Positions 1-64,000 of a stretch of 64,000 nt of DNA are shown here, piece after piece. The stretch lies in the IMG/VR virus record IMGVR_UViG_3300007513_000028, positions 1 through 64,000 of that record; one strand, given 5' to 3'. Each line of letters opens with the position of its first letter. Position 1 is the first letter of the stretch. The translations under genes and the position numbers were made by a program. The DNA is from a virus. The notes under the pieces were generated by a model. The model made no database searches and was not told the origin of the DNA. It was given only the letters and a program-made list of their open reading frames with translations.

Positions 1-462
1 GAAGGCAAGGTCTTTTTGTTCAAGTATGGCAAGAAGATTTATGACATGATTCAAGATGTCATGCGCCCGGAGTTTGATGATGAAACTCCGATTAATCCTT
101 TTGAACTCTGGGAGGGAGCCAACTTCCGACTGAGGGCACGAAAGGTTGATGGCTATCGGAGCTATGACAAGTCCGAGTTTGATAGCGTGAGTGCGCTGTC
201 GGATGATGATTCTGAATTGGAAGAGATTTGGAACTCTCAGCATTCTCTTGAAGAACTTGTGGCACCTGAGAAGTTCAAGAGCTATGAAGAACTCGCGTCT
301 CGTTTTTCATCGACAATGGGAGTGACTTCTAGTTTTGAAGACTCAAGCGAAAGTGCCTTTGATAGCACTCCAGAAAGGACTCCGGTTGCGGCACCCGAAG
401 TGGATTCATCGGAAGATGATGATTCTCTGAGTTACTTCAAGAAGCTCGCAGACGAAGTTTAG
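1..462 (+). CDS. 32: gp32-like single-stranded DNA-binding protein, C-terminal part (5' end outside window)
   Basis: The reading frame is open from base 1, so the gene begins outside the window; the TTG at 16 is an internal codon, not a start. The peptide has the gp32 core signature 'FKYGKKIYDMI', then 'PFELWEGANFRLR' and 'GYRSYDKSEF', which match the end of the T4 gp32 OB-fold core. It then has 'KFKSYEELASRF' and a Ser/Asp/Glu-rich tail ending 'DDDSLSYFKKLADEV'. In T4 the acidic tail of gp32 recruits replication and recombination partners, and the core coats single-stranded DNA. The zinc-binding and N-terminal cooperativity regions would lie upstream. A strong hairpin terminator follows 35 bases after the stop. 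It is the only replication gene here, next to structural genes on the opposite strand. Confidence 0.93.
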   Translation, partial: EGKVFLFKYGKKIYDMIQDVMRPEFDDETPINPFELWEGANFRLRARKVDGYRSYDKSEFDSVSALSDDDSELEEIWNSQHSLEELVAPEKFKSYEELASRFSSTMGVTSSFEDSSESAFDSTPERTPVAAPEVDSSEDDDSLSYFKKLADEV

Positions 463-497
463 TTTTTCACTCTTTTAGTTTATTTCCAGCAACAAAG

Positions 498-535
498 AAA
501 ACCCCTCATCCGAAAGCCGGGTGGGGGGTTTTTTG
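498..535. terminator. Bidirectional rho-independent terminator between convergent gp32 and tape-measure genes
   Basis: A 15-bp stem, including G-T pairs, forms between 498-512 and 518-532 with a five-base loop at 513-517. The plus strand continues into a T-rich tract, and the A-run at the 5' base gives T-runs when read on the minus strand. It sits between the gp32 stop (462) and the minus-strand stop at 539, so it can end both convergent transcripts. Confidence 0.9.
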
Positions 536-538
536 TTT

Positions 539-2242
539 TTATGGTCGCTGGCCGGTGTTTACTGTACTATCGGTAGTGGCGCCAGAACCACCATTTCCCA
601 TTGGCAGCAACTGGCCAGGGGCGCTTATAGCGGTAGAGTCCCCTCCTTTGTGAACAGATGCATCTATAATATTATTAGTATGACCCATAGACCCCCCGCC
701 TCCCCCGGAAGCGTTTTTCATAGCTTCTTCGCTTATTTCTTCTGCTCGTTCTTCTTGAGCATTCTGAAGTTGTAAAAATTCTTCCACCCCTTCTGGGATT
801 TTACCATGCTTTTCTATCCATGCATCTTTCCATTTATCTTGTGCAATTCCTAGCCATTCAAAAAATTCTGCTCCTGCCCAGGAGAATCCCCCAACAACAA
901 GTGGCCCTGCCAGGGCCCCGATACCTGCTGTGGGGAGAGCAATCGCTCCCGTTGCCCCGACGCCCAAACCTGCACCAGCAGCAGCACCTCCAGCCGTATC
1001 GATAAATTGCATTGCCCGCAACCCTGCCAAATAATCAAAGGTATCTTGATCTATGATTCCTGCATCAAGAGCGTTGGATAAGTCTAATATGTCCTTGGCA
1101 GCAAATCCAAGCTCCAATGCCTTTCCGATCCATCCGGCGGCTTTTAGTTTTTTGAGATGCCTCCCTGCACTTTCTAGTCCACTTTCTGCTGTCTCGGCCG
1201 CCGCTGCTGCCCCTTTCTTTGTTAAACGTTCTGGAAGTTTCACCGTTTGGCCGCCCACACCGCCCGCCGCCCCGGCCGGTTGCCGCACAGACGAAGGGCC
1301 CACTAGATTGAAGCCCCCTTTTTTTGCAAACTTAGCGATGTCTCTTAGTCTTTTCGCTTCCAGTCTTGAGGGATCTATTGCGTTTGCAGCAAATCTTTCG
1401 GCGGTTGTTCTGATGAACCTTCCTGATGCCGTATGCGGAAGCGTTTGCCCCGGAAAAAGTCGTGATCCTCGGGTTGCGGCAAACCTTGTTGCCGATCCGG
1501 TGGCCATTGCTGTTTTTCCTGGATCCTCTTCGACCACCTCTGTTATATCTTCTGGGCCCGGAAGAGAATCTACAATGGTTTCTCCTATAGCATCCCAGGG
1601 CATGGCGTTCCAAAGAGCCTTTACAGTTTCTCTTCCATCGTCAGTAAGCAACCATGCAGTAATTCCACCAAATATTGCCGTGCCAAGGAGATTGCTCCCC
1701 ATCGCAGTCATCATATTGTCTGCCAATTTGGCAAAAAATCCCCTTTTTTCTTTTTTCTCTTTGGCGGCTTCTTTGCCGCTTTCTCGTCCGCTTGCTTTTC
1801 GTCGAGCAGATTCTCTGGCTTTTTCAATTTCTTCCAGTCCCGCGCCTGGGTCTTCTTGTAGAGAGTTGTCAATACTTTCAACGCCAGTTTTAATTTCTTC
1901 TTGAACGCCTTCTGTTGCAGGCTTGTCTTCGTCCTTTCCTCCGAAATTAAAAATATCTGTCATGGCATCTTTTGTTTTTGTCATTAAATCGGAGGTCATT
2001 TCAAAGAGCATCATTGCAATTGGATTTCCCTCCACCCCGGCAGTATAAAAATCTCTTGGGCCGATACCCGAAGTGTCTGCATGTTTTTTGACAAACCCAC
2101 CAACTGCCGCTCCAGCCGCCGCCGGGGCCAAACCAATCTTTTGCGCGCCTTGAGCAAATGCGGCAAGAGGTTTGAATATTACTTGTTGTTGTTCTGGAGT
2201 AATTACCAGATTGCCTTCAGAATTATTTGTTTCGGTTGCCAT
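539..2242 (-). CDS. Probable tail tape-measure / baseplate hub protein (gp29-like position)
   Basis: 567 aa, close to the 590 aa of T4 gp29, the tape-measure protein that sets tail length. No strong sequence motif was recognised; the call rests on position, size and composition. It is the last gene of the minus-strand group, directly downstream of gp26 and its frameshift extension, the place a tape measure occupies behind frameshifting tail chaperones in many tailed phages. The protein has an N-terminal soluble part, a charged Lys/Glu/Arg segment (about residues 130-170), a hydrophobic stretch 'LLGTAIFGGITAWLL', a long Ala/Gly-rich part with a hydrophobic 'GAAAGAGLGVGATGAIAL' segment (about 420-455), and a Gly-rich tail. 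Alternating hydrophobic and helical segments are typical of tape measures. ATG at 2242 is 6 bases after the stop of the frameshift extension; its Shine-Dalgarno is weak. Confidence 0.65.
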   Translation of the reverse strand: MATETNNSEGNLVITPEQQQVIFKPLAAFAQGAQKIGLAPAAAGAAVGGFVKKHADTSGIGPRDFYTAGVEGNPIAMMLFEMTSDLMTKTKDAMTDIFNFGGKDEDKPATEGVQEEIKTGVESIDNSLQEDPGAGLEEIEKARESARRKASGRESGKEAAKEKKEKRGFFAKLADNMMTAMGSNLLGTAIFGGITAWLLTDDGRETVKALWNAMPWDAIGETIVDSLPGPEDITEVVEEDPGKTAMATGSATRFAATRGSRLFPGQTLPHTASGRFIRTTAERFAANAIDPSRLEAKRLRDIAKFAKKGGFNLVGPSSVRQPAGAAGGVGGQTVKLPERLTKKGAAAAAETAESGLESAGRHLKKLKAAGWIGKALELGFAAKDILDLSNALDAGIIDQDTFDYLAGLRAMQFIDTAGGAAAGAGLGVGATGAIALPTAGIGALAGPLVVGGFSWAGAEFFEWLGIAQDKWKDAWIEKHGKIPEGVEEFLQLQNAQEERAEEISEEAMKNASGGGGGSMGHTNNIIDASVHKGGDSTAISAPGQLLPMGNGGSGATTDSTVNTGQRP

Positions 2243-2248
2243 TGGTTT

Positions 2249-3168
2249 TTAGGTTCTTCTCTTTTCTTCTTCTCGTTTTTGTTTTATTTTTTCTATATAT
2301 TCTTTTAATAATCCAACATATAAATCTCTTTCCCAGGGCATCATTCCTTCAAGGTCTGATAAGGTATAATTATAATATTGCATTAATGAAAAGTTTGTTC
2401 GTAAAGTTCCCTCCAACGAGCGGTCAGAGAGAACTAGCCAAAAAAACTAGAGAGTCCCTCCAACAATATTTTTTCCTTATATCCACAGGTGCATACAAAT
2501 TCAATTTCTTTTTGTAGTTTTGGCATTGATGCAAAAAAATGTTCTATCTTTGAGAACTGTTCTTGTGTAAGATTTAAAATAAATTCTTTAAGCTCTTTTG
2601 GTGTATAGTCGGTTTTTCCGTATACGGTTTCTTCGTCGTATAAAGAATCAATACATTTTGTAATTATATCAATTGTAGAATCTGGAGTTGTTACATCAAC
2701 ATTTTGCATTTTTTCCATCATACTCACATCTGGATATTTCATTATTATGCCGACATTGTTAGATAATTGAATTTTGGTCGTGTGAGTTGGATCTTTAATA
2801 ATTTCAATTGTGTTTGTATTAATTTCAACTTCAATTGCTTTTGGTTCCTTCCCTTCTTTTTTTGCCTGCGGGCAATCTTGATGAACATAGCTAGTTTTTA
2901 TGACATCGCCCATTGCTTTTGATCTAAGATTTAATAAAATATATTCAATGTCAAATAATGGTAATTTTTCTGAGTCTATTCCTTTTGTTACCACACAGTT
3001 GTTAATAATTTGCTTGACTGCCTTTGTGATTTCTTTTTCGTCTTTTCCTTCTTTGGCCATCAAAAGAATTTTTTCTTCTTTCACCAGAAAAGGTCTGTAT
3101 GATATTTTTTCTTCTGTTGATGGCAGATTCAACTCATAAAGCGGAACATCAATTTTTGGTAAAGCCAT
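2249..3168 (-). CDS. 26: gp26 -1 frameshift fusion product (predicted tail chaperone, long form, 306 aa)
   Basis: Predicted second product of gene 26. Near the 3' end the codons read agt-ttt-ttt-ggc-tag, which contains the canonical heptamer T-TTT-TTT in the right phase for a -1 slip. After the slip the frame stays open for 63 codons: WLVLSDRSLEG, then TNFSLMQYYNYTLSDLEGMM, PWERDLYVGLL and a Lys/Glu-rich end, stopping at 2249-2251. This accounts for the otherwise empty 2252-2433. The extension has a protein-like composition (an 'MPWERDLYV' block resembling conserved sequences near gene 26 in other T4-like phages, as I recall them) and would end only 6 bases before the next gene. By analogy with lambda gpG/gpGT the long form would link the chaperone to the tail tube. 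The frameshift is inferred, not shown experimentally. Confidence 0.75.
2434..3168 (-). CDS. 26: gp26-like baseplate hub / tail assembly protein, short form
   Basis: 244 aa, similar to T4 gp26 (T4 baseplate protein family). Signature stretches are 'MALPKIDVPLYELNLPST', 'YRPFLVKEEKILLMAKE', 'LPLFDIEYILLNLRSKAMG' and 'SKIEHFFASMPKL'. 'HQDCP' in the middle and 'CTCGY' near the end could form a metal-binding pair of knuckles; that is my inference. T4 gp26 is needed for hub assembly; in this context it probably chaperones the downstream tape measure. A good Shine-Dalgarno (AAGGAG) precedes the ATG at 3168, with a TTAAATA box just upstream (minus strand, 3187-3193). Its 3' end carries the slippery sequence that gives the longer fusion. 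Confidence 0.9.
   Translation of the reverse strand: MALPKIDVPLYELNLPSTEEKISYRPFLVKEEKILLMAKEGKDEKEITKAVKQIINNCVVTKGIDSEKLPLFDIEYILLNLRSKAMGDVIKTSYVHQDCPQAKKEGKEPKAIEVEINTNTIEIIKDPTHTTKIQLSNNVGIIMKYPDVSMMEKMQNVDVTTPDSTIDIITKCIDSLYDEETVYGKTDYTPKELKEFILNLTQEQFSKIEHFFASMPKLQKEIEFVCTCGYKEKILLEGLSSFFG
2440..2446 (-). other. Slippery heptamer T-TTT-TTT for -1 ribosomal frameshift
   Basis: Seven T residues on the minus strand, phased as T TTT TTT relative to the gp26 frame, two codons before its TAG stop (2434-2436). A -1 slip gives codons ttt-ttt-tgg and leads into a 63-codon open frame. Downstream sequence could fold, but I did not identify a convincing pseudoknot by eye. Confidence 0.75.
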
Positions 3169-3200
3169 AATTTAGGGTTCTCCTTTTATTTAAAAATTAA

Positions 3201-3977
3201 CTAAACTAGCATAGTTCCATCAAAATTTATAGGTTCTCCTGCCAGATTTCCTGCACTACTCGCAGCAGATGCACTACCACTCTGAGTTCTCTTTTTCCCA
3301 AGATTCTTCATGAAGTTCATTCCCTGACCAACCTTGGACATGAACTGGCCATCTGCCCTGGAGAAGATTGCAGCCCCTGTCTGTTCAAGCAGCCCACCCA
3401 CATCAAAGTTGGGATACAGACTGTTGACGCTCAAGAAGTTTCCAAATGGATTTATACTCAATGGTTCTTCTCTCCAATAACGATATGCAAGTGTCACCTG
3501 TAGATTATGAAATCCGTTTTGGGTCGCCCAGTCCAATTGAAGTGGAGCCACCATGACAGGATAGGCATCAATCAGTTTTACTCCATATTGTGATCTGCCG
3601 GAAGAATCAAATTGTTCTATGACGACATCAGAAACATAGTCTTCAAAATAGCTGTATTCATTGCTCGAATTATTGTCACAGATGAAATTTTGCCATTCTT
3701 GAAACATGGCTTTCATTCCCATGTCTTCTCGACAATATAGACTAAGAACAACATCATCATATACATTTTGATATGGAATTTTTCTTATTGGGCCGTGTGT
3801 CGTATATTCTTGTGTGGCGAATGCCCGACCGGGGAGTTGTGCCTGATTGCACAGAACTGCCATGAGTCTTGAGTCTTCTGTATCGACAATGGCTCCCGAA
3901 AACATTACGCGAAAATATGCCGGGCTGGCCAGAGTTCCATTTACTCTTGATGTGAATTCGTTTATGTCAAATGGCAT
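3201..3977 (-). CDS. 54: Tail-tube-fold protein, probable gp54-like baseplate/tube initiator
   Basis: 258 aa. It starts 'MPFDINEFTSRV', close to the start of the gp19 tube protein later in this window ('MPFSINNFRAELV'). It shares the tube-protein pattern: an N-terminal strand, 'LPGRAFATQEYTTHGPIRKI' (compare gp19 'IPGADIGLVEVPYFGRNIKL'), 'MFQEWQNFI' (compare 'GLVNWMNSI'), and 'LIDAYPVMVAPLQLDW' followed by 'QVTLAYRYW' (compare 'MINCWPSSVAAIELGW' and 'AVTWQYDYW'). T4 gp48 and gp54 are tube-like proteins that seed the tail tube on the baseplate. Because gp48 is recognised separately at 5150, this one is best read as gp54. The C-terminal 60 residues are Gly/Ser-rich. The ATG follows immediately on the upstream gene's stop, consistent with translational coupling. 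Confidence 0.8.
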   Translation of the reverse strand: MPFDINEFTSRVNGTLASPAYFRVMFSGAIVDTEDSRLMAVLCNQAQLPGRAFATQEYTTHGPIRKIPYQNVYDDVVLSLYCREDMGMKAMFQEWQNFICDNNSSNEYSYFEDYVSDVVIEQFDSSGRSQYGVKLIDAYPVMVAPLQLDWATQNGFHNLQVTLAYRYWREEPLSINPFGNFLSVNSLYPNFDVGGLLEQTGAAIFSRADGQFMSKVGQGMNFMKNLGKKRTQSGSASAASSAGNLAGEPINFDGTMLV

Positions 3978-4622
3978 TTATTTCATTCCTTTTTTGAAAT
4001 TTCGTCTTGTATCATTCCAAACTTTTCTTCTGGTGACGCCATGAAATCTTTCCAGAGGAAGAAACAATGCAATTTCCCATTCGTCTGGCGGAACTTCCAT
4101 AAATCGAGAAGAAACCTGTTCAAATAAGTATTTTTTTACACATGGTCTAAAGTATCTATATTTAGCAGATTTCTTTAAAATTGTGTATCCATTATTGAAT
4201 AAACGTAGTCGTGTTGATTCGTCCATGTCTTCATTGGTTAAAAGATCATATAGATTGTCCATCAGAATTGCTCGCCATGTGTGAGGAAGATAGTGTAAAT
4301 TGATTCCGAGAAATCCTTCTTCGTCGGCAGCTATTGGAAATATTAGAGGAAATTTATCATAATAGGGAAGACTTTCTTTCATCTTTGGATCATATTCAAA
4401 CATGAACATTTTTCCGAGCATTATGCGACCCTTGATGGTCGGTTTCATTCTTTTATTTTGTCTTCCTATTTTTAAAATTCTTTGGGACTTTGTTCGTCGC
4501 ACAGTCTTTACGTCTTTTGCTTTTCTTCTATACCATTCTCTTGATTCTAAGACATTAGAAGGAAGTTCTCCTCGCTTCATTGTTCCTTCTATAATAGTTT
4601 TAAATGTGTTTTTGTTTGCCAT
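3978..4622 (-). CDS. Conserved T4-type virion or assembly protein, function not established
   Basis: 214 aa, basic N-terminus (many Lys/Arg up to residue 70). The central block has 'GRIMLGKMFMFEYDPKMKES', 'LPYYDKFPLIFPI', 'GFLGINLHYLPHTWRAILM', 'YRYFRPCVKKYLFEQVSSRF' and 'EWEIALFLPLERF'. I recognise this pattern as recurring beside gene 4 in marine T4-like phages, but I cannot assign it firmly. In T4 the neighbour of gene 4 is gene 2 (DNA end protector), so a gp2-like role is one possibility; this is inference from position only. The gap to gp4 is 4 bases and the next gene starts directly after its stop, so it is part of one minus-strand operon with gp4, gp54-like, gp26 and the tape measure. 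Confidence 0.7.
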   Translation of the reverse strand: MANKNTFKTIIEGTMKRGELPSNVLESREWYRRKAKDVKTVRRTKSQRILKIGRQNKRMKPTIKGRIMLGKMFMFEYDPKMKESLPYYDKFPLIFPIAADEEGFLGINLHYLPHTWRAILMDNLYDLLTNEDMDESTRLRLFNNGYTILKKSAKYRYFRPCVKKYLFEQVSSRFMEVPPDEWEIALFLPLERFHGVTRRKVWNDTRRNFKKGMK

Positions 4623-4626
4623 ATAT

Positions 4627-5085
4627 TTATTTATGTTTTGATTGTTTAATTATGCGTATTCCTCGTTTTTTTAATTCATCTTCAGTCCAGATTTCAAAAT
4701 TCCATCCTCGGTCCTTTGCATATTCTTTGGCATATTCCCATTTTGATGTATTCATTCCGTAGGCATAGACTTCTTTTATATATTTTGGGCTTTTTCTGGA
4801 TTTGACTTTGGGCGGTTTTGTTTGTCTCTTGGGTTTTATTTCTATGAGAGAGGTTTTTCCATTTGCATATGTAATCTTTAGATCGGGAAAATACTTATGG
4901 CGCTTTCCGTCAGTTTTTGAAATATAAGGAACAATGATTTCTTCGCTGCTCCATGAACGTATTTCTGGATTTTCGTCACACCATTTGAATGCCTGTCTTT
5001 CCCATAGGGAACGATAGGTGATTTTGAAGGGATTCCCTTCATATTTTTCAAGATTCTTTGGTTTCCACTTTCCTTTGTATGCCAT
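4627..5085 (-). CDS. 4: gp4-like head completion protein with TnsA/PD-(D/E)xK nuclease-type motif
   Basis: 152 aa, against 150 aa for T4 gp4. The start 'MAYKGKWKPKNLEKYEGNPF' and 'KITYRSLWERQAFKWCDENP' align closely with T4 gp4 ('MAYSGKWVPKNISKYRGDPK', 'ITYRSNWEKFFFEWLDKNPE'). Residues E48/E49, D68 ('YFPDLKI') and 'IEIKPK' (E82-x-K84) form the acidic/EIK arrangement of the TnsA-like restriction-endonuclease fold. In T4, gp4 is needed to complete the DNA-filled head before tail joining; whether the nuclease site is active is not known to me. It is the first gene of the minus-strand operon and is transcribed divergently from gp48. Confidence 0.95.
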   Translation of the reverse strand: MAYKGKWKPKNLEKYEGNPFKITYRSLWERQAFKWCDENPEIRSWSSEEIIVPYISKTDGKRHKYFPDLKITYANGKTSLIEIKPKRQTKPPKVKSRKSPKYIKEVYAYGMNTSKWEYAKEYAKDRGWNFEIWTEDELKKRGIRIIKQSKHK

Positions 5086-5149
5086 ATACTTATATATGTC
5101 GCCTAAATAAATATGTATTTTATATTTAATTTATAAAGGAAACGGTTAT
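5086..5149. promoter_or_regulatory. Divergent promoter region between gp4 (minus) and gp48 (plus)
   Basis: This 64-base AT-rich gap separates two divergent gene groups. For gp48, CTAAATA lies at 5103-5109, about 40 bases before the ATG. For gp4, the minus strand has TTAAATA at 5123-5129 and TATAAATT at 5128-5135, 38-50 bases before its ATG. These resemble T4-type late -10 boxes (TATAAATA). AAAGGAA before 5150 is the gp48 ribosome-binding site. Confidence 0.6.
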
Positions 5150-6757
5150 ATGGGAATGTTTTCAGACATGGGCTCTCAGCTATTGGGCGGCGGAAGCGGG
5201 CCTCTTGCTTCATTGTTTGGAGACAAACATTCTTCTACGGGACTTAGTTTTCCTTCTGATGTCGAAGGCGTCGGCCAGAGGCATTTTATTCGGTTTAGTA
5301 TTGTTGATATTGACGGTGGAAAAATAGAGACTGCCGGAGAAAAAAGCTCAACAGAGGCAGAAACGAGTGCCGAAGGAACTCTTCTTGGGGGTCTTGCCGG
5401 AGCCGCAGTTGGTGGCGGAATTGGAGGAGCTTTGCTGGGTGGGGTTGTGGGAAATGCTGCCGACAAGCTAGGAGTTTCGAGTGCAGTCGGCTCTCTGGTT
5501 TCTGGTGCAGAAGACATTATCGGCAACGTCGGTGGCGCACTTGATAGTGCCGTTGGTGGCATTGCAGGAAGTCTGGAAACTGGCATAGAGAGTGTTGTAG
5601 AGACTGCACTCGGGCCTGTCGTAGGAGCAGTTGATGATCTTGTGGGCGGCGCCTTGGATGTGGTTCAGGATCTTACTGCGGGTGCCTTGGATGTTGCCGG
5701 GGATTTGCTTTCTGGGGAAATTCCTGATATTCCTGACCTACCATCCCTAGATGATATTGGTGCAAAATTAAATCTTGATGCCCTGAAAGATTTGATTCCT
5801 GATCTTGATAAAATTGAGTTGCCGACGCCTGACTTTAGTATGTTAGAAAATGCATGGGATGACATTTCTGGTGCAGTCTCTGATACCTGGGGTGAAATTT
5901 CGGCTCTTCCTGGGAAACTTGCAGATGCCATACGAGATGAAGAACCGCCCGAGGCAGATGCAGCAATGCCCGCCGCCGAAGGCGAATCAGAAGAGACTTC
6001 TCCGGTGACAGAAGGAACTCGGTCAACTGTAGGTGATATTATTCTATATATTCCTTTTGGCATTTCAGAAACATATCAGGCAAATTGGAGCGGTGGAAAT
6101 CTTGGAATTTATGGTGCAATTGATACAAAGGGAATTGATACTGCTCTTAGTAAATTGGGTTCTGCCGTGTTGAATAAAAATTCTGAGGCGATTCGCGATG
6201 CAGTAAGTTCTGGGTATGATGCTCTCCAGGCAGCCGCAGATAACGCTGGAGCCAATAAGTCGGGATTCACCGCAGAATTTTTGGGAAGAGGCCTCGGCGC
6301 GGCGCTTCAGAATGATGCGATTGTAAAACATAAACTAAAATTAGAATCTGGCGGAGGGGGAGAGCGAGGCCTTTCTGTAAATCCACATTTTGATTTATTC
6401 TTTGATGGGGTCAATAATCGAACATTTACTTTTGATTTTAAAATGGCTCCAAAAAATGCAACAGAGGCTGCTAATATTGCGAGTATTGTGCGAATGTTTA
6501 AGACTCATGCAGCCCCCGGTGAAAATGCAGGAATGACTCGTTATTGGACATATCCTCATGTATTCCAAATTGAATATTGGAATCTTGAAAATACTCATAG
6601 AATTAAAGATTGTGCCCTGGTCAATATTAATGTCAACTATAGCGGAATTGGGGATAATCACACCTTCTATGATGGTTATCCAATTCAGACTGACATATCT
6701 TTGACCTTTGCCGAAATGTCACTACTCACAAGAGAAGATTTTGAACAAGGATTCTAA
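5150..6757 (+). CDS. 48: gp48-like baseplate tail-tube cap protein with large Gly/Ala-rich insertion
   Basis: 535 aa, against 364 aa for T4 gp48. The N-terminus 'GLSFPSDVEGVGQRHFIRFS' (about 31-50) and the C-terminal half (from about 290: 'ILYIPFGISETYQANW', 'ERGLSVNPHFDLFFDGVNNR', 'TFTFDFKMAPKNATEAANI', 'MTRYWTYPHVFQIEY', 'YDGYPIQTDISLTFAEMSLL') fit the gp48 family of tube-like proteins that sit on the baseplate and start tube polymerisation. Between them lies a low-complexity stretch (about residues 65-290) rich in Gly, Ala, Val, Asp and Pro, first Gly-rich ('GGGIGGALLGGVVGNA'), then amphipathic with repeated 'GALDVV/GALDVA' and 'PDIPDLPSLDDI'. gp53 starts 5 bases after the stop. Confidence 0.88.
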   Translation: MGMFSDMGSQLLGGGSGPLASLFGDKHSSTGLSFPSDVEGVGQRHFIRFSIVDIDGGKIETAGEKSSTEAETSAEGTLLGGLAGAAVGGGIGGALLGGVVGNAADKLGVSSAVGSLVSGAEDIIGNVGGALDSAVGGIAGSLETGIESVVETALGPVVGAVDDLVGGALDVVQDLTAGALDVAGDLLSGEIPDIPDLPSLDDIGAKLNLDALKDLIPDLDKIELPTPDFSMLENAWDDISGAVSDTWGEISALPGKLADAIRDEEPPEADAAMPAAEGESEETSPVTEGTRSTVGDIILYIPFGISETYQANWSGGNLGIYGAIDTKGIDTALSKLGSAVLNKNSEAIRDAVSSGYDALQAAADNAGANKSGFTAEFLGRGLGAALQNDAIVKHKLKLESGGGGERGLSVNPHFDLFFDGVNNRTFTFDFKMAPKNATEAANIASIVRMFKTHAAPGENAGMTRYWTYPHVFQIEYWNLENTHRIKDCALVNINVNYSGIGDNHTFYDGYPIQTDISLTFAEMSLLTREDFEQGF

Positions 6758-6762
6758 TATAG

Positions 6763-7410
6763 ATGGCAGATGGTAAATATTTTAAATACTTTCCGACAGT
6801 TCCTTATGATACCTTTGATGGCTCAGGCCAGTACAGGGTGGTCACGGATATATTCAAACGGGTTCGAGCAACCCTCGGAGCCAGAACTGACAAAACAATA
6901 TATTACAATTATCAGGTAAGAGACAAAGAGCGCCCGGAGCATTTGGCATACAAGTATTATGGCGACGTTCGGTATCATTGGGTAATTCTTTTGATGAATG
7001 AAATTCGCGACCCTCAATGGTGTTGGCCTCTGGACATGAATACTTTTGACAAGTATATCATAGAAAAATATGGAAGTGCCGAGGTTGCACGGGCGCAGCA
7101 TTCTCATTATGAAACAAAAGAAATACTCGCCCCGGCGACCGACGATAATTATACGGTCGGAGATGTTATTCTTCCGGCGGGCCAGATTATTCATAATGGG
7201 GATGACTTTACATATACATATGCGCCAACAATAAACGGAGTCCTTCAAGCAGAAAGGTCGTGGGCAGCAATTGATACCAACAAAAATGTTTCTGCCTATG
7301 ACAAAGAATTACAAGACAATGAAGATAAAAGAAAAATAATTTTCCTTAGACGAAACCTGCTTCCAGAATTTGTGAGTGAATTTGAAAGCCTGGTTGTGAA
7401 GAAGAGATAG
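6763..7410 (+). CDS. 53: gp53-like baseplate wedge protein
   Basis: 215 aa (T4 gp53 is 196 aa). It has the family pattern: N-terminal 'YFKYFPTVPYD', a middle part 'RPEHLAYKYYGDVRYHWVIL' and 'LMNEIRDPQWCWPLDMNTFD' (compare T4 'RPEELANAIYGNPQLYWVLL', 'MCNDNYDPYYGW'), and a C-terminal 'KRKIIFLRRNLLPEFVSEFE'. This LysM-like wedge protein helps lock neighbouring wedges together. It is followed after 3 bases by the gp27-like hub gene and preceded closely by gp48, so it is in the baseplate operon. Confidence 0.92.
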   Translation: MADGKYFKYFPTVPYDTFDGSGQYRVVTDIFKRVRATLGARTDKTIYYNYQVRDKERPEHLAYKYYGDVRYHWVILLMNEIRDPQWCWPLDMNTFDKYIIEKYGSAEVARAQHSHYETKEILAPATDDNYTVGDVILPAGQIIHNGDDFTYTYAPTINGVLQAERSWAAIDTNKNVSAYDKELQDNEDKRKIIFLRRNLLPEFVSEFESLVVKKR

Positions 7411-7413
7411 CGA

Positions 7414-8727
7414 ATGTTGGATGACCCAAAATATCAAGGAGCGGGCGATGTTATCGTTTCGCAATGTAATGTCATTTCAACAAATGGAAAACACTTGACG
7501 GAGTTTGGACCCAAAGCCTGGAATACAATAATTTTGACAGAAAGTATGGGATTAACCGGAGATGATCCTCAAATTATTTCTGGAGAAATAAAAATTCTTG
7601 ATGCAGTTAATATATACAATGAAATGAGATTTCATGGTGATGAAATTGTTATTTTGCATTTTAATACTCCCCAAAAAAAGGAAATTGTTTTTATAGGACG
7701 AGTATATGATATTGATTTGGCTTCTTTTGAGTCCAGAAGATTAATTACCTTAAAATTTTGTTCTGGAGAAAAAATAACTTCAGATTCGACTAGAATTCAT
7801 AAAACATATAGAAACGTAAATATAAAAACAATAGTAAACGATCTTTATGCTCCTTTGTTGGCAGTATCCGATAAAAAAATTGTAATTTCAGATACAAAAA
7901 ATGATTGTAGTGTGAGTTTTGCAAATAAATCGCCAATTGAGGCTTTAAATATGATAGCAAAAGTCGCAAGACCATCCAAGTACAAAGGATCTAGTTATAT
8001 TTTTTATGAACATCTTGATGGATATTTTCAATTTATGCCACTTGAACATATTGTAAATCCAGCCGAACGAGAGCCTGTGATGATTTATAACTATGATACG
8101 CCAAAACCCGGAGCAACTGCCAAGGATTTATCCTCAATGGCCAGAATTCGGAAGTTTCGTGTTCTGGAGTTACCAAATATGATTAATAATATTAAATCTG
8201 GATTATATGCATCAACTGTTGTTACGAACGACTTATTGAAACGCCAACATACTGTAAATGTATTTGATTATGAAGATTCATACAATGATTATAAGCATGT
8301 GAATTTTAATGAAGTTTCTGGAAACAAAACACTACTTACAAATAGTAAAATTTTGAGTAAACGGCGTGCGAGTCATTATCGGTTTGTTCCTACTAATTTT
8401 AAATCATTTGATACAGATCGAAATTTTACAGACGAGCGAGCCGACACAGTTTTAGAAAGGGTTTCTCAGCTTAACCAAATAAATCAGATTAAATTAGAAG
8501 TTTCGGTTTCGGGTGATAGTCAACGTCGAGTTGGAGAAATTATTGAAATAAATGTTCCAGCCATAGAGGTAAAGACAGGAGCAGATGCTGCAAGAATAGA
8601 TACAAATTTTTCAGGAAGATATTTGGTTTCTAAAATAAAACATATTATATTTAACGGGCAATATACAACAATAATGGAATTGTCGAGAGATTCGTGGCCA
8701 GTTCCTCTTCCAGAAAGGGTAATTTAA
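7414..8727 (+). CDS. 27: gp27-like baseplate hub protein
   Basis: 437 aa (T4 gp27 is 391 aa). Assigned from position directly upstream of gp5, from size, and from the hub-type sequence: 'SGEIKILDAVNIYNEMRFHG' and 'LITLKFCSGEKITSDSTRI' early on, 'YKGSSYIFYEHLDGYFQFMP' centrally, and a C-terminal barrel-type end 'SGRYLVSKIKHIIFNGQYTT' then 'MELSRDSWPV', typical of hub proteins of contractile tails. In T4 a gp27 trimer forms the cup that holds gp5 and joins the tube to the spike. The gene is more AT-rich than gp5. Spacing is 3 bases on both sides. Confidence 0.85.
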   Translation: MLDDPKYQGAGDVIVSQCNVISTNGKHLTEFGPKAWNTIILTESMGLTGDDPQIISGEIKILDAVNIYNEMRFHGDEIVILHFNTPQKKEIVFIGRVYDIDLASFESRRLITLKFCSGEKITSDSTRIHKTYRNVNIKTIVNDLYAPLLAVSDKKIVISDTKNDCSVSFANKSPIEALNMIAKVARPSKYKGSSYIFYEHLDGYFQFMPLEHIVNPAEREPVMIYNYDTPKPGATAKDLSSMARIRKFRVLELPNMINNIKSGLYASTVVTNDLLKRQHTVNVFDYEDSYNDYKHVNFNEVSGNKTLLTNSKILSKRRASHYRFVPTNFKSFDTDRNFTDERADTVLERVSQLNQINQIKLEVSVSGDSQRRVGEIIEINVPAIEVKTGADAARIDTNFSGRYLVSKIKHIIFNGQYTTIMELSRDSWPVPLPERVI

Positions 8728-8730
8728 GTT

Positions 8731-10032
8731 ATGCAACAACAAGATGTCCTTGGAATCGGGCAGACAGGAAATTTTCATTGGTGGGAAGGCGTGGTCGAAG
8801 ATAATCTCGATCCTCTCGGCGCTGGCCGATGCAAGGTTCGGATTCTTGGTCACAATTCTCCGGCAAAAGAGGATACGCCAACAGCAGAATTGCCTTGGGC
8901 GTATCCTGTCATGCCCCTGAACAGTACACATGGAAAGATTGTTGCACTAAAGCCAGGAACCCGTGTTTTTGGATTCTTTCGCGATGGTCTGGATCGCCAG
9001 CAGCCCGTAATGTTGGGAACAATTAATATTGGTTTTGAGAATGCAGGAAAAATGGAAAATTATATTGAAGATACTCCTTCCCCCACGTTCGATGTTGGCG
9101 GAAATGATGTTCCAATTATTATAGGAAAGCCTGCTCCGAGGATGGGGGATTATGGATTTTTTGATGATCGCGAAGGTTCGGGTGGAGTAATAGACGGCCA
9201 ACCAAGAAAATCTAAAGTTATTCCAGATGCAGATAAGCGCGGAGTGTTGAACCAAGAAGATGTCACGGATTATTATCCATTAAAACCAAATGAAATTAAT
9301 ACTCCAAGACTGGCCAGAGGAATTATAGAAGGAACGATTCCTGCTGCACATGCACATGGCGGCGCACAAACCCTTGTCACAAAGGTCAAGAGATTAAGTG
9401 ATAATATAACTGCCGATACGGTTGTGGAACCGAAGACAAAATTTGGCGCACAGTATCCGTTTAATACTGTAGAAGAATCAGACAGCGGGCATCTTCGCGA
9501 AGTCGATGATACCCCTGGAGCAGAGCGCCTTAAAGAAACCCATCGTACCGGAACGTTCTATGAAATTCATCCAGACGGAACAAAAGTTACAAAGGTGGTC
9601 GGAGATAATTTCTCGGTCACGATTGGCGACGATGCCGTAAAGGTTGAAGGTTCCTGTGCAGTTCATATTGTAGGCGAAGCCGATATTTATTGCGAAAAGG
9701 ATATTCGAGTAAGGACTGAAAAGACAGCCGACATTATGGTGGTAGAATCTGCGGACGTTTCTGTTGGAACGCATTTGACGGCCGCCGTCGGCCAAGATAT
9801 GAGCGCAACGTGTGGAGGCACGGCAAAGGTTACTGCTGTAGGAGATGCACTAATAAAGGGGTTCGGTAATGTTGATGTTGCCGCAGAAAAAGATATATAT
9901 CTTGCTGCCGGAGGGTCTATGACATTTAAAGATTCTTCTGTCGAAGATGCGGTCGCAAACGTAGACGAAATTATCAAAGATATTGTGGATGGCCGAGGCA
10001 ACTTGAGAAAACGAGTGGATGCGAACGCCTAA
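8731..10032 (+). CDS. 5: gp5-like central spike/baseplate hub protein without lysozyme domain
   Basis: 433 aa (T4 gp5 is 575 aa). Residues about 10-110 form the OB-fold: 'HWWEGVVEDNLDPLGAGRCK', 'VRILGHNSP', 'LPWAYPVMPLNST' and 'LKPGTRVFGFFRDGLDRQQP'. After a linker, 'HLREVDDTPGAERLKETHRT' and 'GTFYEIHPDGTKVTKVVGD' (about 253-292) open the triple-stranded beta-helix, whose short repeats (TVG/DVSVG/DVAAEKDIYLAAG) run to about 405. The T4-type lysozyme domain between OB-fold and helix is absent: the interval is only about 140 residues and I see no catalytic Glu/Asp pattern. The spike would therefore pierce the outer membrane without digesting peptidoglycan. The stop TAA is inside a CTAAATA box for gp25. 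Confidence 0.92.
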   Translation: MQQQDVLGIGQTGNFHWWEGVVEDNLDPLGAGRCKVRILGHNSPAKEDTPTAELPWAYPVMPLNSTHGKIVALKPGTRVFGFFRDGLDRQQPVMLGTINIGFENAGKMENYIEDTPSPTFDVGGNDVPIIIGKPAPRMGDYGFFDDREGSGGVIDGQPRKSKVIPDADKRGVLNQEDVTDYYPLKPNEINTPRLARGIIEGTIPAAHAHGGAQTLVTKVKRLSDNITADTVVEPKTKFGAQYPFNTVEESDSGHLREVDDTPGAERLKETHRTGTFYEIHPDGTKVTKVVGDNFSVTIGDDAVKVEGSCAVHIVGEADIYCEKDIRVRTEKTADIMVVESADVSVGTHLTAAVGQDMSATCGGTAKVTAVGDALIKGFGNVDVAAEKDIYLAAGGSMTFKDSSVEDAVANVDEIIKDIVDGRGNLRKRVDANA

Positions 10033-10035
10033 ATA
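10029..10035 (+). promoter_or_regulatory. Putative late promoter box CTAAATA upstream of gp25
   Basis: CTAAATA overlaps the gp5 stop codon and lies about 20 bases before the gp25 start, just ahead of GGAGG (10043-10047). It resembles the T4-type late -10 box. Confidence 0.45.
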
Positions 10036-10055
10036 CATAAAGGGAGGACTGTAAA

Positions 10056-10445
10056 TTGCCAGTAGCCAAAAAATGGGCAGATTTTGATTTGGATTTTACT
10101 GCACACCCCAATACAGGGGAACTCAGCATGAAATATGATGCCGATGCAATTATCAAATCTGTAAGAAATCTAATATTGACAAACCATTATGAGCGGGCAT
10201 TTCATCCCGAACTCGGCTCTAATCTTATGAAGCAATTGTTTGAGCCGATGACATTTGCAACGGCATTGAGAATCAAGGGTGCCATTGCAGAAACCCTAAA
10301 TAATTTTGAACCAAGAGTGACTGTGAATGAACTCCAAGTTGAAGCAAGAGAAGAAGAAAATGGATACATAGTATATCTCAGATTTTTTATCATCAACGAA
10401 GAAACGGAAAGAGTTTCAAAATTCTTTTTGGAGAGAAATAGATAA
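10056..10445 (+). CDS. 25: gp25-like baseplate wedge protein
   Basis: 129 aa, the usual size of gp25 (132 aa in T4), a homologue of the inner-baseplate protein conserved in contractile injection systems. 'LILTNHYERAFHPELGSNLM' and 'KQLFEPMTFATALRI' carry the family's conserved block, followed by 'NFEPRVTVNELQVEA' and a C-terminal strand pair. The start is TTG (10056), fixed by GGAGG 8 bases upstream; no nearby in-frame ATG keeps the N-terminal 'MPVAKKWADFDLDF'. gp25 forms the inner ring with gp6 and gp53 that initiates the sheath. gp6 begins 2 bases after its stop. Confidence 0.95.
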   Translation: MPVAKKWADFDLDFTAHPNTGELSMKYDADAIIKSVRNLILTNHYERAFHPELGSNLMKQLFEPMTFATALRIKGAIAETLNNFEPRVTVNELQVEAREEENGYIVYLRFFIINEETERVSKFFLERNR

Positions 10446-10447
10446 AA

Positions 10448-12322
10448 ATGGCCACCTCTTATACTACCACCTCAAATAAACTAAAGATTACAGAACTTGA
10501 TTTTGATTCAATCAAGTCGGCATTAAAAACATATCTGAAGGGTCAGACCGAATTTGAAGGATATGATTTTGATGGTTCTGCCATGAGTATTCTTCTTGAT
10601 ATTCTTGCATACAATACGCATTATAATGGATTCTATACGAACATGCTCGCAAGTGAAATGTTCATGGATAGTGCCTCTCTGCGGTCTTCTGTAGTTTCGC
10701 TCGCCAAGCATCTTGGATATACTCCGGCTTCAAAAAAAGGATCTTCTGTCGAAATTGATGTAACCTTTCAGGGAACGGGGTCGAGTATTTTAATTCCAAA
10801 GGGTGCCAAGTTTACATCTAAAATTGGAACAAACATATATACCTATCTTGCAACAGAGTCTCGCGTTGCCAAGTTAGATTCTTCTACTCTGACATATGTT
10901 GCAAAGAATGTCAAGATTAAAGAAGGAATTGCATTTTCGTCCACACAGACTGTGGTTGGAACGACAACAAACGAAACATTTGAAATTCCAAATGAAGAAG
11001 TTGACCTTGACACGCTTACTGTTGCCGTTGGTGGAGACATCTATACCAAGGCAGATGATTTTACCGAAATGACATCGACAACCAAAGCCTATTTTATTCA
11101 AGAAGGAAATCATAACAAATATGAAATTTATTTTGGGGATGGTGTAATTGGAAATAAACCAACTGCCGGAGATCTGGTTCAACTGGAATATAATGTTTCG
11201 GTCTTGGGCAGCGAGGGAAATGGTGCAAAAACATTTGTTTTGGCCGAGCCACTCATCGGAGCAACGTCGGCTACTGTTGCCCTGTCTCCTCTGTATACAC
11301 GATCATCGGGAGGTTCCGAGCGCGAAGAGACTTCCACGATTCGGATTCAGGCTCCAAGGCAATATTCGCTTCAGAAGAGAGTTGTTACCGGAAATGATTA
11401 TAAGACAAGATTAGAAAATGATTATAATATTGTAGAGTCAGTAAAGGTGTGGGGAGGAGAAGACAATAATCCTCCGGCATATGGTCGAGTTTTTATCTCC
11501 ATCAAGCCAAAGGCAGGATATGTTCTTTCTCGGGCCGAGGCTCATCGGGTGGAGCAAGATATTCTTCAAAAACGAAATGTGGTGACAGTAAAACCAAAAT
11601 TTGTTGATCCCGACTATCTTTGGATTATTCCTGATATTCTTGTTGCATATGATCCGAGAAAGTCGGCAAGGACTGCCGATCAGTTGAAGGCATTGGTGTC
11701 GGCATCAATCCTTAAATACACATCAGATAATTTAAATAAATTTGATAATTATTTTAGATTTTCGGTATTATCAAGAGCAATTGATGACACCGAAGAAAGT
11801 ATTTTAAATAATAATATGAGAATTGCAATCAAGAAACGCATCAAGCCCATCATGCGTGTTCAGGGTTCCTATCGAGTTCATTTTGATAATCCATTGTACA
11901 GGCCATATGCAAGAAATCAGCCCGTAATTCAATCTTCCTTGTTTACCTATTTGGGACATAAAAATTGTATGATTATTGATGTGGATGGGATTTTAAAAAT
12001 TGTTCAGACGGGTGGGGGAACTTCTATTGCTGGATTTAATAGTCCCGAGAAAGCGCGTACAGATTATGGGACACCAATTGATTCTAATATTGGGTCTGTT
12101 GATTATAATTCGGGGGAGATGCTTGTTGGTCCGCTCAGAGCTACGACAATTGCAGATGGTTCTGAATATATTTATTTTTCAGCAAAACCAAGAATTGATG
12201 ATATAATGGCAAGAGAGAATACTATTGTTACCATTGACAGTTCTGATATTACAGTAAATTGTATTGATGATACAGATAGAAATCGCCCTTCTATATTAGA
12301 AGATAGCGGTCATGGGTATTAA
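10448..12322 (+). CDS. 6: gp6-like baseplate wedge protein
   Basis: 624 aa (T4 gp6 is 660 aa). The N-terminal block 'LDFDSIKSALKTYLKGQTEF', 'DFDGSAMSILLDILAYNTHY', 'NGFYTNMLASEMFMDSASLR' and 'SVVSLAKHLGYTP' is the hallmark of gp6. The middle has 'IYFGDGVIGNKPTAGDLVQL' and 'YNVSVLGSEGNGA', typical of the gpJ/gp6-like wedge core, and 'TGNDYKTRLENDYNIVESVK'. gp6 dimers form the iris-like ring that opens when the baseplate changes from hexagon to star. It belongs to the 25-6-7-8 group; the next gene starts 24 bases after the stop. Confidence 0.95.
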   Translation: MATSYTTTSNKLKITELDFDSIKSALKTYLKGQTEFEGYDFDGSAMSILLDILAYNTHYNGFYTNMLASEMFMDSASLRSSVVSLAKHLGYTPASKKGSSVEIDVTFQGTGSSILIPKGAKFTSKIGTNIYTYLATESRVAKLDSSTLTYVAKNVKIKEGIAFSSTQTVVGTTTNETFEIPNEEVDLDTLTVAVGGDIYTKADDFTEMTSTTKAYFIQEGNHNKYEIYFGDGVIGNKPTAGDLVQLEYNVSVLGSEGNGAKTFVLAEPLIGATSATVALSPLYTRSSGGSEREETSTIRIQAPRQYSLQKRVVTGNDYKTRLENDYNIVESVKVWGGEDNNPPAYGRVFISIKPKAGYVLSRAEAHRVEQDILQKRNVVTVKPKFVDPDYLWIIPDILVAYDPRKSARTADQLKALVSASILKYTSDNLNKFDNYFRFSVLSRAIDDTEESILNNNMRIAIKKRIKPIMRVQGSYRVHFDNPLYRPYARNQPVIQSSLFTYLGHKNCMIIDVDGILKIVQTGGGTSIAGFNSPEKARTDYGTPIDSNIGSVDYNSGEMLVGPLRATTIADGSEYIYFSAKPRIDDIMARENTIVTIDSSDITVNCIDDTDRNRPSILEDSGHGY

Positions 12323-12346
12323 TAATAAAAGGGAACTGTATACATT

Positions 12347-15300
12347 ATGGCAGCAATAATTAAAACTGCAAATACGCATCAGACTTCTCTTTTGGTGTCA
12401 GAACAGATCCCGGATTTTATTCGGGGAGATCATCCTAAATTTGTTACATTTATTGAAAAATATTATGAGTTTCTTGCTCAGGCTAATTCTGGAATTGCGA
12501 CTTCGGACGGCCTTTCTCATTATTATGGCGCAGATCATGCAACAAAGGTTATTACCGATATTAATGATATTGATACAACAGATCTTGATAAGTTTATTGG
12601 GTCTTTTCAAAAACAATATGGCCACGGTCTTCCCCAACAGGTGGCAGATGCAGCCGACCGAAGACTTTTATATAAGAATCTAGTTGATTTTTATCGTGCA
12701 GTAGGAACAGAAGATTCCTTTAAGATGCTCTTTCGCCTTTTGTTTAATGATGAAATTGAACTCTATTATCCGTTTCAGGATGTTTTGATTGCCAGCGGAG
12801 GAAATTATACAAAAGAATCTAGGATTAGGGTTAATTATGTTGAAAATCTGAATGACATTGAGAATACGAGGATTGTTGGGGCCACTTCGGGCGCATACGG
12901 AACTGTAGAACGGGTCCAAGTTCTTCCAGGGGGAAGTGACTCGTTTATTACAGGAAGAATTGGAAACACATCTACTTCATATACTTCTGGAGTGTCAAAT
13001 ACTGAAATTTATGACCCGATGAAATATCTTGAACATGGAAGTTCTACAGCCCACATATACATGACAGATCAATCTGGAAATTTTGATTTCTTTGAAGATA
13101 TTTATGTGGATGATGTCAATTCGACAGTTTCAAATACAATAGTGTTGCCCATGACAAAAAGTATGTTGGTTTTTGAGGATTTTCAGTATGGATCTACAAA
13201 TAATGTTATTTCTATGTATGATGGGCTGGTTCATCAGCGGGCAAATAGCACAAACCCTCCGTGGGGGTCTGCAAATATTGATTATAGCAATACCGGAATA
13301 TGGCATACCACCGGAGACGGCACCGGGGAAATTAAATTAGTCTCCAATGTCTATGGCTCATATGGTGGGGTTGTATTAGAAATTGGAAACAATAGTACGC
13401 TCGCTTCTGCGACTGGCGATCAAAGACATATTGTATTTGCAAAGAATGTGGGAATTGGTGGTGAGGATCGTCTTTATCGAATGTCCATTCGTGCCAGGGA
13501 TTTGGGTGGAAATTCTGCCGTATCTGTTGCCGAAGGAAATCGCTTTTCGGCCGGAGTTTCTTGCGTTCGTCATGACCTCAGAAAGTTGAGTGCAGACAAT
13601 TACAAAGATCAATGGGAAGATCCACTTTGGTTGGTTTCTCATAAGCAGGCAATTGATGATGAGTTTTTTGTATATACGGCATATTTCAAGGGAAGAGAAA
13701 CAAGAAGAAATGTTGGAGGTTCTCCCTATTCTGCAAAGAATTATGGCAATGGCGGCCGAAGGGATTTGACGAGCGGAACCCGATATTATAATTCTGCCCA
13801 GAAGGCAGTAGATCGAGAAGTGCTTCTTCCGTTTAATACCACTTTCATCAAACCAACCTTCAAGGTAAATGAGCCCGGAGATGGTGCAACATATTCACAG
13901 GGAATCACACAGATTGATTTTATTTCTCTTGAAGAACTTACTCCCATGCAGACTCAATTGGGTATGCATAGCGGAAGTTATAGTGACGAGCGGAGTCTTC
14001 TTTCGACAACAGGGGCACATATACAGGATGGCCATTATTGGCAAATCTATGCATATGATATTCGTTCCAAACAACAAATAAAAGACTATGCAACGGTCGT
14101 CCGCGAGGCAGTTCATCCAGCCGGAATGAAGATGTTCGGCACGACAATTTCAGAGAGTTCTCGAAGAATGAGTGACATGATTGATGTGAAGCCTGGGAAG
14201 ATTACACAACTTACAGACAATTCGTTACTCATCGACCAATACCCTGCATGGTCCCCCGATGGCACCCAGATTGCTTTCTCCCGCTATACCAATCCCGCCC
14301 TGACCCTCTATGAAATTTTTAAGATGGATGTCGATGGAACTAATGTTCGGAGCCTCATGCCAGGGTGGGGGTCCGGCTTGTACCCTGCATGGTCCCCCGA
14401 TGGCACCAAGATTGCCTTTGAGTCAAAAATACATAGCTGGCTGTGGGGGGATGCTGATGCGTATGCTCCTGTTGGTTCATATCAAAATGAGATTTATGTG
14501 ATGGATGCGGGCGGAGTTGTTGATACCGACGAATTTCCGTTTCACACGGCAGCGTCTTTAACAAGACTCACACATGATGCTCAGTCGGTGACTCCCCTGC
14601 GGGCTGATGCGCCCATCGCCGACCTTCCAAGAAAGCGGCAGCCCGCATGGTCCCCCGATGGCACCAAGATTGCCTTTGTCGCAAACACAGCCATCGCCGA
14701 GGGCGAATTCAGGGACCAAATCTATGTGATAAACGCAGATGGAACAAACCAGACGAGACTCACGAATAGTGCTACGGGTGATCGCGGTCCTTCATGGTCC
14801 CCTGACGGCACCAAGATTGGCTTTTACTCCTACCCGCATCCGAATGATGCTGGGTCTGGTAATTACAATAAAATCTTTGTGATGAATGCAGATGGGACGA
14901 ATCGGACGAAAATCCCAAATCATTCTCCTTCTATCCACCCCCCCGGTGTCATGAATGATTACTATCCACGGTGGTCCCCCGATGGCACCAAGGTTGCCAT
15001 TCAATCATGGAATATGGCTCATGCCGATTCGGCCCCGCCCAATCACAATTTTGATATTAAAGTGATGAACGAAGATGGAAGTAATCCGATATGGCTGACG
15101 AGTAATGTTGCGGTTGATCGGGGCCCCGCATGGTCCCCTGATGGCACCCAGATTGCCTTTTCCTCTTCCAGAGGCGTCGGTAATTTTGGAAACACTGACA
15201 TCTATGTAATTGACGTAAAAGAACGTTCCAACACAAACCTCCTCGACACCTTCTCCCCGGAATCTCTGGATTCCCTTGCAGGATGGTGGAGCGCAGATTC

Positions 15301-17782
15301 GGTTGTTCCAGAAAATTTTCAGGTCAAGAGAGATGTTCCGGGAGGAACCTCAAATGCAGTTTTTGGCTCAACTAAAAATCGTCTTCCCCTCGGTTGGTTT
15401 TCTGACTTTGATGATACTGGTGTAATTGTTCCTGACGATTTTGACCACATTGGCCAAACCTATAGAAATGTGTCAGCAAATAATGCTTCGGTGTCTTCGA
15501 TGTTATTTTCTGATGGTGGGGATGCCCGCGACCGTCTTGGATTGGCTGCGGACACAAAAAATAAAAGAGGTTTGGACAAAAACATATTAAAACTAACTTC
15601 AGATAGTTGGACAACACTCTCCCAAGTCGGCTTGCACTATAACCCAGATGACCAAAAATATTGGCAGGCAGGCGGCCGCTCTGATTATTATTATCCAATT
15701 GTATTAGAACCATTCAAAATGTGGGTTCTTAGTTATTGGGAAATGACATCGAATGTTATGACTGAGGTGGCTCAGGGACAAAATTATAGTGGGATGTCTG
15801 CAACCCTGGCTACCGCAAATTCTTCTACTGTTTTAAGGGTAAATTCCACACATTCTCATGTATCTTCTGAGTATGGAGATTCCGATTTTTATAGCCAGGT
15901 GGGCCATGTCCGTGGCTATGGGTTGCAAGAAAACTATGTATGGCAAAGAAATGCAACAACATTGGATATGCGGAGATCTCCGGCAACCCGGGCCCGGCTG
16001 TCAATAAGCATTCCTCATAGAATCCCAGCCGGAGGAGACTATTCGGCAAATGTAGTACAATGGTTCGATGGGTTTATGCTCGAAGAATATTCTAATACTG
16101 TTCATGGCTGGATTCCCGGCCTTACGGGCGAGGGCACAAGCGGGACTGCTCATGGATATGATGCCGTTTTCCCATATAAAACTCCATATGTCAAGCCAGG
16201 ATACTCTGGAGCAAACGTTATTTCATGGAACGACCGAAGCCCAAACAAGCATCATGTGTATGCAAATACTCATGGTGGAATTTTTTATACCCCTCAGTAT
16301 GTTGCCAATGCAATTAACGGTATGCCTGCGATTCGCTTTTCGGCAAATACAGTAATCAATAATCCAACGCCAAGGAGATCTGCCTATGTGTGGTCTGACC
16401 ACACAGGAAGCGCAAGCAAGGTATATGAATGGAGTTCCATTGGTGGCCCGGGAACAGACAAGCCTCCGACTGTAGGCTTACAGGCAACAAAGAGTCTTGC
16501 TTCTAATACACTTTCCGTTCCTGTTGCAAATACATGGACAGTCATGGCGGTTGTTCAATCTAATCTTACAATCAATTCTTCATTTTATGACTCCACTCTT
16601 AATCCAATGATAATCAATTCTGGGTATGGCGGAAACAAGGACTCTCTATCAGACGGCGCATTAAACCAGCCCGGAACGTTATCTTTAGGATATGATGTTG
16701 ATGGAACAATGGGCGCCGTTTTAATCAATACAACAAATTCAACAGGTGGAATTGAGCAGACAAATACGGCAACGGTTTCGACGTTCGGGGCCGCCTCTCC
16801 CAATACTGCCAGACCTTTGACAAATACTTCTTATGCCACAGGAAAAAATGTATTCAGAATTGTTGGTGTTTCTATCAATGCTGCATCTGGGTCAACTTCC
16901 GAACTTTTGAATTTCCATGTTGATGGTCGTCGGTTTTCAAATTCAGAAATTAATAATATTTCAAACGATTTGAGTCGAACTGGGTTGAGTAATCAATTAC
17001 AGCAGAATTATGTTACTTCGATTGGTGCCTGGGCACCATCAAATAATACAATTTGGGACACAGGAACTCATGGTGTGAATGCAAAATATCCATACGGAAC
17101 TGCAAGTTGGGACGGAGATATTGCAGAAATTGTTGTATTCAATGAAAAACTTTCAAATACAAAAATTGCACTTGTCGAAGGGTATCTGGCTCACAAATAT
17201 AGACTGCAAGAACATCTAATTCACAAAGACGGAACCACAAACGAAACCGAAGTATATCGGTGGGAATATGCAAACACGCAAAATGGATGGGAGTTTTTGA
17301 ACCAGCATTCCTCTGTCCCCATTACATATGTGTGGGAAGGCGGAGATTCCAATAATTATATTCAAGTCACCGGGTCTGGTCAACAGACAATGCAAATTAC
17401 CTTGCCGACCCACATTCATGGAGCCGCATATGACAAGGTAGGATTTAGATATAAGATGACCGCCGCCGGAATGGAGCCAACATCAAACACATATGCATTC
17501 AAATGGAAGAACGATGATAGTGAAACCTTACATTCCCTCCCTGATCTCGGAGATGATGGCCACAACGGGCTTAATGTCTGGACGGAGAAGTATTTTGACT
17601 TGTCTGGTCAGGCTGAATGGGTAGGAAAGAAAATTACATATTTGCAGTATGATATGAATGAGGGCACCGAAACAGTAAACCAGATAGATTGGGTGTATGT
17701 GTCAGGAAATAATCATCCGCATCCATATAGATACAATGCCCCCACAGCAGTTGGAGCAAATAATTGGAATATTAATTATTAA
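12347..17782 (+). CDS. gp7-position baseplate wedge protein with beta-propeller, LamG-like and jelly-roll adhesion domains
   Basis: 1811 aa, between gp6 and gp8 where T4 has gp7 (1032 aa). The N-terminal 240 residues ('SLLVSEQIPDFIRGDHPKFV', 'TFIEKYYEFL', 'LYKNLVDFYRAVGTEDSFKM', 'LFRLLFNDEI') are the conserved baseplate module; a jelly-roll-like part follows (about 275-540) and a conserved 'HYWQIYAYDI...VREAVHPAGMKMFG' block near 560-600. After that come additions: six PD40/TolB-type propeller repeats (616-961); a LamG-type lectin fold split by an insertion ('LAGWWSADSV' at about 973, then 'VISWNDRSPNKHHVYAN' at about 1285 and 'VEGYLAHKYRLQEH' at about 1615); the insertion ends 'VVQWFDGFMLEEYS', a carbohydrate-binding jelly-roll pattern; and a final jelly-roll (about 1630-1800). 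I infer surface glycan binding. Some cyanophage annotations call the gene at this place VrlC; I cannot verify the relation. Confidence 0.88.
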   Translation: MAAIIKTANTHQTSLLVSEQIPDFIRGDHPKFVTFIEKYYEFLAQANSGIATSDGLSHYYGADHATKVITDINDIDTTDLDKFIGSFQKQYGHGLPQQVADAADRRLLYKNLVDFYRAVGTEDSFKMLFRLLFNDEIELYYPFQDVLIASGGNYTKESRIRVNYVENLNDIENTRIVGATSGAYGTVERVQVLPGGSDSFITGRIGNTSTSYTSGVSNTEIYDPMKYLEHGSSTAHIYMTDQSGNFDFFEDIYVDDVNSTVSNTIVLPMTKSMLVFEDFQYGSTNNVISMYDGLVHQRANSTNPPWGSANIDYSNTGIWHTTGDGTGEIKLVSNVYGSYGGVVLEIGNNSTLASATGDQRHIVFAKNVGIGGEDRLYRMSIRARDLGGNSAVSVAEGNRFSAGVSCVRHDLRKLSADNYKDQWEDPLWLVSHKQAIDDEFFVYTAYFKGRETRRNVGGSPYSAKNYGNGGRRDLTSGTRYYNSAQKAVDREVLLPFNTTFIKPTFKVNEPGDGATYSQGITQIDFISLEELTPMQTQLGMHSGSYSDERSLLSTTGAHIQDGHYWQIYAYDIRSKQQIKDYATVVREAVHPAGMKMFGTTISESSRRMSDMIDVKPGKITQLTDNSLLIDQYPAWSPDGTQIAFSRYTNPALTLYEIFKMDVDGTNVRSLMPGWGSGLYPAWSPDGTKIAFESKIHSWLWGDADAYAPVGSYQNEIYVMDAGGVVDTDEFPFHTAASLTRLTHDAQSVTPLRADAPIADLPRKRQPAWSPDGTKIAFVANTAIAEGEFRDQIYVINADGTNQTRLTNSATGDRGPSWSPDGTKIGFYSYPHPNDAGSGNYNKIFVMNADGTNRTKIPNHSPSIHPPGVMNDYYPRWSPDGTKVAIQSWNMAHADSAPPNHNFDIKVMNEDGSNPIWLTSNVAVDRGPAWSPDGTQIAFSSSRGVGNFGNTDIYVIDVKERSNTNLLDTFSPESLDSLAGWWSADSVVPENFQVKRDVPGGTSNAVFGSTKNRLPLGWFSDFDDTGVIVPDDFDHIGQTYRNVSANNASVSSMLFSDGGDARDRLGLAADTKNKRGLDKNILKLTSDSWTTLSQVGLHYNPDDQKYWQAGGRSDYYYPIVLEPFKMWVLSYWEMTSNVMTEVAQGQNYSGMSATLATANSSTVLRVNSTHSHVSSEYGDSDFYSQVGHVRGYGLQENYVWQRNATTLDMRRSPATRARLSISIPHRIPAGGDYSANVVQWFDGFMLEEYSNTVHGWIPGLTGEGTSGTAHGYDAVFPYKTPYVKPGYSGANVISWNDRSPNKHHVYANTHGGIFYTPQYVANAINGMPAIRFSANTVINNPTPRRSAYVWSDHTGSASKVYEWSSIGGPGTDKPPTVGLQATKSLASNTLSVPVANTWTVMAVVQSNLTINSSFYDSTLNPMIINSGYGGNKDSLSDGALNQPGTLSLGYDVDGTMGAVLINTTNSTGGIEQTNTATVSTFGAASPNTARPLTNTSYATGKNVFRIVGVSINAASGSTSELLNFHVDGRRFSNSEINNISNDLSRTGLSNQLQQNYVTSIGAWAPSNNTIWDTGTHGVNAKYPYGTASWDGDIAEIVVFNEKLSNTKIALVEGYLAHKYRLQEHLIHKDGTTNETEVYRWEYANTQNGWEFLNQHSSVPITYVWEGGDSNNYIQVTGSGQQTMQITLPTHIHGAAYDKVGFRYKMTAAGMEPTSNTYAFKWKNDDSETLHSLPDLGDDGHNGLNVWTEKYFDLSGQAEWVGKKITYLQYDMNEGTETVNQIDWVYVSGNNHPHPYRYNAPTAVGANNWNINY
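14195..15232 (+). repeat. Six TolB/PD40-like beta-propeller repeats inside the gp7-position gene
   Basis: The motif 'aWSPDGT(K/Q)IAF' followed by a stretch ending 'I(Y/F)VMnaDGTN..rLT' occurs six times. The DNA cores are near 14243-14274, 14383-14415, 14641-14680, 14789-14820, 14966-15000 and 15124-15160. The core bases (TGGTCCCCCGATGGCACC and close variants) are almost identical between copies, unlike the intervening sequence. Blade spacing varies from about 140 to 260 bases. Six copies suit a six-bladed TolB-type propeller. Confidence 0.9.
15264..17215 (+). other. LamG/concanavalin-like lectin domain with nested jelly-roll insertion (within gp7-position gene)
   Basis: The first LamG-like strand 'LAGWWSADSVV' is encoded near 15274; the rest of the pattern, 'VISWNDRSPNKHH', 'TPQYVANAINGMPAIRFSAN' and 'IAEIVVFNEKLSNTKI', begins only near 16210. 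The intervening region encodes another domain whose end 'VVQWFDGFMLEE' is at about 16055-16090. This looks like one domain inserted in a loop of another. Domain names are by pattern, not by search. Confidence 0.6.
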
Positions 17783-17791
17783 ATAATGTAT

Positions 17792-17799
17792 TATAAATA
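17792..17799 (+). promoter_or_regulatory. T4-type late promoter box TATAAATA upstream of gp8
   Basis: Exact TATAAATA, 31 bases before the gp8 TTG start, in the gap after the gp7-position gene. It matches the T4 late -10 consensus recognised by the phage late sigma factor gp55. AGGAG (17816-17820) follows as the ribosome-binding site. Confidence 0.75.
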
Positions 17800-17829
17800 G
17801 TAATATACATCTGTCAGGAGACATACTCT

Positions 17830-19551
17830 TTGCCATCTTTTATTGGAAAAAAGTTTAGCGTATACAACGCAAACACATTTGCACATTCATTTGCAAGAGA
17901 TCCTATATATCTTTATGTAGGAAAGGTTGCCGCCTGGGCCGACGAAGACAATCCTCCTTCGGCAAATGATGTTCCCGCAGATCATAATAATATATGGAAC
18001 AAAATGGCTGGTTTGGTTCGTGTCAATCGAAATCAAGTTTCTCTTGGAATTACGCGAAATGATTGGTTGACTGGAACCAAATATGAAATGTATCATTCTG
18101 CAAACACCAAGTTGGGGACCAATTATCATGTTCTTGCAGGAGTGATGGACAGAGATGTATATAAATGTATTGACAACAATGGATATTCTCCATCTTCGTC
18201 AAAACCAACACACAAAAACTTGGGAGCCACGAAAGAAATTGATGGATATGTCTGGAAATATATGTATACCATTCCAGAAACAACTTTCAAAAAGTTTGCA
18301 ACATCAACCGTAATTCCTGCATTCAGAGATGGAGATGTTTCGAGTTTTAGTAAATTAGGAAGGATTCTTCATCTTCCCATTTCTGCAAACAGTAGTACAG
18401 GAATTGGTGCATATTATCGTGGCCACGGATTTGTCAATGGCAGCTATTCTGCTCTTGCCTCGAATGCAACTATTTACACAACGGTTCATGCAAACTCTGC
18501 AACAAACCAGTTGAAAATAATTGCAGATTCTGGTCTGGCGATCCAACAAGACTACTATAATAATTGTGCATTCATGATTACATCAGGAAAAGCAAAGGGG
18601 ACTTATAGGAGAATTTCTGATTCTTGGCCTGATGGTGTCGAGAGAGATGTTGGATATTCACAAGACAAGGCAACAAATTTATTTTTTAATACTTCGGTCA
18701 GTAATATTGCAAATGGAGACATGTTTAAGATTGGTCCGATAGTGACTGTATCTGGCGATATAAATGGTCGAGGATTTTTGGGAATTGGAAATGTTAACAG
18801 ATATGGAAATGTTACTTCTATTGATGTTGCATTGACCGGAACTAATTATGCAAATTCAGATGCAACTGTTTCTGTTTTGGGCCATTATCATGCCACAACA
18901 AATTCTCTGTATGACGGTACGGGTGCATTGGTAGATCTTGCAATTCCCCCATCGGGCGGAGGCCATGGATATAATCCTCTGATGGAATTGAATGCAAAAT
19001 ATGTAATTGTTTCTCCAGAAACCCCTCTACCAAAAGATCATCAGACAGGAATTTTTGCAGGATATAATAATGAAATTCGACAGGTGGGTTTGATAAAGAA
19101 TCCAATAAATTCTGTTACTGGACTGCCTGCATATGGTGCGTCTTATGATGCACGAACAACTCTTTATTTTGCTTCTCCGACCAGTATTAAATTTGAAAAA
19201 GACCAAAGGGTGTACAATACGAGTGACCCGGTTGGATCTGAATCTGCATCGGGCCTAGTTCATAGTATTTGTGGAGATTCTCAGAATCAATATTTGGCAT
19301 TATCGGATGTGCAGGGGCAGTTTGCAAATGGAGATGTTGTTTATAATAGATTAGGAGATACTGCAACAATTGCAAGTGCCAATTTGGCATTTCATAAGTA
19401 TCCAATTAATTCAGAAATAAAACCTGTGAATTCAGTAATTAATCCTCAACTTGCTAAATATACAGGAGAAATATTATATCATGAAAACATTTCTCCAATT
19501 ACAAGAAGAATAGACCAAAAAGAAAATTTTAAATTTGTTTTTGAGTTCTAA
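17830..19551 (+). CDS. 8: gp8-like baseplate wedge protein
   Basis: 573 aa, larger than T4 gp8 (334 aa). Key stretches are 'DPIYLYVGKVAAWADEDNPP', 'VLAGVMDRDVYKCIDNNGYS' and 'PSSSKPTHKNLGATKEIDGY' followed by 'VWKYMYTIPETTFKKF', the most conserved part of gp8; the C-terminus 'GEILYHENISPITRRIDQKE' is also typical of marine T4-like gp8. The start TTG (17830) gives 'MPSFIGKKFSVYNANTFAHS' and is set by AGGAG 9 bases upstream. gp8 dimers form part of the wedge between gp6/gp7 and gp10. The stop TAA lies in a CTAAATA box for the next gene. Confidence 0.9.
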   Translation: MPSFIGKKFSVYNANTFAHSFARDPIYLYVGKVAAWADEDNPPSANDVPADHNNIWNKMAGLVRVNRNQVSLGITRNDWLTGTKYEMYHSANTKLGTNYHVLAGVMDRDVYKCIDNNGYSPSSSKPTHKNLGATKEIDGYVWKYMYTIPETTFKKFATSTVIPAFRDGDVSSFSKLGRILHLPISANSSTGIGAYYRGHGFVNGSYSALASNATIYTTVHANSATNQLKIIADSGLAIQQDYYNNCAFMITSGKAKGTYRRISDSWPDGVERDVGYSQDKATNLFFNTSVSNIANGDMFKIGPIVTVSGDINGRGFLGIGNVNRYGNVTSIDVALTGTNYANSDATVSVLGHYHATTNSLYDGTGALVDLAIPPSGGGHGYNPLMELNAKYVIVSPETPLPKDHQTGIFAGYNNEIRQVGLIKNPINSVTGLPAYGASYDARTTLYFASPTSIKFEKDQRVYNTSDPVGSESASGLVHSICGDSQNQYLALSDVQGQFANGDVVYNRLGDTATIASANLAFHKYPINSEIKPVNSVINPQLAKYTGEILYHENISPITRRIDQKENFKFVFEF

Positions 19552-19554
19552 ATA
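19548..19554 (+). promoter_or_regulatory. Putative late promoter box CTAAATA upstream of the DUF4815 gene
   Basis: CTAAATA includes the gp8 stop codon and lies 33 bases before the ATG at 19587; AAAAGGA supplies the ribosome-binding site. Confidence 0.5.
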
Positions 19555-19586
19555 ATATAAGAAGTTAGATTTTAAAAGGAAATCTC

Positions 19587-22500
19587 ATGCCTATCGACTT
19601 TAACAGACATCCATATTATGATGATTTTAATGAAGATAATCAATATTATCGTTTGTTGTTTCAGCCTGGCCGGGCAGTTCAGGCCAGAGAGTTAACACAA
19701 ATACAAACTTTCTTTCAAAATCAACTTGAACGTCTTGGTAAGCATATATTCAAAGATGGGGCAAAGGTGTGGGGAGGGAAAATTATATATGACAGGAATG
19801 ATACAAAATGGCTGGCAGTAAAGGCGCAAGACATCCACGGAAATCCTGTCAGAATTCGTGACATCACACCCGGCCTTCTTATTAGAAAAACTTCTCAGGC
19901 ATCATCGGGCGGAGCAGATATTGCTGTTGAGGCAAGAATTACTGGAGTGATTCCTGCCGAACTTCATGATCCAGATACAATTTATTTTAAATGGCTAAAG
20001 GGAGAAGATGAAGGATTTGGTGCAGATGAAACATTAAGAATTTGTGATGCCGTTAGCGGAAGGGTCAGATATACAGTAACTACATTAGAATTAGATTCAC
20101 AGAATAAACAACGACATTATGGGTCTTCTTCTTCATTTACTGTCGAGCCGGGAGTTTATTTTTGGAAGGGTCTTTTTATTAAATCGGCAGGTGGGAGTAT
20201 AAAACTTGCCAAATATAATAATACAACAACATATCGCGTTGGCTTGGCAATAAGTGAGTCCATTGACCAAACTGATCCGCGAAGTCTTGATCCATCTTCG
20301 CATACTTCAAATTATTCGGCGCCCGGTGCAGATAGATATAAAGTAGAAACAACTTTAATTAAGATTGGAGAGGGAGTTCTTTTTGATGAAAGAACTGTTC
20401 CAAATTTTATTGAAATTGCAAGAATTGATACTGGAAATCTTTTGGTCAGCGAAGACGGAACAGGAGATGGGATTTATAGTGTTCTGGGTCGTGAATTAGC
20501 CAAACGAACATACGAAGAGAGTGGAAATTATATTGTTCAGGGATACAATATTAATGTTAAAAATAAGACAACAAGGGATAATCCAAAACTTGTTGCAAAA
20601 TTATCAGAAGGGGTTTCTTATGTTAAGGGGAATCGCCATTCGTTAAATCATCAAAATATTGTTGAGGTTGATAAGGGTCGTGATCTTCTTACCGAAGATC
20701 TTAATCTAAAAAATGATTATGGAGATAATTTTGTTTTGGTCTATGATCGAGCGGCAGCGGTTGCTCATCCAGAAAATGCAAATGGGCTTTTTGTTGTAGG
20801 TTCTGGTGCCGGAAAATCTACCGCAGACACCGATCTTGAGGGCCGTCGCGGAGAAGCAGTTTCTGTGCATTGTGTTCCTCATAAACTGGTAAGAGATCAT
20901 TCGCTGACCACGACAGACACATGGAACTCCACTTTGATTGGAACCGTCCGACCCATTCAGATGGTATACAATAAAAAGGCATCGACAAAATCAAAACAGG
21001 CAGGAAGGCTTGGAGATGTATATAGTCTCTGGCTGGGCGATTTTCAGAGTTCTCCAATTGCAAATGTGACGAGCGTCACAAATATTATTACTGATGTTTC
21101 TGCAACAGGAAATGCAGCCTTTACAACGTATACACACTCGACCTGGCCAAACGGAATTACTGCAAACGATAAGATTTCTGCTGTCGGTTCTTCTGATGCC
21201 AATTTTAATGTTGATTTTAGGGATGTTGTTACTTCAAATGCAACTGCAATTGTTATTGCGGGCGGTGAATTTTCAGGAGCATCTACAACAGGAAGCCCGA
21301 TGTCACTTCATCGAACGTCTGGCAAAAACACAAGCCCGTATTCTACGCTCGTTCTTGATGAAAATTCTTCGGCTGCATGGAATGGATCATATATTGGCGC
21401 AAGCATTTCGGTAGGAAATTGTTCTCCGAGAACTATTGTTGATTATGTCGGAACTAACTCCTCGGCAGAAACAAAATACAATATACGAAATGGGTGGTCA
21501 AAGCGAGGAATGGTTATCCTTGACAGACCGCTAGAAGAGGACGGGGCCCCATACATACCTCAATATGGAGATAAGTATACAATAAACCTCACAATGAAGC
21601 AGGCTCGATCTGTTGTCTATAATCAAAATATGACTTCGACAGGTGTCGGCCAATATCCAGCCACACTAAATCAAATGTGGGACATTGATCCAATATCTGG
21701 AATCAAGGATAAGGATATAAGTCTTTTGACTGATGAAGTATATGGGAATCGAGTTGATGGGGAGTGTAAATATAATAAGTATGGAGAAACGCCAGAGGGA
21801 GAAGATGCTCTTTTGTTTTCTACGGGCCGTCAGGCAACCAAGACGCTAAAGACGGTTGGAACTTTTGACGGTGGCTTGGCTGGTAATACTATAGTTTATT
21901 ATACAGAATGTTCTGTCAAGACCGCCGGAGGCAGCGCCGCCACCTTAGACTTTGGAACTGCTCCGGTGGCAAGCGATTTTGTATTTTTTGCACGACCGAA
22001 GGCATATCCATATAGTACAACTTTGGATACTGATTCTACAGCCGAAATAAAAGAGAACTTTATTCTGTCCAATATGACCACGGGCGAGATCTTGACTGAT
22101 AAGATTACCCGAGTTGTGGTCGATGGTGCCGATAATATTACAGTCACTACCAGCCCCAATTTTGCTTCTGGTCAGAAGTATGTTCTCATATTTACTGCAC
22201 GGGCAGAATTTGCAAGCCCGGCTTACAAGAGTAGAATTGCTGCAAATACATCGCATTCGATTACTGTGCCTGCCAGCGGAGATTTGACAGATTTTTCCAG
22301 AGGGCAAGTGTATGTTGCAGACGGATATGGAACAACTTCGGGTTCTCGAATTTCTTTATTGAAACCAGACGGATTTAAATTGCATAAGGTGGTTCATCAG
22401 GTTGATAATACAACTGCCAATACGGATATTGCAAATGCAGACAAGGATGTAACTTCTCGATTTAGTTTTGACTCCGGGCAACGAGACATGTTTTATGACA

Positions 22501-25500
22501 ATGCTTCTATTATTTTGAAGCCGGACGTTGATGCTCCGACAGGAAATCTTTTTGTTATCTTTGACCATTTCAAGAGAATGTCCGGGCCAAAGGGCGGAAC
22601 TGATTTTAACGGAGCAGCCGCCGCAGAAAACATTACTTCCCCGAGTTATTTTTCTGTTGATTCTTATCAATATACAACAGATATTGTTCTTAGTTCTGTT
22701 TCTACAGCCGGATTTAAAGTTGGGCAAAGAATTACTTCAAATTCTGGGGTGTCTGCCTATGTTGCCGAGTATGCAAATAATACAGGAAATTATGCAAAGG
22801 TTAGTTTGATTGATGTGACTTCTTCTCCGTCAAGCACGACTGCAAAATTTGTTGCCGATGAATTTATTAAAGGATTCAATCCAGATGCAGCAGCAGGAGA
22901 AGGGGCAACTGTTGCCGGAAAAATTAAGACTCTTACTGAAGCAGATTTAAAATATAGCGAAATTCCGGTATATACCAGTCGAGGAAAGAAGACATATCCA
23001 CTTCGTAATATGCTAGATTTTCGAGCCTATGTTTCTTCAAATACACGAACGAGTGATACCATATCAGATTCTTTGATGGCACCAATTCCGACAAGATCAT
23101 CAATCAAGGCTGGCCGGGGTGGTGGTGCAGGCTTGGCCCTGAGAACGAATCCCATGACAACTCCTGTCAAATTAAAGCATTTTTCAGGAAGAATTGATAA
23201 ATTGGTTGTAACGGATGATGGTAATTATAAAATGATTAGAGGCACTTCGGCTGTAAATCCATATCCTCCGAAGGATGATGACAATGATAAATCATTAACT
23301 CTTTTTACTCTTGAAATTCCTCCTTATACGTTTGAATCAAAAGAAGTTCAAATTAAAGAAAATCTTGCTCGCCGCCATACCATGAAAGATATTGGCAGAT
23401 TAGCCAAAAGAGTAGAAAATCTTGAATATTATGTTTCTTTGAATGCACTTGAAAAGGCTGCATCTGAAATGGATGTTACTTTTGCAGACGGAACTTCTCG
23501 TTTCAAGAATGGCATTCTTGTAGATAATTTTAATGGGCATGGCGTTGTTGATGTCCTAAAAAATGGTTCGGCAGTTGGAAAGGGAGTCATGCGACCCCGA
23601 GGAATCCCCGGAACGCGGGGAGCCTATAATTTACACATGGCGACGTATTCGGACGAAACCAAGCATTCGGCAGGGATTGCAACAACCGGAGCGCGAGCAA
23701 CTCGCCCAGAAGTGGTCATGTTGGACTATACAGTAAAGCCGTTAATTACTCAGCCAGTAGCCACAGACGCAGAAAGTGTTAATCCATTTGACCTTCAAAA
23801 TTTTACAGGAACTCTTAGGGTAACCCCGGACAATGACCGATGGATGGATACGACAAAGATTCCAGAATACAATTCGTTTGTAAATGGTGTTCTTGATAAT
23901 CTTGCGGGAATTGACGAAACCGATCCTAAGTATGAAGGAGATGATGGGCAGCAGCTTCTTTATGACGATATTGCAAATGCAATTAAGGCAATGCCAGATT
24001 TTTGGGATGATATTTCCGGGGCTCTTCGTCCGGGTGACGATATAATTGGAACTTCTTTTCATAATTCAGACGAAAGTATGAATGCAGCAGAAGTTGGAAA
24101 AAATATCTCTCTACAAGGAGTAACAGACCAAAAATTTAATACAAGTGAAATTGATGCCGCCATTACCACACATGGCCTTACCGATGGGATGATAAAAAAT
24201 ACGGGCATTCTTCCGTATATTCGTTCCAGAGATGTTATTATACACGGAGAGGGCTTAAAGCCAAATCATAAGGCAACAGTCTTGTTTGAAAATGTCGGAG
24301 TCGAGCGATACTTTAGTCGTGCAAATGAAATTTACCTTTCTCGTACAGGAACAGACTTGTTTCAACCTGAAATTGATGGTTCATATGAAGTCATTAGATT
24401 GTCCTCTGGGGCCGAAACAGCAAATGCAGTTCTTCTTGCCGTCCGAGAGCCCAACTTTCGAGACTCCAAGACAGCCGCCGAAGGTACTCTGATTGGATAT
24501 ATTGTTCCTGAATTTAATGAAGAGTCTGGTCAGATTAAATATAGTCAATTTGCAGATGGGTATTATGATGCAAACTGGGCAGCTTCCGGCGCAGATATTA
24601 AATCTCATGGTTTCCAGGGAACGGCATCTGGAAGAACAATCACAGGATTTAATTCTGGTGCAATTGCAACTCTGACAACCGGAGGAACAACTCATTATTA
24701 TAATGGGCATTATTCTGGGCAAGCCAGAAATACGTCTTCAAACACTACTCATATTCATTTGTCTCCAGACGCCCATAGATATGTTCCAAACAATTTTGGA
24801 GATGACACAAAACTCGACAAGAACTTGGGTCTTCCGAAAGAGACAATAATTAAAATTGTAGAGGGAGCAGGTGCTGGTCAGGAATGCAAAGCAAACAATT
24901 TAATATATACCGAAGGGTCAACCAATACTCCTGTTATTGAATTGGTTTCTACGGCACAGGGTTCGACCGGGCTTTCAACTGCCATTGACGGAACCAGCGT
25001 CTATACAATTGGAATGCGATCTATTAATCCAAATAACAGAGAGCAAGGAATAACTCAAGTCGGTTCGCGGGGAGACATGACAAATCATTATGGAGAAAAG
25101 TTGGGTATATTGCATCTTCCTTCTAGCACAAGAACTGAGTGGACTGCCGGAAGAAAATTGGTTGAAATTATTGATAGGTATAGTAAAGAAGAGTGGTTGG
25201 TGAGTAGTTATGCTTCTGCATATTATCATGCAGAAGGCCAAGAACAAGAAGAAGTTGAGGCTTCACCGAAGAGATTGGAAATGTTGAAAGAGGTGAGAAG
25301 TCGTCTGAATGCTTTCCGAATAAATGACCACCCAGAAGATCTTGGATATGTTCCGGCTGTAAATAATGAGGATGGAACAGAAGGTCGTTTGGCTGTTGTT
25401 ACCGGGGTAGAGGTCGCAAACGGAACATGGACTGCAATCAATACACATGGGATTGCATTTGTCCAGGGCGGCGGAGAATTTGGCACAATTAGCGAAACCA

Positions 25501-25613
25501 CTCAAGAATTGTTGGCATCTTCATTGTCTGGTGTCTGGCAATACTTGAAGGATGAATTCCCAGGAATTTATGAAAAATATTATTCAATTCACGGTGGCGT
25601 GCAAATTGAATAA
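19587..25613 (+). CDS. DUF4815-type baseplate/tail structural protein
   Basis: 2008 aa. The N-terminus 'DFNRHPYYDDFNEDNQYYRL', 'LFQPGRAVQARELTQIQTFF' and 'QNQLERLGKHIFKDG' is the DUF4815 signature, found in peripheral baseplate proteins of large myophages. The middle (about 480-1130) consists of varied beta-rich segments. A family-typical block follows near 1254-1340 ('RRHTMKDIGRLAKRVENLEY', 'LNALEKAA', 'RFKNGILVDNFNGHGVVDV'), then 'MLDYTVKPLITQPVATDAES' (about 1376-1400) and 'PYIRSRDVIIHGEGLKPNHK' (about 1542). The later 'D-P-x-AQTF' part expected in such proteins is missing here but present in the next gene, suggesting the canonical protein is split over two genes. It probably links baseplate to fibres, in the role of T4 gp9/gp10; that is inference from position. 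Confidence 0.85.
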   Translation: MPIDFNRHPYYDDFNEDNQYYRLLFQPGRAVQARELTQIQTFFQNQLERLGKHIFKDGAKVWGGKIIYDRNDTKWLAVKAQDIHGNPVRIRDITPGLLIRKTSQASSGGADIAVEARITGVIPAELHDPDTIYFKWLKGEDEGFGADETLRICDAVSGRVRYTVTTLELDSQNKQRHYGSSSSFTVEPGVYFWKGLFIKSAGGSIKLAKYNNTTTYRVGLAISESIDQTDPRSLDPSSHTSNYSAPGADRYKVETTLIKIGEGVLFDERTVPNFIEIARIDTGNLLVSEDGTGDGIYSVLGRELAKRTYEESGNYIVQGYNINVKNKTTRDNPKLVAKLSEGVSYVKGNRHSLNHQNIVEVDKGRDLLTEDLNLKNDYGDNFVLVYDRAAAVAHPENANGLFVVGSGAGKSTADTDLEGRRGEAVSVHCVPHKLVRDHSLTTTDTWNSTLIGTVRPIQMVYNKKASTKSKQAGRLGDVYSLWLGDFQSSPIANVTSVTNIITDVSATGNAAFTTYTHSTWPNGITANDKISAVGSSDANFNVDFRDVVTSNATAIVIAGGEFSGASTTGSPMSLHRTSGKNTSPYSTLVLDENSSAAWNGSYIGASISVGNCSPRTIVDYVGTNSSAETKYNIRNGWSKRGMVILDRPLEEDGAPYIPQYGDKYTINLTMKQARSVVYNQNMTSTGVGQYPATLNQMWDIDPISGIKDKDISLLTDEVYGNRVDGECKYNKYGETPEGEDALLFSTGRQATKTLKTVGTFDGGLAGNTIVYYTECSVKTAGGSAATLDFGTAPVASDFVFFARPKAYPYSTTLDTDSTAEIKENFILSNMTTGEILTDKITRVVVDGADNITVTTSPNFASGQKYVLIFTARAEFASPAYKSRIAANTSHSITVPASGDLTDFSRGQVYVADGYGTTSGSRISLLKPDGFKLHKVVHQVDNTTANTDIANADKDVTSRFSFDSGQRDMFYDNASIILKPDVDAPTGNLFVIFDHFKRMSGPKGGTDFNGAAAAENITSPSYFSVDSYQYTTDIVLSSVSTAGFKVGQRITSNSGVSAYVAEYANNTGNYAKVSLIDVTSSPSSTTAKFVADEFIKGFNPDAAAGEGATVAGKIKTLTEADLKYSEIPVYTSRGKKTYPLRNMLDFRAYVSSNTRTSDTISDSLMAPIPTRSSIKAGRGGGAGLALRTNPMTTPVKLKHFSGRIDKLVVTDDGNYKMIRGTSAVNPYPPKDDDNDKSLTLFTLEIPPYTFESKEVQIKENLARRHTMKDIGRLAKRVENLEYYVSLNALEKAASEMDVTFADGTSRFKNGILVDNFNGHGVVDVLKNGSAVGKGVMRPRGIPGTRGAYNLHMATYSDETKHSAGIATTGARATRPEVVMLDYTVKPLITQPVATDAESVNPFDLQNFTGTLRVTPDNDRWMDTTKIPEYNSFVNGVLDNLAGIDETDPKYEGDDGQQLLYDDIANAIKAMPDFWDDISGALRPGDDIIGTSFHNSDESMNAAEVGKNISLQGVTDQKFNTSEIDAAITTHGLTDGMIKNTGILPYIRSRDVIIHGEGLKPNHKATVLFENVGVERYFSRANEIYLSRTGTDLFQPEIDGSYEVIRLSSGAETANAVLLAVREPNFRDSKTAAEGTLIGYIVPEFNEESGQIKYSQFADGYYDANWAASGADIKSHGFQGTASGRTITGFNSGAIATLTTGGTTHYYNGHYSGQARNTSSNTTHIHLSPDAHRYVPNNFGDDTKLDKNLGLPKETIIKIVEGAGAGQECKANNLIYTEGSTNTPVIELVSTAQGSTGLSTAIDGTSVYTIGMRSINPNNREQGITQVGSRGDMTNHYGEKLGILHLPSSTRTEWTAGRKLVEIIDRYSKEEWLVSSYASAYYHAEGQEQEEVEASPKRLEMLKEVRSRLNAFRINDHPEDLGYVPAVNNEDGTEGRLAVVTGVEVANGTWTAINTHGIAFVQGGGEFGTISETTQELLASSLSGVWQYLKDEFPGIYEKYYSIHGGVQIE

Positions 25614-25642
25614 ATGTAGAAATGTTTAGGAGATTTTAGCCA

Positions 25643-28603
25643 ATGCCGATGCACACTTCGGACACAAGATTACAACATTTAGACTGTCTTAAAAAATTAG
25701 GATGGTTAGGATTTGATGTTACTCATATGGGCGACCCTGATGGGTATCTATTATCCCCCTGTTGTGAACATGGGTATCGGGTTGTATATGGCCCCAGACC
25801 GAAATTAGACTGGGAACGCGCAAAGACAGGAATGACCAGAAATCAAGATCCGTCTACTAAGTCTGGAGGAAGTCTTGAGGGTGTGTGGAATTGGGAAGAT
25901 TCCCAAGGCGGCGATCAGGCATCCTTTTTTACTCATGAACAAAGATTAGGAAATGATGGAAGTTGGGTTTTGATTGCAGGTGCCCGTCAGGATGCATCGG
26001 GGGCCCCGATTGACGCATATGCAAAATGGTGGGCCACGAGTCAGAGTGATGCGGATACGATTGAAGAAGAATTGGTTGGCGCAGGTTCGGCAGGCAATTT
26101 AGGGTCGCATTCAAATCCTCAATGGGGCGGCCATGTGGGGCAAGGTGGCGACTGGTTGGGAAGAAGGCAAAGCTGGAGGCATGAAGAACATTGGCATCAT
26201 GCCGGGGGAATGTTTCATAATTTAAGAAGGTGGACTAAGGCTCATAAAAATGCTTCATTTGGAGGGCATGGTGGTGGTCAGTTTGGAGCTTCTACTGGAG
26301 GGATTGCCGACCCTGGCCTCGGAGAGTCTTCGGGTCTTCCTGATTTGGATGAAAAATTTGCTGCAAGTTCTATTTGGTGGGTCAAGTATGGAAATCGAGC
26401 CTTTCTTGGAGTGACAAAGTGCATTGATCCTCTTGGCGCACAACAAGAACGAGATGACCACGGAAATCATGGAGTTGGTTCAAATTGGCGCGGTCTGGGT
26501 CTGGACGATTTTGATGTAAATGGAGTTGTCCCTCCAGGCGCCTCTGCCCAAGGTGGATATGTTCCAAAGATTCTTTTTTGGGGAGGAGAAATTCTTGGTG
26601 CCCAGGGAAATGCAATTACTGATGCAGCCGGAGAAATTACTGGAATTGAAATAACTGATCCCGGTGTGTCTGTGGTCACAGACATTGATGATTCCACTAT
26701 TGAAATTCCCAATGTCTCGGTATCAATGCCCCATCATTATAAGGGATTTGAAGCAACTGCAACGGTGTCTACTGAACTTGAAGACATCAAGGCGGCATTG
26801 CCTGGCCTGATTAAGACAAAAGAAGAAATGATGGGGGAGCTTTGCGATGGATATAATGATCCAATTGCACAGACCTTTTTAATAAATGGAATTGCACATC
26901 CAGATGGAGTATTTGTTCCGAGTATTGATGTTTGTTTTCAGAGCAAGCCAGAGTGGGGAGGACAAATTCCTGTGTTTTTAGAAATTCGCCCAACCATTAA
27001 TGGATTTCCTCATTCGGAAAAATTTATTGCGTCCAAGATGCTATATCCAAATAAGGTGCATGTTGCAAGTGGGCATAGTGTAGAAGATTTTGCGCTGCCT
27101 CCTTGGGAAAGCCCAATAGACCATCATACAGAAACTGTAGAGGTCGAAGGTGCAAAGGCAGTTTCTTTTCCTAATTTTAATGATGAATTTGCATATACGC
27201 GATTTGAATTTGATTATCCTCATTACTTGGAACCGGGAGAATATTCAATTGTTATTCGGTCGAATGACAGTTCATATCGGTGCTGGATTGCAGATACCCG
27301 TGGCGAGGCAGTTGTTGGAGACAAGACATTGGCTCAATTTGATGATGATGGCTACGAAAAGGTCAGCGGAACATATGCCAAACAATATGGCGGTTCATTT
27401 TTCAGGTCACAGAACGGAAGAACATGGACCCCAGATCAATGGCAGGACTTGATGTTCAGGGTGAACCAATGCACCTTTGGTGGAAGTAAAATTTCTCCTG
27501 AGATTGGAGATGTGGACTTTGTTGCAGGAACAAATTTGGATTCTCATTTTGAATATGACAGACTTAAATTAAATATGTTTTCTACAATAATTCCGAATCG
27601 TTCTTCGACAAAGATTACTGGATCTGTTTATGCTCAGAAATCTTCGGATTCCGAAGGAACCCTTTCTGTTATTGAGGGAGAATCTGGTTCATTGTTTTCT
27701 GAAACAGAGGACACAGGAACCCGCGACATGCCAGAAAGAATGAAATTATATGCAGGAAAATCATATGGCGATGCATCATTCAAGGCAAGTTTCGAGTTGA
27801 GTACGACAAATCCAGATGTGTCTCCTGTGATTGATGCAAGAAATTCTTATATTGTTCCTATACGAAATGAAATTAATTCGGGAGGCCTAAGGAAAGAAAA
27901 TATTAATATTTCGGCTGTGGGTTCAAATTATCAAAACAACGACAGGTTTCAGGTGAACGGCGGGGGAAGCACAGAAACTGCATATTTTAAGGTGACAGTC
28001 GATGGAAGCGATAGAATTAAGTCTCTTGTCATGTGTGACTCTGGCGGAACTGAAAAAACAGAATCTGGAAAGGGGTTTTATACTTCAAAAGATATTGTAG
28101 TCAGCAATTCAGGTACAATGGGTTCTGCATCTGCCGGAGGTTCTGCCTTTGAAATTTTATCCGAAGAAGGTCAAGAAGGAGGAAATGCAAAGGCTCGATA
28201 TGTCACTCGCCCAGTCAATCTTGCAGCAGGAATGACTGCAAGAGGCATTCGAGTTTATTTGACGGCACAACAACCCTATGGGTCGAGTATGTATGTATAT
28301 CATAAGGTTCTTGCAGAAGAAGATGCAGAAGATATTAATCGAAAGAAATGGAAGCTCATGACAAGAACGACCCCAGACGAAGACTTTTTCTCTGGGCCCC
28401 AGTCTACATTTGAAGGCGCATCTAATCTCTCTGGAGGAGTTCATGAATATGTGTTTGATTCTGATGAAATAATTTCATATACAACAGATGCCGGGGTGAC
28501 CTATGACAGTTTTAAAACTTTTGCAATCAAGGTTGTTACTTTGGCTGACAACCCAGCCAAGGTTCCTGTCGTTAATTCTCTTCGAGCAATTGCCGTATTT
28601 TAA
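25643..28603 (+). CDS. Tail structural protein carrying the detached C-terminal module of a DUF4815-type protein
   Basis: 986 aa. The first 390 residues (Gly/Trp/His-rich, e.g. 'HVGQGGDWLGRRQSWRHEEH' and 'GSNWRGLGLDDFDVNGVVPP') are unfamiliar to me. From about 400 it contains 'YNDPIAQTFLINGIAHPDGV', 'FVPSIDVCFQSKPEWGGQIP', 'VFLEIRPTINGFPHSEKFIA', 'YPHYLEPGEYSIVIRSNDSS' and 'GSFFRSQNGRTWTPDQWQDL', the pattern that in other T4-like phages forms the C-terminal half of the DUF4815 protein (named from memory of the family). The C-terminal 330 residues are beta-rich. It starts at ATG 25643 after 29 bases with an AGGAG site and is probably a partner subunit of the 2008-aa protein. Confidence 0.8.
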   Translation: MPMHTSDTRLQHLDCLKKLGWLGFDVTHMGDPDGYLLSPCCEHGYRVVYGPRPKLDWERAKTGMTRNQDPSTKSGGSLEGVWNWEDSQGGDQASFFTHEQRLGNDGSWVLIAGARQDASGAPIDAYAKWWATSQSDADTIEEELVGAGSAGNLGSHSNPQWGGHVGQGGDWLGRRQSWRHEEHWHHAGGMFHNLRRWTKAHKNASFGGHGGGQFGASTGGIADPGLGESSGLPDLDEKFAASSIWWVKYGNRAFLGVTKCIDPLGAQQERDDHGNHGVGSNWRGLGLDDFDVNGVVPPGASAQGGYVPKILFWGGEILGAQGNAITDAAGEITGIEITDPGVSVVTDIDDSTIEIPNVSVSMPHHYKGFEATATVSTELEDIKAALPGLIKTKEEMMGELCDGYNDPIAQTFLINGIAHPDGVFVPSIDVCFQSKPEWGGQIPVFLEIRPTINGFPHSEKFIASKMLYPNKVHVASGHSVEDFALPPWESPIDHHTETVEVEGAKAVSFPNFNDEFAYTRFEFDYPHYLEPGEYSIVIRSNDSSYRCWIADTRGEAVVGDKTLAQFDDDGYEKVSGTYAKQYGGSFFRSQNGRTWTPDQWQDLMFRVNQCTFGGSKISPEIGDVDFVAGTNLDSHFEYDRLKLNMFSTIIPNRSSTKITGSVYAQKSSDSEGTLSVIEGESGSLFSETEDTGTRDMPERMKLYAGKSYGDASFKASFELSTTNPDVSPVIDARNSYIVPIRNEINSGGLRKENINISAVGSNYQNNDRFQVNGGGSTETAYFKVTVDGSDRIKSLVMCDSGGTEKTESGKGFYTSKDIVVSNSGTMGSASAGGSAFEILSEEGQEGGNAKARYVTRPVNLAAGMTARGIRVYLTAQQPYGSSMYVYHKVLAEEDAEDINRKKWKLMTRTTPDEDFFSGPQSTFEGASNLSGGVHEYVFDSDEIISYTTDAGVTYDSFKTFAIKVVTLADNPAKVPVVNSLRAIAVF

Positions 28604-28627
28604 AAAAATAAAAATGGTTTTATAATA

Positions 28628-28858
28628 ATGTCACGTTTGGTTAAAACAGATAATCCAGACTATATGAAAGACGAAGACAATGGGGCATTGGTTTCTACGA
28701 ATGTTCGTGCATTCAATGAACATAAACTGAAAGAAGAGCAGACACAAAAATTAAAAAATCAAGAAAACGACCTAAATAATATTAAATCTGAAGTATATGA
28801 ACTTAAAAATGAAATAAGTGAAATGAAAGATTTACTTCAACAACTTTTGAAAAAATAG
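28628..28858 (+). CDS. Small coiled-coil virion protein
   Basis: 76 aa. N-terminal 'MSRLVKTDNPDYMKDEDNGA' and 'LVSTNVRAFNEHKLKEEQT', then a heptad-like helix 'NNIKSEVYELKNEISEMKDL' ending 'LQQLLKK'. Short proteins of this type, with a 'D..GALVNTN..AY' pattern then a coiled coil, are common among structural genes of marine T4-like phages; their function is not known to me. It lies 24 bases after the 986-aa gene and 13 bases before the giant fibre gene, so it may help attach or trimerise fibre components. Composition and spacing support a real gene. Confidence 0.85.
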   Translation: MSRLVKTDNPDYMKDEDNGALVSTNVRAFNEHKLKEEQTQKLKNQENDLNNIKSEVYELKNEISEMKDLLQQLLKK

Positions 28859-28871
28859 GACGTTTTAATTA

Positions 28872-31800
28872 ATGCCCAAGTTTGATTCACCGATAAATAT
28901 AAAGACTCTCAAAAGCAGAAGTAGCAATTCTGCATTGGTGCATCTTGGTGATGACAACAGAGTTGGCATAGGTACTGAGGCTCCAGAAACAAAACTCCAT
29001 GTCGATGGTGCCATTACTGCCACTGGCCTGGTTGTCCCTGCCGGAATTTTGTCTACGTCTGTGGACACCGCCGAGTTTTGGGGATTTAATCCAAAATTTG
29101 ATACATGGTATTTTGATGAACTTAATTTTCCTGTGGCCAATGGATATATTCAGACATCCGGCACAGATAAAGTTGAAAAGTCTTCGGATAGTGTTCTTGG
29201 TTCCTATAGCGCCCGATGGGCCCAGAGCATAGGATCTGTCTGGGAACGAGAGGTCGAATTTCCAGAACCTCTTTATGCCAATGTCTTTGTCCAAGGAACA
29301 TATTCATATAAGTTTGAGTATTATGGTTCAGGAGAACCCGGCCTTGCGATCACGCTGACACATAGAGAAAAAGCTAACAGCGACCTTTCGTCTGTTGTCG
29401 GAAAAACATGGGCTTCCGAGTATTCAAATACGTTTATTTCTCCTACATTTCCTTTGCATACGCTTGGGAGTTGGCAGACCGCCGCATGGCGAGCGCATAC
29501 TCCTCCGAACCGAGAAATTACCAAACTAAAGATTGAAATTATTGCAAGTTCTGCTTTGGGGCAGACTTATGATTCGGCAGACGCCGGGATTGAATTGAGT
29601 GGCGGCGCCGGGACTGCGACATCCATTGGTGGTGATGATGATTATGATTGGTATCTGGATGGCCTGGCATTCAATTTTATGCATCCCGATGCAAGAATTG
29701 ACCAAGAGGGAAGAATCACGGGCGCATATATTGCATATGCAGCAATTGATGATGCACACATAAAGAATATGATTTCGTCTCCTGCGGCAAGGGTTATTGC
29801 CCCAGCCAGCCACCCCACTTCGGCTGGCTTATATGTAGACGGATTGGTTGCAAACGACGACTATGCTGCCGGGTGGAGCATATCCAAAGACGGAACCATC
29901 AAGGGAACGGACATTAAAATTTACGGTCCTGATGGCAAGGTCAAGATTTCTGGAAGTGGAATAAATCCATTTGCCGAGTGGGCTGGCCGAAGCCTTGCAG
30001 ACCTTGACTCAAGTGCATCGTCCTATCTCTACGGATTGGCATTTGAGGAAAGTAACTCCACCGGGCTTATGGCCAACGTCGGATTCTTGGCAACGTCAGG
30101 AACCGATTCTGATGCCATTGTTTCCAGCGCACAGTCATTATATATTGCCAATACTGTTGATGGCACGGCATCTATCGGAAGCGCACTTGCAAACGGAACA
30201 ATTCAGTACAACGGAATTGCATCAAATGCTCCTCCGGGTTCTATTTTTACTGGCGGAAAGAATGTAGTCAAAAATCAAGATGCCTATATTTTGTTTTTGG
30301 CCAACACGCAAAAATGGGATTCTGATATTGGTGCCCAGCAAAAGTATCATGCAAACACTCTTCTTGGTGAATATGGCCTCTATGTTCTAGGAACACCCAC
30401 AGTCGGCGGATGGGTATATCATCCCCATGCAAATGACACATGGTATTCCATTGATTCTCTTCAGTCTGGCAATCGACTACATGAAGACGACTTTCTGGTT
30501 GTCGGTAAAATCAAAACAGATATTTCTGGCAACATTCTTTCTGGAGTTCTCCAGCCTCCGAAATCTCCAGATTCGATTACTGCTCCAGAGGCATTAACTT
30601 CTGCTCCTGCCATTAATATTCCGGTTGGTGGAATTCTTTTTGCAGATATTCATTTAAACCAATGGAATCATACTGCAAACTCAGGTGAAGTCCAACTCAC
30701 AAATTCGAGAAATAATCCAAATACTGAATTTACTTTTATCCATCCCGGAACAAATGATCCAAACGACAGCACACTTCATACAGTAAACGGTGCCTATGGT
30801 GTTCTTACAAGCCTTGAAGATTTTCCAGGGACTCGATATATTACATTTGTGGGTGCAGATAGAACAGACGAGCAAGTGGCAGCGGGCACACCAAGCTCTC
30901 GATTTACATTACAGACTGGCCATTCTCCAGATTTTGTTGCAGCCTTTCCGCTCGGCACTCCTCCGCGATGGTACTACAATCAAGATGAAGGAAAGTTTTC
31001 TACATTCACGCCGACTGACAGAGATTGTATTGTTGCCCGTGTGGATGCCAATGGATCAGTAGGGGCACTCACAAACATTTATCGGTATGCCGAACGCGAG
31101 GCAACCACTCCAGAGGGCGGAGTAATTTCTGATGTAATCATAAATCCCCCATTGGGAATGGCATCCGGCGGAACTCTGTTTGCAGATCTACATGTAAATA
31201 AAGAATTTAAACAATCCGACAATACCACTCCAGCCAATACTGGTTTTGTTGCTCTGGTAAATACCGAAAATAATCCAAGAAACAGGTTCTTTGTCATTCA
31301 TCCAGACAACGGATACTTTTGGGAAGTTGCAAATACTGGTCGCGGCGTCGTAACCAACTTAAATAACGGAGTGCGAACTGGGGGTTCAAATACAGGAACC
31401 CGACATATTGCATTCGTCGGAGGCACCTGGCCGCACGAAGAGAACCGATTCCCGATGGCAGCCGGATATGAAAATGTTTCCAATGATTTTATTGCAGTAA
31501 CCAAATATCATCCAGACACAGGAAAGATACATCCAACTTCTGGAGTATGGTATTACGACAATGGGCAGAATGCGACCACCACGTTTACTGTCAATGCCAA
31601 TGATTTTATTATTGCCACACTCAGTTCGTTCAATGCACAGACAGATGGGATCGACCAAGTAACCCGCTGGTCCGGCCGTGCCGCACAGATTGAAATCAAC
31701 GGAGAAATGGTAACCGTTGACAGCATAAGGAACGATCTGTTGGGTGGCATTGCTCATGTACTCGACTATGCCGAAACGGCTGCAAACACGGCAATGGATC

Positions 31801-34800
31801 AGGCAATTCTTGCATATGATCTTGCTGCCAATGCGTCTGCCAATGCAACAAAATCTTTGGGGCTTCTTGATAATCAGAATGTTATTTATTTTACAGAAGA
31901 AGGTTCTGCTGCTCCTACGAGTGGAACCTATGGGAATGCTCAGTCTGATGTTGCATGGACATACAATGACATATGGATTAATACGAGTATCTACGGCAGG
32001 CATCTTGATGGGTCGTGGAGTACCAATGCAATTTTCAGGTATGCCAATTCGGGCGGCGGCTTTGACGATTCTTCTGCAACAGAGACTTCTTCTGGTTCGA
32101 CGGTGGGGCTGGCATGGAGAAGCGACCGCACCAATCCTACTGGGCGTGCATATATTGTTGGCCTCGAAGGAAGAGATTTGGCAGACAGGGCTCAAATTAA
32201 TTTCTATGTCCCAAGGTCCGCAGAAGTCTATCCGTTTTATGGTCCGAATGTCGCCGTTCTTTCTACGGGAGAATTAAATAGAAATCCAGAAGGCGACCAA
32301 TGGTATGACATATTCGGAAATCCTCCAGAGAATCATCTTTATATCTATAGAACAAATACTGCATTTAGTAATAATTCACACTATAAGGTAAGCACAGAAG
32401 ACGGATTTGTTTCGGCAGCCCATAAGGGATATATTTCAACAGGCCTGGGTGCCTGGGCCCAGACGGTTCACAATACTGCAACATCTGGTCTTTGGGACGA
32501 GACAACAAAGCCAACAGGATGGTGGGACTTTCAGGATGGTGCCGCAGGAGATGCAACAGGTCTTGTAGACTCAGAAAGAAATGCAAGGATTGCCGCCGAT
32601 CAAATAATAGATGACAGCGCAGCAAATGCACTTTCGAGAGCAGCAGATGCACAGGCGGCCGCCGACAGGGAAATCCTTGCATTCTTTGAGATTGGTGCGC
32701 CGACTGCCACAAGCAATGGTGATGTCTGGATCAAGACAGACACCGCAATTGATTCCACAGGAACCAAGAATTTAAATTCAATCTTTGTTTCAAATACCAC
32801 TTCGGGCATTCCCGGAATTGGAGCAGGGAGTGACCTTTTCTGGAACTATGGGCCAAACAATGCAATTGGTTTGATGTATCTTGAAAGTTATTCTTCGGGT
32901 GTCTCTGGAGTATTTGATCGTGGCACTAATATTATGCCAAGAGGATATTCTCTCTTTGATGCTCCTCTGAGTGATTATGATATTTCATTAGACCCCACAC
33001 AAACAAATCTTCCATATCCATTTTTTCTTGTATCGCATAGCTCGCTTAGTGGCACTCCTAAAGATACTGTAATAAGCATTAATACAACTTCTGGCTGGGT
33101 TGGAACAAATTCGTTAGAGGTTTCGGGAAATAGTGAAGTTTGGGCACGATTTACGCGCCAGGGCCTTTGGACCCGAGGCTCGTATAATTATCCAGCAGTT
33201 CATCTTCCAAGAGGAAAAAAATGGATTTTGTCATGGTATGCGAAATCGAATAATGCACTTCAAACTCGCATTGCCCCCGCCCTAGGCCTTCGAGACAAAG
33301 ATAGCCCATCGGCAAACATAGTAACGGTTTTCAATTCCACCAATGGCAAGGGAAGACTCAGCGCCAATAATGAGTGGGAACGAATGTGGGTATATTTTGA
33401 CCTCACGGGAGCAAATGCCACACACACCGATCTTGATATTACTGAATATGATTCAGAACTTTATGGAAGGGGTCTTGTTGATGGAATAAGTTCATTAGCC
33501 CCTGCCGACCCATCCCATATTTTAGTCGGTACTGGAGACTCTACCCCTTGGTCAAAACCATATGCAGCAAATCTAAATTCTATGATGATTCGATTGGATG
33601 CCGTTGCGGTAGATTCTTCAGGAGTCAAAGCAGGCTCGACCCATAATGTACACGCATGGTTCGATGCCCTCCAACTAGAAGAAGTCCCAGACAACGTATA
33701 TGCTCCGTCACAATTCAAAGAACCCTCTGATGGGACTGCAATTGTATTCGGAAGAAAAATTACAGATGGAAAGATTGTTACCCATTATTATGATTCCAGA
33801 GACAATGGCGGCCAGCATGGACCCATTCCAAATACGACTCCGACAGGGCTTCCGAATCCACAACCGCACGGAGACTTCTGGATTGATACAGGAAATAATA
33901 ATATCATTTTCAGGTATCACCAGAATGATTTTAATGCAATTCCGACTGCTCAAAATATTTTCTGGACATCTGTAACAAACGGAGATGGCTGGTATACAAC
34001 AGAAGACTTGAGGACAGGCAATGCACTCTCTACTTCCTATGATGCGCTCGCAAATGCGGCATCGGCTCGGGCGGCCGCCGACAGAGAAATCTTTGCATTC
34101 TTTGAAACTGGTTCACTTAATAATTCATCACCACCAGTCGCTTCGGGAAATGGTGATATATGGATTGATACAGATAGTTTTGCAACGCTGAATACAAGTT
34201 CAATATATGTTGCAAGGGCACCAGGGTCCGGCGCTTGGGAACAATCTCCCGATAGTGCAATTGGTCAGGTCTATCTTGAGGCATGGACTGCCGGAGAAAC
34301 GGCATCGCGGGCAGACTCTCTTGCCATAAGTGCATTCGGAACCAGCGACCTTCCGTTCCCTGTGTATCCAGAAGCCAATGGCATCATGGGAGTGGGCGCG
34401 ACAGGCAATGTGGTGTTCTATAAGAATTCGACCCAGGAGTTTGAACCCGGCACCTCCACCTCGGCCGAGGGAGAGTTTTCTGCATACAATCGCGGAGGAG
34501 TTGATTTCGTCGGACCAACCGGAAAGTTGTGGTATCCAGAATCTGGGGGTTATGGGATTCCCGAAACTGGGGCCATTCACACAAGGCTTGAAGGGGCTGG
34601 CGGCACGGGCGAAACTACTGAAGCAAGGTATATTATGTATACCAATCAAAGTGCTTCCGTGCGATTTTCGAGCCCTGCTGGCATGGGAAGTCATGACCAT
34701 TTTATTACAGTCGAATGGGAACCTGTATCTGAATCGTGGCAAGCGTATGATAATAGTACCGGCGTTTTTAAGTTCACTCCAGACGCAGCAAATGGCGACT

Positions 34801-37800
34801 TTCTTGTTGGCAAAATCACAAGACCAACCGCAGTTCCAGAAGGAATAAAGACTCTGGAATCATGGGTCTTCAAGACCCTTCCTGTCCAGACACAAAATTT
34901 CACAGACGGAAAGATTGTCACTCACTTTGGAACCCACTATACTGTTTCTGGGCCGGACAAGGGCACCTGGGGCCCAATTCCAAATACAACTCCGACAGGT
35001 CTTGCAAATCCACAGCCGCATGGCGACTTCTGGATTGACACTTCAAACAACAATATTGTTTTCCGCTATCATCAGAATGATATTGATGCCGCAGTTCCTT
35101 CTGCCCAGGTAGCTTTTCATTATGCAGCCACCTCGGCTTCTCCAGATGGATGGTACTCCACAGAAGACTTGAGAACGGGCAATGCACTCTCTACTTCATA
35201 TAGTGCAGTTCAGGCTGCGGCGACCGCCCAGGCAGCAGCCGATAGAGAGATTCAGGTTTTCTTTGATCCCTCGACCACAAATTCAATTCCAAATGCTTCA
35301 GGAAACGGAGATGTTTGGATTCAAACCGATCTTGCAATAAAGGCAGATGGTTCTGCAAACACAGGAGCAATCTATAGGGCAAATACACAAAATACAGGAG
35401 CGCACTATATTGACCTGGGTGCCAACTATATGCCGAGAGCATATACTACTTTTGAATATCCAGAAGACCAGTATAGACGCGATAGTGTATCTGTTAAATA
35501 TCCTATTTCTGAAATTGATAATTATTATGGGGCCCCGTCATGGACCGGAAATATTTCTATTGACACGACTCATTCAAAATTTGGTGGGGCAAGCATTCGA
35601 CATAGAATGCGAGAAGAGTCGTTACATTATCACGGGTTTGCGCTAGGAGCAAATTGGCCCCCCGGCACTCATCCGGGAGCGGATACCGAGGCACAATTAA
35701 ATTCTTATGGGGGAATTAAAATTCCCAAAGGAAAAAAGTGGATATTTTCATATTGGACATATACTGACTCCGATTGGTATAGTTCTGCGTCAGACCCTTT
35801 TGACGGGCAAGAGGTTTCAATATGGTTAAGAAATACCGAAACTCCGACTGCGAACCTTGCCTCTGTCCGATACGCCCGAGCAAATATTACTGCAAAAAAT
35901 AAATGGGAGCGGCAATCTGCGGTTCTGGATCTTAGATATACTTCTACAATTCCCGGAGAAGGGCTCCAAGTTCCGACCAATTTACACGGCACAGGATTGC
36001 CTAATTTCACTCTTTTAAGCACAGTCTATACTGCCGAAGGAACAGCGTCTGGCGGAGCAGCCGCCACCCCAATTGCCTGGAATGATGTTGACGAGATTGT
36101 GCCCAGACTAACTATTGCCGATGGCGTGTCATCAAGTTCTTCTGTACGAACCTCCATTCATTCAGGAAACACAATTTGGTATGATGGATTCATGTTGGAA
36201 GAAGACACTTCTGGCACTAATGCCAATACTCCTTCTGATGATGTTCACTACTGGCACCCAGCCCCAAACAATGGAATTGGCACCACATATCTCTTAGGAT
36301 ATGCAAACAATGATTATACGCGGGCCCTTGCAGACGGAAAGATTGTAAATCATTATGGTCCGAACTATGGTTCCAATCCATACTTTGGGCCAGATCCAGA
36401 GTTCACTCCCAAGGACAGGCTGGACAATCCGTCTCCGCATGGCGACCGATGGGTCAACACATCAAACAATAATATTGAATTTGTATACAATCAGAATAAT
36501 TCAAATTATACTGCTCAGACAATTGTGTGGCATCCGGGTTCTCCATTTACCTTTAATGAACTTTCTGACCGTTCTGCATGGTACTCGACAGAAGATGACC
36601 GGGTTGCCAATGCACTTGCGTCTTCGTATAATGCCAATGCTGCTGCACTTGCTGCCCAGGGCCGTGCAGACGATGCATACTCATCTGCGGCAGTCGCACA
36701 GGCAGCAGCCGACAGAGAAATTCTTGCGTTCTTTGCTTTACTTTCTAATGTTCCTGCTGCATCTGGAAACGGTGACATTTGGGTTGTTACTGACTACCCA
36801 GTAAATCTTGACGGAACTCCAAATGTGGCATCTCTTTATATTTCAAATACATTATCAACATCTCCTCCTGCAATTCAAGACTCTGTAACAGCAACACAAT
36901 ATTGGAATCCTGCCCCAGAAAATGCAATTGGTCTTTCATATCTTGAGAGTTTTGCAGCAGGTGTCTCTGGAGCCTATCAGCGTGGTGATAATATTATTTC
37001 AAGAGGGTATTCTACCTTTGATGACCCGGCTGATTATGACATATTTAGAGGTCACGAACCAGGGGTGGGGAAAGTTTCGCGTACAGGACAAGAACCATAT
37101 CCTATGACGGTGGAGGGTGGGGGAGGTATTGCGGAGAACGGCCTGGCAAATGTAACCATTGATACCACAAGGTCGCCCTCAGAAATTCCTGGGGGAAATA
37201 GTTTACGAATTAGGTCACCTCTTACTCCTTCCGGCCTAGAGGTGACATTTGCCAACGTCAATTACTATGACGATACTACTTCTGCTGCTCATAATGGAAC
37301 TTGGGCAATCAAAATTCCAACAGGAAGACGTTGGGTATTTTCTTATTATGTATCTGGAGATAATGATACATTAGCCACAGGCGCCCATAATCCATATATT
37401 ATTCAATTAAATTTAAAGGATACCCAGAATCCAAACGCAAATGTGGCATACCTAAGATCAAATGAGGCCAAGTCGATACATCCAGATATTGATGAAGCAA
37501 ATGTGTGGGTACGCAGATCTACTGTTATTGATTTTACGGATACCGAACATGATATGGGATGGAAGGACGGAGACGTTCCGTGGGCTCCTGCGGGCGGAAA
37601 TGGGAAAGGGCATTACCATCCGACTTTAGGGTATGATGCACCTGGCAACGGATGGCTTGTGTATGGGGCTGGGCCAGATGTTGGCGACGCGCCATACGAA
37701 CCTCTGTATGCTGCCAATGTAGATAGCATGGTTATTCATTTGGGCCCGAGATGGGGCGAACAAGCCGAGGGCTTTCGGCGAGCAGTAGGCAATACCATGT

Positions 37801-40800
37801 GGTTCTCTGGATTCCAGCTTGAAGAAGTTGCATCTGATATAGTTACCCCGTCTGAATTCAAGCGACCCACAGACAGAACCGATATTATCTTCGGCCGCCA
37901 AATCACAGACGGCAAGATTCTCACACGATATGAAACCCATTATCCAGATGATCTCTCGGGAACACATTGGGGCCCAAATCCAACCATCACTCCAAAGCAG
38001 GGTCTGCCCAATCCAGAACCCCACGGAGATAGCTGGCACAATACATCAAACAACAATCTGATTTTTAGGTATCATCAGAACACCTCAGACAATTCTGCAC
38101 AGACAATGTTCTGGACGGCAAGCACAGATCCAGAGGCTCCTTCTGGATGGTACTCGACAGAAGACCCGCGAACCATCATTGGCGTCAATGCAAACACGAC
38201 TGCCCATGAGGCACTTGCCAATGCAGCAACAGCACAGGCGGCCGCCGACAGAGAAATTCAGTCTTTCTTTGCAGTCCATACTCCTGCACAAACTGCAAGT
38301 GGAAATGGTGATGTCTGGATTCAAATTGATAATGTATTAAAGTCAGACGGCACGGCAAACACAGGTTCAATTTTTGTGTGGAATGATGCCATTCCTGAGT
38401 GGCAACAAAGACCAGAAAGTGCAATTGGCCGAGGGTTCCTGAAGACATTCACAGAAGGAATTGGAAGCAACTGGATGTCCAAGGCATTTTCTACATTTGA
38501 TGAAGATCCAAATGACTATAATCATCAGATAACTTATTTAAATCGACCAGACAGGAATACTGCTGGCGCGAACCCCGATTGGCACAATGAACATCCCGGG
38601 GCCCCATATCAATTTTATGGTTGGCAGCATAATACACATACAACAAATACAACATATGGATATGGAGATTCTGGCAGCCTTGTTGTCACGACAAACAATG
38701 TTCTCGGCGGAACCTTTGGTTCAGAAGATGACCCGTGGACCGACTGGTATGAATCTCATTTATATATCGGAGCGGGGACATTTGACCATCCTGTATATTT
38801 CACGGACCCATATAATTATATCAGAGTTCCAAAGGGCAAGAAGTGGATTTACTCTTTCTACATCCGAACGGACTTTGCCACTCCGACAACTGCCCCAGGT
38901 GGAAAATTTTATTTACAAGATTTTATTGTAAGAAACTCTGAAAACAAAAAAGCAAATGCAGTATATATGAATAGTTTTGAGATGGCTCCTGTGGGAACGG
39001 GGGCTGTTCCTTCCAGATGGATTCCGGTAACCGATGCTGCCGCATCTGGCTGGGAAAGAGTTTCTGGTGTTTTGGATTTATCTTCCGAGAGCTTTGTGGT
39101 TGGTAGTCAAATTGATAAGGACAATCATACGGCAGCAGGAATCTTTGAAGATAATGGCGCGACAGCCGCAAAAATTAAATATAATGAAGTTGATGAACTT
39201 CGATTTCATTCGTATACAGGATCGCTTGTCGGAAATACAATATGGATAAGTGCGGCACAATTGGAAGAAGTTGCTGGCGAAAGAATAAATCCAAGTCCAT
39301 TCCAAGAACCTTCTTCAAAGAGCCAACTTGATTTTGCCAGAGCCATTGCAGACGGAAAGATTGTCACTCACTATGAACCAAATAGTGGAAATCCAAATTA
39401 TTTGGGCCCAGACCCATCGACTTTTCCAAAGTCGGGCGAACCCAATGTGACTCCCTTTGGTGATCTTTGGGTTGATGTCGCAAATAATAATATTGTATTC
39501 CGTTATCATCAGAACACTTCAAACTATACTTCAAGAAAAGTTTATCATGCAAATACTGCACCGCATAATCATGCCGATGAATCTGGATGGTATTCCACAG
39601 AAGACCTGAGAACTCCAGATGCTGCTGCCATTATTGGCGATGACTCGACGCCGGGAACTCTTGTGTACGATACCCAGAAGGCACTCGCAGATGCAGCAAA
39701 GGCTGCGACAGCCGCCGATGCAGAACTTTTTGTGTTCTTTGAAACAAGTTCAAACACAGACATGATTGATGACCGTTTTGGTTATGGCTCATCGACAGGC
39801 CCGGCAACAGGAAATGGCGACATTTGGATTCATACTGACTTTGCAACAAATCCAGATGGTACTCCAAACAATCAGGCAATCTACTTTGCAAACCTGAGTA
39901 CAGATGCAGCCGGGCCTGGTGTTGTCCGCATAGGAACCACAGGCTGGACACAATCCCCAGACAACGCAATAGGTCGCGGATTCATCGAACAGTTTGCGAG
40001 TGTCGGTGTGAAGAATTGGATGCACTCTGGGTATTCTCTCTTTGATGAGCCTATAGATGACTATGATATTCCTGACACCTCTTCGGGAACCAGAGCATAT
40101 GGAGGTTTTACTACACGACCATGGCCAATGGGAAGAGTTCATAATGCATCTTTGCTTGAAATTGATACTTCCGGTGGTGCCAATGCATATATCGGAAGCA
40201 CAAGTCTAAAATATACTCATGGCGCATCGGGTGGCGGGCAAGAATCCACAGTTGGTTTGGCAAATACATATAATCCTGTTTCTCTTGGGCCTTGGCCAGC
40301 CAAGTATGCAATTGAGATTCCCAAGGGAAAGAGATGGATTTTTTCTAGTTATGCAAAATCTAATGATGCCTCGGCAGAATTTAGACTCCGTGTTTATGGA
40401 GCAAACATTTCTCATAGAACTACTTTTGTGGGAACCTATGATGCGAATGGAGTGTCTTTAGGAACTTCCGGTGCCTATAAAACTGTTTCGGCGGCTGATA
40501 CTTGGGACAGGATTTCTGGTGTTCTTGATTTGTCTACGTCAACTAATGATTTAGACCAAATAGACCAATTAGTTATTGTATTAAATACAAAACATTCAAC
40601 AACCCAGGTTCGTGAAAATTGGTTCGACGCAATCCAACTTGAAGAAGCCCCTGGGGCCAGAATCCTCCCCGGTCAATTCTCTGACCCTGACAGACAAATC
40701 AGCGATGACTTCGCACGGGCACTCTCAGACGGAAAGATTCTGACCCACTATGAACCTGCCATTGACAATCTCAAGGCATGGTGGATGATGGATGCCGCAA

Positions 40801-43800
40801 ATACCTCTGGGTGGATTGCGAATGAAGTTAATCCTGGGACTTATGATGCGGTGTGGACGGAGAATGCAACTCAAAATACATTTGTTGGCGATACCATCTT
40901 TGGGGCCGGAAAGAGTGCAGACCTTCTAAATACTGCCGGAATTGGTTTGCTTGAAGATGATGATGTCAATACATTAAACGAGACAACATATACCATTTGG
41001 TTCAAACCAACCGGGCAAAATCAAGATACTGGTGCAAGAATTATTACAAGAGATGTTTCTTCTTTTTGGGGATTGTATTTTAGTGGTAATTGGAGTGCTT
41101 CTGCCCAGACAGGAGATGTGCTACCAGTAATATTTAATATAGCAAGTTCAGTTTCTGATACAATGTCTGCTGGCGTAAAATTTGGAGTATGGAATTTCTT
41201 TGCAATTACTCTTGATTATAATACAAAGGTAGCAAAATCATATTCTTATAATGAAATTGATGGATTTGTTGTTGAATCACCAAGCCTTACTATACCTTCG
41301 ACTGCAACCCCATCTAATGATCCTGATCTAACAGACGAAGGATCTCCATTTCATATTCGTTCCGTTAAATTGGGAATTAATTCCGAATCTCCGGCAGCAA
41401 AAATAATAGAAAACCCTACCAGTCGTATACACGGAAGATATGACCATGTAAGATTCTATGACAAGGTTCTCTCCAAACCTGACATTGATGCCATCTTTAA
41501 CATAAGAACCCGAACAAGAAAACAACCAGACGCCGAACTGTATCCGTACTGGTACTCCAACAATGTTGTATATGGGCCAGACCCCGAATTTACTCCGCAG
41601 AAAAGACTCCCAAATCCTGCACCCCACGGGGATTACTGGTATGACTCTTCGGACTTCAATCGACCATTCCGATACAATCAGAACACTTCCAACAAGGTCG
41701 CTCAGACGGCCTACTATTCGACCATTGCATATCAAGAAGAAAAACTTGGATACGAACCCTCTGGATGGTTTACCACAGGCGACGGAACCGCCGAAATTTC
41801 TGCCGACTCTATTGGTGATGTAGGAAGAGATGTTGCAGAATCACTTGAAAACATAAGGCGACTGAATCCTCTTGTTGACCATGAAATTAAGATTTTCTTT
41901 GAGACAGAAGGCACGACACATTTTGCAAATGCATTAGGCACGCACACCACAGCCGCCTACGGAGACATCTGGATCAACACCAGCGACTATAATGCCAATG
42001 GCTATACTGGTGGATTGGTTTCCAATGCAATCTTCCGATGGCAGAACAGTCTCGGTTTGTCTACTGACGATACAAGAACAGAGGCTTCGAGCGGAGCAAC
42101 TCAGGGCCTGGCATGGCGTTCCGCAGAAGACGATGCATTCGGTCAAATTTATCTTTCTGCATCCTATGCCTCAAATGCAGCCGACCGATTGGTTGCAGTC
42201 TATTCGGGCTCAGGAACTGCCGAAGCAAGTGCATGGTATGGTCCGAACGTTGCATTCACCATGACAGGAATTCGGAATCCAAATCCAGATGGTGATCTCT
42301 GGTATGACACAGGAAATAATAATATTGCTCATGTGTTCAACAAGGTCAATGGCACCTGGCCCGAGTTTGCACAGACTGTTCATTCTGATGCATCTTCAAT
42401 GGTTTCCGAAGGATGGTACAGACTTGAAGACCTTCGGGCGGCGTCGGCCGACCGCGCCCGTGAGATTGCACTTGCGACAGGAACGGACAGGCACGCTCAG
42501 ATATTTACCAGTACAACTGCTCCGACAACATCAACAGGCAATGGTGATATTTGGGTTGATACGAGTGATATATTAAATTCTGATGGTACTGCAAATTATG
42601 ATGCAATTTATATTGCAAATACAAAAGACCCCACTTCTATTCCTGCAAATGATGGAAGAGGCTGGACAGTAGAACCAAATAGTGGTCTTGGTCGTTCACA
42701 TCTTGAAAGACTTATGGGCGAATCAGGAAGAAATTGGATGCCAGCCGCAATCTCTTTGTGGAATTCACCTTCTGTAGATTATCAAATATTACACGCAAGT
42801 ACAACTTGGCACACAAATCCATTGCCTCCCGAACCATTACATAGATTTCATTCGTATGTGGTGCTTCGGACTCCCCGGCCGCATACTTATTATAATACAA
42901 GTGGCGGGCTTTCTTCAACAGATGGAATTGCAGGTGTCGGAAATACTGCGCGTATTGAAATTATTTCTGATACAAATGTTGGTCCGACAGGAAATAGTTA
43001 TATTAGTGGAAAGGCATTCCGAACATATACTGGAAATACTATAGACTCAGATGGCAATTCTCATGAGACAGATTATTTGCTAAGTTGGTTTGCGAATGCT
43101 GCTGCCAGCGAAGAGTCTGCATGGGAATCACCTGCTGTGATTGACATTCCAAGAGGAAGAGATTGGATTCTTTCTTATTATACAAAATCCTATAGCTATC
43201 CTGCCATCAGCCCTGCCGGTAACCGGACTGGAGAATTAAGAGTATACGCTAAAAAGAAATATGATGATGACGGAAGCGCAAATACATGGCATACTGCCCG
43301 AGATGGCGGGCTTGGTTTTGACGTGAGCGCCCCCCCATACCCCACTCAAGGAGAATGGGTAAGAAGACATAGCTTTCTTAACTTTTCTCGCGACGGCCAA
43401 GAAGGCGGCAGGTATGGAACTAATTATTCTATAAAAGAAGGAAGTGAAGTATATAATGGAGTCTTTGAAGGTGCTGATGGTGGGCTTGCTACTGTTGGTG
43501 CGACTGTAGATATTACTAATCCTGAATATGTAGAGTATACAGCCGAAGCAGATGGTTTTAGACCAACTCATACACTAGACAGCGGTGATTTCGCACAATT
43601 TGCAGGAGTGGACGGGGGACTTGTTACTGCAAATGTTCAATCGGTTGTCGATCATAACATGCCCGGAGTCCAAAGTATCACGTTTGGGCGCATCAACTGG
43701 AAAACAACCGTGGATACTACAATGGGAGGGGCGGACGGCAAGCAAACGGATATTCGTTGGTCTGGAACTCCTGCGGTCGGCGGCGCATGGACAAAAGTTT

Positions 43801-46511
43801 ACTTTAATATGTCATCTCTCCCTGAGTGGAATGACAGAACAATAACAGAAGTTCAACTTACTCCTTATTATACTCTTGATACAGGTGACAAGTATCGAGT
43901 TGCAAATGTAACCATTTCAGCTTCGACAGTACCAGAAAGAAAAGAAATAGATGCATTAATGTTGAGTCCTGTTATTCATTATGGTAATCAGGATGTATTC
44001 TGGGATGGATTCCAACTTGAAGATGTCACAGGAACAGACAGAAGAACACCAGGGCCTTTCCAATCACCAGATGATGCAGGCCAAATTGATTTCTCTCGCG
44101 CAATTGCAGACGGCAAGACAGTCTACTTTGTCAGCAACGCATTCCACACCTCTGGTGATGACCATGCATATGGTCCGAACCCATCAACGACCGACAATGG
44201 CTTGACAAACCCAGAACCATACGGAGACAAGTGGATTAGTCTTTCGCCTCCATACAAGACCTATCTGTATTTCTCTAATGCAACAAATAAGATTGCACAG
44301 ACAGCCTTCCATACGCCTACCACCTATGCCATTGCCAATTATGCAAACACGAACTGGCCCTTCGGAACGTCAAATAATTCTACGGGTTGGTACGAATATC
44401 GAGACACAGGTGATGCTCTTTCCCAAGAAGGTCTGCAAGTCAAACTTCACATGGATTCTATTTTTCGAGTTCCAATTGGCGAGGCAATATGGACCGAAAA
44501 CTCACTCACAAATCTCATTAATTCTCTTATTACACTTCGAGAAGACCATAATCAAGAGGCACCATATCTCGATCTCGGAGACATCACAGCATTCGGAGAG
44601 ACAAGAGAACTTTTCCTGAATTCTGTTCCGCCAAGAGATGCAAACCTTATGGGTCATTGGACATTCAATTCATTTGGTGTGGATGACAATGGTGTACGAT
44701 ACCTTCCTGACGCGACTGGCCGAGGAAACCATGCACGGGTTGTCGGATATACTGCAAATCAGGCTGCATTCTCTGAACACGCACCCGGCGAAGGATTTGT
44801 GAATGTCTCTGGAAATCTTTCTTTGAATAATTTTTCAGGAACTATTGATACAGTACCTTCCAAAGAAGACGACGGTCATATTGTTATTGCACAACATGGA
44901 GACAATTCTGTCACAAATCTACAGATTGATGGGCAACCTTATACTGCATTGAATATTGCAGACACGGCAACGTTCAATAAGGGGACGTTCTGTTTCTGGG
45001 TCAAGCCAGGAACACAAATTCAATCTGGCGGCTCCGGCGGCCATGGGATTTTTGGAAGACACCTTGCTGGTTGGGGAAGTTTGCGTATCGTTACCCAAGA
45101 TTCTGGTGCCGCGCAACCCGATGCAAACAATGAGGTTTCTCTCGATTGGTTTTATCCTTCTCAATGGGACGACCCTGCTAGTAATTGGGCAGGCCTGGCG
45201 TTAGCCAATCCCGATTCAAGTGATGCTGATTGGGTTCATCCTCCTGTTAATAATATAAATCGAGGATTTAAACAGGATGAATGGCATTTTGTTGCATGGC
45301 AATGGGACTTTGATTCGACAGTAAGTGGAGAAAAGTATACGCGACTTTGGATATATCGTGATGGTGCAGGATTATTGTATAATGGCTTAAAGACTGCAAA
45401 TGATGATATGACCGCAAGCTATGATGCTGTTGAGTATATGGGGCTGGGAGACAGCTATGCATTGGTTCTGGGGGCCATGGGAACTGAGGTCAGCGTTGCC
45501 GAAGGCGGCCCGCTCGGAACAGAAGCCATGAGGTCTGGAAATCCCCGCGCAGTCGGGAACTACGACGAAGCCCGATTGTATTCAGAGGTTCTGTCTGCAA
45601 GAAATCTCCGATGGCTCTTTGAGACTCCTTCTGGGCGACCCGTTGCTGCTCCGAATCGACCTGGGATTGGTGTCAAGAAGGGGTATATTAATTTCTTTGA
45701 GAGTCCACCTACTGGTACTAATATGCCGTTTGCAGTATACACAAACAGCGTGGCATATTTCCACGGATTTGACGTAGACGGAAACCCAGCCGATGTGAAA
45801 CCATACATTTCGTTTAATGGAAATGTCAAGTATTTGGAAAAGGGGCATCTAAAGGTTGGAATTAGTTCTGAGGAAGCCGCCAGAGCGGTTCAAGGAAATA
45901 CTGGATATGTAATGTATAATGATACTGCATATGTTGATGGTTATGATTCTACGGGCTCCTTTCCCTATCTCGACCCAGATTCAAATTATGTTTTTGCAAT
46001 GCCCATTGGAGCAAATTCAACACAACCTCACACATGGAAGTATCAACAGTTTTGGAACCTCCTCCCGGCAAGTCAGGAAAAACCAGGCTGGGAATATTTT
46101 ACACCAAACGATAATAAAGATTTGGTTGTGGGTGAAATGAGACTTGCAAATTCTTCTGAAACAGGACTCCCCACCGACGACCCGGCAGACAAGTGGCTCC
46201 AAATAGAATCCATCGAAGCCTATCAGATGGCTCGGAAACCGAGTGTGGTCCGAGAAGCCTACAACTTCAACATCAGACCGGAAGATTTTGAAACTTTCCA
46301 AGACAACCACTTCTTTGCAAATGCACAATTCTGGACAACAGACAAGATGCACGGAACATACATTGCAGATGCAAGCATTGCAAATGCACAAATTCAATCA
46401 TTGGCAGCCGACAAGATTGAGGCAGGTGTGATCGAAGCCAAGGTCACAGTCGGCGGAGAAGCCTCCATTGTCATTGATGGTGTGAACAATCGAATCATTG
46501 TCAAAGATTAA
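28872..46511 (+). CDS. Giant modular tail fibre protein (5,879 aa)
   Basis: A single open frame of 17.6 kb, roughly 0.65 MDa. The start 'VGIGTEAPETKLHVDG' (about residues 36-52) is a motif seen at fibre and adhesin stalk starts. Then follow beta-rich domains, two related domains at about 575-930, and about nine degenerate repeats ('DGKIVTHY..GP.P..TP...NP.PHGDxWxDT.NNN..FRYHQN', 'GWYSTEDLRT', Ala-rich 'AQAAADREI.xFF', 'ASGNGDIWI.TD', 'NAIG..YLE', 'RGYSxFD.P..DYD', and a jelly-roll ending 'WFDGFQLEE'). LamG-like domains lie near 3965-4213 and 5257-5584. The C-terminus 'SLAADKIEAGVIEAKVTVGG' resembles ends of tail-fibre and host-specificity proteins. No catalytic motif was seen. Role: surface binding by a very long fibre, inferred. 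RBS is a weak AGGA; the start keeps 'MPKFDSPINI'. Confidence 0.93.
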   Translation: MPKFDSPINIKTLKSRSSNSALVHLGDDNRVGIGTEAPETKLHVDGAITATGLVVPAGILSTSVDTAEFWGFNPKFDTWYFDELNFPVANGYIQTSGTDKVEKSSDSVLGSYSARWAQSIGSVWEREVEFPEPLYANVFVQGTYSYKFEYYGSGEPGLAITLTHREKANSDLSSVVGKTWASEYSNTFISPTFPLHTLGSWQTAAWRAHTPPNREITKLKIEIIASSALGQTYDSADAGIELSGGAGTATSIGGDDDYDWYLDGLAFNFMHPDARIDQEGRITGAYIAYAAIDDAHIKNMISSPAARVIAPASHPTSAGLYVDGLVANDDYAAGWSISKDGTIKGTDIKIYGPDGKVKISGSGINPFAEWAGRSLADLDSSASSYLYGLAFEESNSTGLMANVGFLATSGTDSDAIVSSAQSLYIANTVDGTASIGSALANGTIQYNGIASNAPPGSIFTGGKNVVKNQDAYILFLANTQKWDSDIGAQQKYHANTLLGEYGLYVLGTPTVGGWVYHPHANDTWYSIDSLQSGNRLHEDDFLVVGKIKTDISGNILSGVLQPPKSPDSITAPEALTSAPAINIPVGGILFADIHLNQWNHTANSGEVQLTNSRNNPNTEFTFIHPGTNDPNDSTLHTVNGAYGVLTSLEDFPGTRYITFVGADRTDEQVAAGTPSSRFTLQTGHSPDFVAAFPLGTPPRWYYNQDEGKFSTFTPTDRDCIVARVDANGSVGALTNIYRYAEREATTPEGGVISDVIINPPLGMASGGTLFADLHVNKEFKQSDNTTPANTGFVALVNTENNPRNRFFVIHPDNGYFWEVANTGRGVVTNLNNGVRTGGSNTGTRHIAFVGGTWPHEENRFPMAAGYENVSNDFIAVTKYHPDTGKIHPTSGVWYYDNGQNATTTFTVNANDFIIATLSSFNAQTDGIDQVTRWSGRAAQIEINGEMVTVDSIRNDLLGGIAHVLDYAETAANTAMDQAILAYDLAANASANATKSLGLLDNQNVIYFTEEGSAAPTSGTYGNAQSDVAWTYNDIWINTSIYGRHLDGSWSTNAIFRYANSGGGFDDSSATETSSGSTVGLAWRSDRTNPTGRAYIVGLEGRDLADRAQINFYVPRSAEVYPFYGPNVAVLSTGELNRNPEGDQWYDIFGNPPENHLYIYRTNTAFSNNSHYKVSTEDGFVSAAHKGYISTGLGAWAQTVHNTATSGLWDETTKPTGWWDFQDGAAGDATGLVDSERNARIAADQIIDDSAANALSRAADAQAAADREILAFFEIGAPTATSNGDVWIKTDTAIDSTGTKNLNSIFVSNTTSGIPGIGAGSDLFWNYGPNNAIGLMYLESYSSGVSGVFDRGTNIMPRGYSLFDAPLSDYDISLDPTQTNLPYPFFLVSHSSLSGTPKDTVISINTTSGWVGTNSLEVSGNSEVWARFTRQGLWTRGSYNYPAVHLPRGKKWILSWYAKSNNALQTRIAPALGLRDKDSPSANIVTVFNSTNGKGRLSANNEWERMWVYFDLTGANATHTDLDITEYDSELYGRGLVDGISSLAPADPSHILVGTGDSTPWSKPYAANLNSMMIRLDAVAVDSSGVKAGSTHNVHAWFDALQLEEVPDNVYAPSQFKEPSDGTAIVFGRKITDGKIVTHYYDSRDNGGQHGPIPNTTPTGLPNPQPHGDFWIDTGNNNIIFRYHQNDFNAIPTAQNIFWTSVTNGDGWYTTEDLRTGNALSTSYDALANAASARAAADREIFAFFETGSLNNSSPPVASGNGDIWIDTDSFATLNTSSIYVARAPGSGAWEQSPDSAIGQVYLEAWTAGETASRADSLAISAFGTSDLPFPVYPEANGIMGVGATGNVVFYKNSTQEFEPGTSTSAEGEFSAYNRGGVDFVGPTGKLWYPESGGYGIPETGAIHTRLEGAGGTGETTEARYIMYTNQSASVRFSSPAGMGSHDHFITVEWEPVSESWQAYDNSTGVFKFTPDAANGDFLVGKITRPTAVPEGIKTLESWVFKTLPVQTQNFTDGKIVTHFGTHYTVSGPDKGTWGPIPNTTPTGLANPQPHGDFWIDTSNNNIVFRYHQNDIDAAVPSAQVAFHYAATSASPDGWYSTEDLRTGNALSTSYSAVQAAATAQAAADREIQVFFDPSTTNSIPNASGNGDVWIQTDLAIKADGSANTGAIYRANTQNTGAHYIDLGANYMPRAYTTFEYPEDQYRRDSVSVKYPISEIDNYYGAPSWTGNISIDTTHSKFGGASIRHRMREESLHYHGFALGANWPPGTHPGADTEAQLNSYGGIKIPKGKKWIFSYWTYTDSDWYSSASDPFDGQEVSIWLRNTETPTANLASVRYARANITAKNKWERQSAVLDLRYTSTIPGEGLQVPTNLHGTGLPNFTLLSTVYTAEGTASGGAAATPIAWNDVDEIVPRLTIADGVSSSSSVRTSIHSGNTIWYDGFMLEEDTSGTNANTPSDDVHYWHPAPNNGIGTTYLLGYANNDYTRALADGKIVNHYGPNYGSNPYFGPDPEFTPKDRLDNPSPHGDRWVNTSNNNIEFVYNQNNSNYTAQTIVWHPGSPFTFNELSDRSAWYSTEDDRVANALASSYNANAAALAAQGRADDAYSSAAVAQAAADREILAFFALLSNVPAASGNGDIWVVTDYPVNLDGTPNVASLYISNTLSTSPPAIQDSVTATQYWNPAPENAIGLSYLESFAAGVSGAYQRGDNIISRGYSTFDDPADYDIFRGHEPGVGKVSRTGQEPYPMTVEGGGGIAENGLANVTIDTTRSPSEIPGGNSLRIRSPLTPSGLEVTFANVNYYDDTTSAAHNGTWAIKIPTGRRWVFSYYVSGDNDTLATGAHNPYIIQLNLKDTQNPNANVAYLRSNEAKSIHPDIDEANVWVRRSTVIDFTDTEHDMGWKDGDVPWAPAGGNGKGHYHPTLGYDAPGNGWLVYGAGPDVGDAPYEPLYAANVDSMVIHLGPRWGEQAEGFRRAVGNTMWFSGFQLEEVASDIVTPSEFKRPTDRTDIIFGRQITDGKILTRYETHYPDDLSGTHWGPNPTITPKQGLPNPEPHGDSWHNTSNNNLIFRYHQNTSDNSAQTMFWTASTDPEAPSGWYSTEDPRTIIGVNANTTAHEALANAATAQAAADREIQSFFAVHTPAQTASGNGDVWIQIDNVLKSDGTANTGSIFVWNDAIPEWQQRPESAIGRGFLKTFTEGIGSNWMSKAFSTFDEDPNDYNHQITYLNRPDRNTAGANPDWHNEHPGAPYQFYGWQHNTHTTNTTYGYGDSGSLVVTTNNVLGGTFGSEDDPWTDWYESHLYIGAGTFDHPVYFTDPYNYIRVPKGKKWIYSFYIRTDFATPTTAPGGKFYLQDFIVRNSENKKANAVYMNSFEMAPVGTGAVPSRWIPVTDAAASGWERVSGVLDLSSESFVVGSQIDKDNHTAAGIFEDNGATAAKIKYNEVDELRFHSYTGSLVGNTIWISAAQLEEVAGERINPSPFQEPSSKSQLDFARAIADGKIVTHYEPNSGNPNYLGPDPSTFPKSGEPNVTPFGDLWVDVANNNIVFRYHQNTSNYTSRKVYHANTAPHNHADESGWYSTEDLRTPDAAAIIGDDSTPGTLVYDTQKALADAAKAATAADAELFVFFETSSNTDMIDDRFGYGSSTGPATGNGDIWIHTDFATNPDGTPNNQAIYFANLSTDAAGPGVVRIGTTGWTQSPDNAIGRGFIEQFASVGVKNWMHSGYSLFDEPIDDYDIPDTSSGTRAYGGFTTRPWPMGRVHNASLLEIDTSGGANAYIGSTSLKYTHGASGGGQESTVGLANTYNPVSLGPWPAKYAIEIPKGKRWIFSSYAKSNDASAEFRLRVYGANISHRTTFVGTYDANGVSLGTSGAYKTVSAADTWDRISGVLDLSTSTNDLDQIDQLVIVLNTKHSTTQVRENWFDAIQLEEAPGARILPGQFSDPDRQISDDFARALSDGKILTHYEPAIDNLKAWWMMDAANTSGWIANEVNPGTYDAVWTENATQNTFVGDTIFGAGKSADLLNTAGIGLLEDDDVNTLNETTYTIWFKPTGQNQDTGARIITRDVSSFWGLYFSGNWSASAQTGDVLPVIFNIASSVSDTMSAGVKFGVWNFFAITLDYNTKVAKSYSYNEIDGFVVESPSLTIPSTATPSNDPDLTDEGSPFHIRSVKLGINSESPAAKIIENPTSRIHGRYDHVRFYDKVLSKPDIDAIFNIRTRTRKQPDAELYPYWYSNNVVYGPDPEFTPQKRLPNPAPHGDYWYDSSDFNRPFRYNQNTSNKVAQTAYYSTIAYQEEKLGYEPSGWFTTGDGTAEISADSIGDVGRDVAESLENIRRLNPLVDHEIKIFFETEGTTHFANALGTHTTAAYGDIWINTSDYNANGYTGGLVSNAIFRWQNSLGLSTDDTRTEASSGATQGLAWRSAEDDAFGQIYLSASYASNAADRLVAVYSGSGTAEASAWYGPNVAFTMTGIRNPNPDGDLWYDTGNNNIAHVFNKVNGTWPEFAQTVHSDASSMVSEGWYRLEDLRAASADRAREIALATGTDRHAQIFTSTTAPTTSTGNGDIWVDTSDILNSDGTANYDAIYIANTKDPTSIPANDGRGWTVEPNSGLGRSHLERLMGESGRNWMPAAISLWNSPSVDYQILHASTTWHTNPLPPEPLHRFHSYVVLRTPRPHTYYNTSGGLSSTDGIAGVGNTARIEIISDTNVGPTGNSYISGKAFRTYTGNTIDSDGNSHETDYLLSWFANAAASEESAWESPAVIDIPRGRDWILSYYTKSYSYPAISPAGNRTGELRVYAKKKYDDDGSANTWHTARDGGLGFDVSAPPYPTQGEWVRRHSFLNFSRDGQEGGRYGTNYSIKEGSEVYNGVFEGADGGLATVGATVDITNPEYVEYTAEADGFRPTHTLDSGDFAQFAGVDGGLVTANVQSVVDHNMPGVQSITFGRINWKTTVDTTMGGADGKQTDIRWSGTPAVGGAWTKVYFNMSSLPEWNDRTITEVQLTPYYTLDTGDKYRVANVTISASTVPERKEIDALMLSPVIHYGNQDVFWDGFQLEDVTGTDRRTPGPFQSPDDAGQIDFSRAIADGKTVYFVSNAFHTSGDDHAYGPNPSTTDNGLTNPEPYGDKWISLSPPYKTYLYFSNATNKIAQTAFHTPTTYAIANYANTNWPFGTSNNSTGWYEYRDTGDALSQEGLQVKLHMDSIFRVPIGEAIWTENSLTNLINSLITLREDHNQEAPYLDLGDITAFGETRELFLNSVPPRDANLMGHWTFNSFGVDDNGVRYLPDATGRGNHARVVGYTANQAAFSEHAPGEGFVNVSGNLSLNNFSGTIDTVPSKEDDGHIVIAQHGDNSVTNLQIDGQPYTALNIADTATFNKGTFCFWVKPGTQIQSGGSGGHGIFGRHLAGWGSLRIVTQDSGAAQPDANNEVSLDWFYPSQWDDPASNWAGLALANPDSSDADWVHPPVNNINRGFKQDEWHFVAWQWDFDSTVSGEKYTRLWIYRDGAGLLYNGLKTANDDMTASYDAVEYMGLGDSYALVLGAMGTEVSVAEGGPLGTEAMRSGNPRAVGNYDEARLYSEVLSARNLRWLFETPSGRPVAAPNRPGIGVKKGYINFFESPPTGTNMPFAVYTNSVAYFHGFDVDGNPADVKPYISFNGNVKYLEKGHLKVGISSEEAARAVQGNTGYVMYNDTAYVDGYDSTGSFPYLDPDSNYVFAMPIGANSTQPHTWKYQQFWNLLPASQEKPGWEYFTPNDNKDLVVGEMRLANSSETGLPTDDPADKWLQIESIEAYQMARKPSVVREAYNFNIRPEDFETFQDNHFFANAQFWTTDKMHGTYIADASIANAQIQSLAADKIEAGVIEAKVTVGGEASIVIDGVNNRIIVKD
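30601..31670 (+). repeat. Two tandem related beta domains in the giant fibre
   Basis: Copy one (about 30601-31100): 'GGILFADIHLNQW', 'EFTFIHPGTND', 'GTRYITFVGADR', 'PRWYYNQDEGKF', 'DCIVARVDANG'. Copy two (about 31130-31670): 'GGTLFADLHVNKE', 'RFFVIHPDNGY', 'GTRHIAFVGGTW', 'GVWYYDNGQN', 'DFIIATLSSFN'. The order of elements is the same, so this is an ancient internal duplication. Confidence 0.75.
33765..44460 (+). repeat. Degenerate ~1.1-1.6 kb repeat units of the giant fibre gene
   Basis: Repeat starts taken at the 'DGKI' codons are near 33765, 34905, 36333, 37908, 39351, 40728 and 44109; two units lacking DGK start near 41540 and 42230, and a less similar first unit begins near 32203. The most conserved parts are 'NP.PHGD.W', 'NNN..FRYHQN', 'GWYSTED', 'QAAADREI' and 'GNGD.WI'. 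Nucleotide identity is locally high in 'gcggccgccgacag' (32656, 34074, 38239). Units differ mostly in the jelly-roll part. Confidence 0.88.
40760..41520 (+). other. LamG-like lectin domain inserted in one repeat unit of the giant fibre
   Basis: 'DNLKAWWMMDAANTSGWIAN', 'TYTIWFKPTGQNQDTGARII', 'FFAITLDYNTKVAKSYSY' and 'YDHVRFYDKVLSKPDIDAIF' follow the LamG/concanavalin pattern. It interrupts a unit between 'DGKILTHYEP' and 'YGPDPEFTPQKRLPNPAPHG'. Confidence 0.7.
44640..45630 (+). other. Second LamG-like domain near the C-terminus of the giant fibre
   Basis: 'NLMGHWTFNSFG', 'ATGRGNHARVVGY', 'ATFNKGTFCFWVKPGTQIQS', 'EWHFVAWQWDFDSTVSGEKY' and 'YDEARLYSEVLSARNLRWLF' give the usual LamG order of strands, about 330 residues. 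Such domains bind glycans; ligand unknown. Confidence 0.75.
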
Positions 46512-46531
46512 TTGGAGACATATATAATATT

Positions 46532-49258
46532 ATGGCAGACAGAGTATTACTTGGAAAGAATACAAATACCGGGGAGGTAGGGCTTTGGGTTTCAAAACCC
46601 GGAGCCAATGTTATTCATTTGGCCGGAAATTCCTATATGGAATCCCTTGGAAATTGGTATGGGTATCAGAAAGAATTTGATGATTCTCCTGAGACTGCAT
46701 GGACATTTTATACTTCGGGAACAGGGGATGATGGAATGACTGATGTGGGGGTCAATGGATATGCATATGACCCAGGAGATCCTGTTGGCCATTCCAACTC
46801 TCTCCGCTGGCGATGGCGTTCAGTAAGTCATGCTACTGCAAATACAAGAGTTCCACAAATAAAAAGAAGTAAAAACAATACGTTTTTAGTATCTCCAACC
46901 GGATACAGTACACGATTATATACAGAAGATTTATTTATTCAAGATACTGCTCCGTCAAGTTTATCTGGATTAGGTTATTTTGCTGGCCCTGATTCTTTTT
47001 CAGGAACAGTTCATAATGTAATTGAAATGAAAATTAGAAGAAATATGAATCACCCAGCCCCGCCGCCGTCAAATACAAGCGATTTTAGATTTTATTTTAT
47101 ATCCACTCCAGTAGCAGGATGCCCGGTGACGGGAGGGTCTACTCCGCTTGCCACATTTGCAAACAATGTTGTTGGGTCCGATGGGAGTGTCTACGGTCAT
47201 CCTGTTTTTTGGGCTCGAAAAAATGGCGGGGTAACTACTCAACAAAAAAATAATTATTCTGGATTTCAATTTGAATATCCTACGGGCGTCTATGCCGACA
47301 CATATAATACTGGGGGAATTTGGTTTGTAGAGGCAGGCGTCACTAGCCCAGACGGAACCGGCCAAGGTATTGTTTACCCGACAGGAAAGTCATCTTCCGC
47401 AGAAAATAAATGGGATACTTTGCTTCCAGATGGGGAATGGCATATTTTAGAATGGGATATGAGTGAAGATAAAATATGGTCTGACCCATACGGGCACATG
47501 GAAGATTGGATAGAGACAGCAAAAGCATATAATGCAGATACTTCTCCTACTGGAATAAGGCGAGAAAATCCAGAAGTTCCATATAATGAACCGCATTTAA
47601 ATGATGGCCGCCGACCTTACTCTTCTGACTATAATATATCTCGGCTGATGTTTCTTCCTTTGTCGGGTATTACTTGGAACCCAGATTGGGCAGCCTTGGA
47701 CGAAGACCCAGCCAACCCTCCTTGGTTATTTGAAATTGATTATGTCCGCGTCAAAAAAAAGGGAGTTCCAAATGATGTAGGAAAATATGGAAGCGTAAAA
47801 GATTCCTTGGTATTTTCCTCTGATTGGCAAGAAACTGGCCTTGTGCATCAGGAAGGAACCGTGACCATTGGCACCCAAAAGGCAAACATTGACGGGACCA
47901 CATCTCCAAAAAGTTTTGATAAAGCTGACCACACATCCACTCTTTCTAATGGGCTAATTACCTTTCCAAAACTTCCATACATACCTGTTGTATTATTTCA
48001 AAGATATGATGCAGCATCTGGCGGCGGAGAGACTGCAAATTCATATCCAGGGGGCGAGCAAGAATTTTCCATTGCAACAACCAAATGGGAAGACCATTTA
48101 TATCCAACCATAAGCACAGACCCAAGAGGAGTTAACAAAGGTTGGGATATTAATTTGAAAACAGCGTCTGGAGTTACAGCCCAGCCCTGGTGGGGGACAA
48201 TAAGTCAATTTCTTCCCTCTGAGTTCGGCGGCATCGGAGCCCCCCTCGACATTACAGATTATTCACATTACAATCAATATGCAGACGATGGTTCTGAGAT
48301 TTTTCCTTCTGTAACAGAATCTCTTCCGTGGAACGATACGCCAATCCCTGCTCCTTCTTATCGCGCCGGAAATACTTTTTCTTCTGACCATGCATTTTAT
48401 TTTTCGGAAATGCGAACGTTTGCATATGCGCGGGCAGGAAAAGATCGTTTTTATTTGACTTGTAGAAATGCAATTGCCCAAGAGGGCACCGAATCTTTAT
48501 GGAATTTATCTCCGACACTCCCCGAAGCGGCAACAGCAAACCAAGGGGCGGCCGCATTCAATAGTTCATCCATGAGGGAGTCATATGGAAATTGGGGAAT
48601 GTTTCATCCTGCGCTTATTCTGTTTAATACTGATGGCACATGGAAACATTTTTCTGAGGGCCTGACATTAAAACCGAGTGTCACAGACACTAATGCAAAT
48701 ACTTTTTTGATAGACCTAGAGGGGACCGAGGCTGGAACTGATTATTCTCAATTTAAATGGTGGTTAAATTATTCGGGGTATCCTTTTGTGTATGATGGAA
48801 GTATTGCAAGACCGTCCGACCCGATACCGACAGACAAAGCAGCATTTAAAGACAGGGCTGCCAATGGATCATACTATGGAGATACTGGAGGATTTTATCC
48901 ATATAGATACCATAAACTGCCAAGCGAGGTGGAGTTTTCAGGGCAACTTTCCTTGTCTCAATACTCAGTCAAACGGCTGTCCTCTCCTGGGATATTTCAT
49001 CCAGAAGGAGTGGTTCCAAAAAGCAGCCCGGCATTTAATAACAGAAATGCCGCCGATGGCCTGACTCTGCATGATCCAATATACAACCAAACAAGTTATA
49101 TTGGGGGATCTGGGAACAAGGTGTCAATTGGTGGGGCTGGTGATGCCTTTCCCACCTTTGATCCCGCCAATGCAAATCCTCCAGTATACAAATATTGGGT
49201 TTTGCGAATTCCGGCATCAATTCAAGGATATACTCCCAATGAGAGTCAGGGAGGATAA
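46532..49258 (+). CDS. Marine-type adhesin / tail fibre protein, paralogue 1 (908 aa)
   Basis: Starts 'MADRVLLGKNTNTGEVGLWV' then 'SKPGANV', a start motif shared with the next two genes and frequent in tail proteins of marine T4-like phages. A beta-sandwich domain follows (about 30-405; 'NWYGYQKEFDDSPETAW', 'GEWHILEWDMSEDKIW', 'PWLFEIDYVRVKKKG'). From about 410, 'GKYGSVKDSLVFSSDWQETG', 'LVHQEGTVTIG' and 'LITFPKLPYIPVVLFQRYDA' resemble the region that follows the start motif in shorter relatives. The C-terminal third has no recognised domain. It lies 20 bases after the giant fibre gene and probably forms a short fibre or a tip protein. Confidence 0.82.
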   Translation: MADRVLLGKNTNTGEVGLWVSKPGANVIHLAGNSYMESLGNWYGYQKEFDDSPETAWTFYTSGTGDDGMTDVGVNGYAYDPGDPVGHSNSLRWRWRSVSHATANTRVPQIKRSKNNTFLVSPTGYSTRLYTEDLFIQDTAPSSLSGLGYFAGPDSFSGTVHNVIEMKIRRNMNHPAPPPSNTSDFRFYFISTPVAGCPVTGGSTPLATFANNVVGSDGSVYGHPVFWARKNGGVTTQQKNNYSGFQFEYPTGVYADTYNTGGIWFVEAGVTSPDGTGQGIVYPTGKSSSAENKWDTLLPDGEWHILEWDMSEDKIWSDPYGHMEDWIETAKAYNADTSPTGIRRENPEVPYNEPHLNDGRRPYSSDYNISRLMFLPLSGITWNPDWAALDEDPANPPWLFEIDYVRVKKKGVPNDVGKYGSVKDSLVFSSDWQETGLVHQEGTVTIGTQKANIDGTTSPKSFDKADHTSTLSNGLITFPKLPYIPVVLFQRYDAASGGGETANSYPGGEQEFSIATTKWEDHLYPTISTDPRGVNKGWDINLKTASGVTAQPWWGTISQFLPSEFGGIGAPLDITDYSHYNQYADDGSEIFPSVTESLPWNDTPIPAPSYRAGNTFSSDHAFYFSEMRTFAYARAGKDRFYLTCRNAIAQEGTESLWNLSPTLPEAATANQGAAAFNSSSMRESYGNWGMFHPALILFNTDGTWKHFSEGLTLKPSVTDTNANTFLIDLEGTEAGTDYSQFKWWLNYSGYPFVYDGSIARPSDPIPTDKAAFKDRAANGSYYGDTGGFYPYRYHKLPSEVEFSGQLSLSQYSVKRLSSPGIFHPEGVVPKSSPAFNNRNAADGLTLHDPIYNQTSYIGGSGNKVSIGGAGDAFPTFDPANANPPVYKYWVLRIPASIQGYTPNESQGG

Positions 49259-49264
49259 TCTCAC

Positions 49265-50587
49265 ATGGACAGAGTCCTCCTGGGAAAAAATTTGACAATG
49301 GAATATGAATACGGTTATCGAGAAGAATTTACTCCTACGGGATCAGGAACCTCAAGTTTTGAAATGTATGATCCCGGAGTTGGTGATGCAAGCTCACTTA
49401 CCAATTACGGCCCAGGGTTTTTATCGTGGACGACCGGAGCAAAGTTTAAAAGAAGTGGAACAGATACTTTATTATATACTGGAAACTATGGTGGGTTAAT
49501 TTTTTCTACCCCTGCCTTTGTTGACCCACAGTCTGTACCTTGGGGGTCTGCTCCATCTTCTGATGCAATTAATCCAAACCTATATCCAATTGTTGAAATG
49601 CGACTTCGACGACTTCAGACTTCTGGAAATTATCCAGCCGATGCCGCCGGAGGATTCAAATGTTTTTTTGTTGCAAAAAATCAAAACCAGACGGGTTTCT
49701 CCACAGGCTCTCCGACATTTTATGTTCAATGGAATTGGCCTGTTCATCTTTCTTCGGTCGATGACGATTATTCCACATATAATTCAACTTCGGTTAATTG
49801 GAAGACGGTTTTCCCTGACTCAGAGGTGGCTGCCGGACCAAGTGATTATAAAATTTTGAGATGGGATATGGATAAAAATTCTAATATAACAAAAAATTGG
49901 AATGCATTGGGGAACAATAGTAGAGTCATTGTGGTACGGTTTGATTTTCATACATCCGGCGCAACAGGATCTGGTTGGGTTCCAGAAAGCGAACCCATGT
50001 GGGAAATTGATTATGTCGGGGCCAGGGCGCGAGAATATTTGAATTTTAGTAAATATTTTTATAGGTCGGGCAAGACTGGGCTTTTTATTTCAAAACCCGG
50101 AGCCAATGTCATGTCATGTTCTGATGGAGATTTAATTTTTGATTCTAGTGCAGATGCATACATGCAGACACTTCAGACAGGATTTGTCAATGTTCCCCCC
50201 GCGCCCGACAGAAATACACCCAAAACAGTTGCAGTTCATACAGGAGTAAGAACTCCGGGAAATACCGGAACAGCCGTGGTTCATTGGAACGTCATGCTGC
50301 CATCATCAAACGTTCATGATAAATTTTTTTCATCTAGTTATGGCACCGCCTCGTCGGAGTGTCAGGTCGTGACTAATAATCCATTTGTGAATTTAGATTA
50401 TATTAATTTAGAAGGCCCATTAAAAACTGGATTGGTTCCTGGGTTTGGTCTTTCGGCGCGAACCTCTGCAAATACCGATAACCATCCAGGCTCTGCAAAT
50501 ACTATTGATATATACTTTACCAATGGTTCTCCAAATAAGAATCAACTTTTGGCTTGGACATTATTCAAAGAGAGGGGTGACACCTAA
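49265..50587 (+). CDS. Marine-type adhesin, paralogue 2 with split start motif (440 aa)
   Basis: Starts 'MDRVLLGKN', but the matching 'GLFISKPGANV' comes only at about residue 272, encoded near 50076-50110. Between them is a domain of about 260 residues ('YEYGYREEFTPTGSGTSSFE', 'DYKILRWDMDKNSNITKNW', 'EPMWEIDYVGARAREYL') that resembles the domain after the motif in paralogue 1. After the motif come 'SDGDLIFDSSADAYMQTLQT' and a C-terminal beta-rich region. I read it as a domain insertion in the start motif, part of module shuffling among these genes. The gene is 6 bases after paralogue 1 and 6 before paralogue 3. Confidence 0.8.
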   Translation: MDRVLLGKNLTMEYEYGYREEFTPTGSGTSSFEMYDPGVGDASSLTNYGPGFLSWTTGAKFKRSGTDTLLYTGNYGGLIFSTPAFVDPQSVPWGSAPSSDAINPNLYPIVEMRLRRLQTSGNYPADAAGGFKCFFVAKNQNQTGFSTGSPTFYVQWNWPVHLSSVDDDYSTYNSTSVNWKTVFPDSEVAAGPSDYKILRWDMDKNSNITKNWNALGNNSRVIVVRFDFHTSGATGSGWVPESEPMWEIDYVGARAREYLNFSKYFYRSGKTGLFISKPGANVMSCSDGDLIFDSSADAYMQTLQTGFVNVPPAPDRNTPKTVAVHTGVRTPGNTGTAVVHWNVMLPSSNVHDKFFSSSYGTASSECQVVTNNPFVNLDYINLEGPLKTGLVPGFGLSARTSANTDNHPGSANTIDIYFTNGSPNKNQLLAWTLFKERGDT

Positions 50588-50593
50588 AAAATT

Positions 50594-53500
50594 ATGGATA
50601 GAGTTATCTTAGGGAAACATGCAAATACTCTTCTCAATGAAGTTGGGCTTTATGTATCAAAACCGGGAGCAAATGTTCTAGATCCACAGACATATCTTGA
50701 TGGCAATTTGATGTTTTCATCGACAGATGCAAGTTCTTTGAATATAATCCAATCGGGGGCATTTAAGATAACCTGTGAGCGAGAGCCTGTGGCTTTGTCT
50801 GGGACTACGCCATCTGTTGGAACTCATAATTTAGAAAGAATATTTCAAATATCATTAAAAGATATTTTTGGAAGCGGGGGAAATCATTGCCCATGCCCAC
50901 CAGCCATCGAGGGATTTGCCCACACGACCGCAACTGCGGCTGGCAGAAGAAAAGATAGGTTTATCTGGGCAACACATTACAGGGCGGTGGGGACTCCTGA
51001 ACAAAAACAGGCAGCAGTAGATTTTGGTCTGGCCCAAAGTCCCCCCATTACCATACCGTATGACACCTGGGCAGACAATAGGGATGATGCACAAAGGGCT
51101 TTGAGAGATGCAACTGGCCTGTGGAGTTTTTATATGGATGTTGCCGGAGCAGAATCCAATCTTCCTATAAATTATAATAATCCTCATTATCCCGGTGCCG
51201 GACATTGCAAAACTGTTTTTTCTGAAACACGACATGATTATGGAGGGGCAGGAAATCCAACATCCATCCCTTCTGGATATATATCAACCTCCCCGGTTTA
51301 TGATAGCGAATGGATATGGGACGGGGATGTTGCATACAATCCCATTAATGGTTCGTTTGTGGGCGCCGGGCCCTGGGGAGACTCTCGGCTCGATGAAGGC
51401 ACCCAAGAATTTTCTAACTATGAAGCGGGTGGGAGTTGGGCGCAGCAGACAGACCTTGTTGTTCGCTCTTGTGTTGTAACTGACGGAGCGCATGGAGGCG
51501 ATCCAGTCCAACCCGATCCCGCGCTCATGGGCGGCGTTCCTAGTGACCTAAAGGTTGGAGCAATGCTAAGAATGCCAGAATCAAGTTGGGGCTTCGGTTC
51601 GGAAAGCCTTCCGTTTAGCACAGATCCGTTCGACCAGCGTTATGGCGAATGGGGTGACTGGGACCATCCAAACACCAATTTTGCCCGCGCAGCAGATTTT
51701 TGGATGGCGGTTATTCCATATGTACAGGTGCCCTATACGGACATATGGGGAGATCCCAATCATCCTCTGAGTGGCTACTACGGCCCGGACTGGCAAGTCA
51801 CGGACCCAAATTGGAGTCCAGTTGTCACGATGACTCCGCAAATGTGGATGCTAAATCCAGCCATGCCCGGAAGTGCTGCCATTCACGAACTCAATGAAGA
51901 ATATAAGGAATTTGGGGCAACGGTGACGACAGTAACAAACCTTGGAATTGGAATAGACGAGCATTTCTATCATGATTCTGAACGACCAACAAACCTTTCT
52001 GCAATGACCTGGGGCGGTTGGTATAGTTCAAAGGAAGACGTTATGGAAGGAAATTATATAGACAGAGGAAATGTTACAATTCCTATTATTAATCCGCTGC
52101 CCGATGGAGAAATTCCAGAAGTTGCAATTCGTTTTGCAGTCGGGTCTTCAGGAAAAGATGGAAAACAGGTAAGATTTCATCCCTGGTATGCAAATGTTGC
52201 AACAACCCCAACATCCGATTGGGCCCCAGACTGGGACGACTTTACATATACAAATGAAGATGAAATTGTCCACATGGACAGCCCTTGGGTACGATTTAAA
52301 TGGGGAGGAATTGGAAGTAATCTTTATAGTGGAGTGTCTCTTCATGAAAATGCTAGAGAGGCGTGGGAGGCAATATGGACTCCAGAAGAACTTGATGCGC
52401 TTGAATCTTTGGGTGTTGCGCTTCCAGGGGTGAATCCAGTAGGCACTCCCAAATCCCGTAAATTATGGGAAAGCGCATTGGGCCATTCTGTGGGAGTTTC
52501 TGGTCTTTTTCATTTTTCCAATTCAACTCATCTTTCTGTAGAAGCACATATGACTCCCACACACACAGGCTTGCGAAGACCTGTTGTTTTTTCGCCACTT
52601 GACCACGCAGCCTGGGATTCGCGAAGGAATGCCCTAGAAGATTATGCCGCAATAAAGCGCAAAACTCCTTCTGCGGGAGACGGATACACGGGCTGGCCGC
52701 GTTCGTATACAAACTTAGAATATCTTCCTGCAACAACCCATGATAGATTTGGTTCTGGTGCGATTGGCGGCATAGGCACGGCAGCGCCCCAACTGAATGG
52801 AACAGATTCTTTGTATGGTTGGCTCGGTCATCCATTACAATATTTTTCAAATCCATTTTCAAATACCATGTGTACATTTTATACACATATGCAGCCCCCG
52901 TTTATAGACCAATATGACCCCGCCACCTATCCTCTCCATTATCATGGAAGGCAATGGGCACTAGAAATCGACCAAGTAAATCTAGGCGAGACTTATCATA
53001 CAGATTCTTTGGGAGTTTCTCATCGAATTCCTGTATGGGGTCCAGATATTCCAGGAATTTCTTCACAGGCAGATAGTGATGAATGGTGGGTGCTGGGCGG
53101 CTTTTTGTCCGAAGGAGAGGGAATTCAGTGGCCACCAGGGCATGAGTTTGGAAATTGGAGTGATGATGTAGCTTGGCAGGGTAGTATGGGGATGGGAGGG
53201 GCTGGCCCTGCAAGAACTTTGGGCCTTTCTGAGGGTGATTCTAATTGTTGGGATACTTATTATTGTTCGTATGTGATATATTCACACGGAAGAAAACCAG
53301 ATGTGTCGGCTCAACAATCAAATACCATTACTGTGAGCGCCCGCTCCTCTACTCTTGCCGGGGGAAATATGATAAACCCATTGAAGTACAGGGGGGATGC
53401 AGACGATGATGATATGAGATATTTTAATTTGAATTTTCCTGATGATTTTGTAGGAACTCCCGGCGATCCTGCAACAGACCCATTTCATAATCACAGAGAT

Positions 53501-54733
53501 GAATCTGGAAGAATATATGGAAGTCTGAATATTATTTTTGAAATTCCTGAATATGATACCCCCGGAGTTGATCCAATGTATATTGGTTCGGAGGAGTTTG
53601 AACAGTTTTTTATGAAAACCGGATCTGGCCTTTCTGATTTTAAACTTATGGGAAAACCAAAGCCAGCAATCACCTTTGATCTTTCTGGTCGTAACTTTAA
53701 TTTTATTAATAATCAAAATCTTAATTTGATTATCAAAAATCATGGAATTGTTCTGGGCGGTGGCGGGGCTGGTGGATATGGCGGCCATTATAATTATGAC
53801 CTCAACCCCGGAGAAACTGTACCCGGAGGAAAAACTTCGGCAGGCGATGCTCCCTTAAAAATTGGCGGTGGTGGCGGCGGTGCCGGGGGCGGAAGTGGTC
53901 GTGGAAATAATCCTGCTGGCACTCTACATGATTCAAATTATTCCTATGCAGGAACAGGAAAGGCAGGCAGCGGATATGGTCGTGCAATACTAATTGGCGG
54001 TTCATTAGACGAAACATGGAGCGCAGAAATGCAGGGCGAGACTGGTACGGATATTACATTGCACACATCAGCAAATCCAAGTTATAGAAATGTCTCTGGT
54101 GGGGCAGGAGGTCTTGCCGGAACTGTAGAAACAATAAATCGCGTGGACTCGCTTCAGCCCGATTATGGTTCTGATGGAGGAGACTGTTTTTTTATTATTC
54201 ATGACGAAACATATCTTCCTAACATAGAAATAATAAATATTGGTTCGGGTTCTAATTCTACACAAGTGAATGATGCAATGATGCGTTCCGGTGGTGGTGG
54301 CGCAGGTGGTGGCGCAGGCGGAGAAATTGTAAATGAAGACCGACCGTCGGGAAAGGTCTTTGGGGCGACTGGCGCAGAGGCAGGATATAATGGAAATCCC
54401 GACACTTCGACCAGCGGAGAAAATAGTAGGTATCAGTGGCCTGGTGGGGCTGCGGGATATTTGGTGGGCGCATATGCAGACAGTCTCTTTGATGTTTTTG
54501 ATGGAGAATATAATGTCGGCTGGCCTGAAGTTCCGCCGGGTGCCGTGACAACATACCCAGAAAATACAGAAGAAGGAATATATGACAAGGTTCGTGCGGC
54601 ATACGCAGGAAAAATTACAGTAAGAAATGAAGCATCAACAGAAACAATTTATGCAAGACACCCCAACGGAGCCACCACGCCGGGAACCGCCGGATGGTCC
54701 CTTGGAGTAGGTTCTTCTGAATATAAGAAATAA
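50594..54733 (+). CDS. Marine-type adhesin, paralogue 3 with Gly-rich C-terminal domain (1379 aa)
   Basis: Starts 'MDRVILGKHANTLLNEVGLY' then 'VSKPGANV', followed by 'YLDGNLMFSSTDASSLNIIQ', the canonical start of the family. The middle (about 80-1020) is rich in Trp, Gly, Pro, Asp and His, with no recognised domain. From about 1030: 'FDLSGRNFNFINNQNLNLII' and 'KNHGIVLGGGGAGGYGG', then several poly-Gly runs ('GGGGGGAGGGSGRG', 'RSGGGGAGGGAGG') separated by short segments. This composition is like phage receptor-binding tips such as gp38-type adhesins, where Gly-rich motifs frame variable loops. The final 90 residues form a separate beta-rich end. Likely a receptor-binding protein; ligand unknown. 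Confidence 0.82.
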   Translation: MDRVILGKHANTLLNEVGLYVSKPGANVLDPQTYLDGNLMFSSTDASSLNIIQSGAFKITCEREPVALSGTTPSVGTHNLERIFQISLKDIFGSGGNHCPCPPAIEGFAHTTATAAGRRKDRFIWATHYRAVGTPEQKQAAVDFGLAQSPPITIPYDTWADNRDDAQRALRDATGLWSFYMDVAGAESNLPINYNNPHYPGAGHCKTVFSETRHDYGGAGNPTSIPSGYISTSPVYDSEWIWDGDVAYNPINGSFVGAGPWGDSRLDEGTQEFSNYEAGGSWAQQTDLVVRSCVVTDGAHGGDPVQPDPALMGGVPSDLKVGAMLRMPESSWGFGSESLPFSTDPFDQRYGEWGDWDHPNTNFARAADFWMAVIPYVQVPYTDIWGDPNHPLSGYYGPDWQVTDPNWSPVVTMTPQMWMLNPAMPGSAAIHELNEEYKEFGATVTTVTNLGIGIDEHFYHDSERPTNLSAMTWGGWYSSKEDVMEGNYIDRGNVTIPIINPLPDGEIPEVAIRFAVGSSGKDGKQVRFHPWYANVATTPTSDWAPDWDDFTYTNEDEIVHMDSPWVRFKWGGIGSNLYSGVSLHENAREAWEAIWTPEELDALESLGVALPGVNPVGTPKSRKLWESALGHSVGVSGLFHFSNSTHLSVEAHMTPTHTGLRRPVVFSPLDHAAWDSRRNALEDYAAIKRKTPSAGDGYTGWPRSYTNLEYLPATTHDRFGSGAIGGIGTAAPQLNGTDSLYGWLGHPLQYFSNPFSNTMCTFYTHMQPPFIDQYDPATYPLHYHGRQWALEIDQVNLGETYHTDSLGVSHRIPVWGPDIPGISSQADSDEWWVLGGFLSEGEGIQWPPGHEFGNWSDDVAWQGSMGMGGAGPARTLGLSEGDSNCWDTYYCSYVIYSHGRKPDVSAQQSNTITVSARSSTLAGGNMINPLKYRGDADDDDMRYFNLNFPDDFVGTPGDPATDPFHNHRDESGRIYGSLNIIFEIPEYDTPGVDPMYIGSEEFEQFFMKTGSGLSDFKLMGKPKPAITFDLSGRNFNFINNQNLNLIIKNHGIVLGGGGAGGYGGHYNYDLNPGETVPGGKTSAGDAPLKIGGGGGGAGGGSGRGNNPAGTLHDSNYSYAGTGKAGSGYGRAILIGGSLDETWSAEMQGETGTDITLHTSANPSYRNVSGGAGGLAGTVETINRVDSLQPDYGSDGGDCFFIIHDETYLPNIEIINIGSGSNSTQVNDAMMRSGGGGAGGGAGGEIVNEDRPSGKVFGATGAEAGYNGNPDTSTSGENSRYQWPGGAAGYLVGAYADSLFDVFDGEYNVGWPEVPPGAVTTYPENTEEGIYDKVRAAYAGKITVRNEASTETIYARHPNGATTPGTAGWSLGVGSSEYKK

Positions 54734-54753
54734 AAAGAAAGGAAATTTATTCA

Positions 54754-55017
54754 ATGCATAATATTTCTGCAAATATACATAGTATAAGCACTTCAAAAAA
54801 AACTTGTGTGGTGTCCATAAAGGATAATTCAGATTATGTAATAGAGAACGTCAACATAGGGCTGGAATTGAACCCCGACAATACTGCAAACACCGTATGG
54901 ATTCGTAATAAAATTAAATATATTACTTCTCTTTATATCAAATCAAAAGAAGACGAAAAGAACCCAGGAACATTAAAGGATACAATCACATTAAAAACAG
55001 AGGAGCCATTGTTTTGA
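54754..55017 (+). CDS. Small protein of unknown function (87 aa)
   Basis: I do not recognise it. 'MHNISANIHSISTSKKTCVV' leads to beta-type residues ('SIKDNSDYVIENVNIGLEL') and a charged C-terminus. It follows the Gly-rich adhesin after 20 bases with AAAGGAAA as ribosome-binding site, and its stop overlaps the TTG start of the next gene (TTGA), so the two are probably translationally coupled. It may be a fibre cap, chaperone or decoration protein; that is a guess from position. Confidence 0.75.
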   Translation: MHNISANIHSISTSKKTCVVSIKDNSDYVIENVNIGLELNPDNTANTVWIRNKIKYITSLYIKSKEDEKNPGTLKDTITLKTEEPLF

Positions 55018-55508
55018 GAAAAACAACAATGATTGCAACAGAGGGCCATTTTCTTTTTATTGCAAAAACAACAAGAAAAAAAGATTTGCAATATGAAGCA
55101 CACGACAAGCCAAATGGAAATCCTATTGGATTTTTTGTGTCGGGAACCTCAAACACGTTTACGGCAGATTCGGATTTTAATTGGAGTCCATATTCCAGCA
55201 CATCTGCCCCAATATTACATACTCGGTCCTGTCATAGTTTGTTTGGTGCCGTTGCGACTTCTGATGAAACCCTGTATGTTTCAATTATTCCGAGGGAAGG
55301 ATCTGTCGAAGGAACTTGGGCATCATTAAATAATGCAACAACAGATGAATTAGATAAATTAAAAACCACAAAAACCTCATTCGTGCTTGAACTTGATTGT
55401 TCGAGTAATATATTCAAGGATTTAAATACATTTGAAACTATTCCAGAAAGCGAAGCAATAAATATTATAGATGAAAATGAAATTACATTTGATTTTAATG
55501 GAGTTTAA
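55014..55508 (+). CDS. Protein of unknown function (164 aa)
   Basis: Not recognised. Sequence is beta-rich: 'EGHFLFIAKTTRKKDLQYEA', 'GNPIGFFVSGTSNTF', 'SCHSLFGAVATSDETLYVSI', 'TSFVLELDCSSNIF'. The start is TTG at 55014, supported by AGGAG (55001-55005) 8 bases upstream and a TTGA overlap with the preceding stop; an in-frame ATG exists at 55029 without as good a site. It lies two bases before the next gene, in a compact accessory group behind the adhesins. Confidence 0.75.
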   Translation: MRKTTMIATEGHFLFIAKTTRKKDLQYEAHDKPNGNPIGFFVSGTSNTFTADSDFNWSPYSSTSAPILHTRSCHSLFGAVATSDETLYVSIIPREGSVEGTWASLNNATTDELDKLKTTKTSFVLELDCSSNIFKDLNTFETIPESEAINIIDENEITFDFNGV

Positions 55509-55510
55509 TA

Positions 55511-55981
55511 ATGGCTATTTTTAATAAAACAATTTATGCATATGAGCCGTCCACCGGAATATTATCATATACAATAGACAATCCAACATCAGATCATATA
55601 AAAAATTTAAGAGATAGAAAAATTACATTTCATATAGACTCTCCTGGGAAATTTTCTCCGAGCGCATATGTGACAAAAAATGCAATTACGGGGCAAACAG
55701 AATCAATTGCTCCAGTCCAACACATAAATTTTGTACAGGTCAGCAACAACGTTCTTGTTGCCAATGGAACAGATGTTGTTTTAGTTTCAAATTTAGTTTC
55801 GGGTTCTGTTTTAGAATATGACGGAGAATCATTTACGGCAAATAATACAGATAATAGTGTTGAATTTACTGCAAATGGAATTTCCGCCAACCCTAACGAA
55901 AATTATATTTCTTTTAAGGTTTCTTGTTATGGTTATTATTCAAAAAATTATACAATTGCCCTTACAGGAGTAATTCAATGA
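55511..55981 (+). CDS. Protein of unknown function, beta-rich (156 aa)
   Basis: Not recognised. 'MAIFNKTIYAYEPSTGILSY' resembles a strand-turn start; the C-terminus 'NYISFKVSCYGYYSKNYTIA' then 'LTGVIQ' looks like the end of a small domain. Its stop overlaps the ATG of the next gene (ATGA at 55978-55981). Position between adhesins and a tail-assembly-type gene suggests a role in fibre assembly or decoration, without direct evidence. Confidence 0.75.
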   Translation: MAIFNKTIYAYEPSTGILSYTIDNPTSDHIKNLRDRKITFHIDSPGKFSPSAYVTKNAITGQTESIAPVQHINFVQVSNNVLVANGTDVVLVSNLVSGSVLEYDGESFTANNTDNSVEFTANGISANPNENYISFKVSCYGYYSKNYTIALTGVIQ

Positions 55982-56268
55982 AATTTCATAAAAACAATAC
56001 AAATAATTTGTTAACTTTAGATCTATTGGAAAAACAAAAGAAACAGCAAGAACACGCAAGAAAACATGCCGAAGAGGTCAGAAAAAGAAAAGAGGAAATA
56101 GAAAAAATAAAAGAAAGACAAAAGAAACGGGCAGATGCATATCCCAGCATTACAGATCAATTGGATATGTTATGGCATGATATTGACAATGGAAATATTT
56201 CTGCAAATGTTGCCTCTGGTACATGGTATAGGAAGATTAAGGCAGTCAAGGAATCCAATCCTTTATAA
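55978..56268 (+). CDS. Small protein with tail-assembly-type YPSIxDQLD motif (96 aa)
   Basis: The start is taken at ATG 55978, with GGAG 8 bases upstream and an ATGA overlap with the preceding stop; a longer frame opens at 55924 but lacks such a site. A Lys/Glu/Arg-rich helix (about 15-50) is followed by 'ADAYPSITDQLDMLWHDID' and 'TWYRKIKAVKESNP'. The motif 'YPSI.DQLD.L.HD....W...IKAVK...P' is common in small proteins next to tail-fibre genes of many tailed phages, thought to take part in fibre assembly. The gene ends in the late promoter of the neck operon. Confidence 0.82.
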   Translation: MKFHKNNTNNLLTLDLLEKQKKQQEHARKHAEEVRKRKEEIEKIKERQKKRADAYPSITDQLDMLWHDIDNGNISANVASGTWYRKIKAVKESNPL

Positions 56269-56271
56269 ATA
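56264..56271 (+). promoter_or_regulatory. T4-type late promoter box TATAAATA before the neck/packaging genes
   Basis: Exact TATAAATA that includes the stop codon of the preceding gene (56266-56268), 43 bases before the ATG at 56314. It probably drives the following series (129-aa protein, gp13-gp17). Confidence 0.75.
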
Positions 56272-56313
56272 GTATTAGATAAACTATATTCTTATCGGAC
56301 ATGGGTTTATAAT

Positions 56314-56703
56314 ATGGCCAGCAGATATAAAAACATAATAATCGACCAAGGGACAGACTTTTCTGCCAATCTTGAGATATATAAAACCCCGGCGTCCACG
56401 GCAAAGGAATCCCTTGGGGCGCAACATTATGCAAATTCTCAAATGAGAAAAAGTTATTATCATACAAATTCTGTTCTTACGTTCACAACTTCTGTCGATA
56501 TTGATTCAGATTCTGTTACAATTACTGCAAACAATATACAGACAAAGGCAATTAAATCTGGAAGATATTTGTATGAAGTGGTAATTACATTTACTGGAGG
56601 CGCAACCGATGATAAATGGAGGGCAGTAGAAGGAATTGCCACGGTGACCCCATCAGTAGAACTTGGTTCAATGTATACAGGAGGCTCAAGTGGCTACACC
56701 TAG
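56314..56703 (+). CDS. Conserved small virion protein of T4-like marine phages (129 aa)
   Basis: 'IIIDQGTDFSANLEIY', 'ANSQMRKSYYHTNSVLTFTT' and 'GRYLYEVVITF...RAVEGIATVTPSVE' form an immunoglobulin-like beta pattern typical of short proteins just upstream of gp13 in marine T4-like phages. Function is not known to me; a decoration or neck role is plausible. The last 14 bases overlap the start of gp13, so translation is coupled. Confidence 0.85.
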   Translation: MASRYKNIIIDQGTDFSANLEIYKTPASTAKESLGAQHYANSQMRKSYYHTNSVLTFTTSVDIDSDSVTITANNIQTKAIKSGRYLYEVVITFTGGATDDKWRAVEGIATVTPSVELGSMYTGGSSGYT

Positions 56704-57439
56704 TACCCGAGAGGAATTTAAAGACTATTGTCTCCGACGCCTGGGGCATCCTGTTGTTGAGATTAATGTAGACGAACTCCAGATGGAAGATCGTATTGAT
56801 GATGCCTTGCGCTTCTGGCAGGAATATCATTTTGATGGCACAGAACAGGTTTATATCACCCACAAAGTTTTGGCTGAAGACATTACAAATAAATATTTGA
56901 CTCTTACTGGCTACGAAAATTCAATTATTGGAATTAGTCGAATGCTCAAGACTACCGGCCAGACCACAAACATGTTTTCGATTCGTTATCAGATGGCATT
57001 TAATGACATTGCCACATACAGTACCCGTGGTGTCCGAGAAATGTCAAACTATTGGATGAGGCTTTCGCACCTGAATATGATTTCGGATTTAATTACTGGG
57101 ATGAGCAATATTCGATTCAATAGAAAAACTAATAATCTCCATATTGATTGGGATTGGTCAACTGATATTTCGGCGGGAGACTATATTGTATTAGAAGCCC
57201 ATCAAAAGGTTGGAGAGGTTTCTGAATTGTGGGGAGATACATTTTTGAAAAATTATGCAACGGCACTCATCAAAGAACAATGGGGAACAAATTTAAGTAA
57301 GTTTGAAGGAGTGCAGTTGCCCGGCGGCGTCACTCTCAACGGGCGGGCAATTCTTGAAGATGCTCGCATAGAAATAGAAAGATTGAAAGAACAAATGTCT
57401 CTTTCTTTCGAGCTTCCTGTAGACTTTTTGGTGGGGTAA
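56690..57439 (+). CDS. 13: gp13-like neck protein (head completion)
   Basis: 249 aa from GTG at 56690, chosen because AGGAGG (56679-56684) is just upstream and the protein then starts 'ATPSTREEFKDYCLRRLGHP', the family's conserved start; an upstream ATG at 56663 would add ten residues unlikely to belong. 'VVEINVDELQMEDRIDDALR', 'FWQEYHFDGTEQ', 'NMFSIRYQMAFND' and 'LWGDTFLKNYATALIKEQWG' are typical of gp13. In T4, gp13 and gp14 close the filled head and form the neck for tail attachment (T4 gp13 is 309 aa). gp14 follows 8 bases later. Confidence 0.95.
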   Translation: MATPSTREEFKDYCLRRLGHPVVEINVDELQMEDRIDDALRFWQEYHFDGTEQVYITHKVLAEDITNKYLTLTGYENSIIGISRMLKTTGQTTNMFSIRYQMAFNDIATYSTRGVREMSNYWMRLSHLNMISDLITGMSNIRFNRKTNNLHIDWDWSTDISAGDYIVLEAHQKVGEVSELWGDTFLKNYATALIKEQWGTNLSKFEGVQLPGGVTLNGRAILEDARIEIERLKEQMSLSFELPVDFLVG

Positions 57440-57447
57440 CATAGCCC

Positions 57448-58134
57448 ATGCCTACTAATTTTTACATAAATAATTTTGAGAGTTCTCCAGAACAAAATCT
57501 TATTCATGATTTGATTATAGAGAGTATTAAATTTTATGGAATGGATGTCTATTGGATTCCCCGGCTTTCTTCTGTTACAGGCCGGGATCAACTTTATGGA
57601 GAAGATTCTTTATCCTACTTCAATCTTGCGCGGACAATTGAGATGTACATCAAAAATGTCGAGGGATTTGAAGGCGAAGGGGAATTTCTTTCTAAATTTG
57701 GATTAGACATTCGAGATCAAATTACTTTTACAGTTTCGATCAGACGGTTTCATCAACTTGGAGCGGTAGAAGAACTTCCAACGGTCCCTGCCTCACAATC
57801 TCCTTTTGCCAGGCCCCGCGAAGGAGATTTAATATATCTTCCGTTAAACAGAAAATTATTTGAGATTCAATTTGTGGAACATGAATCTTTATTTTATACT
57901 GCCGGAACTCTTCCTGTATATGATTTGCGATGCGAATTGTTTGTATACAACAATCAGAAATTTAGTACAGGGATTGCAGAGATTGATAACATTGCATCCA
58001 AGTATGCCTATGGAAATACAATGCCTGCCTTTAATGCAAATACAGGAACAACCTGGGTAGACAATACTCTAATAGAAAATTCTGCAAATGCAATTCTTGA
58101 TTTCTCGGAAACAAATCCGTTTGGAGATTTTTAA
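57448..58134 (+). CDS. 14: gp14-like neck protein
   Basis: 228 aa (T4 gp14 is 256 aa). 'QNLIHDLIIESIKFYGMDVY', 'WIPRLSSVTGRDQLYGEDSL' and 'IEMYIKNVEGFEGEGEFLSK' then 'FGLDIRDQITFTVSIRRF' are the family's conserved parts, with 'PREGDLIYLPLNRKLFEIQF' and 'VEHESLFY' after. It forms the collar/neck with gp13 and is needed for head-tail joining. It starts at ATG 57448, 8 bases after gp13, and gp15 follows 3 bases later. Confidence 0.95.
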   Translation: MPTNFYINNFESSPEQNLIHDLIIESIKFYGMDVYWIPRLSSVTGRDQLYGEDSLSYFNLARTIEMYIKNVEGFEGEGEFLSKFGLDIRDQITFTVSIRRFHQLGAVEELPTVPASQSPFARPREGDLIYLPLNRKLFEIQFVEHESLFYTAGTLPVYDLRCELFVYNNQKFSTGIAEIDNIASKYAYGNTMPAFNANTGTTWVDNTLIENSANAILDFSETNPFGDF

Positions 58135-58137
58135 ATC

Positions 58138-58965
58138 ATGTTGGCCAATACTTTTTCGCACGGGCTGGTCCGAGATTATGTAATTTCATTCGGAACACTC
58201 TTCAATAACATTAAAATTAACCGCCGGGCTGCCTCTGGTGGAGATGCCGACACAATTGCAATTCCTCTTACCTATGCCCCTCGACAACGATACCTTGAGC
58301 GCATCAATGGTGACTTAAATTTAGATAGGCCTGTGGCATTGACTCTTCCGAGAATGTCTTTTGAAATGACGGGCATGACATATTCATCAGAGCGAAAACT
58401 GAATACAATGAATCGGACACACCGAACAAGAACAGCCGGATCAAATGCAAATACAATGATTTTTTCTTCATTTGCTCCGGTCCCTTATGATTTTAATTTT
58501 CAATTGAACATATATGTGGGCAATATTGAAGACGGAACGCACATCATCGAACAAATTCTTCCTTATTTTACGCCAGAGTTTACAGTAAGTCTGCGGCGAG
58601 TGAGTGATTTGGAATTAAATATTGACCTTCCTATTATTTTGACTTCAGTTTCCACAGAAGATAATTATGAAGGAAATCTTGAAGACAGAAGGTTTATTAT
58701 ATGGACACTTGATTTTACTCTCAAGGGGCAGTTATATGGTTTTATTACATTAAACAATGCAATTGTCAACAAGTCATACATCAATCTACATCCAACCATG
58801 AATGTTGACTCTGCCAACTCATATGACCAAATTCAAATCCGCCCTGCCATGTTTGCCAACGGAATGCCGACAACAAATGCATCCCTGAGTGTTCCGGTTG
58901 GAGAAATTAGAGCAAATGATAACTTTGGTATTGCGACGGACATCGTAAACATATTGGGAGATTAA
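58138..58965 (+). CDS. 15: gp15-like tail terminator / sheath stabiliser
   Basis: 275 aa (T4 gp15 is 272 aa). 'RDYVISFGTLFNNIKINRRA', 'IAIPLTYAPRQRYLERINGD', 'ALTLPRMSFEMTGMTYSSER' and 'APVPYDFNFQLNIYVGNIED' are the family's conserved blocks. A hexamer of gp15 caps the finished tail and gives the docking face for the neck. Part of the 13-14-15-16-17 series; the terminase small subunit starts 4 bases after its stop. Confidence 0.96.
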   Translation: MLANTFSHGLVRDYVISFGTLFNNIKINRRAASGGDADTIAIPLTYAPRQRYLERINGDLNLDRPVALTLPRMSFEMTGMTYSSERKLNTMNRTHRTRTAGSNANTMIFSSFAPVPYDFNFQLNIYVGNIEDGTHIIEQILPYFTPEFTVSLRRVSDLELNIDLPIILTSVSTEDNYEGNLEDRRFIIWTLDFTLKGQLYGFITLNNAIVNKSYINLHPTMNVDSANSYDQIQIRPAMFANGMPTTNASLSVPVGEIRANDNFGIATDIVNILGD

Positions 58966-58969
58966 TACT

Positions 58970-59401
58970 GTGGCAATTAATGATGATGATGATGAAGAAG
59001 TCAAAGAAGCCGAGCTTGTGGAACTTACGACCCAGACGCTAGAAGTGATGAGAAAAAACCACCAAGACGAAGACTATGAGTATGTCAGAAATAATCTTCA
59101 GGATATTATTGCAAAGGGTGGCTCTGCTCTTGATGGAATTCTTGAGCTTGCAAAAGATTCTGACCATCCCAGGGCATGGGAGGTGTTTGGTCAAATCATG
59201 CGACAACTTTCCGAAACAAACAAAGACCTCATTGAACTCCAGAAGGACATGAAGAAAATCAAAGACGAAGAAGGTGTCAAGAATGTCACGCAGAATGCAA
59301 TTTTTATGGGGTCAACAAAGGAACTTCAAAAGTTTCTTCGGGGTCAGGGCCATGTCAGTCAGAAACTAAAAGATTCAAAGAGAAAGAAATCGGATGGGTG
59401 A
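58970..59401 (+). CDS. 16: Terminase small subunit (gp16-like)
   Basis: 143 aa (T4 gp16 is 164 aa). Start GTG at 58970 with GGGAG (58956-58960) 9 bases upstream. The protein is largely helical and charged: acidic N-terminus 'AINDDDDEEVKEAELVE', 'NLQDIIAKGGSALDGILELA' and 'HPRAWEVFGQIMRQLSETNK' then 'DLIELQKDMKKIK', and a basic C-terminal tail. It would form a ring that recognises phage DNA and regulates the large subunit. The stop overlaps the beginning of gp17 by 8 bases, as expected for coupled terminase genes. Confidence 0.95.
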   Translation: MAINDDDDEEVKEAELVELTTQTLEVMRKNHQDEDYEYVRNNLQDIIAKGGSALDGILELAKDSDHPRAWEVFGQIMRQLSETNKDLIELQKDMKKIKDEEGVKNVTQNAIFMGSTKELQKFLRGQGHVSQKLKDSKRKKSDG

Positions 59402-61010
59402 TGACGCATATCTGGGCAACCCGCTCCTAAAACCAGCCGGGGTTCCTCATAACTATACCGAAGAGGAATTGTCGGAGTATATCAAATGCTCCAAGAAGCC
59501 ACAGTATTTTATTGAGAACTACATCAAGGTGGTTCATGTGGATGAAGGGCTGATTCCCTTCAAGCTATACAAATTTCAAAAACAAATGGTCAAGACGATT
59601 CATAACAATCGGTTCTCTATTTTCTGTACACCGAGACAGGTAGGCAAATCCACCACGGTTGTCTCATATTTCCTTTGGTATATCCTGTTCAACGAGTCAG
59701 TCAACATTGCCATCCTGGCCAACAAGGGCTCACTCGCACGGGACATCCTGGGCAGACTCCAGCTTGCATACGAAAACCTTCCGAAGTTCTTGCAGCAGGG
59801 TGTTCTTGTGTGGAACAAGGGCAACCTCGAAATTGAAAACGGTTCCAAAGTGGTCGCCGCATCCACTTCCAGTTCGGCAATTCGTGGTGGTTCCTATAAC
59901 ATGATTCTTCTTGACGAGTTTGCATTCGTTCCGCCAAACATTGCCGATGAGTTCATGTCTTCTGTCTATCCTACGATTTCTTCGGGTACATCCACAAAGA
60001 TTGTGGTTGTTTCCACTCCAAACGGATTGAATCACTTCTATAAGATGTGGGAGGATGCAAAGGACAAGAAGAACAACTATGTGCCCCTTGAAGTCCATTG
60101 GACAGATGTCCCTGGAAGGGACAATCTATGGAAAACCGAAACCATTCGCAACATCGGAAAGGAACGCTGGGCCCAGGAGTTTGAAGGAGAGTTTGTCGGC
60201 GGCCTGAACACGCTGATTTCTGGAAGCACATTAAAAAACATGGTGTTCAAGAATCCTGTCGAAAATAATAAAGGTCTTGATATATATGAATTGCCCAAAG
60301 AAGACCATCTGTATGTAATGACGGTAGATGTGTCTCTCGGAGAAGACCTTGATTATTCTGCATTCTCTGTCATTGATGCAACAGAGTTTCCGTATAAACA
60401 GGTTGCCAAGTATCGCAATGCCTCAATTACCCCTCTGATATATCCTAATGTCATTGCATCGGTGGCTGAGAAATATAATCAAGCCTATGTTCTTGTGGAA
60501 GTCAATGGAATTGGAAAACAGGTTGCCGACATTCTCCACAACGAAATTGAATATGAAAATATTGTGATGATTTCCACACGCGGCCGCGCAGGGCAAGTAT
60601 TTGATTCTGGATTCGGCAAAGGCACCACAGACCTGGGACTCACCATGTCCAAGAAAGTCAAACAGGTCGGATGTTCCATGCTCAAAAGTCTGATCGAAGA
60701 GAGTAAATTAATTGTCAATGATTTTGATACCATTTCAGAATTGAGTTCTTTTGTTTCCAAGGCAGGGTCATACGAAGCTGATGTCGGATGTCATGATGAT
60801 CTTGTGATGACGCTTTTGTTGTTTGCATGGCTGTCTTCTCAGCCACATTTCAAGGACATCACAGACCTTGACATCCGAAAACAACTCTTAGAAGAGAAGA
60901 TGCGACTATTGGAAGAAGATATTTTACCTTTTGGTTTTGTGGATGCCGGAATGGAAGAACAAACATTTACGGATGGCGACGGGCAAGTTTGGTTTCATGT
61001 AAATGATTGA
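59394..61010 (+). CDS. 17: Terminase large subunit (gp17-like packaging ATPase and nuclease)
   Basis: 538 aa (T4 gp17 is 610 aa). The ATPase part has Walker A 'TPRQVGKST' (79-87), Walker B 'MILLDEFAF' (170-178, with D174 and E175) and coupling motif 'VVVSTPNG' (204-211). The nuclease part has the expected acidic residues: D312 in 'MTVDVSLGEDLDYS', E369 in 'VLVEVNGIGKQ' and D468/D469 in 'CHDDLVMTLLLFAW'. It drives DNA translocation into the prohead through the portal and cuts the concatemer. No intein or intron was seen. It overlaps gp16 by 8 bases. Confidence 0.98.
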   Translation: MGDDAYLGNPLLKPAGVPHNYTEEELSEYIKCSKKPQYFIENYIKVVHVDEGLIPFKLYKFQKQMVKTIHNNRFSIFCTPRQVGKSTTVVSYFLWYILFNESVNIAILANKGSLARDILGRLQLAYENLPKFLQQGVLVWNKGNLEIENGSKVVAASTSSSAIRGGSYNMILLDEFAFVPPNIADEFMSSVYPTISSGTSTKIVVVSTPNGLNHFYKMWEDAKDKKNNYVPLEVHWTDVPGRDNLWKTETIRNIGKERWAQEFEGEFVGGLNTLISGSTLKNMVFKNPVENNKGLDIYELPKEDHLYVMTVDVSLGEDLDYSAFSVIDATEFPYKQVAKYRNASITPLIYPNVIASVAEKYNQAYVLVEVNGIGKQVADILHNEIEYENIVMISTRGRAGQVFDSGFGKGTTDLGLTMSKKVKQVGCSMLKSLIEESKLIVNDFDTISELSSFVSKAGSYEADVGCHDDLVMTLLLFAWLSSQPHFKDITDLDIRKQLLEEKMRLLEEDILPFGFVDAGMEEQTFTDGDGQVWFHVND

Positions 61011-61027
61011 ATGAAAAACTCCTTTTT

Positions 61028-61035
61028 TATAAATA
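61028..61035 (+). promoter_or_regulatory. T4-type late promoter box TATAAATA upstream of gp18
   Basis: Exact TATAAATA, 58 bases before the sheath gene ATG and just after the terminase stop, in an 82-base gap. It fits strong late expression of sheath protein. Confidence 0.8.
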
Positions 61036-61092
61036 TTCAGGAATTAGTTTATGGTCATTTGAGCTTGCCATATCCTCAAAGGAGAAAATACA

Positions 61093-62844
61093 ATGCCATT
61101 TCAAGTTTCCCCCGGTGTAAATGTATCTGAAATTGACTTGACGACTGTCATCCCCGCAGTCTCGACTGCCATCGGTGCATTTGCAGGACGGTTCACATGG
61201 GGCCCCGTAGACAAGGTTACTCTGGTCAACTCAGAAGACACCCTCGTTTCTATGTTTGGAAAGCCCGATTCAAATACCGATGTTGATTTTTTTACTGCCG
61301 CAAACTTCTTGGCGTATTCAAATGCCCTGCGACTGGTTCGCGTTGCTCCCACAACGGCATATAATGCCCACGAAAATTCTTTAGGGACAGGAGTTCAAAT
61401 CAAAAATAATGAAGACTTTGATGGAAATGAGCCTACAAGCAATACCTTTTTTGCCAAGTATCCAGGGCAACTTGGAAATCAACTGACTGTTGAACTCTGT
61501 GACCATGCCGGAACGATTAACGGGGCAAACGGATTCTCCAATTGGTGGCCAAACACATACTTCTCTGATGCTCCGGGAACATCCGATTGGGCAGCCGACC
61601 GTAGTGCAACTGGCGACGAACTGCATATTGCAGTCATTGACTCTCCCCTTGGGCACTTTTCTGGTGTTGCAAACGGTGTGCTGGAATTGTATCCCTTTCT
61701 TTCAAAGGCATCGGATGCAAAAGATAATGCCGGAGACAATATTTACTTCAAGACGGTAATTAATAACAAATCTAAGTATATTCGAGTTGCGTCGGCAACT
61801 GCGGCAACCGAAGCCACTTATGGAACGCTTGCGGCAGACGGCACCACGTTTGGAAATACTGCCGCCGGTCGGGCATCTCTGAAACTCGGAGGAGGATCAG
61901 ATGGACCCGCAAACTTTTCTGCGGCAACCTTCCAGACTGGATATGACCGTTTTGCAGATTCCGACCAAGAAGATGTTTCCTTAATCATGGCAGGAGCGGG
62001 CGGCGCATCGGTTTCTGGCGAAGGCGACCGAGAAACCAATATCAAGTATGCAATTGATATTGCAACCACGCGCAAGGACGCCGTAACATTCTATTCTCCC
62101 ACCAAGGAGGATATTGTACAGGCATCCGATGCTGCCACCGCCCTGGATAATGTTACCAACAAACTCACAGGATTCAAGCCCAATAAAATCAACAAAAATA
62201 CATCCTATGCATTCTGCGATAGTGGATGGAAGTATCAGTATGACAAGTACAATGATGTCTATCGTTGGGTTCCTCTGAATGGCGACATTGCAGGTCTGAC
62301 TGCACGGACGGACAACACAAGAGATACATGGTGGAGTCCTGCCGGATACAACCGTGGTCAAATCAAGAACGTTGTCAAGTTGGCATACAACCCTTCAAAG
62401 GCACATCGGGACGAACTATACAAGAATGGAGTGAACCCCGTTGTGACATTCCCGGGCCAAGGAACACTTCTCTATGGGGACAAGACCTCTCAGAGCAAGC
62501 CAAGTGCCTTTGACCGAATCAATGTCCGACGATTGTTCATCCTATTGGAAAAGGCAATCTCGACTGCCGCCAAGTTCTCACTCTTTGAATTCAATGACGA
62601 GTTCACTCGGGCTCAATTCCGAAACATGGTTGAACCATTCCTTCGGGATGTCAAGGGTCGAAGAGGTATCAATGAGTTCAAGGTTGTGTGTGACGAAACA
62701 AACAATCCGGGGAGCGTCATTGACCGAAATGAATTCGTTGGTGATATTTACATCAAACCTGCTCGCTCAATCAACTTCATTCAGTTGAACTTTATTGCCG
62801 TCAAGACTGGGGTTGATTTCTCAGAAGTTGTAGGCAAATTCTAA
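61093..62844 (+). CDS. 18: Tail sheath protein (gp18-like)
   Basis: 583 aa (T4 gp18 is 659 aa). The start 'FQVSPGVNVSEIDLTTVIPA', 'VSTAIGAFAGRFTWGPVDKV' is the common sheath N-terminus; the C-terminal part 'DRINVRRLFILLEKAISTAA', 'KFSLFEFNDEFTRAQFRNMV' and 'EFVGDIYIKPARSINFIQLN' then 'FIAVKTGVDF' is the conserved contractile core that threads strands into neighbouring subunits. The middle (about 150-400) is the variable protruding part. A good AAAGGAG site precedes ATG 61093. Gene order sheath-tube-portal matches T4. Confidence 0.97.
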   Translation: MPFQVSPGVNVSEIDLTTVIPAVSTAIGAFAGRFTWGPVDKVTLVNSEDTLVSMFGKPDSNTDVDFFTAANFLAYSNALRLVRVAPTTAYNAHENSLGTGVQIKNNEDFDGNEPTSNTFFAKYPGQLGNQLTVELCDHAGTINGANGFSNWWPNTYFSDAPGTSDWAADRSATGDELHIAVIDSPLGHFSGVANGVLELYPFLSKASDAKDNAGDNIYFKTVINNKSKYIRVASATAATEATYGTLAADGTTFGNTAAGRASLKLGGGSDGPANFSAATFQTGYDRFADSDQEDVSLIMAGAGGASVSGEGDRETNIKYAIDIATTRKDAVTFYSPTKEDIVQASDAATALDNVTNKLTGFKPNKINKNTSYAFCDSGWKYQYDKYNDVYRWVPLNGDIAGLTARTDNTRDTWWSPAGYNRGQIKNVVKLAYNPSKAHRDELYKNGVNPVVTFPGQGTLLYGDKTSQSKPSAFDRINVRRLFILLEKAISTAAKFSLFEFNDEFTRAQFRNMVEPFLRDVKGRRGINEFKVVCDETNNPGSVIDRNEFVGDIYIKPARSINFIQLNFIAVKTGVDFSEVVGKF

Positions 62845-62853
62845 GGATTAGAG

Positions 62854-62861
62854 CATAAATA
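62854..62861 (+). promoter_or_regulatory. Late promoter-like box CATAAATA upstream of gp19
   Basis: CATAAATA, one base from the T4 late consensus, 31 bases before the tube gene start; AAGGAGAG follows as ribosome-binding site. Confidence 0.6.
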
Positions 62862-62892
62862 GAATTAGGATACATATCAAGGAGAGTAAATA

Positions 62893-63435
62893 ATGCCTTT
62901 TTCAATTAATAATTTCAGAGCCGAGCTTGTTGGCCAGGGTGCCCGACCCAATCTATATGAGGTCACGATTCCCTTTCCGGGTGCAGTAAATCCCGGCGAA
63001 GCGGGTCAGAAAATGACTTTTATGTGCAAGGGTGCCCAGATTCCCGGAGCAGACATCGGTCTTGTTGAAGTTCCCTACTTTGGTAGGAATATTAAGTTGG
63101 CAGGCAATCGAACGTTTGCCGAATGGACAACGACTGTCATTAATGACGAAGACTTTGCCATTCATGCCGGGCTTGTCAATTGGATGAATTCCATCCAGGG
63201 ACATGGCGAAAACTTGAGGACTATTGCAGGAAATGATTATCAGGTTGATGCACAGGTGACGCATTACAAGAAAGAGGGTGAAGTTGCCAAAATGATTACC
63301 ATGATTAATTGTTGGCCTTCCTCGGTTGCAGCCATTGAATTAGGATGGGATCAAAATGATGCAGTCGAAGAGTTTGCCGTCACATGGCAATATGATTACT
63401 GGCAGATTGCAGACGACAAGACACAAACAACCTAA
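62893..63435 (+). CDS. 19: Tail tube protein (gp19-like)
   Basis: 180 aa (T4 gp19 is 163 aa). 'MPFSINNFRAELVGQGARPN', 'LYEVTIPFPG', 'GAQIPGADIGLVEVPYFGRN', 'IKLAGNRTFAEWTTTVINDE' and 'MITMINCWPSSVAAIELGWD' then 'EEFAVTWQYDYWQ' follow the tube family closely. Hexamers stack to form the tube through which DNA passes. It has its own late promoter box and a strong AAGGAGAG site; it is paralogous to the gp54-like protein at 3201-3977. Confidence 0.97.
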   Translation: MPFSINNFRAELVGQGARPNLYEVTIPFPGAVNPGEAGQKMTFMCKGAQIPGADIGLVEVPYFGRNIKLAGNRTFAEWTTTVINDEDFAIHAGLVNWMNSIQGHGENLRTIAGNDYQVDAQVTHYKKEGEVAKMITMINCWPSSVAAIELGWDQNDAVEEFAVTWQYDYWQIADDKTQTT

Positions 63436-63449
63436 TCAAAACCTATCCG

Positions 63450-63500
63450 GCAGGGGAACATATATACACATATAGGTATTATATATCAATCCACCCCTGC
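63450..63500 (+). other. Stem-loop in the gp19-gp20 gap
   Basis: GCAGGGG (63450-63456) pairs with CCCCTGC (63494-63500); inside, ATATATA (63460-63466) can pair with TATATAT (63480-63486). No T-run follows, so it is not a standard terminator. It ends just before the GGAGAGG ribosome-binding site of gp20 and may affect RNA stability or translation. Confidence 0.55.
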
Positions 63501-63517
63501 TGGAGAGGCTACATTTT

Positions 63518-64000
63518 ATGGCAATTAAATTATTAGGCTTCACAATTGGAAGGGACAAAGAAGATGTTCCCGAAGAACGTCTTCAATCGTTTTCTCTTCC
63601 AGAAAATCTTGATGCAGCATTAACCGTAGAGTCGGCGCCCAATGTAACTGGTGGTGCCTATGGAACGTATCTTGATCTTGAGGGTTCTGTCAAGGATGAA
63701 ATTGAGTTAATCACTCGTTATCGCGAAATGTCCATGAACCCAGAGGTCGAGCTTGCCATTGATGATATTATAAATGAAGCAGTCATCACAGAGCAAGGAA
63801 AGTCTCCTGTTGCAATTTCTCTTGGTGGGATTGACATTCCAGACTCAATCAAGAATAAAATTTCAGATGAGTTTGATGAAGTTTTGCGCTTGCTCTCTTT
63901 TCATGAATTTGCCTATGACATATTTAAAAAGTGGTATGTTGATGGAAGATTATATTATCATGTAATGATTGATACCAAGAATCCAAGAGATGGTATTCAA
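63518..64000 (+). CDS. 20: Portal vertex protein (gp20-like), N-terminal part (3' end outside window)
   Basis: 161 codons are present and the frame is open to the window end. ATG at 63518 follows GGAGAGG by 10 bases. 'LLGFTIGR' at the start, 'LDLEGSVKDEIELITRYREM', 'SMNPEVELAIDDIINEAVI' and 'FKKWYVDGRLYYHVMIDT' are the characteristic start of T4-type portals ('SMHPEVD.A...I.NE.I' and 'KWYIDGRLYYH'). The portal dodecamer starts head assembly and is the packaging channel with gp17. Confidence 0.96.
   Translation, partial: MAIKLLGFTIGRDKEDVPEERLQSFSLPENLDAALTVESAPNVTGGAYGTYLDLEGSVKDEIELITRYREMSMNPEVELAIDDIINEAVITEQGKSPVAISLGGIDIPDSIKNKISDEFDEVLRLLSFHEFAYDIFKKWYVDGRLYYHVMIDTKNPRDGIQ

Follow-up and report, generated by a model that had tools for sequence, protein, structure and literature searches.

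Gene 26 of a marine T4-like virus probably yields two forms of a tail-assembly chaperone through a conserved -1 slip site

In phage lambda, the slip between the two forms of the tail-assembly chaperone takes place at G_GGA_AAG. A short protein and a -1 long form are made there ahead of a long tape-measure-like ORF, from genes G and G-T (Xu, Hendrix & Duda 2004). In PMC12846349, myoviruses of the Vandenendeviridae and Andersonviridae are described with tail-assembly chaperone (TAC) loci that have a poly-T -1 frameshift upstream of the tape measure. The same text credits Vladimirov, Gautam & Davidson 2022 (Virology 566:9-15) with finding poly-T -1 signals in the TAC-N genes of T4-like phages. 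In some T4-like phages, a short gene accompanied by a longer fusion gene takes the place of frameshifting, according to PMC10885494.

Here we analyse a locus of this kind in an uncultivated T4-like virus whose nearest relatives are marine. The DNA studied, hereafter the window, is a stretch of 64,000 nucleotides that forms part of a virus record of 69,673 bases. It resembles lambda in having a short protein, a -1 extension of it and a long tape-measure-like ORF in succession, but the protein family (PF12322), the slip site (T_TTT_TTT) and the T4-like contractile tail are all different. The Vandenendeviridae and Andersonviridae loci differ in belonging to other phage families and in their GTTTTT motif, as given in PMC12846349. 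Judging from T4 gp26/gp51, the chaperone genes treated by Vladimirov et al. 2022 are apparently the same as ours; as PMC12846349 and PMC10885494 relate it, they have the same poly-T -1 signals and the same split between frameshifting and a short gene plus a fusion. According to these citing papers, the frameshifted chaperone of T4-like phages is already published as regards chaperone identity, poly-T sites and the T4 fusion alternative. The present analysis adds the scale of the conservation test, a hairpin particular to the window's clade and an exception in phage Cygsa01. In the texts consulted we found no earlier description of the hairpin with its synonymous constraint, and the overlap with Vladimirov et al. 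2022 may be larger.

Organisation of the gene 26 locus

The features of the locus are collected in Table 1. In profile searches the product of gene 26 matched the T4_baseplate family of Pfam (PF12322, E 2.5e-58) and phrog_150 of the PHROG collection (E 9.5e-64). Read on the minus strand, the gene ends in CTC TCT AGT TTT TTT GGC TAG. The heptamer T_TTT_TTT stands in the phase that tandem -1 slippage requires, and a ribosome that slipped would continue with TGG (2440-2438) CTA GTT CTC. The extension closes with a TAA codon (2251-2249), and the next ORF begins with the ATG at 2242, after a spacer of six bases (2248-2243). A fusion product would count 243 + 63 = 306 amino acids. The sequence of the window at the slip locus recurs identically in two other IMG/VR contigs (L081 and L082). 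A preliminary description made from the letters of the window had reported a correctly phased T_TTT_TTT and a -1 frame, open for 63 codons, that gives a 306-aa product and stops 6 bases before the next start; direct reading of the minus strand bore out the first, and the second agreed to the base.

Table 1. Features of the gene 26 locus, in window positions
Feature	Positions	Strand	Basis
Gene 26, short tail-assembly chaperone form (TAC-N, G-like), 244 aa	3168-2434	minus	PF12322, phrog_150, AF2 model
GGAGGG, SD-like, 9 nt upstream of the heptamer; possible stimulator	2461-2456	minus	direct reading
Slippery heptamer T_TTT_TTT, in phase with gene 26	2446-2440	minus	direct reading, relatives
-1 extension, 63 codons + TAA; gp51 / T-like C-terminal domain	2440-2249	minus	phrog_634, tblastn, collinearity with T4 gp51
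TAG stop of gene 26; a single codon (GGC) between heptamer and stop	2436-2434	minus	direct reading
Hairpin, 13 bp, 5-nt loop, 4-5 nt past the heptamer; likely frameshift stimulator	2435-2405	minus	folding, relatives, synonymous constraint
567-aa ORF, tape-measure candidate	2242-539	minus	position, Ala/Gly-rich composition

An AF2 model of gp26 was obtained with a pLDDT of 91.8. Its best matches among PDB structures were 3fgx_A (Z 8.0 over 86 residues, 3.9 Å) and YqbN of B. subtilis, 3klu (Z 6.7 over 86 residues, 4.6 Å), which span gp26 residues 5-96; the next, unrelated row had a Z of 2.8. Foldseek by itself ranked 3fgx at E 3.5. Both structures are presumably XkdN-like tail-assembly chaperones (Phage_TAC_5), and PF08890 was present in B. 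subtilis among the controls. With moderate support, the modelled fold of gp26 thus resembles that of XkdN-like tail-assembly chaperones. The N-terminal part of gp26 would share this fold with XkdN-like chaperones of PBSX-type contractile tails with no detectable sequence similarity to them; a search of PDB sequences with the gp26 profile revealed no relatives, only chance matches. In the model of a T4-type gp51 fusion the extension forms three C-terminal helices, and a fold search with that model found no chaperone among the aligned chains, the best unrelated match having a Z of 5.0.

Conservation of the slip site and identity of the extension

Gene 26 sequences were taken from 160 IMG/VR loci and phage records and clustered at 80% identity, which left 98 representatives. 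An in-frame T_TTT_TTN is present in the last 20 codons of gene 26 in 92 of these 98 non-redundant loci, compared with 17 of 1005 20-codon windows (1.7%) in the remainder of the same genes. A heptamer of the X_XXY_YYZ type close to the end of the short ORF is, therefore, both found in the window and conserved among its relatives; the variants are TTTTTTC (60 loci), TTTTTTT (30) and TTTTTTA (2). A short ORF for the chaperone, overlapped in the -1 frame by an ORF that adds a C-terminal extension, is present in the window and in 95 of 97 relatives; in these, the -1 frame runs for 45 codons or more beyond the gene 26 stop before it closes, as against one locus for the +1 frame. The first Phe codon at the slip is TTT in all 92 loci, against 68% TTT among Phe codons elsewhere; the preceding codon has T as its last base in 92/92 loci, versus 30-71% elsewhere, a bias that is partly implied by the choice of heptamer-bearing loci. 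The set reaches relatives with gp26 identity as low as 25-30%, among them Aeromonas phage Aeh1, Vibrio phage ValKK3, Sinorhizobium phage phiM19 and Pelagibacter phage Mosig. The slip signal is real and widely conserved, far beyond chance.

Compared with the PHROG profiles, the extension matched phrog_634, 'baseplate hub assembly catalyst', the family of T4 gp51 (E 2.9e-19). A tblastn search with the extension (E limit 10) returned 551 phage records, mostly of cyanophages; in the best of them, with E values of 1e-8 to 1e-11, the match is to a feature labelled gp51 or adjacent to gene 26, and many of the best matches begin at the second codon past the slip. In an alignment that includes T4 gp51, protein conservation runs unbroken over the slip, with the residues L-S-H-x-S-L ... 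N-F ... P-W-E-R conserved directly past it. Counted in the -1 frame downstream of the hairpin, the differences within the window's clade are 256 at first, 61 at second and 469 at third codon positions, a pattern which indicates that the extension is under purifying selection at the protein level in this frame.

Several expectations of the preliminary description are settled by these data. The conservation of slip site and -1 frame that it had proposed to look for at the 3′ ends of gene 26 of relatives was found, and its proposed selection test on the extension came out as purifying selection. Its view of the extension as protein-like holds, but falls short: the extension is gp51, annotated elsewhere as a separate gene. 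Its equation of gene 26 with the lambda G/GT gene gains support from the conserved slip, the purifying selection and the homology to T4 gp51. In our judgement it is very likely that gene 26 and the -1 frame downstream make up a single locus for tail-assembly chaperones, of the lambda G/GT kind, and this marine T4-like virus probably makes two forms of the chaperone by a -1 slip near the end of the gene. The basis of this reading is the anatomy of the locus, the conservation, the selection on the extension, the lack of an independent start, the collinearity with the T4 fusion and the chaperone-like fold of the N-terminal part.

Most GenBank annotations draw gp51 as a CDS of its own, which would make it a separate small gene with its own start codon or one translated by termination-reinitiation after gene 26. 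Codon 20 of the extension is indeed an ATG in the window, and in phage Cygsa01 the two reading frames meet in a TAATG stop-start overlap with no slip site. The conserved residues directly past the slip, however, precede every possible start codon in 75 of the 92 loci, in which the first 8 extension codons contain no ATG, GTG or TTG despite conservation from there on. SD-like motifs precede the candidate start of the extension in 5/92 loci and gene 26 in 68/90; none was found ahead of a possible extension start in the window. A separate gp51 would, moreover, leave the conservation of the heptamer without a reason, and T4 holds the same residues in one frame. With SD-like motifs nearly absent and no starts before the conserved block in most loci, an independent gp51 start was rejected, and we regard a separate gene as very unlikely.

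Still less likely is slippage of RNA polymerase, instead of the ribosome, on the T run. The window would offer it seven consecutive T, but 60 of the 92 loci have only six T and then a C. Transcriptional slippage usually occurs on runs longer than six T. The T run keeps strictly to the phase of a ribosomal heptamer, and the synonymous conservation of the hairpin agrees with ribosomal shifting. We give the least credence to the possibility that the open -1 frame and the T run arose by chance, or that a sequencing error has split one long ORF. Although the gene is A+T-rich and T runs are common in it, the identical sequence in two other contigs, conservation far above background and the way in which selection in the -1 frame is spread over codon positions all speak against this, and the conservation data refute it.

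The data indicate that gp51, annotated as a separate baseplate-hub assembly catalyst in many records of cyanophages and marine phages, is in nearly all of them the C-terminal part of a frameshifted gp26 fusion; hundreds of gp26/gp51 annotations should probably be joined.

RNA stimulators and a proposed mechanism

The hairpin of the window has a minimum free energy (MFE) of -17 kcal/mol (z -2.9), and it folds in the window as well as in 8/8 relatives examined. The 5′ arm of the hairpin was part of the pattern that fetched three of the nine hairpin loci (L180, L181 and L183), and the synonymous test was repeated on the six that were obtained by protein similarity alone. In these six loci synonymous differences per same-amino-acid codon amount to 0.15 in the hairpin codons versus 0.51 in the rest of the extension, so that synonymous changes in the hairpin appear to be suppressed about threefold. 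No compensatory changes in the arms were found among the examined relatives, only a consistent U-G to U-A change; the support for the hairpin therefore comes from its stability and from the synonymous constraint.

Over lineages, the RNA past the slip had a mean z of -0.96 versus -0.23 in controls (p 0.013), while the MFE itself did not differ from controls (p 0.36). A universal downstream RNA structure found no support, the structure being strong in the window's clade and weak or variable in others. Because of this variability the hairpin is not a general requirement and looks clade-specific. GGAGGG, which may act as a further stimulator, occurs in 18/92 loci, with many more having other SD-like strings; it doubles as the coding sequence for a conserved Glu-Gly of gp26. 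We tentatively suggest that the window's clade acquired an RNA stimulator of its own, the 13-bp hairpin conserved at synonymous sites, and that sister lineages have the same slip site and lack that form. If true, the ratio of gp26 to the fusion would be set by interchangeable means among T4-like phages: a bare slip site, a slip site with a lineage-specific hairpin, a duplicated fusion gene, or an overlap of stop and start like that of Cygsa01.

From the locus we infer frameshifting itself, its efficiency, the action of the stimulators and the chaperone function, in the following form. Most ribosomes would end at the TAG codon and release the 244-aa gp26 (TAC-N). A minority would shift at T_TTT_TTT, the Phe-tRNAs that occupy the P and A sites both re-pairing one base back with the aid of the hairpin downstream and perhaps also of the upstream GGAGGG. 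Translation would then run on through gp51 to give the 306-aa gp26-gp51 fusion (TAC-NC). If the parallel with lambda holds, the role of gp26 would be to coat the tape measure while it is unfolded; the tail contributed by gp51 would bring in tube or tape-measure protein as hub and tube are assembled.

Variant arrangements and neighbouring tail genes

Gene 26 of T4 reads TTC TTT and has no slip site. The T4 gp51 gene lies on the opposite strand; its product matches PF12322 over residues 1-201 (E 3.9e-52) and carries the phrog_634 extension in frame. T4 is thus like the window in having PF12322, here in both proteins, and unlike it in having two divergent genes with the fusion in one frame. The 306-aa fusion corresponds in T4 to gp51 (249 aa), which is encoded in one frame and is collinear with the fusion through the slip. 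T4 uses no frameshift here: gp26 has its own gene, and the fused gp51 is read in frame from another. The same arrangement was observed in phages Stupor, RB43 and SFHK24 and in T4-type contigs. A slip site was found in 0/14 T4-type loci with an in-frame 26+51 fusion gene, 14 being an upper bound as the end of gene 26 was not seen for one or two. Since the slip site is absent where the fusion gene exists, lineages with a separate fusion gene appear to do without a frameshift site. In one T4-type contig (L194, IMG/VR 2974754850) the gp51 fusion gene at 1501-2246, 746 bases long, is not translatable in one frame; it is a broken copy or a sequencing error.

In Pseudomonas phage Cygsa01 (L172, 3300-3482) gp51 is in the -1 frame with its ATG overlapping the stop of gene 26, and no slippery heptamer was found at this locus. 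The overlap is possibly a third way to make both chaperone parts. As most lineages seem to make the two products by frameshifting, and T4 the same two from a duplicated fusion gene, marine T4-like phages offer a ready system for the question of how phages hold a chaperone ratio fixed.

Downstream of the extension, a long ORF begins beside the stop in most relatives. Position and Ala/Gly-rich composition are the only grounds on which the 567-aa ORF of the window is a candidate for the tape-measure role. It matched no PHROG family, its homologues are detectable in a few close relatives only, and as a homologue of T4 gp29 it was rejected after phmmer and an iterated HMM search yielded none. A strong terminator-like stem-loop of 17 pairs (496-534) lies between this ORF and the ORF converging on it from the plus strand (16-462), and is probably a terminator common to both.

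Two genes of the tail-tube family phrog_45 are present in the window, one adjoining gene 26 (3201-3977, minus strand) and one adjoining the sheath gene (62893-63435, plus strand). They are probably the gp54 tube initiator and the gp19 tube protein, respectively. The tail region also contains a single ORF of 5879 aa (28872-46511, plus strand), the first 1376 residues of which matched no PHROG family. A gp48-like tube cap is encoded at 5150-6757 (plus strand), with a phrog_230 match over residues 289-534; the N-terminal ~290 residues of this protein are Ala/Gly-rich and resemble the tape-measure profiles phrog_58 and phrog_305.

Follow-up and report, generated by a model that had tools for sequence, protein, structure and literature searches.

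A PD40/TolB-type β-propeller in the baseplate wedge protein of an uncultured T4-like phage: presence/absence among relatives and a candidate role in host adhesion

The propeller and the wedge protein carrying it

The window, i.e. the whole stretch of 64,000 nucleotides analyzed here, comes from a 69.7-kb contig of an uncultured IMG/VR virus of the T4-like tailed type (IMGVR_UViG_3300007513_000028). It displays a T4-type baseplate gene order: a lysozyme/hub gene, a gp25-like gene (phrog_261), a gp6-like gene (phrog_219), the gp7-position gene and a further wedge gene (phrog_438). The principal features of the locus are:

10448-12322, + strand: gp6-like baseplate wedge protein (phrog_219, E=4.5e-156; PF21379)
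12347-17782, + strand: gp7-position baseplate wedge protein of 1811 aa, the propeller carrier (PF23786 Baseplate_wedge, E=3.3e-7; phrog_17744, E=1.7e-38)
12347-12970, + strand: conserved wedge N-terminal module, residues 1-208 (43-60% identity in an alignment with four relatives)
13850-14161, + strand: second conserved core module, residues 502-605, with HPAGMKMFG near its end (matches in the relatives L022, L012, L011 and L028)
14201-15214, + strand: six-bladed PD40/TolB-type β-propeller, residues 619-956 (six PD40 matches, AlphaFold2 model, TolB as top PDB match)
15242-17782, + strand: C-terminal region of the gp7-position protein ('SPESLDSLAGWW...AEIVVFNEKLSNTKIALVEGYLAHKY'), conserved in L022, L028 and L017
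17830-19551, + strand: downstream baseplate wedge protein (phrog_438, E=1.5e-65)

The assignment of the propeller-bearing protein to the gp7 position, made in the initial annotation, is upheld by both its setting and its sequence: the genes follow a gp25-gp6-gp7-gp8-like order, with phrog_219 upstream and phrog_438 downstream, and profile searches match its N-terminus to PF23786 and phrog_17744, both of which are baseplate wedge families. The wedge N-terminal module (residues 1-208) is matched by 54 phage records. Among phage records, the window gp6 has its best relatives, with identities of about 35%, in Methylophilales phage Melnitz, Synechococcus phage BUCT-ZZ01 and Pelagibacter phages. Pelagi- and cyanomyophages lack T4 Gp7 and apparently have VrlC in its place (PMC7029224); by position only, the window protein can be grouped with this VrlC-type replacement.

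An HPxGxxxFG-like motif recurs in most of the gp7-position proteins surveyed, followed by a C-terminal extension of about 30 to more than 1300 residues; the motif conveniently marks where the variable payload of these proteins starts. The C-terminal region of the window protein has no Pfam match; by eye only, it appears concanavalin/LamG-like, and a predicted structure of residues 966-1640, based on four sequences, was discarded (pLDDT 30.8, pTM 0.30). Elsewhere in the window, a 5879-aa open frame (28872-46511) contains modules that match parts of the L011 and L012 gp7-position proteins, hinting at a possible exchange of modules between gp7 and this giant protein.

The propeller itself is evident at the level of sequence. 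The motif WSPDGT occurs in frame six times (residues 635, 682, 768, 817, 876 and 929; nt 14249-15148), and a search of the whole gp7-position protein with PD40 (PF07676) recovers six stretches with E=2.4e-38 and 129.7 bits as against a gathering score of 20.9, an E-value which excludes chance as the source of these repeats. Each of the six blades is a PD40 match above the Pfam cut-off at genome level. The initial annotation had described six repeats, each with a WSPDGT-type and a 'VMnaDGTN' element: the former is present throughout, while the latter, which we describe as [IV]-x-x-[MI]-x-x-DG-T/S-N, can be made out clearly in blades 1, 3, 4 and 5, its form in the other two (2 and 6) being degenerate.

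An AlphaFold2 model computed from 367 residues and 20 aligned sequences yielded a propeller (mean pLDDT 78.7, pTM 0.82), and the solved structures closest to it are those of TolB: 1c5k (E=1.2e-16) and 3iax (3.5 Å over 318 columns). The TolB homologue 2ojh is also matched, over 277 residues with a TM-score of 0.70 by target length. By query length the TM-scores of the structural matches are just 0.5-0.6, which we attribute to the loops of the phage domain, long and modelled with low confidence. The structural matches share 16-20% identity with the domain, and oligogalacturonate lyase and S9 peptidases are also among them. Matches among predicted viral structures are many and generic. A virion structural protein of Cyanophage S-TIM5 (BFVD H6WG31, E=9.6e-10) is likewise among the structural matches, and may offer an experimental entry point. 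The strand content comprises six a-b-c sets and an N-terminal strand, KITQLT, which fills the place of the missing sixth d-strand; judged from sequence and secondary structure, this arrangement fits a ring closed in a 3+1 manner. The protein is not a TolB: there are phage wedge genes on both sides, it has neither the TolB N-terminal domain nor a tol-pal operon around it, and no Pfam match to the TolB N-terminal α/β domain is seen in the gp7-position protein.

Presence, absence and history of the insertion

Comparison with the relative L022, whose gp6 is 57% identical to that of the window, defines the boundaries of the insertion:

14162-15220, + strand: 353-aa segment (linker plus propeller) missing in L022, from the gp7 alignment

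The gp7-position frame of L022 is complete with 1467 residues, and is 53% identical to the window protein up to residue ~605 and 39% identical from ~959. As the flanks match with only ~5 residues between them, as against 353 in the window, the segment is present or absent at a clean site. The domain had been placed at 14195-15232 from the sequence alone, in good agreement with both the core and the segment absent from L022.

A survey by the gp7 N-terminus finds seven lineages (L139, L141, L142/L143, L147, L126/L148, L149/L150 and L156) in which the sequence runs across the same junction with no propeller, and the slot in propeller-less relatives is occupied by short linkers of varying size, 5-45 residues. 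Among loci found through gp6, PD40 is absent from all 46 other complete gp7-position proteins; in the 29 incomplete ones no PD40 is seen, their incompleteness meaning that a propeller cannot be excluded. Across 50,697 phage records we found no cultured-phage tail protein with a PD40 propeller, the one cultured PD40 match being a separate gene of Thermus phage Tsatsa. The domain is therefore far from universal in gp7-position proteins, and the surmise that it is no standard part of T4-type baseplates holds in the 50,697 phage records. Not counted as phage propellers were human faecal 'Bacteriophage sp.' scaffolds, which are unverified, unannotated or bacterial-looking, and two records of Acinetobacter phage MD-2021a (CAKLQF020000007.1 and CAKLQH020000006.1), in which a gene is annotated as tolB of the Tol-Pal system and which look like bacterial sequence mislabelled as phage.

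Four gp7 lineages possess the propeller: the window-type contigs; L012 (= L154), whose contig stops in blade 2; L017/L018 (= L158), with the same whole architecture as the window protein at about 30% identity and the propeller at the same junction; and L011, where it lies in a different module order, after other modules. Both kinds of phage occur together in single assemblies: 3300013115 has the window type along with a propeller-less relative, and 3300009370 likewise has both.

In the gp7 tree, well-supported branches force at least three changes of propeller state, and both a clade of the window with L012 and one of the window with L017 are rejected. The gp6 tree agrees, pairing the propeller-bearing window with the propeller-less L022, and L012, which has it, with L028, which does not. 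A history of a single gain and two losses needs as many changes as one of three independent gains, and in the poorly resolved tree of the propellers themselves a single origin of the four gp7 propellers is not rejected (p=0.40).

Within the blade motif of the window, identical residues are encoded by identical codons in 91 of 112 comparisons (81%), where codon use in the rest of the domain leads one to expect 35% (p≤0.0005). This homogeneity is weaker in L011 (60% vs 38%) and there is none in the propeller of L008, which lies in a podophage-type tail protein described below. The GC3 of the domain is 0.51 as against 0.32 and 0.35 on its two flanks and a window mean of 0.339 (SD 0.05). In L017, L011 and L012, the GC3 of the propeller is close to that of the surrounding sequence. 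The sole other gene in the window near this value is the terminase gene; as it reaches the same GC3, we dropped GC3 as proof of foreign origin and treat it as suggestive only. Together, codon homogeneity and raised GC3 fit, and prove neither, a recent acquisition or blade-to-blade homogenization in the window lineage. In a search biased by patterns taken from the window, the closest sequences belong to generic PD40 proteins from Acidobacteria, Chloroflexi and Balneolota rather than to the TolB of proteobacteria. We accordingly name no donor, since these cellular matches span several phyla and the patterns derive from the window itself.

It is conceivable, if rather doubtful, that the T4-like wedge proteins of this clade have a swap site in the slot following HPAGxxxFG, with PD40 propellers circulating there as evolvable host-range cassettes whose near-identical blades recombine with one another. 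Were this the case, shuffling or homogenization of blades would provide a repeat-based route to an altered binding face without a retroelement. Three contigs (L009, L010 and L012) end inside the propeller around blades 1-2 (window 14311-14365), a pattern suggestive of short-read assembly failing where the blade DNA is almost identical. Assemblies may under-represent phages that carry domains of this kind.

Propellers of this kind also turn up in other tail proteins. A regular six-bladed PD40 propeller lies near the C-terminus of a podophage-type tail tubular protein B (phrog_376), unrelated to gp7, at 8930-9823 of L008 (IMGVR_UViG_3300035199_000466). The nearest cultured relatives of that protein cover it by about 40%, in pieces and in parts other than the propeller. 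It represents an apparent independent recruitment of the domain to a different tail type, and PD40 propellers are not peculiar to one protein family. PD40-like repeats are also seen at the end of a 2107-aa protein of L014 (3300009370_000018, 4175-10495), a homologue of the tail-region protein at window positions 50594-54733; in this phage, the gp7 slot itself is empty (L028/L156). A 526-aa WD40-like propeller protein related to phrog_19311 (unknown function) is encoded at 6618-8195 of L013, a short viral contig.

A putative binding face and the role of the propeller

In cellular PD40 proteins and L008 the B-C loop is nearly always 8 residues long and the D-A loop 10. The B-C loops of the window propeller, in contrast, have 11-23 residues in all six blades as against 7-12 (usually 8) in 33 loops of other propellers, with lengths gathered by hand (p=2e-5), and two of its D-A stretches are expanded. 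The WSPDG turns have kept their length, as have the turns of the opposite face other than in blade 2; thus, one face of the disc is elaborated. The largest elaboration is in blade 2:

14447-14641, + strand: B-C loop of 23 residues and ~37 more before blade 3, modelled with low confidence (pLDDT about 50 for residues 101-110 and 141-160 of the model)

The elaborated face suggests a specialized binding face, an argument from anatomy rather than a proof.

In the baseplate of phage A-1(L), each of six wedges comprises two gp6-like chains and one gp7-like chain, with the third chain being peripheral (PMC10966104). By analogy with the six peripheral wedge chains of solved baseplates, six copies of the propeller would be displayed per tail. 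The Bacillus phage Vp4 provides a precedent for such a display: its baseplate wedge protein Gp119 has carbohydrate-binding folds and binds host cells, whereas the counterpart in Deep-Blue is much shorter (PMC11406892). Given this precedent, and a payload of widely varying size after HPAGxxxFG, we consider it fairly probable that the propeller is an optional host-adhesion module mounted on the baseplate wedge. The core modules would dock the gp7-position protein into the wedge; the propeller, in the payload region just after the HPAGxxxFG core, would then be exposed at the surface, with about six propellers ringing each tail tip. Its elaborated face, formed by the B-C and D-A loops, may contact a host-envelope glycan or protein, and the propellers could help hold the tail at the host surface before contraction. 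Gain, loss or exchange of the slot's content among related phages is what a host-range part should show, and the variable presence looked for in receptor-binding or adhesin modules of otherwise related phages is observed here. Since relatives exist without it, the propeller may be a dispensable decoration. Two roles were initially proposed, namely binding of host surface proteins or glycans and imitation of a host protein. We favor the former as the best interpretation; nothing specific speaks for mimicry.

The PD40 group also takes in structural scaffolds and accessory domains of enzymes. The propeller could correspondingly be a rigid spacer that positions the C-terminal region or neighboring fibers with no host contact, a role that would suit its location between the wedge core and the conserved C-terminal module and that has a parallel in the nozzle propellers of T7 and SU10, which are structural (cited in PMC10607447). 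We consider this unlikely: in relatives, no more than 5-45 residues fill the slot ahead of this C-terminal module, so that no such spacer is needed, and a strong expansion of loops on one face is not predicted by the role.

An enzymatic propeller of the glycan lyase or hydrolase type, degrading a surface polymer, is more improbable. The oligogalacturonate lyase and S9 peptidases among the structural matches point that way, and for six-bladed propeller domains of Klebsiella phages a depolymerase function has been predicted (PMC11448410). On the other side, the PD40 match is of the TolB type and TolB ranks first among the structures, and no catalytic residues were identified at this level of detail. 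Further, S9 enzymes require an α/β-hydrolase domain, and Pfam finds none in the gp7-position protein.

Less probable still is a role in envelope transit, whereby the propeller would imitate TolB during penetration by binding Pal, or else a different partner associated with Tol-Pal or peptidoglycan. The central canyon of TolB, the closest solved fold, does bind Pal and also colicin peptides (PMC2821528), but the phage domain has just the generic PD40 repeat in common with TolB at the low structural identity given above, lacks the TolB N-terminal domain, and, as far as the biased search goes, has its nearest sequences among PD40 proteins outside proteobacterial TolB. Finally, an assembly chimera or host contamination joined to a phage contig, to which the GC3 of the segment (0.51 vs 0.32-0.35 in the rest of gp7) might point, is hardly credible: near-identical contigs (99.9%) in three other records share the 5' junction (L007, L009 and L010) and one of them (L007) also the 3' junction, giving identical junctions in four and two records respectively and so no single-assembly artefact; one open frame runs throughout; and the independent relatives L017/L018 have a propeller at the same junction.

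Host recognition by uncultured T4-like phages is mostly obscure, because their tail genes diverge fast and their hosts are often uncultured. This bacterial-type domain, with its clear empty/filled polymorphism at a fixed site, is a compact candidate which can be expressed alone for binding tests. A further suggestion is that wedge proteins, though commonly regarded as structural, provide the mounts on which exchangeable adhesins are carried.

Comparison with known systems

Our searches of the open-access literature for PD40 with phage tail, or TolB with baseplate, found nothing relevant. Propellers as such are known from phage adhesins (phi11, phiKZ and PRD1); the literature searched seems to contain no description of the TolB/PD40 type, of a propeller placed in a wedge protein or of its behavior as a presence/absence cassette. 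With the C-terminal propeller of bacterial TolB and with PD40 proteins, the window domain shares the repeat family PF07676 and the nearest solved fold. It differs from TolB in being embedded in a wedge protein, in lacking the TolB N-terminal domain and in its much longer B-C loops. The 'WD40 periplasmic protein' of Tsatsa (PQ109078) likewise has PD40-type repeats in a cultured phage, but as a stand-alone gene and not as part of a structural protein. That gene (PQ109078.1, 18061-19005) adjoins one for a LexA-like regulator, with an integrase and a HEPN gene near; it is likely an accessory gene of the lysogeny region, and possibly one of lysogenic conversion.

In phi11, Gp45 is a propeller-bearing receptor-binding protein (PMC4901313), which like the window protein places a propeller on the host-facing part of the tail baseplate. 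Unlike the latter, it is a trimeric, separate receptor-binding protein and not a wedge protein, and its five-bladed propeller is nearest to glutamine cyclotransferase. As cited in the same source (PMC4901313), phiKZ gp131C has a seven-bladed propeller at the baseplate edge, with unconfirmed function, and PRD1 P2 a five-bladed one: these similarly place propellers at the periphery of phage attachment devices, but with other blade numbers, and they are not presented there as presence/absence insertions. The nearest precedent with a binding test is Vp4 Gp119, likewise a wedge protein bearing an accessory fold, whose counterpart in a related phage is much shorter. In Gp119 the folds are CBMs, the host is Gram-positive and binding has been demonstrated, whereas the window protein has a propeller for which we infer binding.
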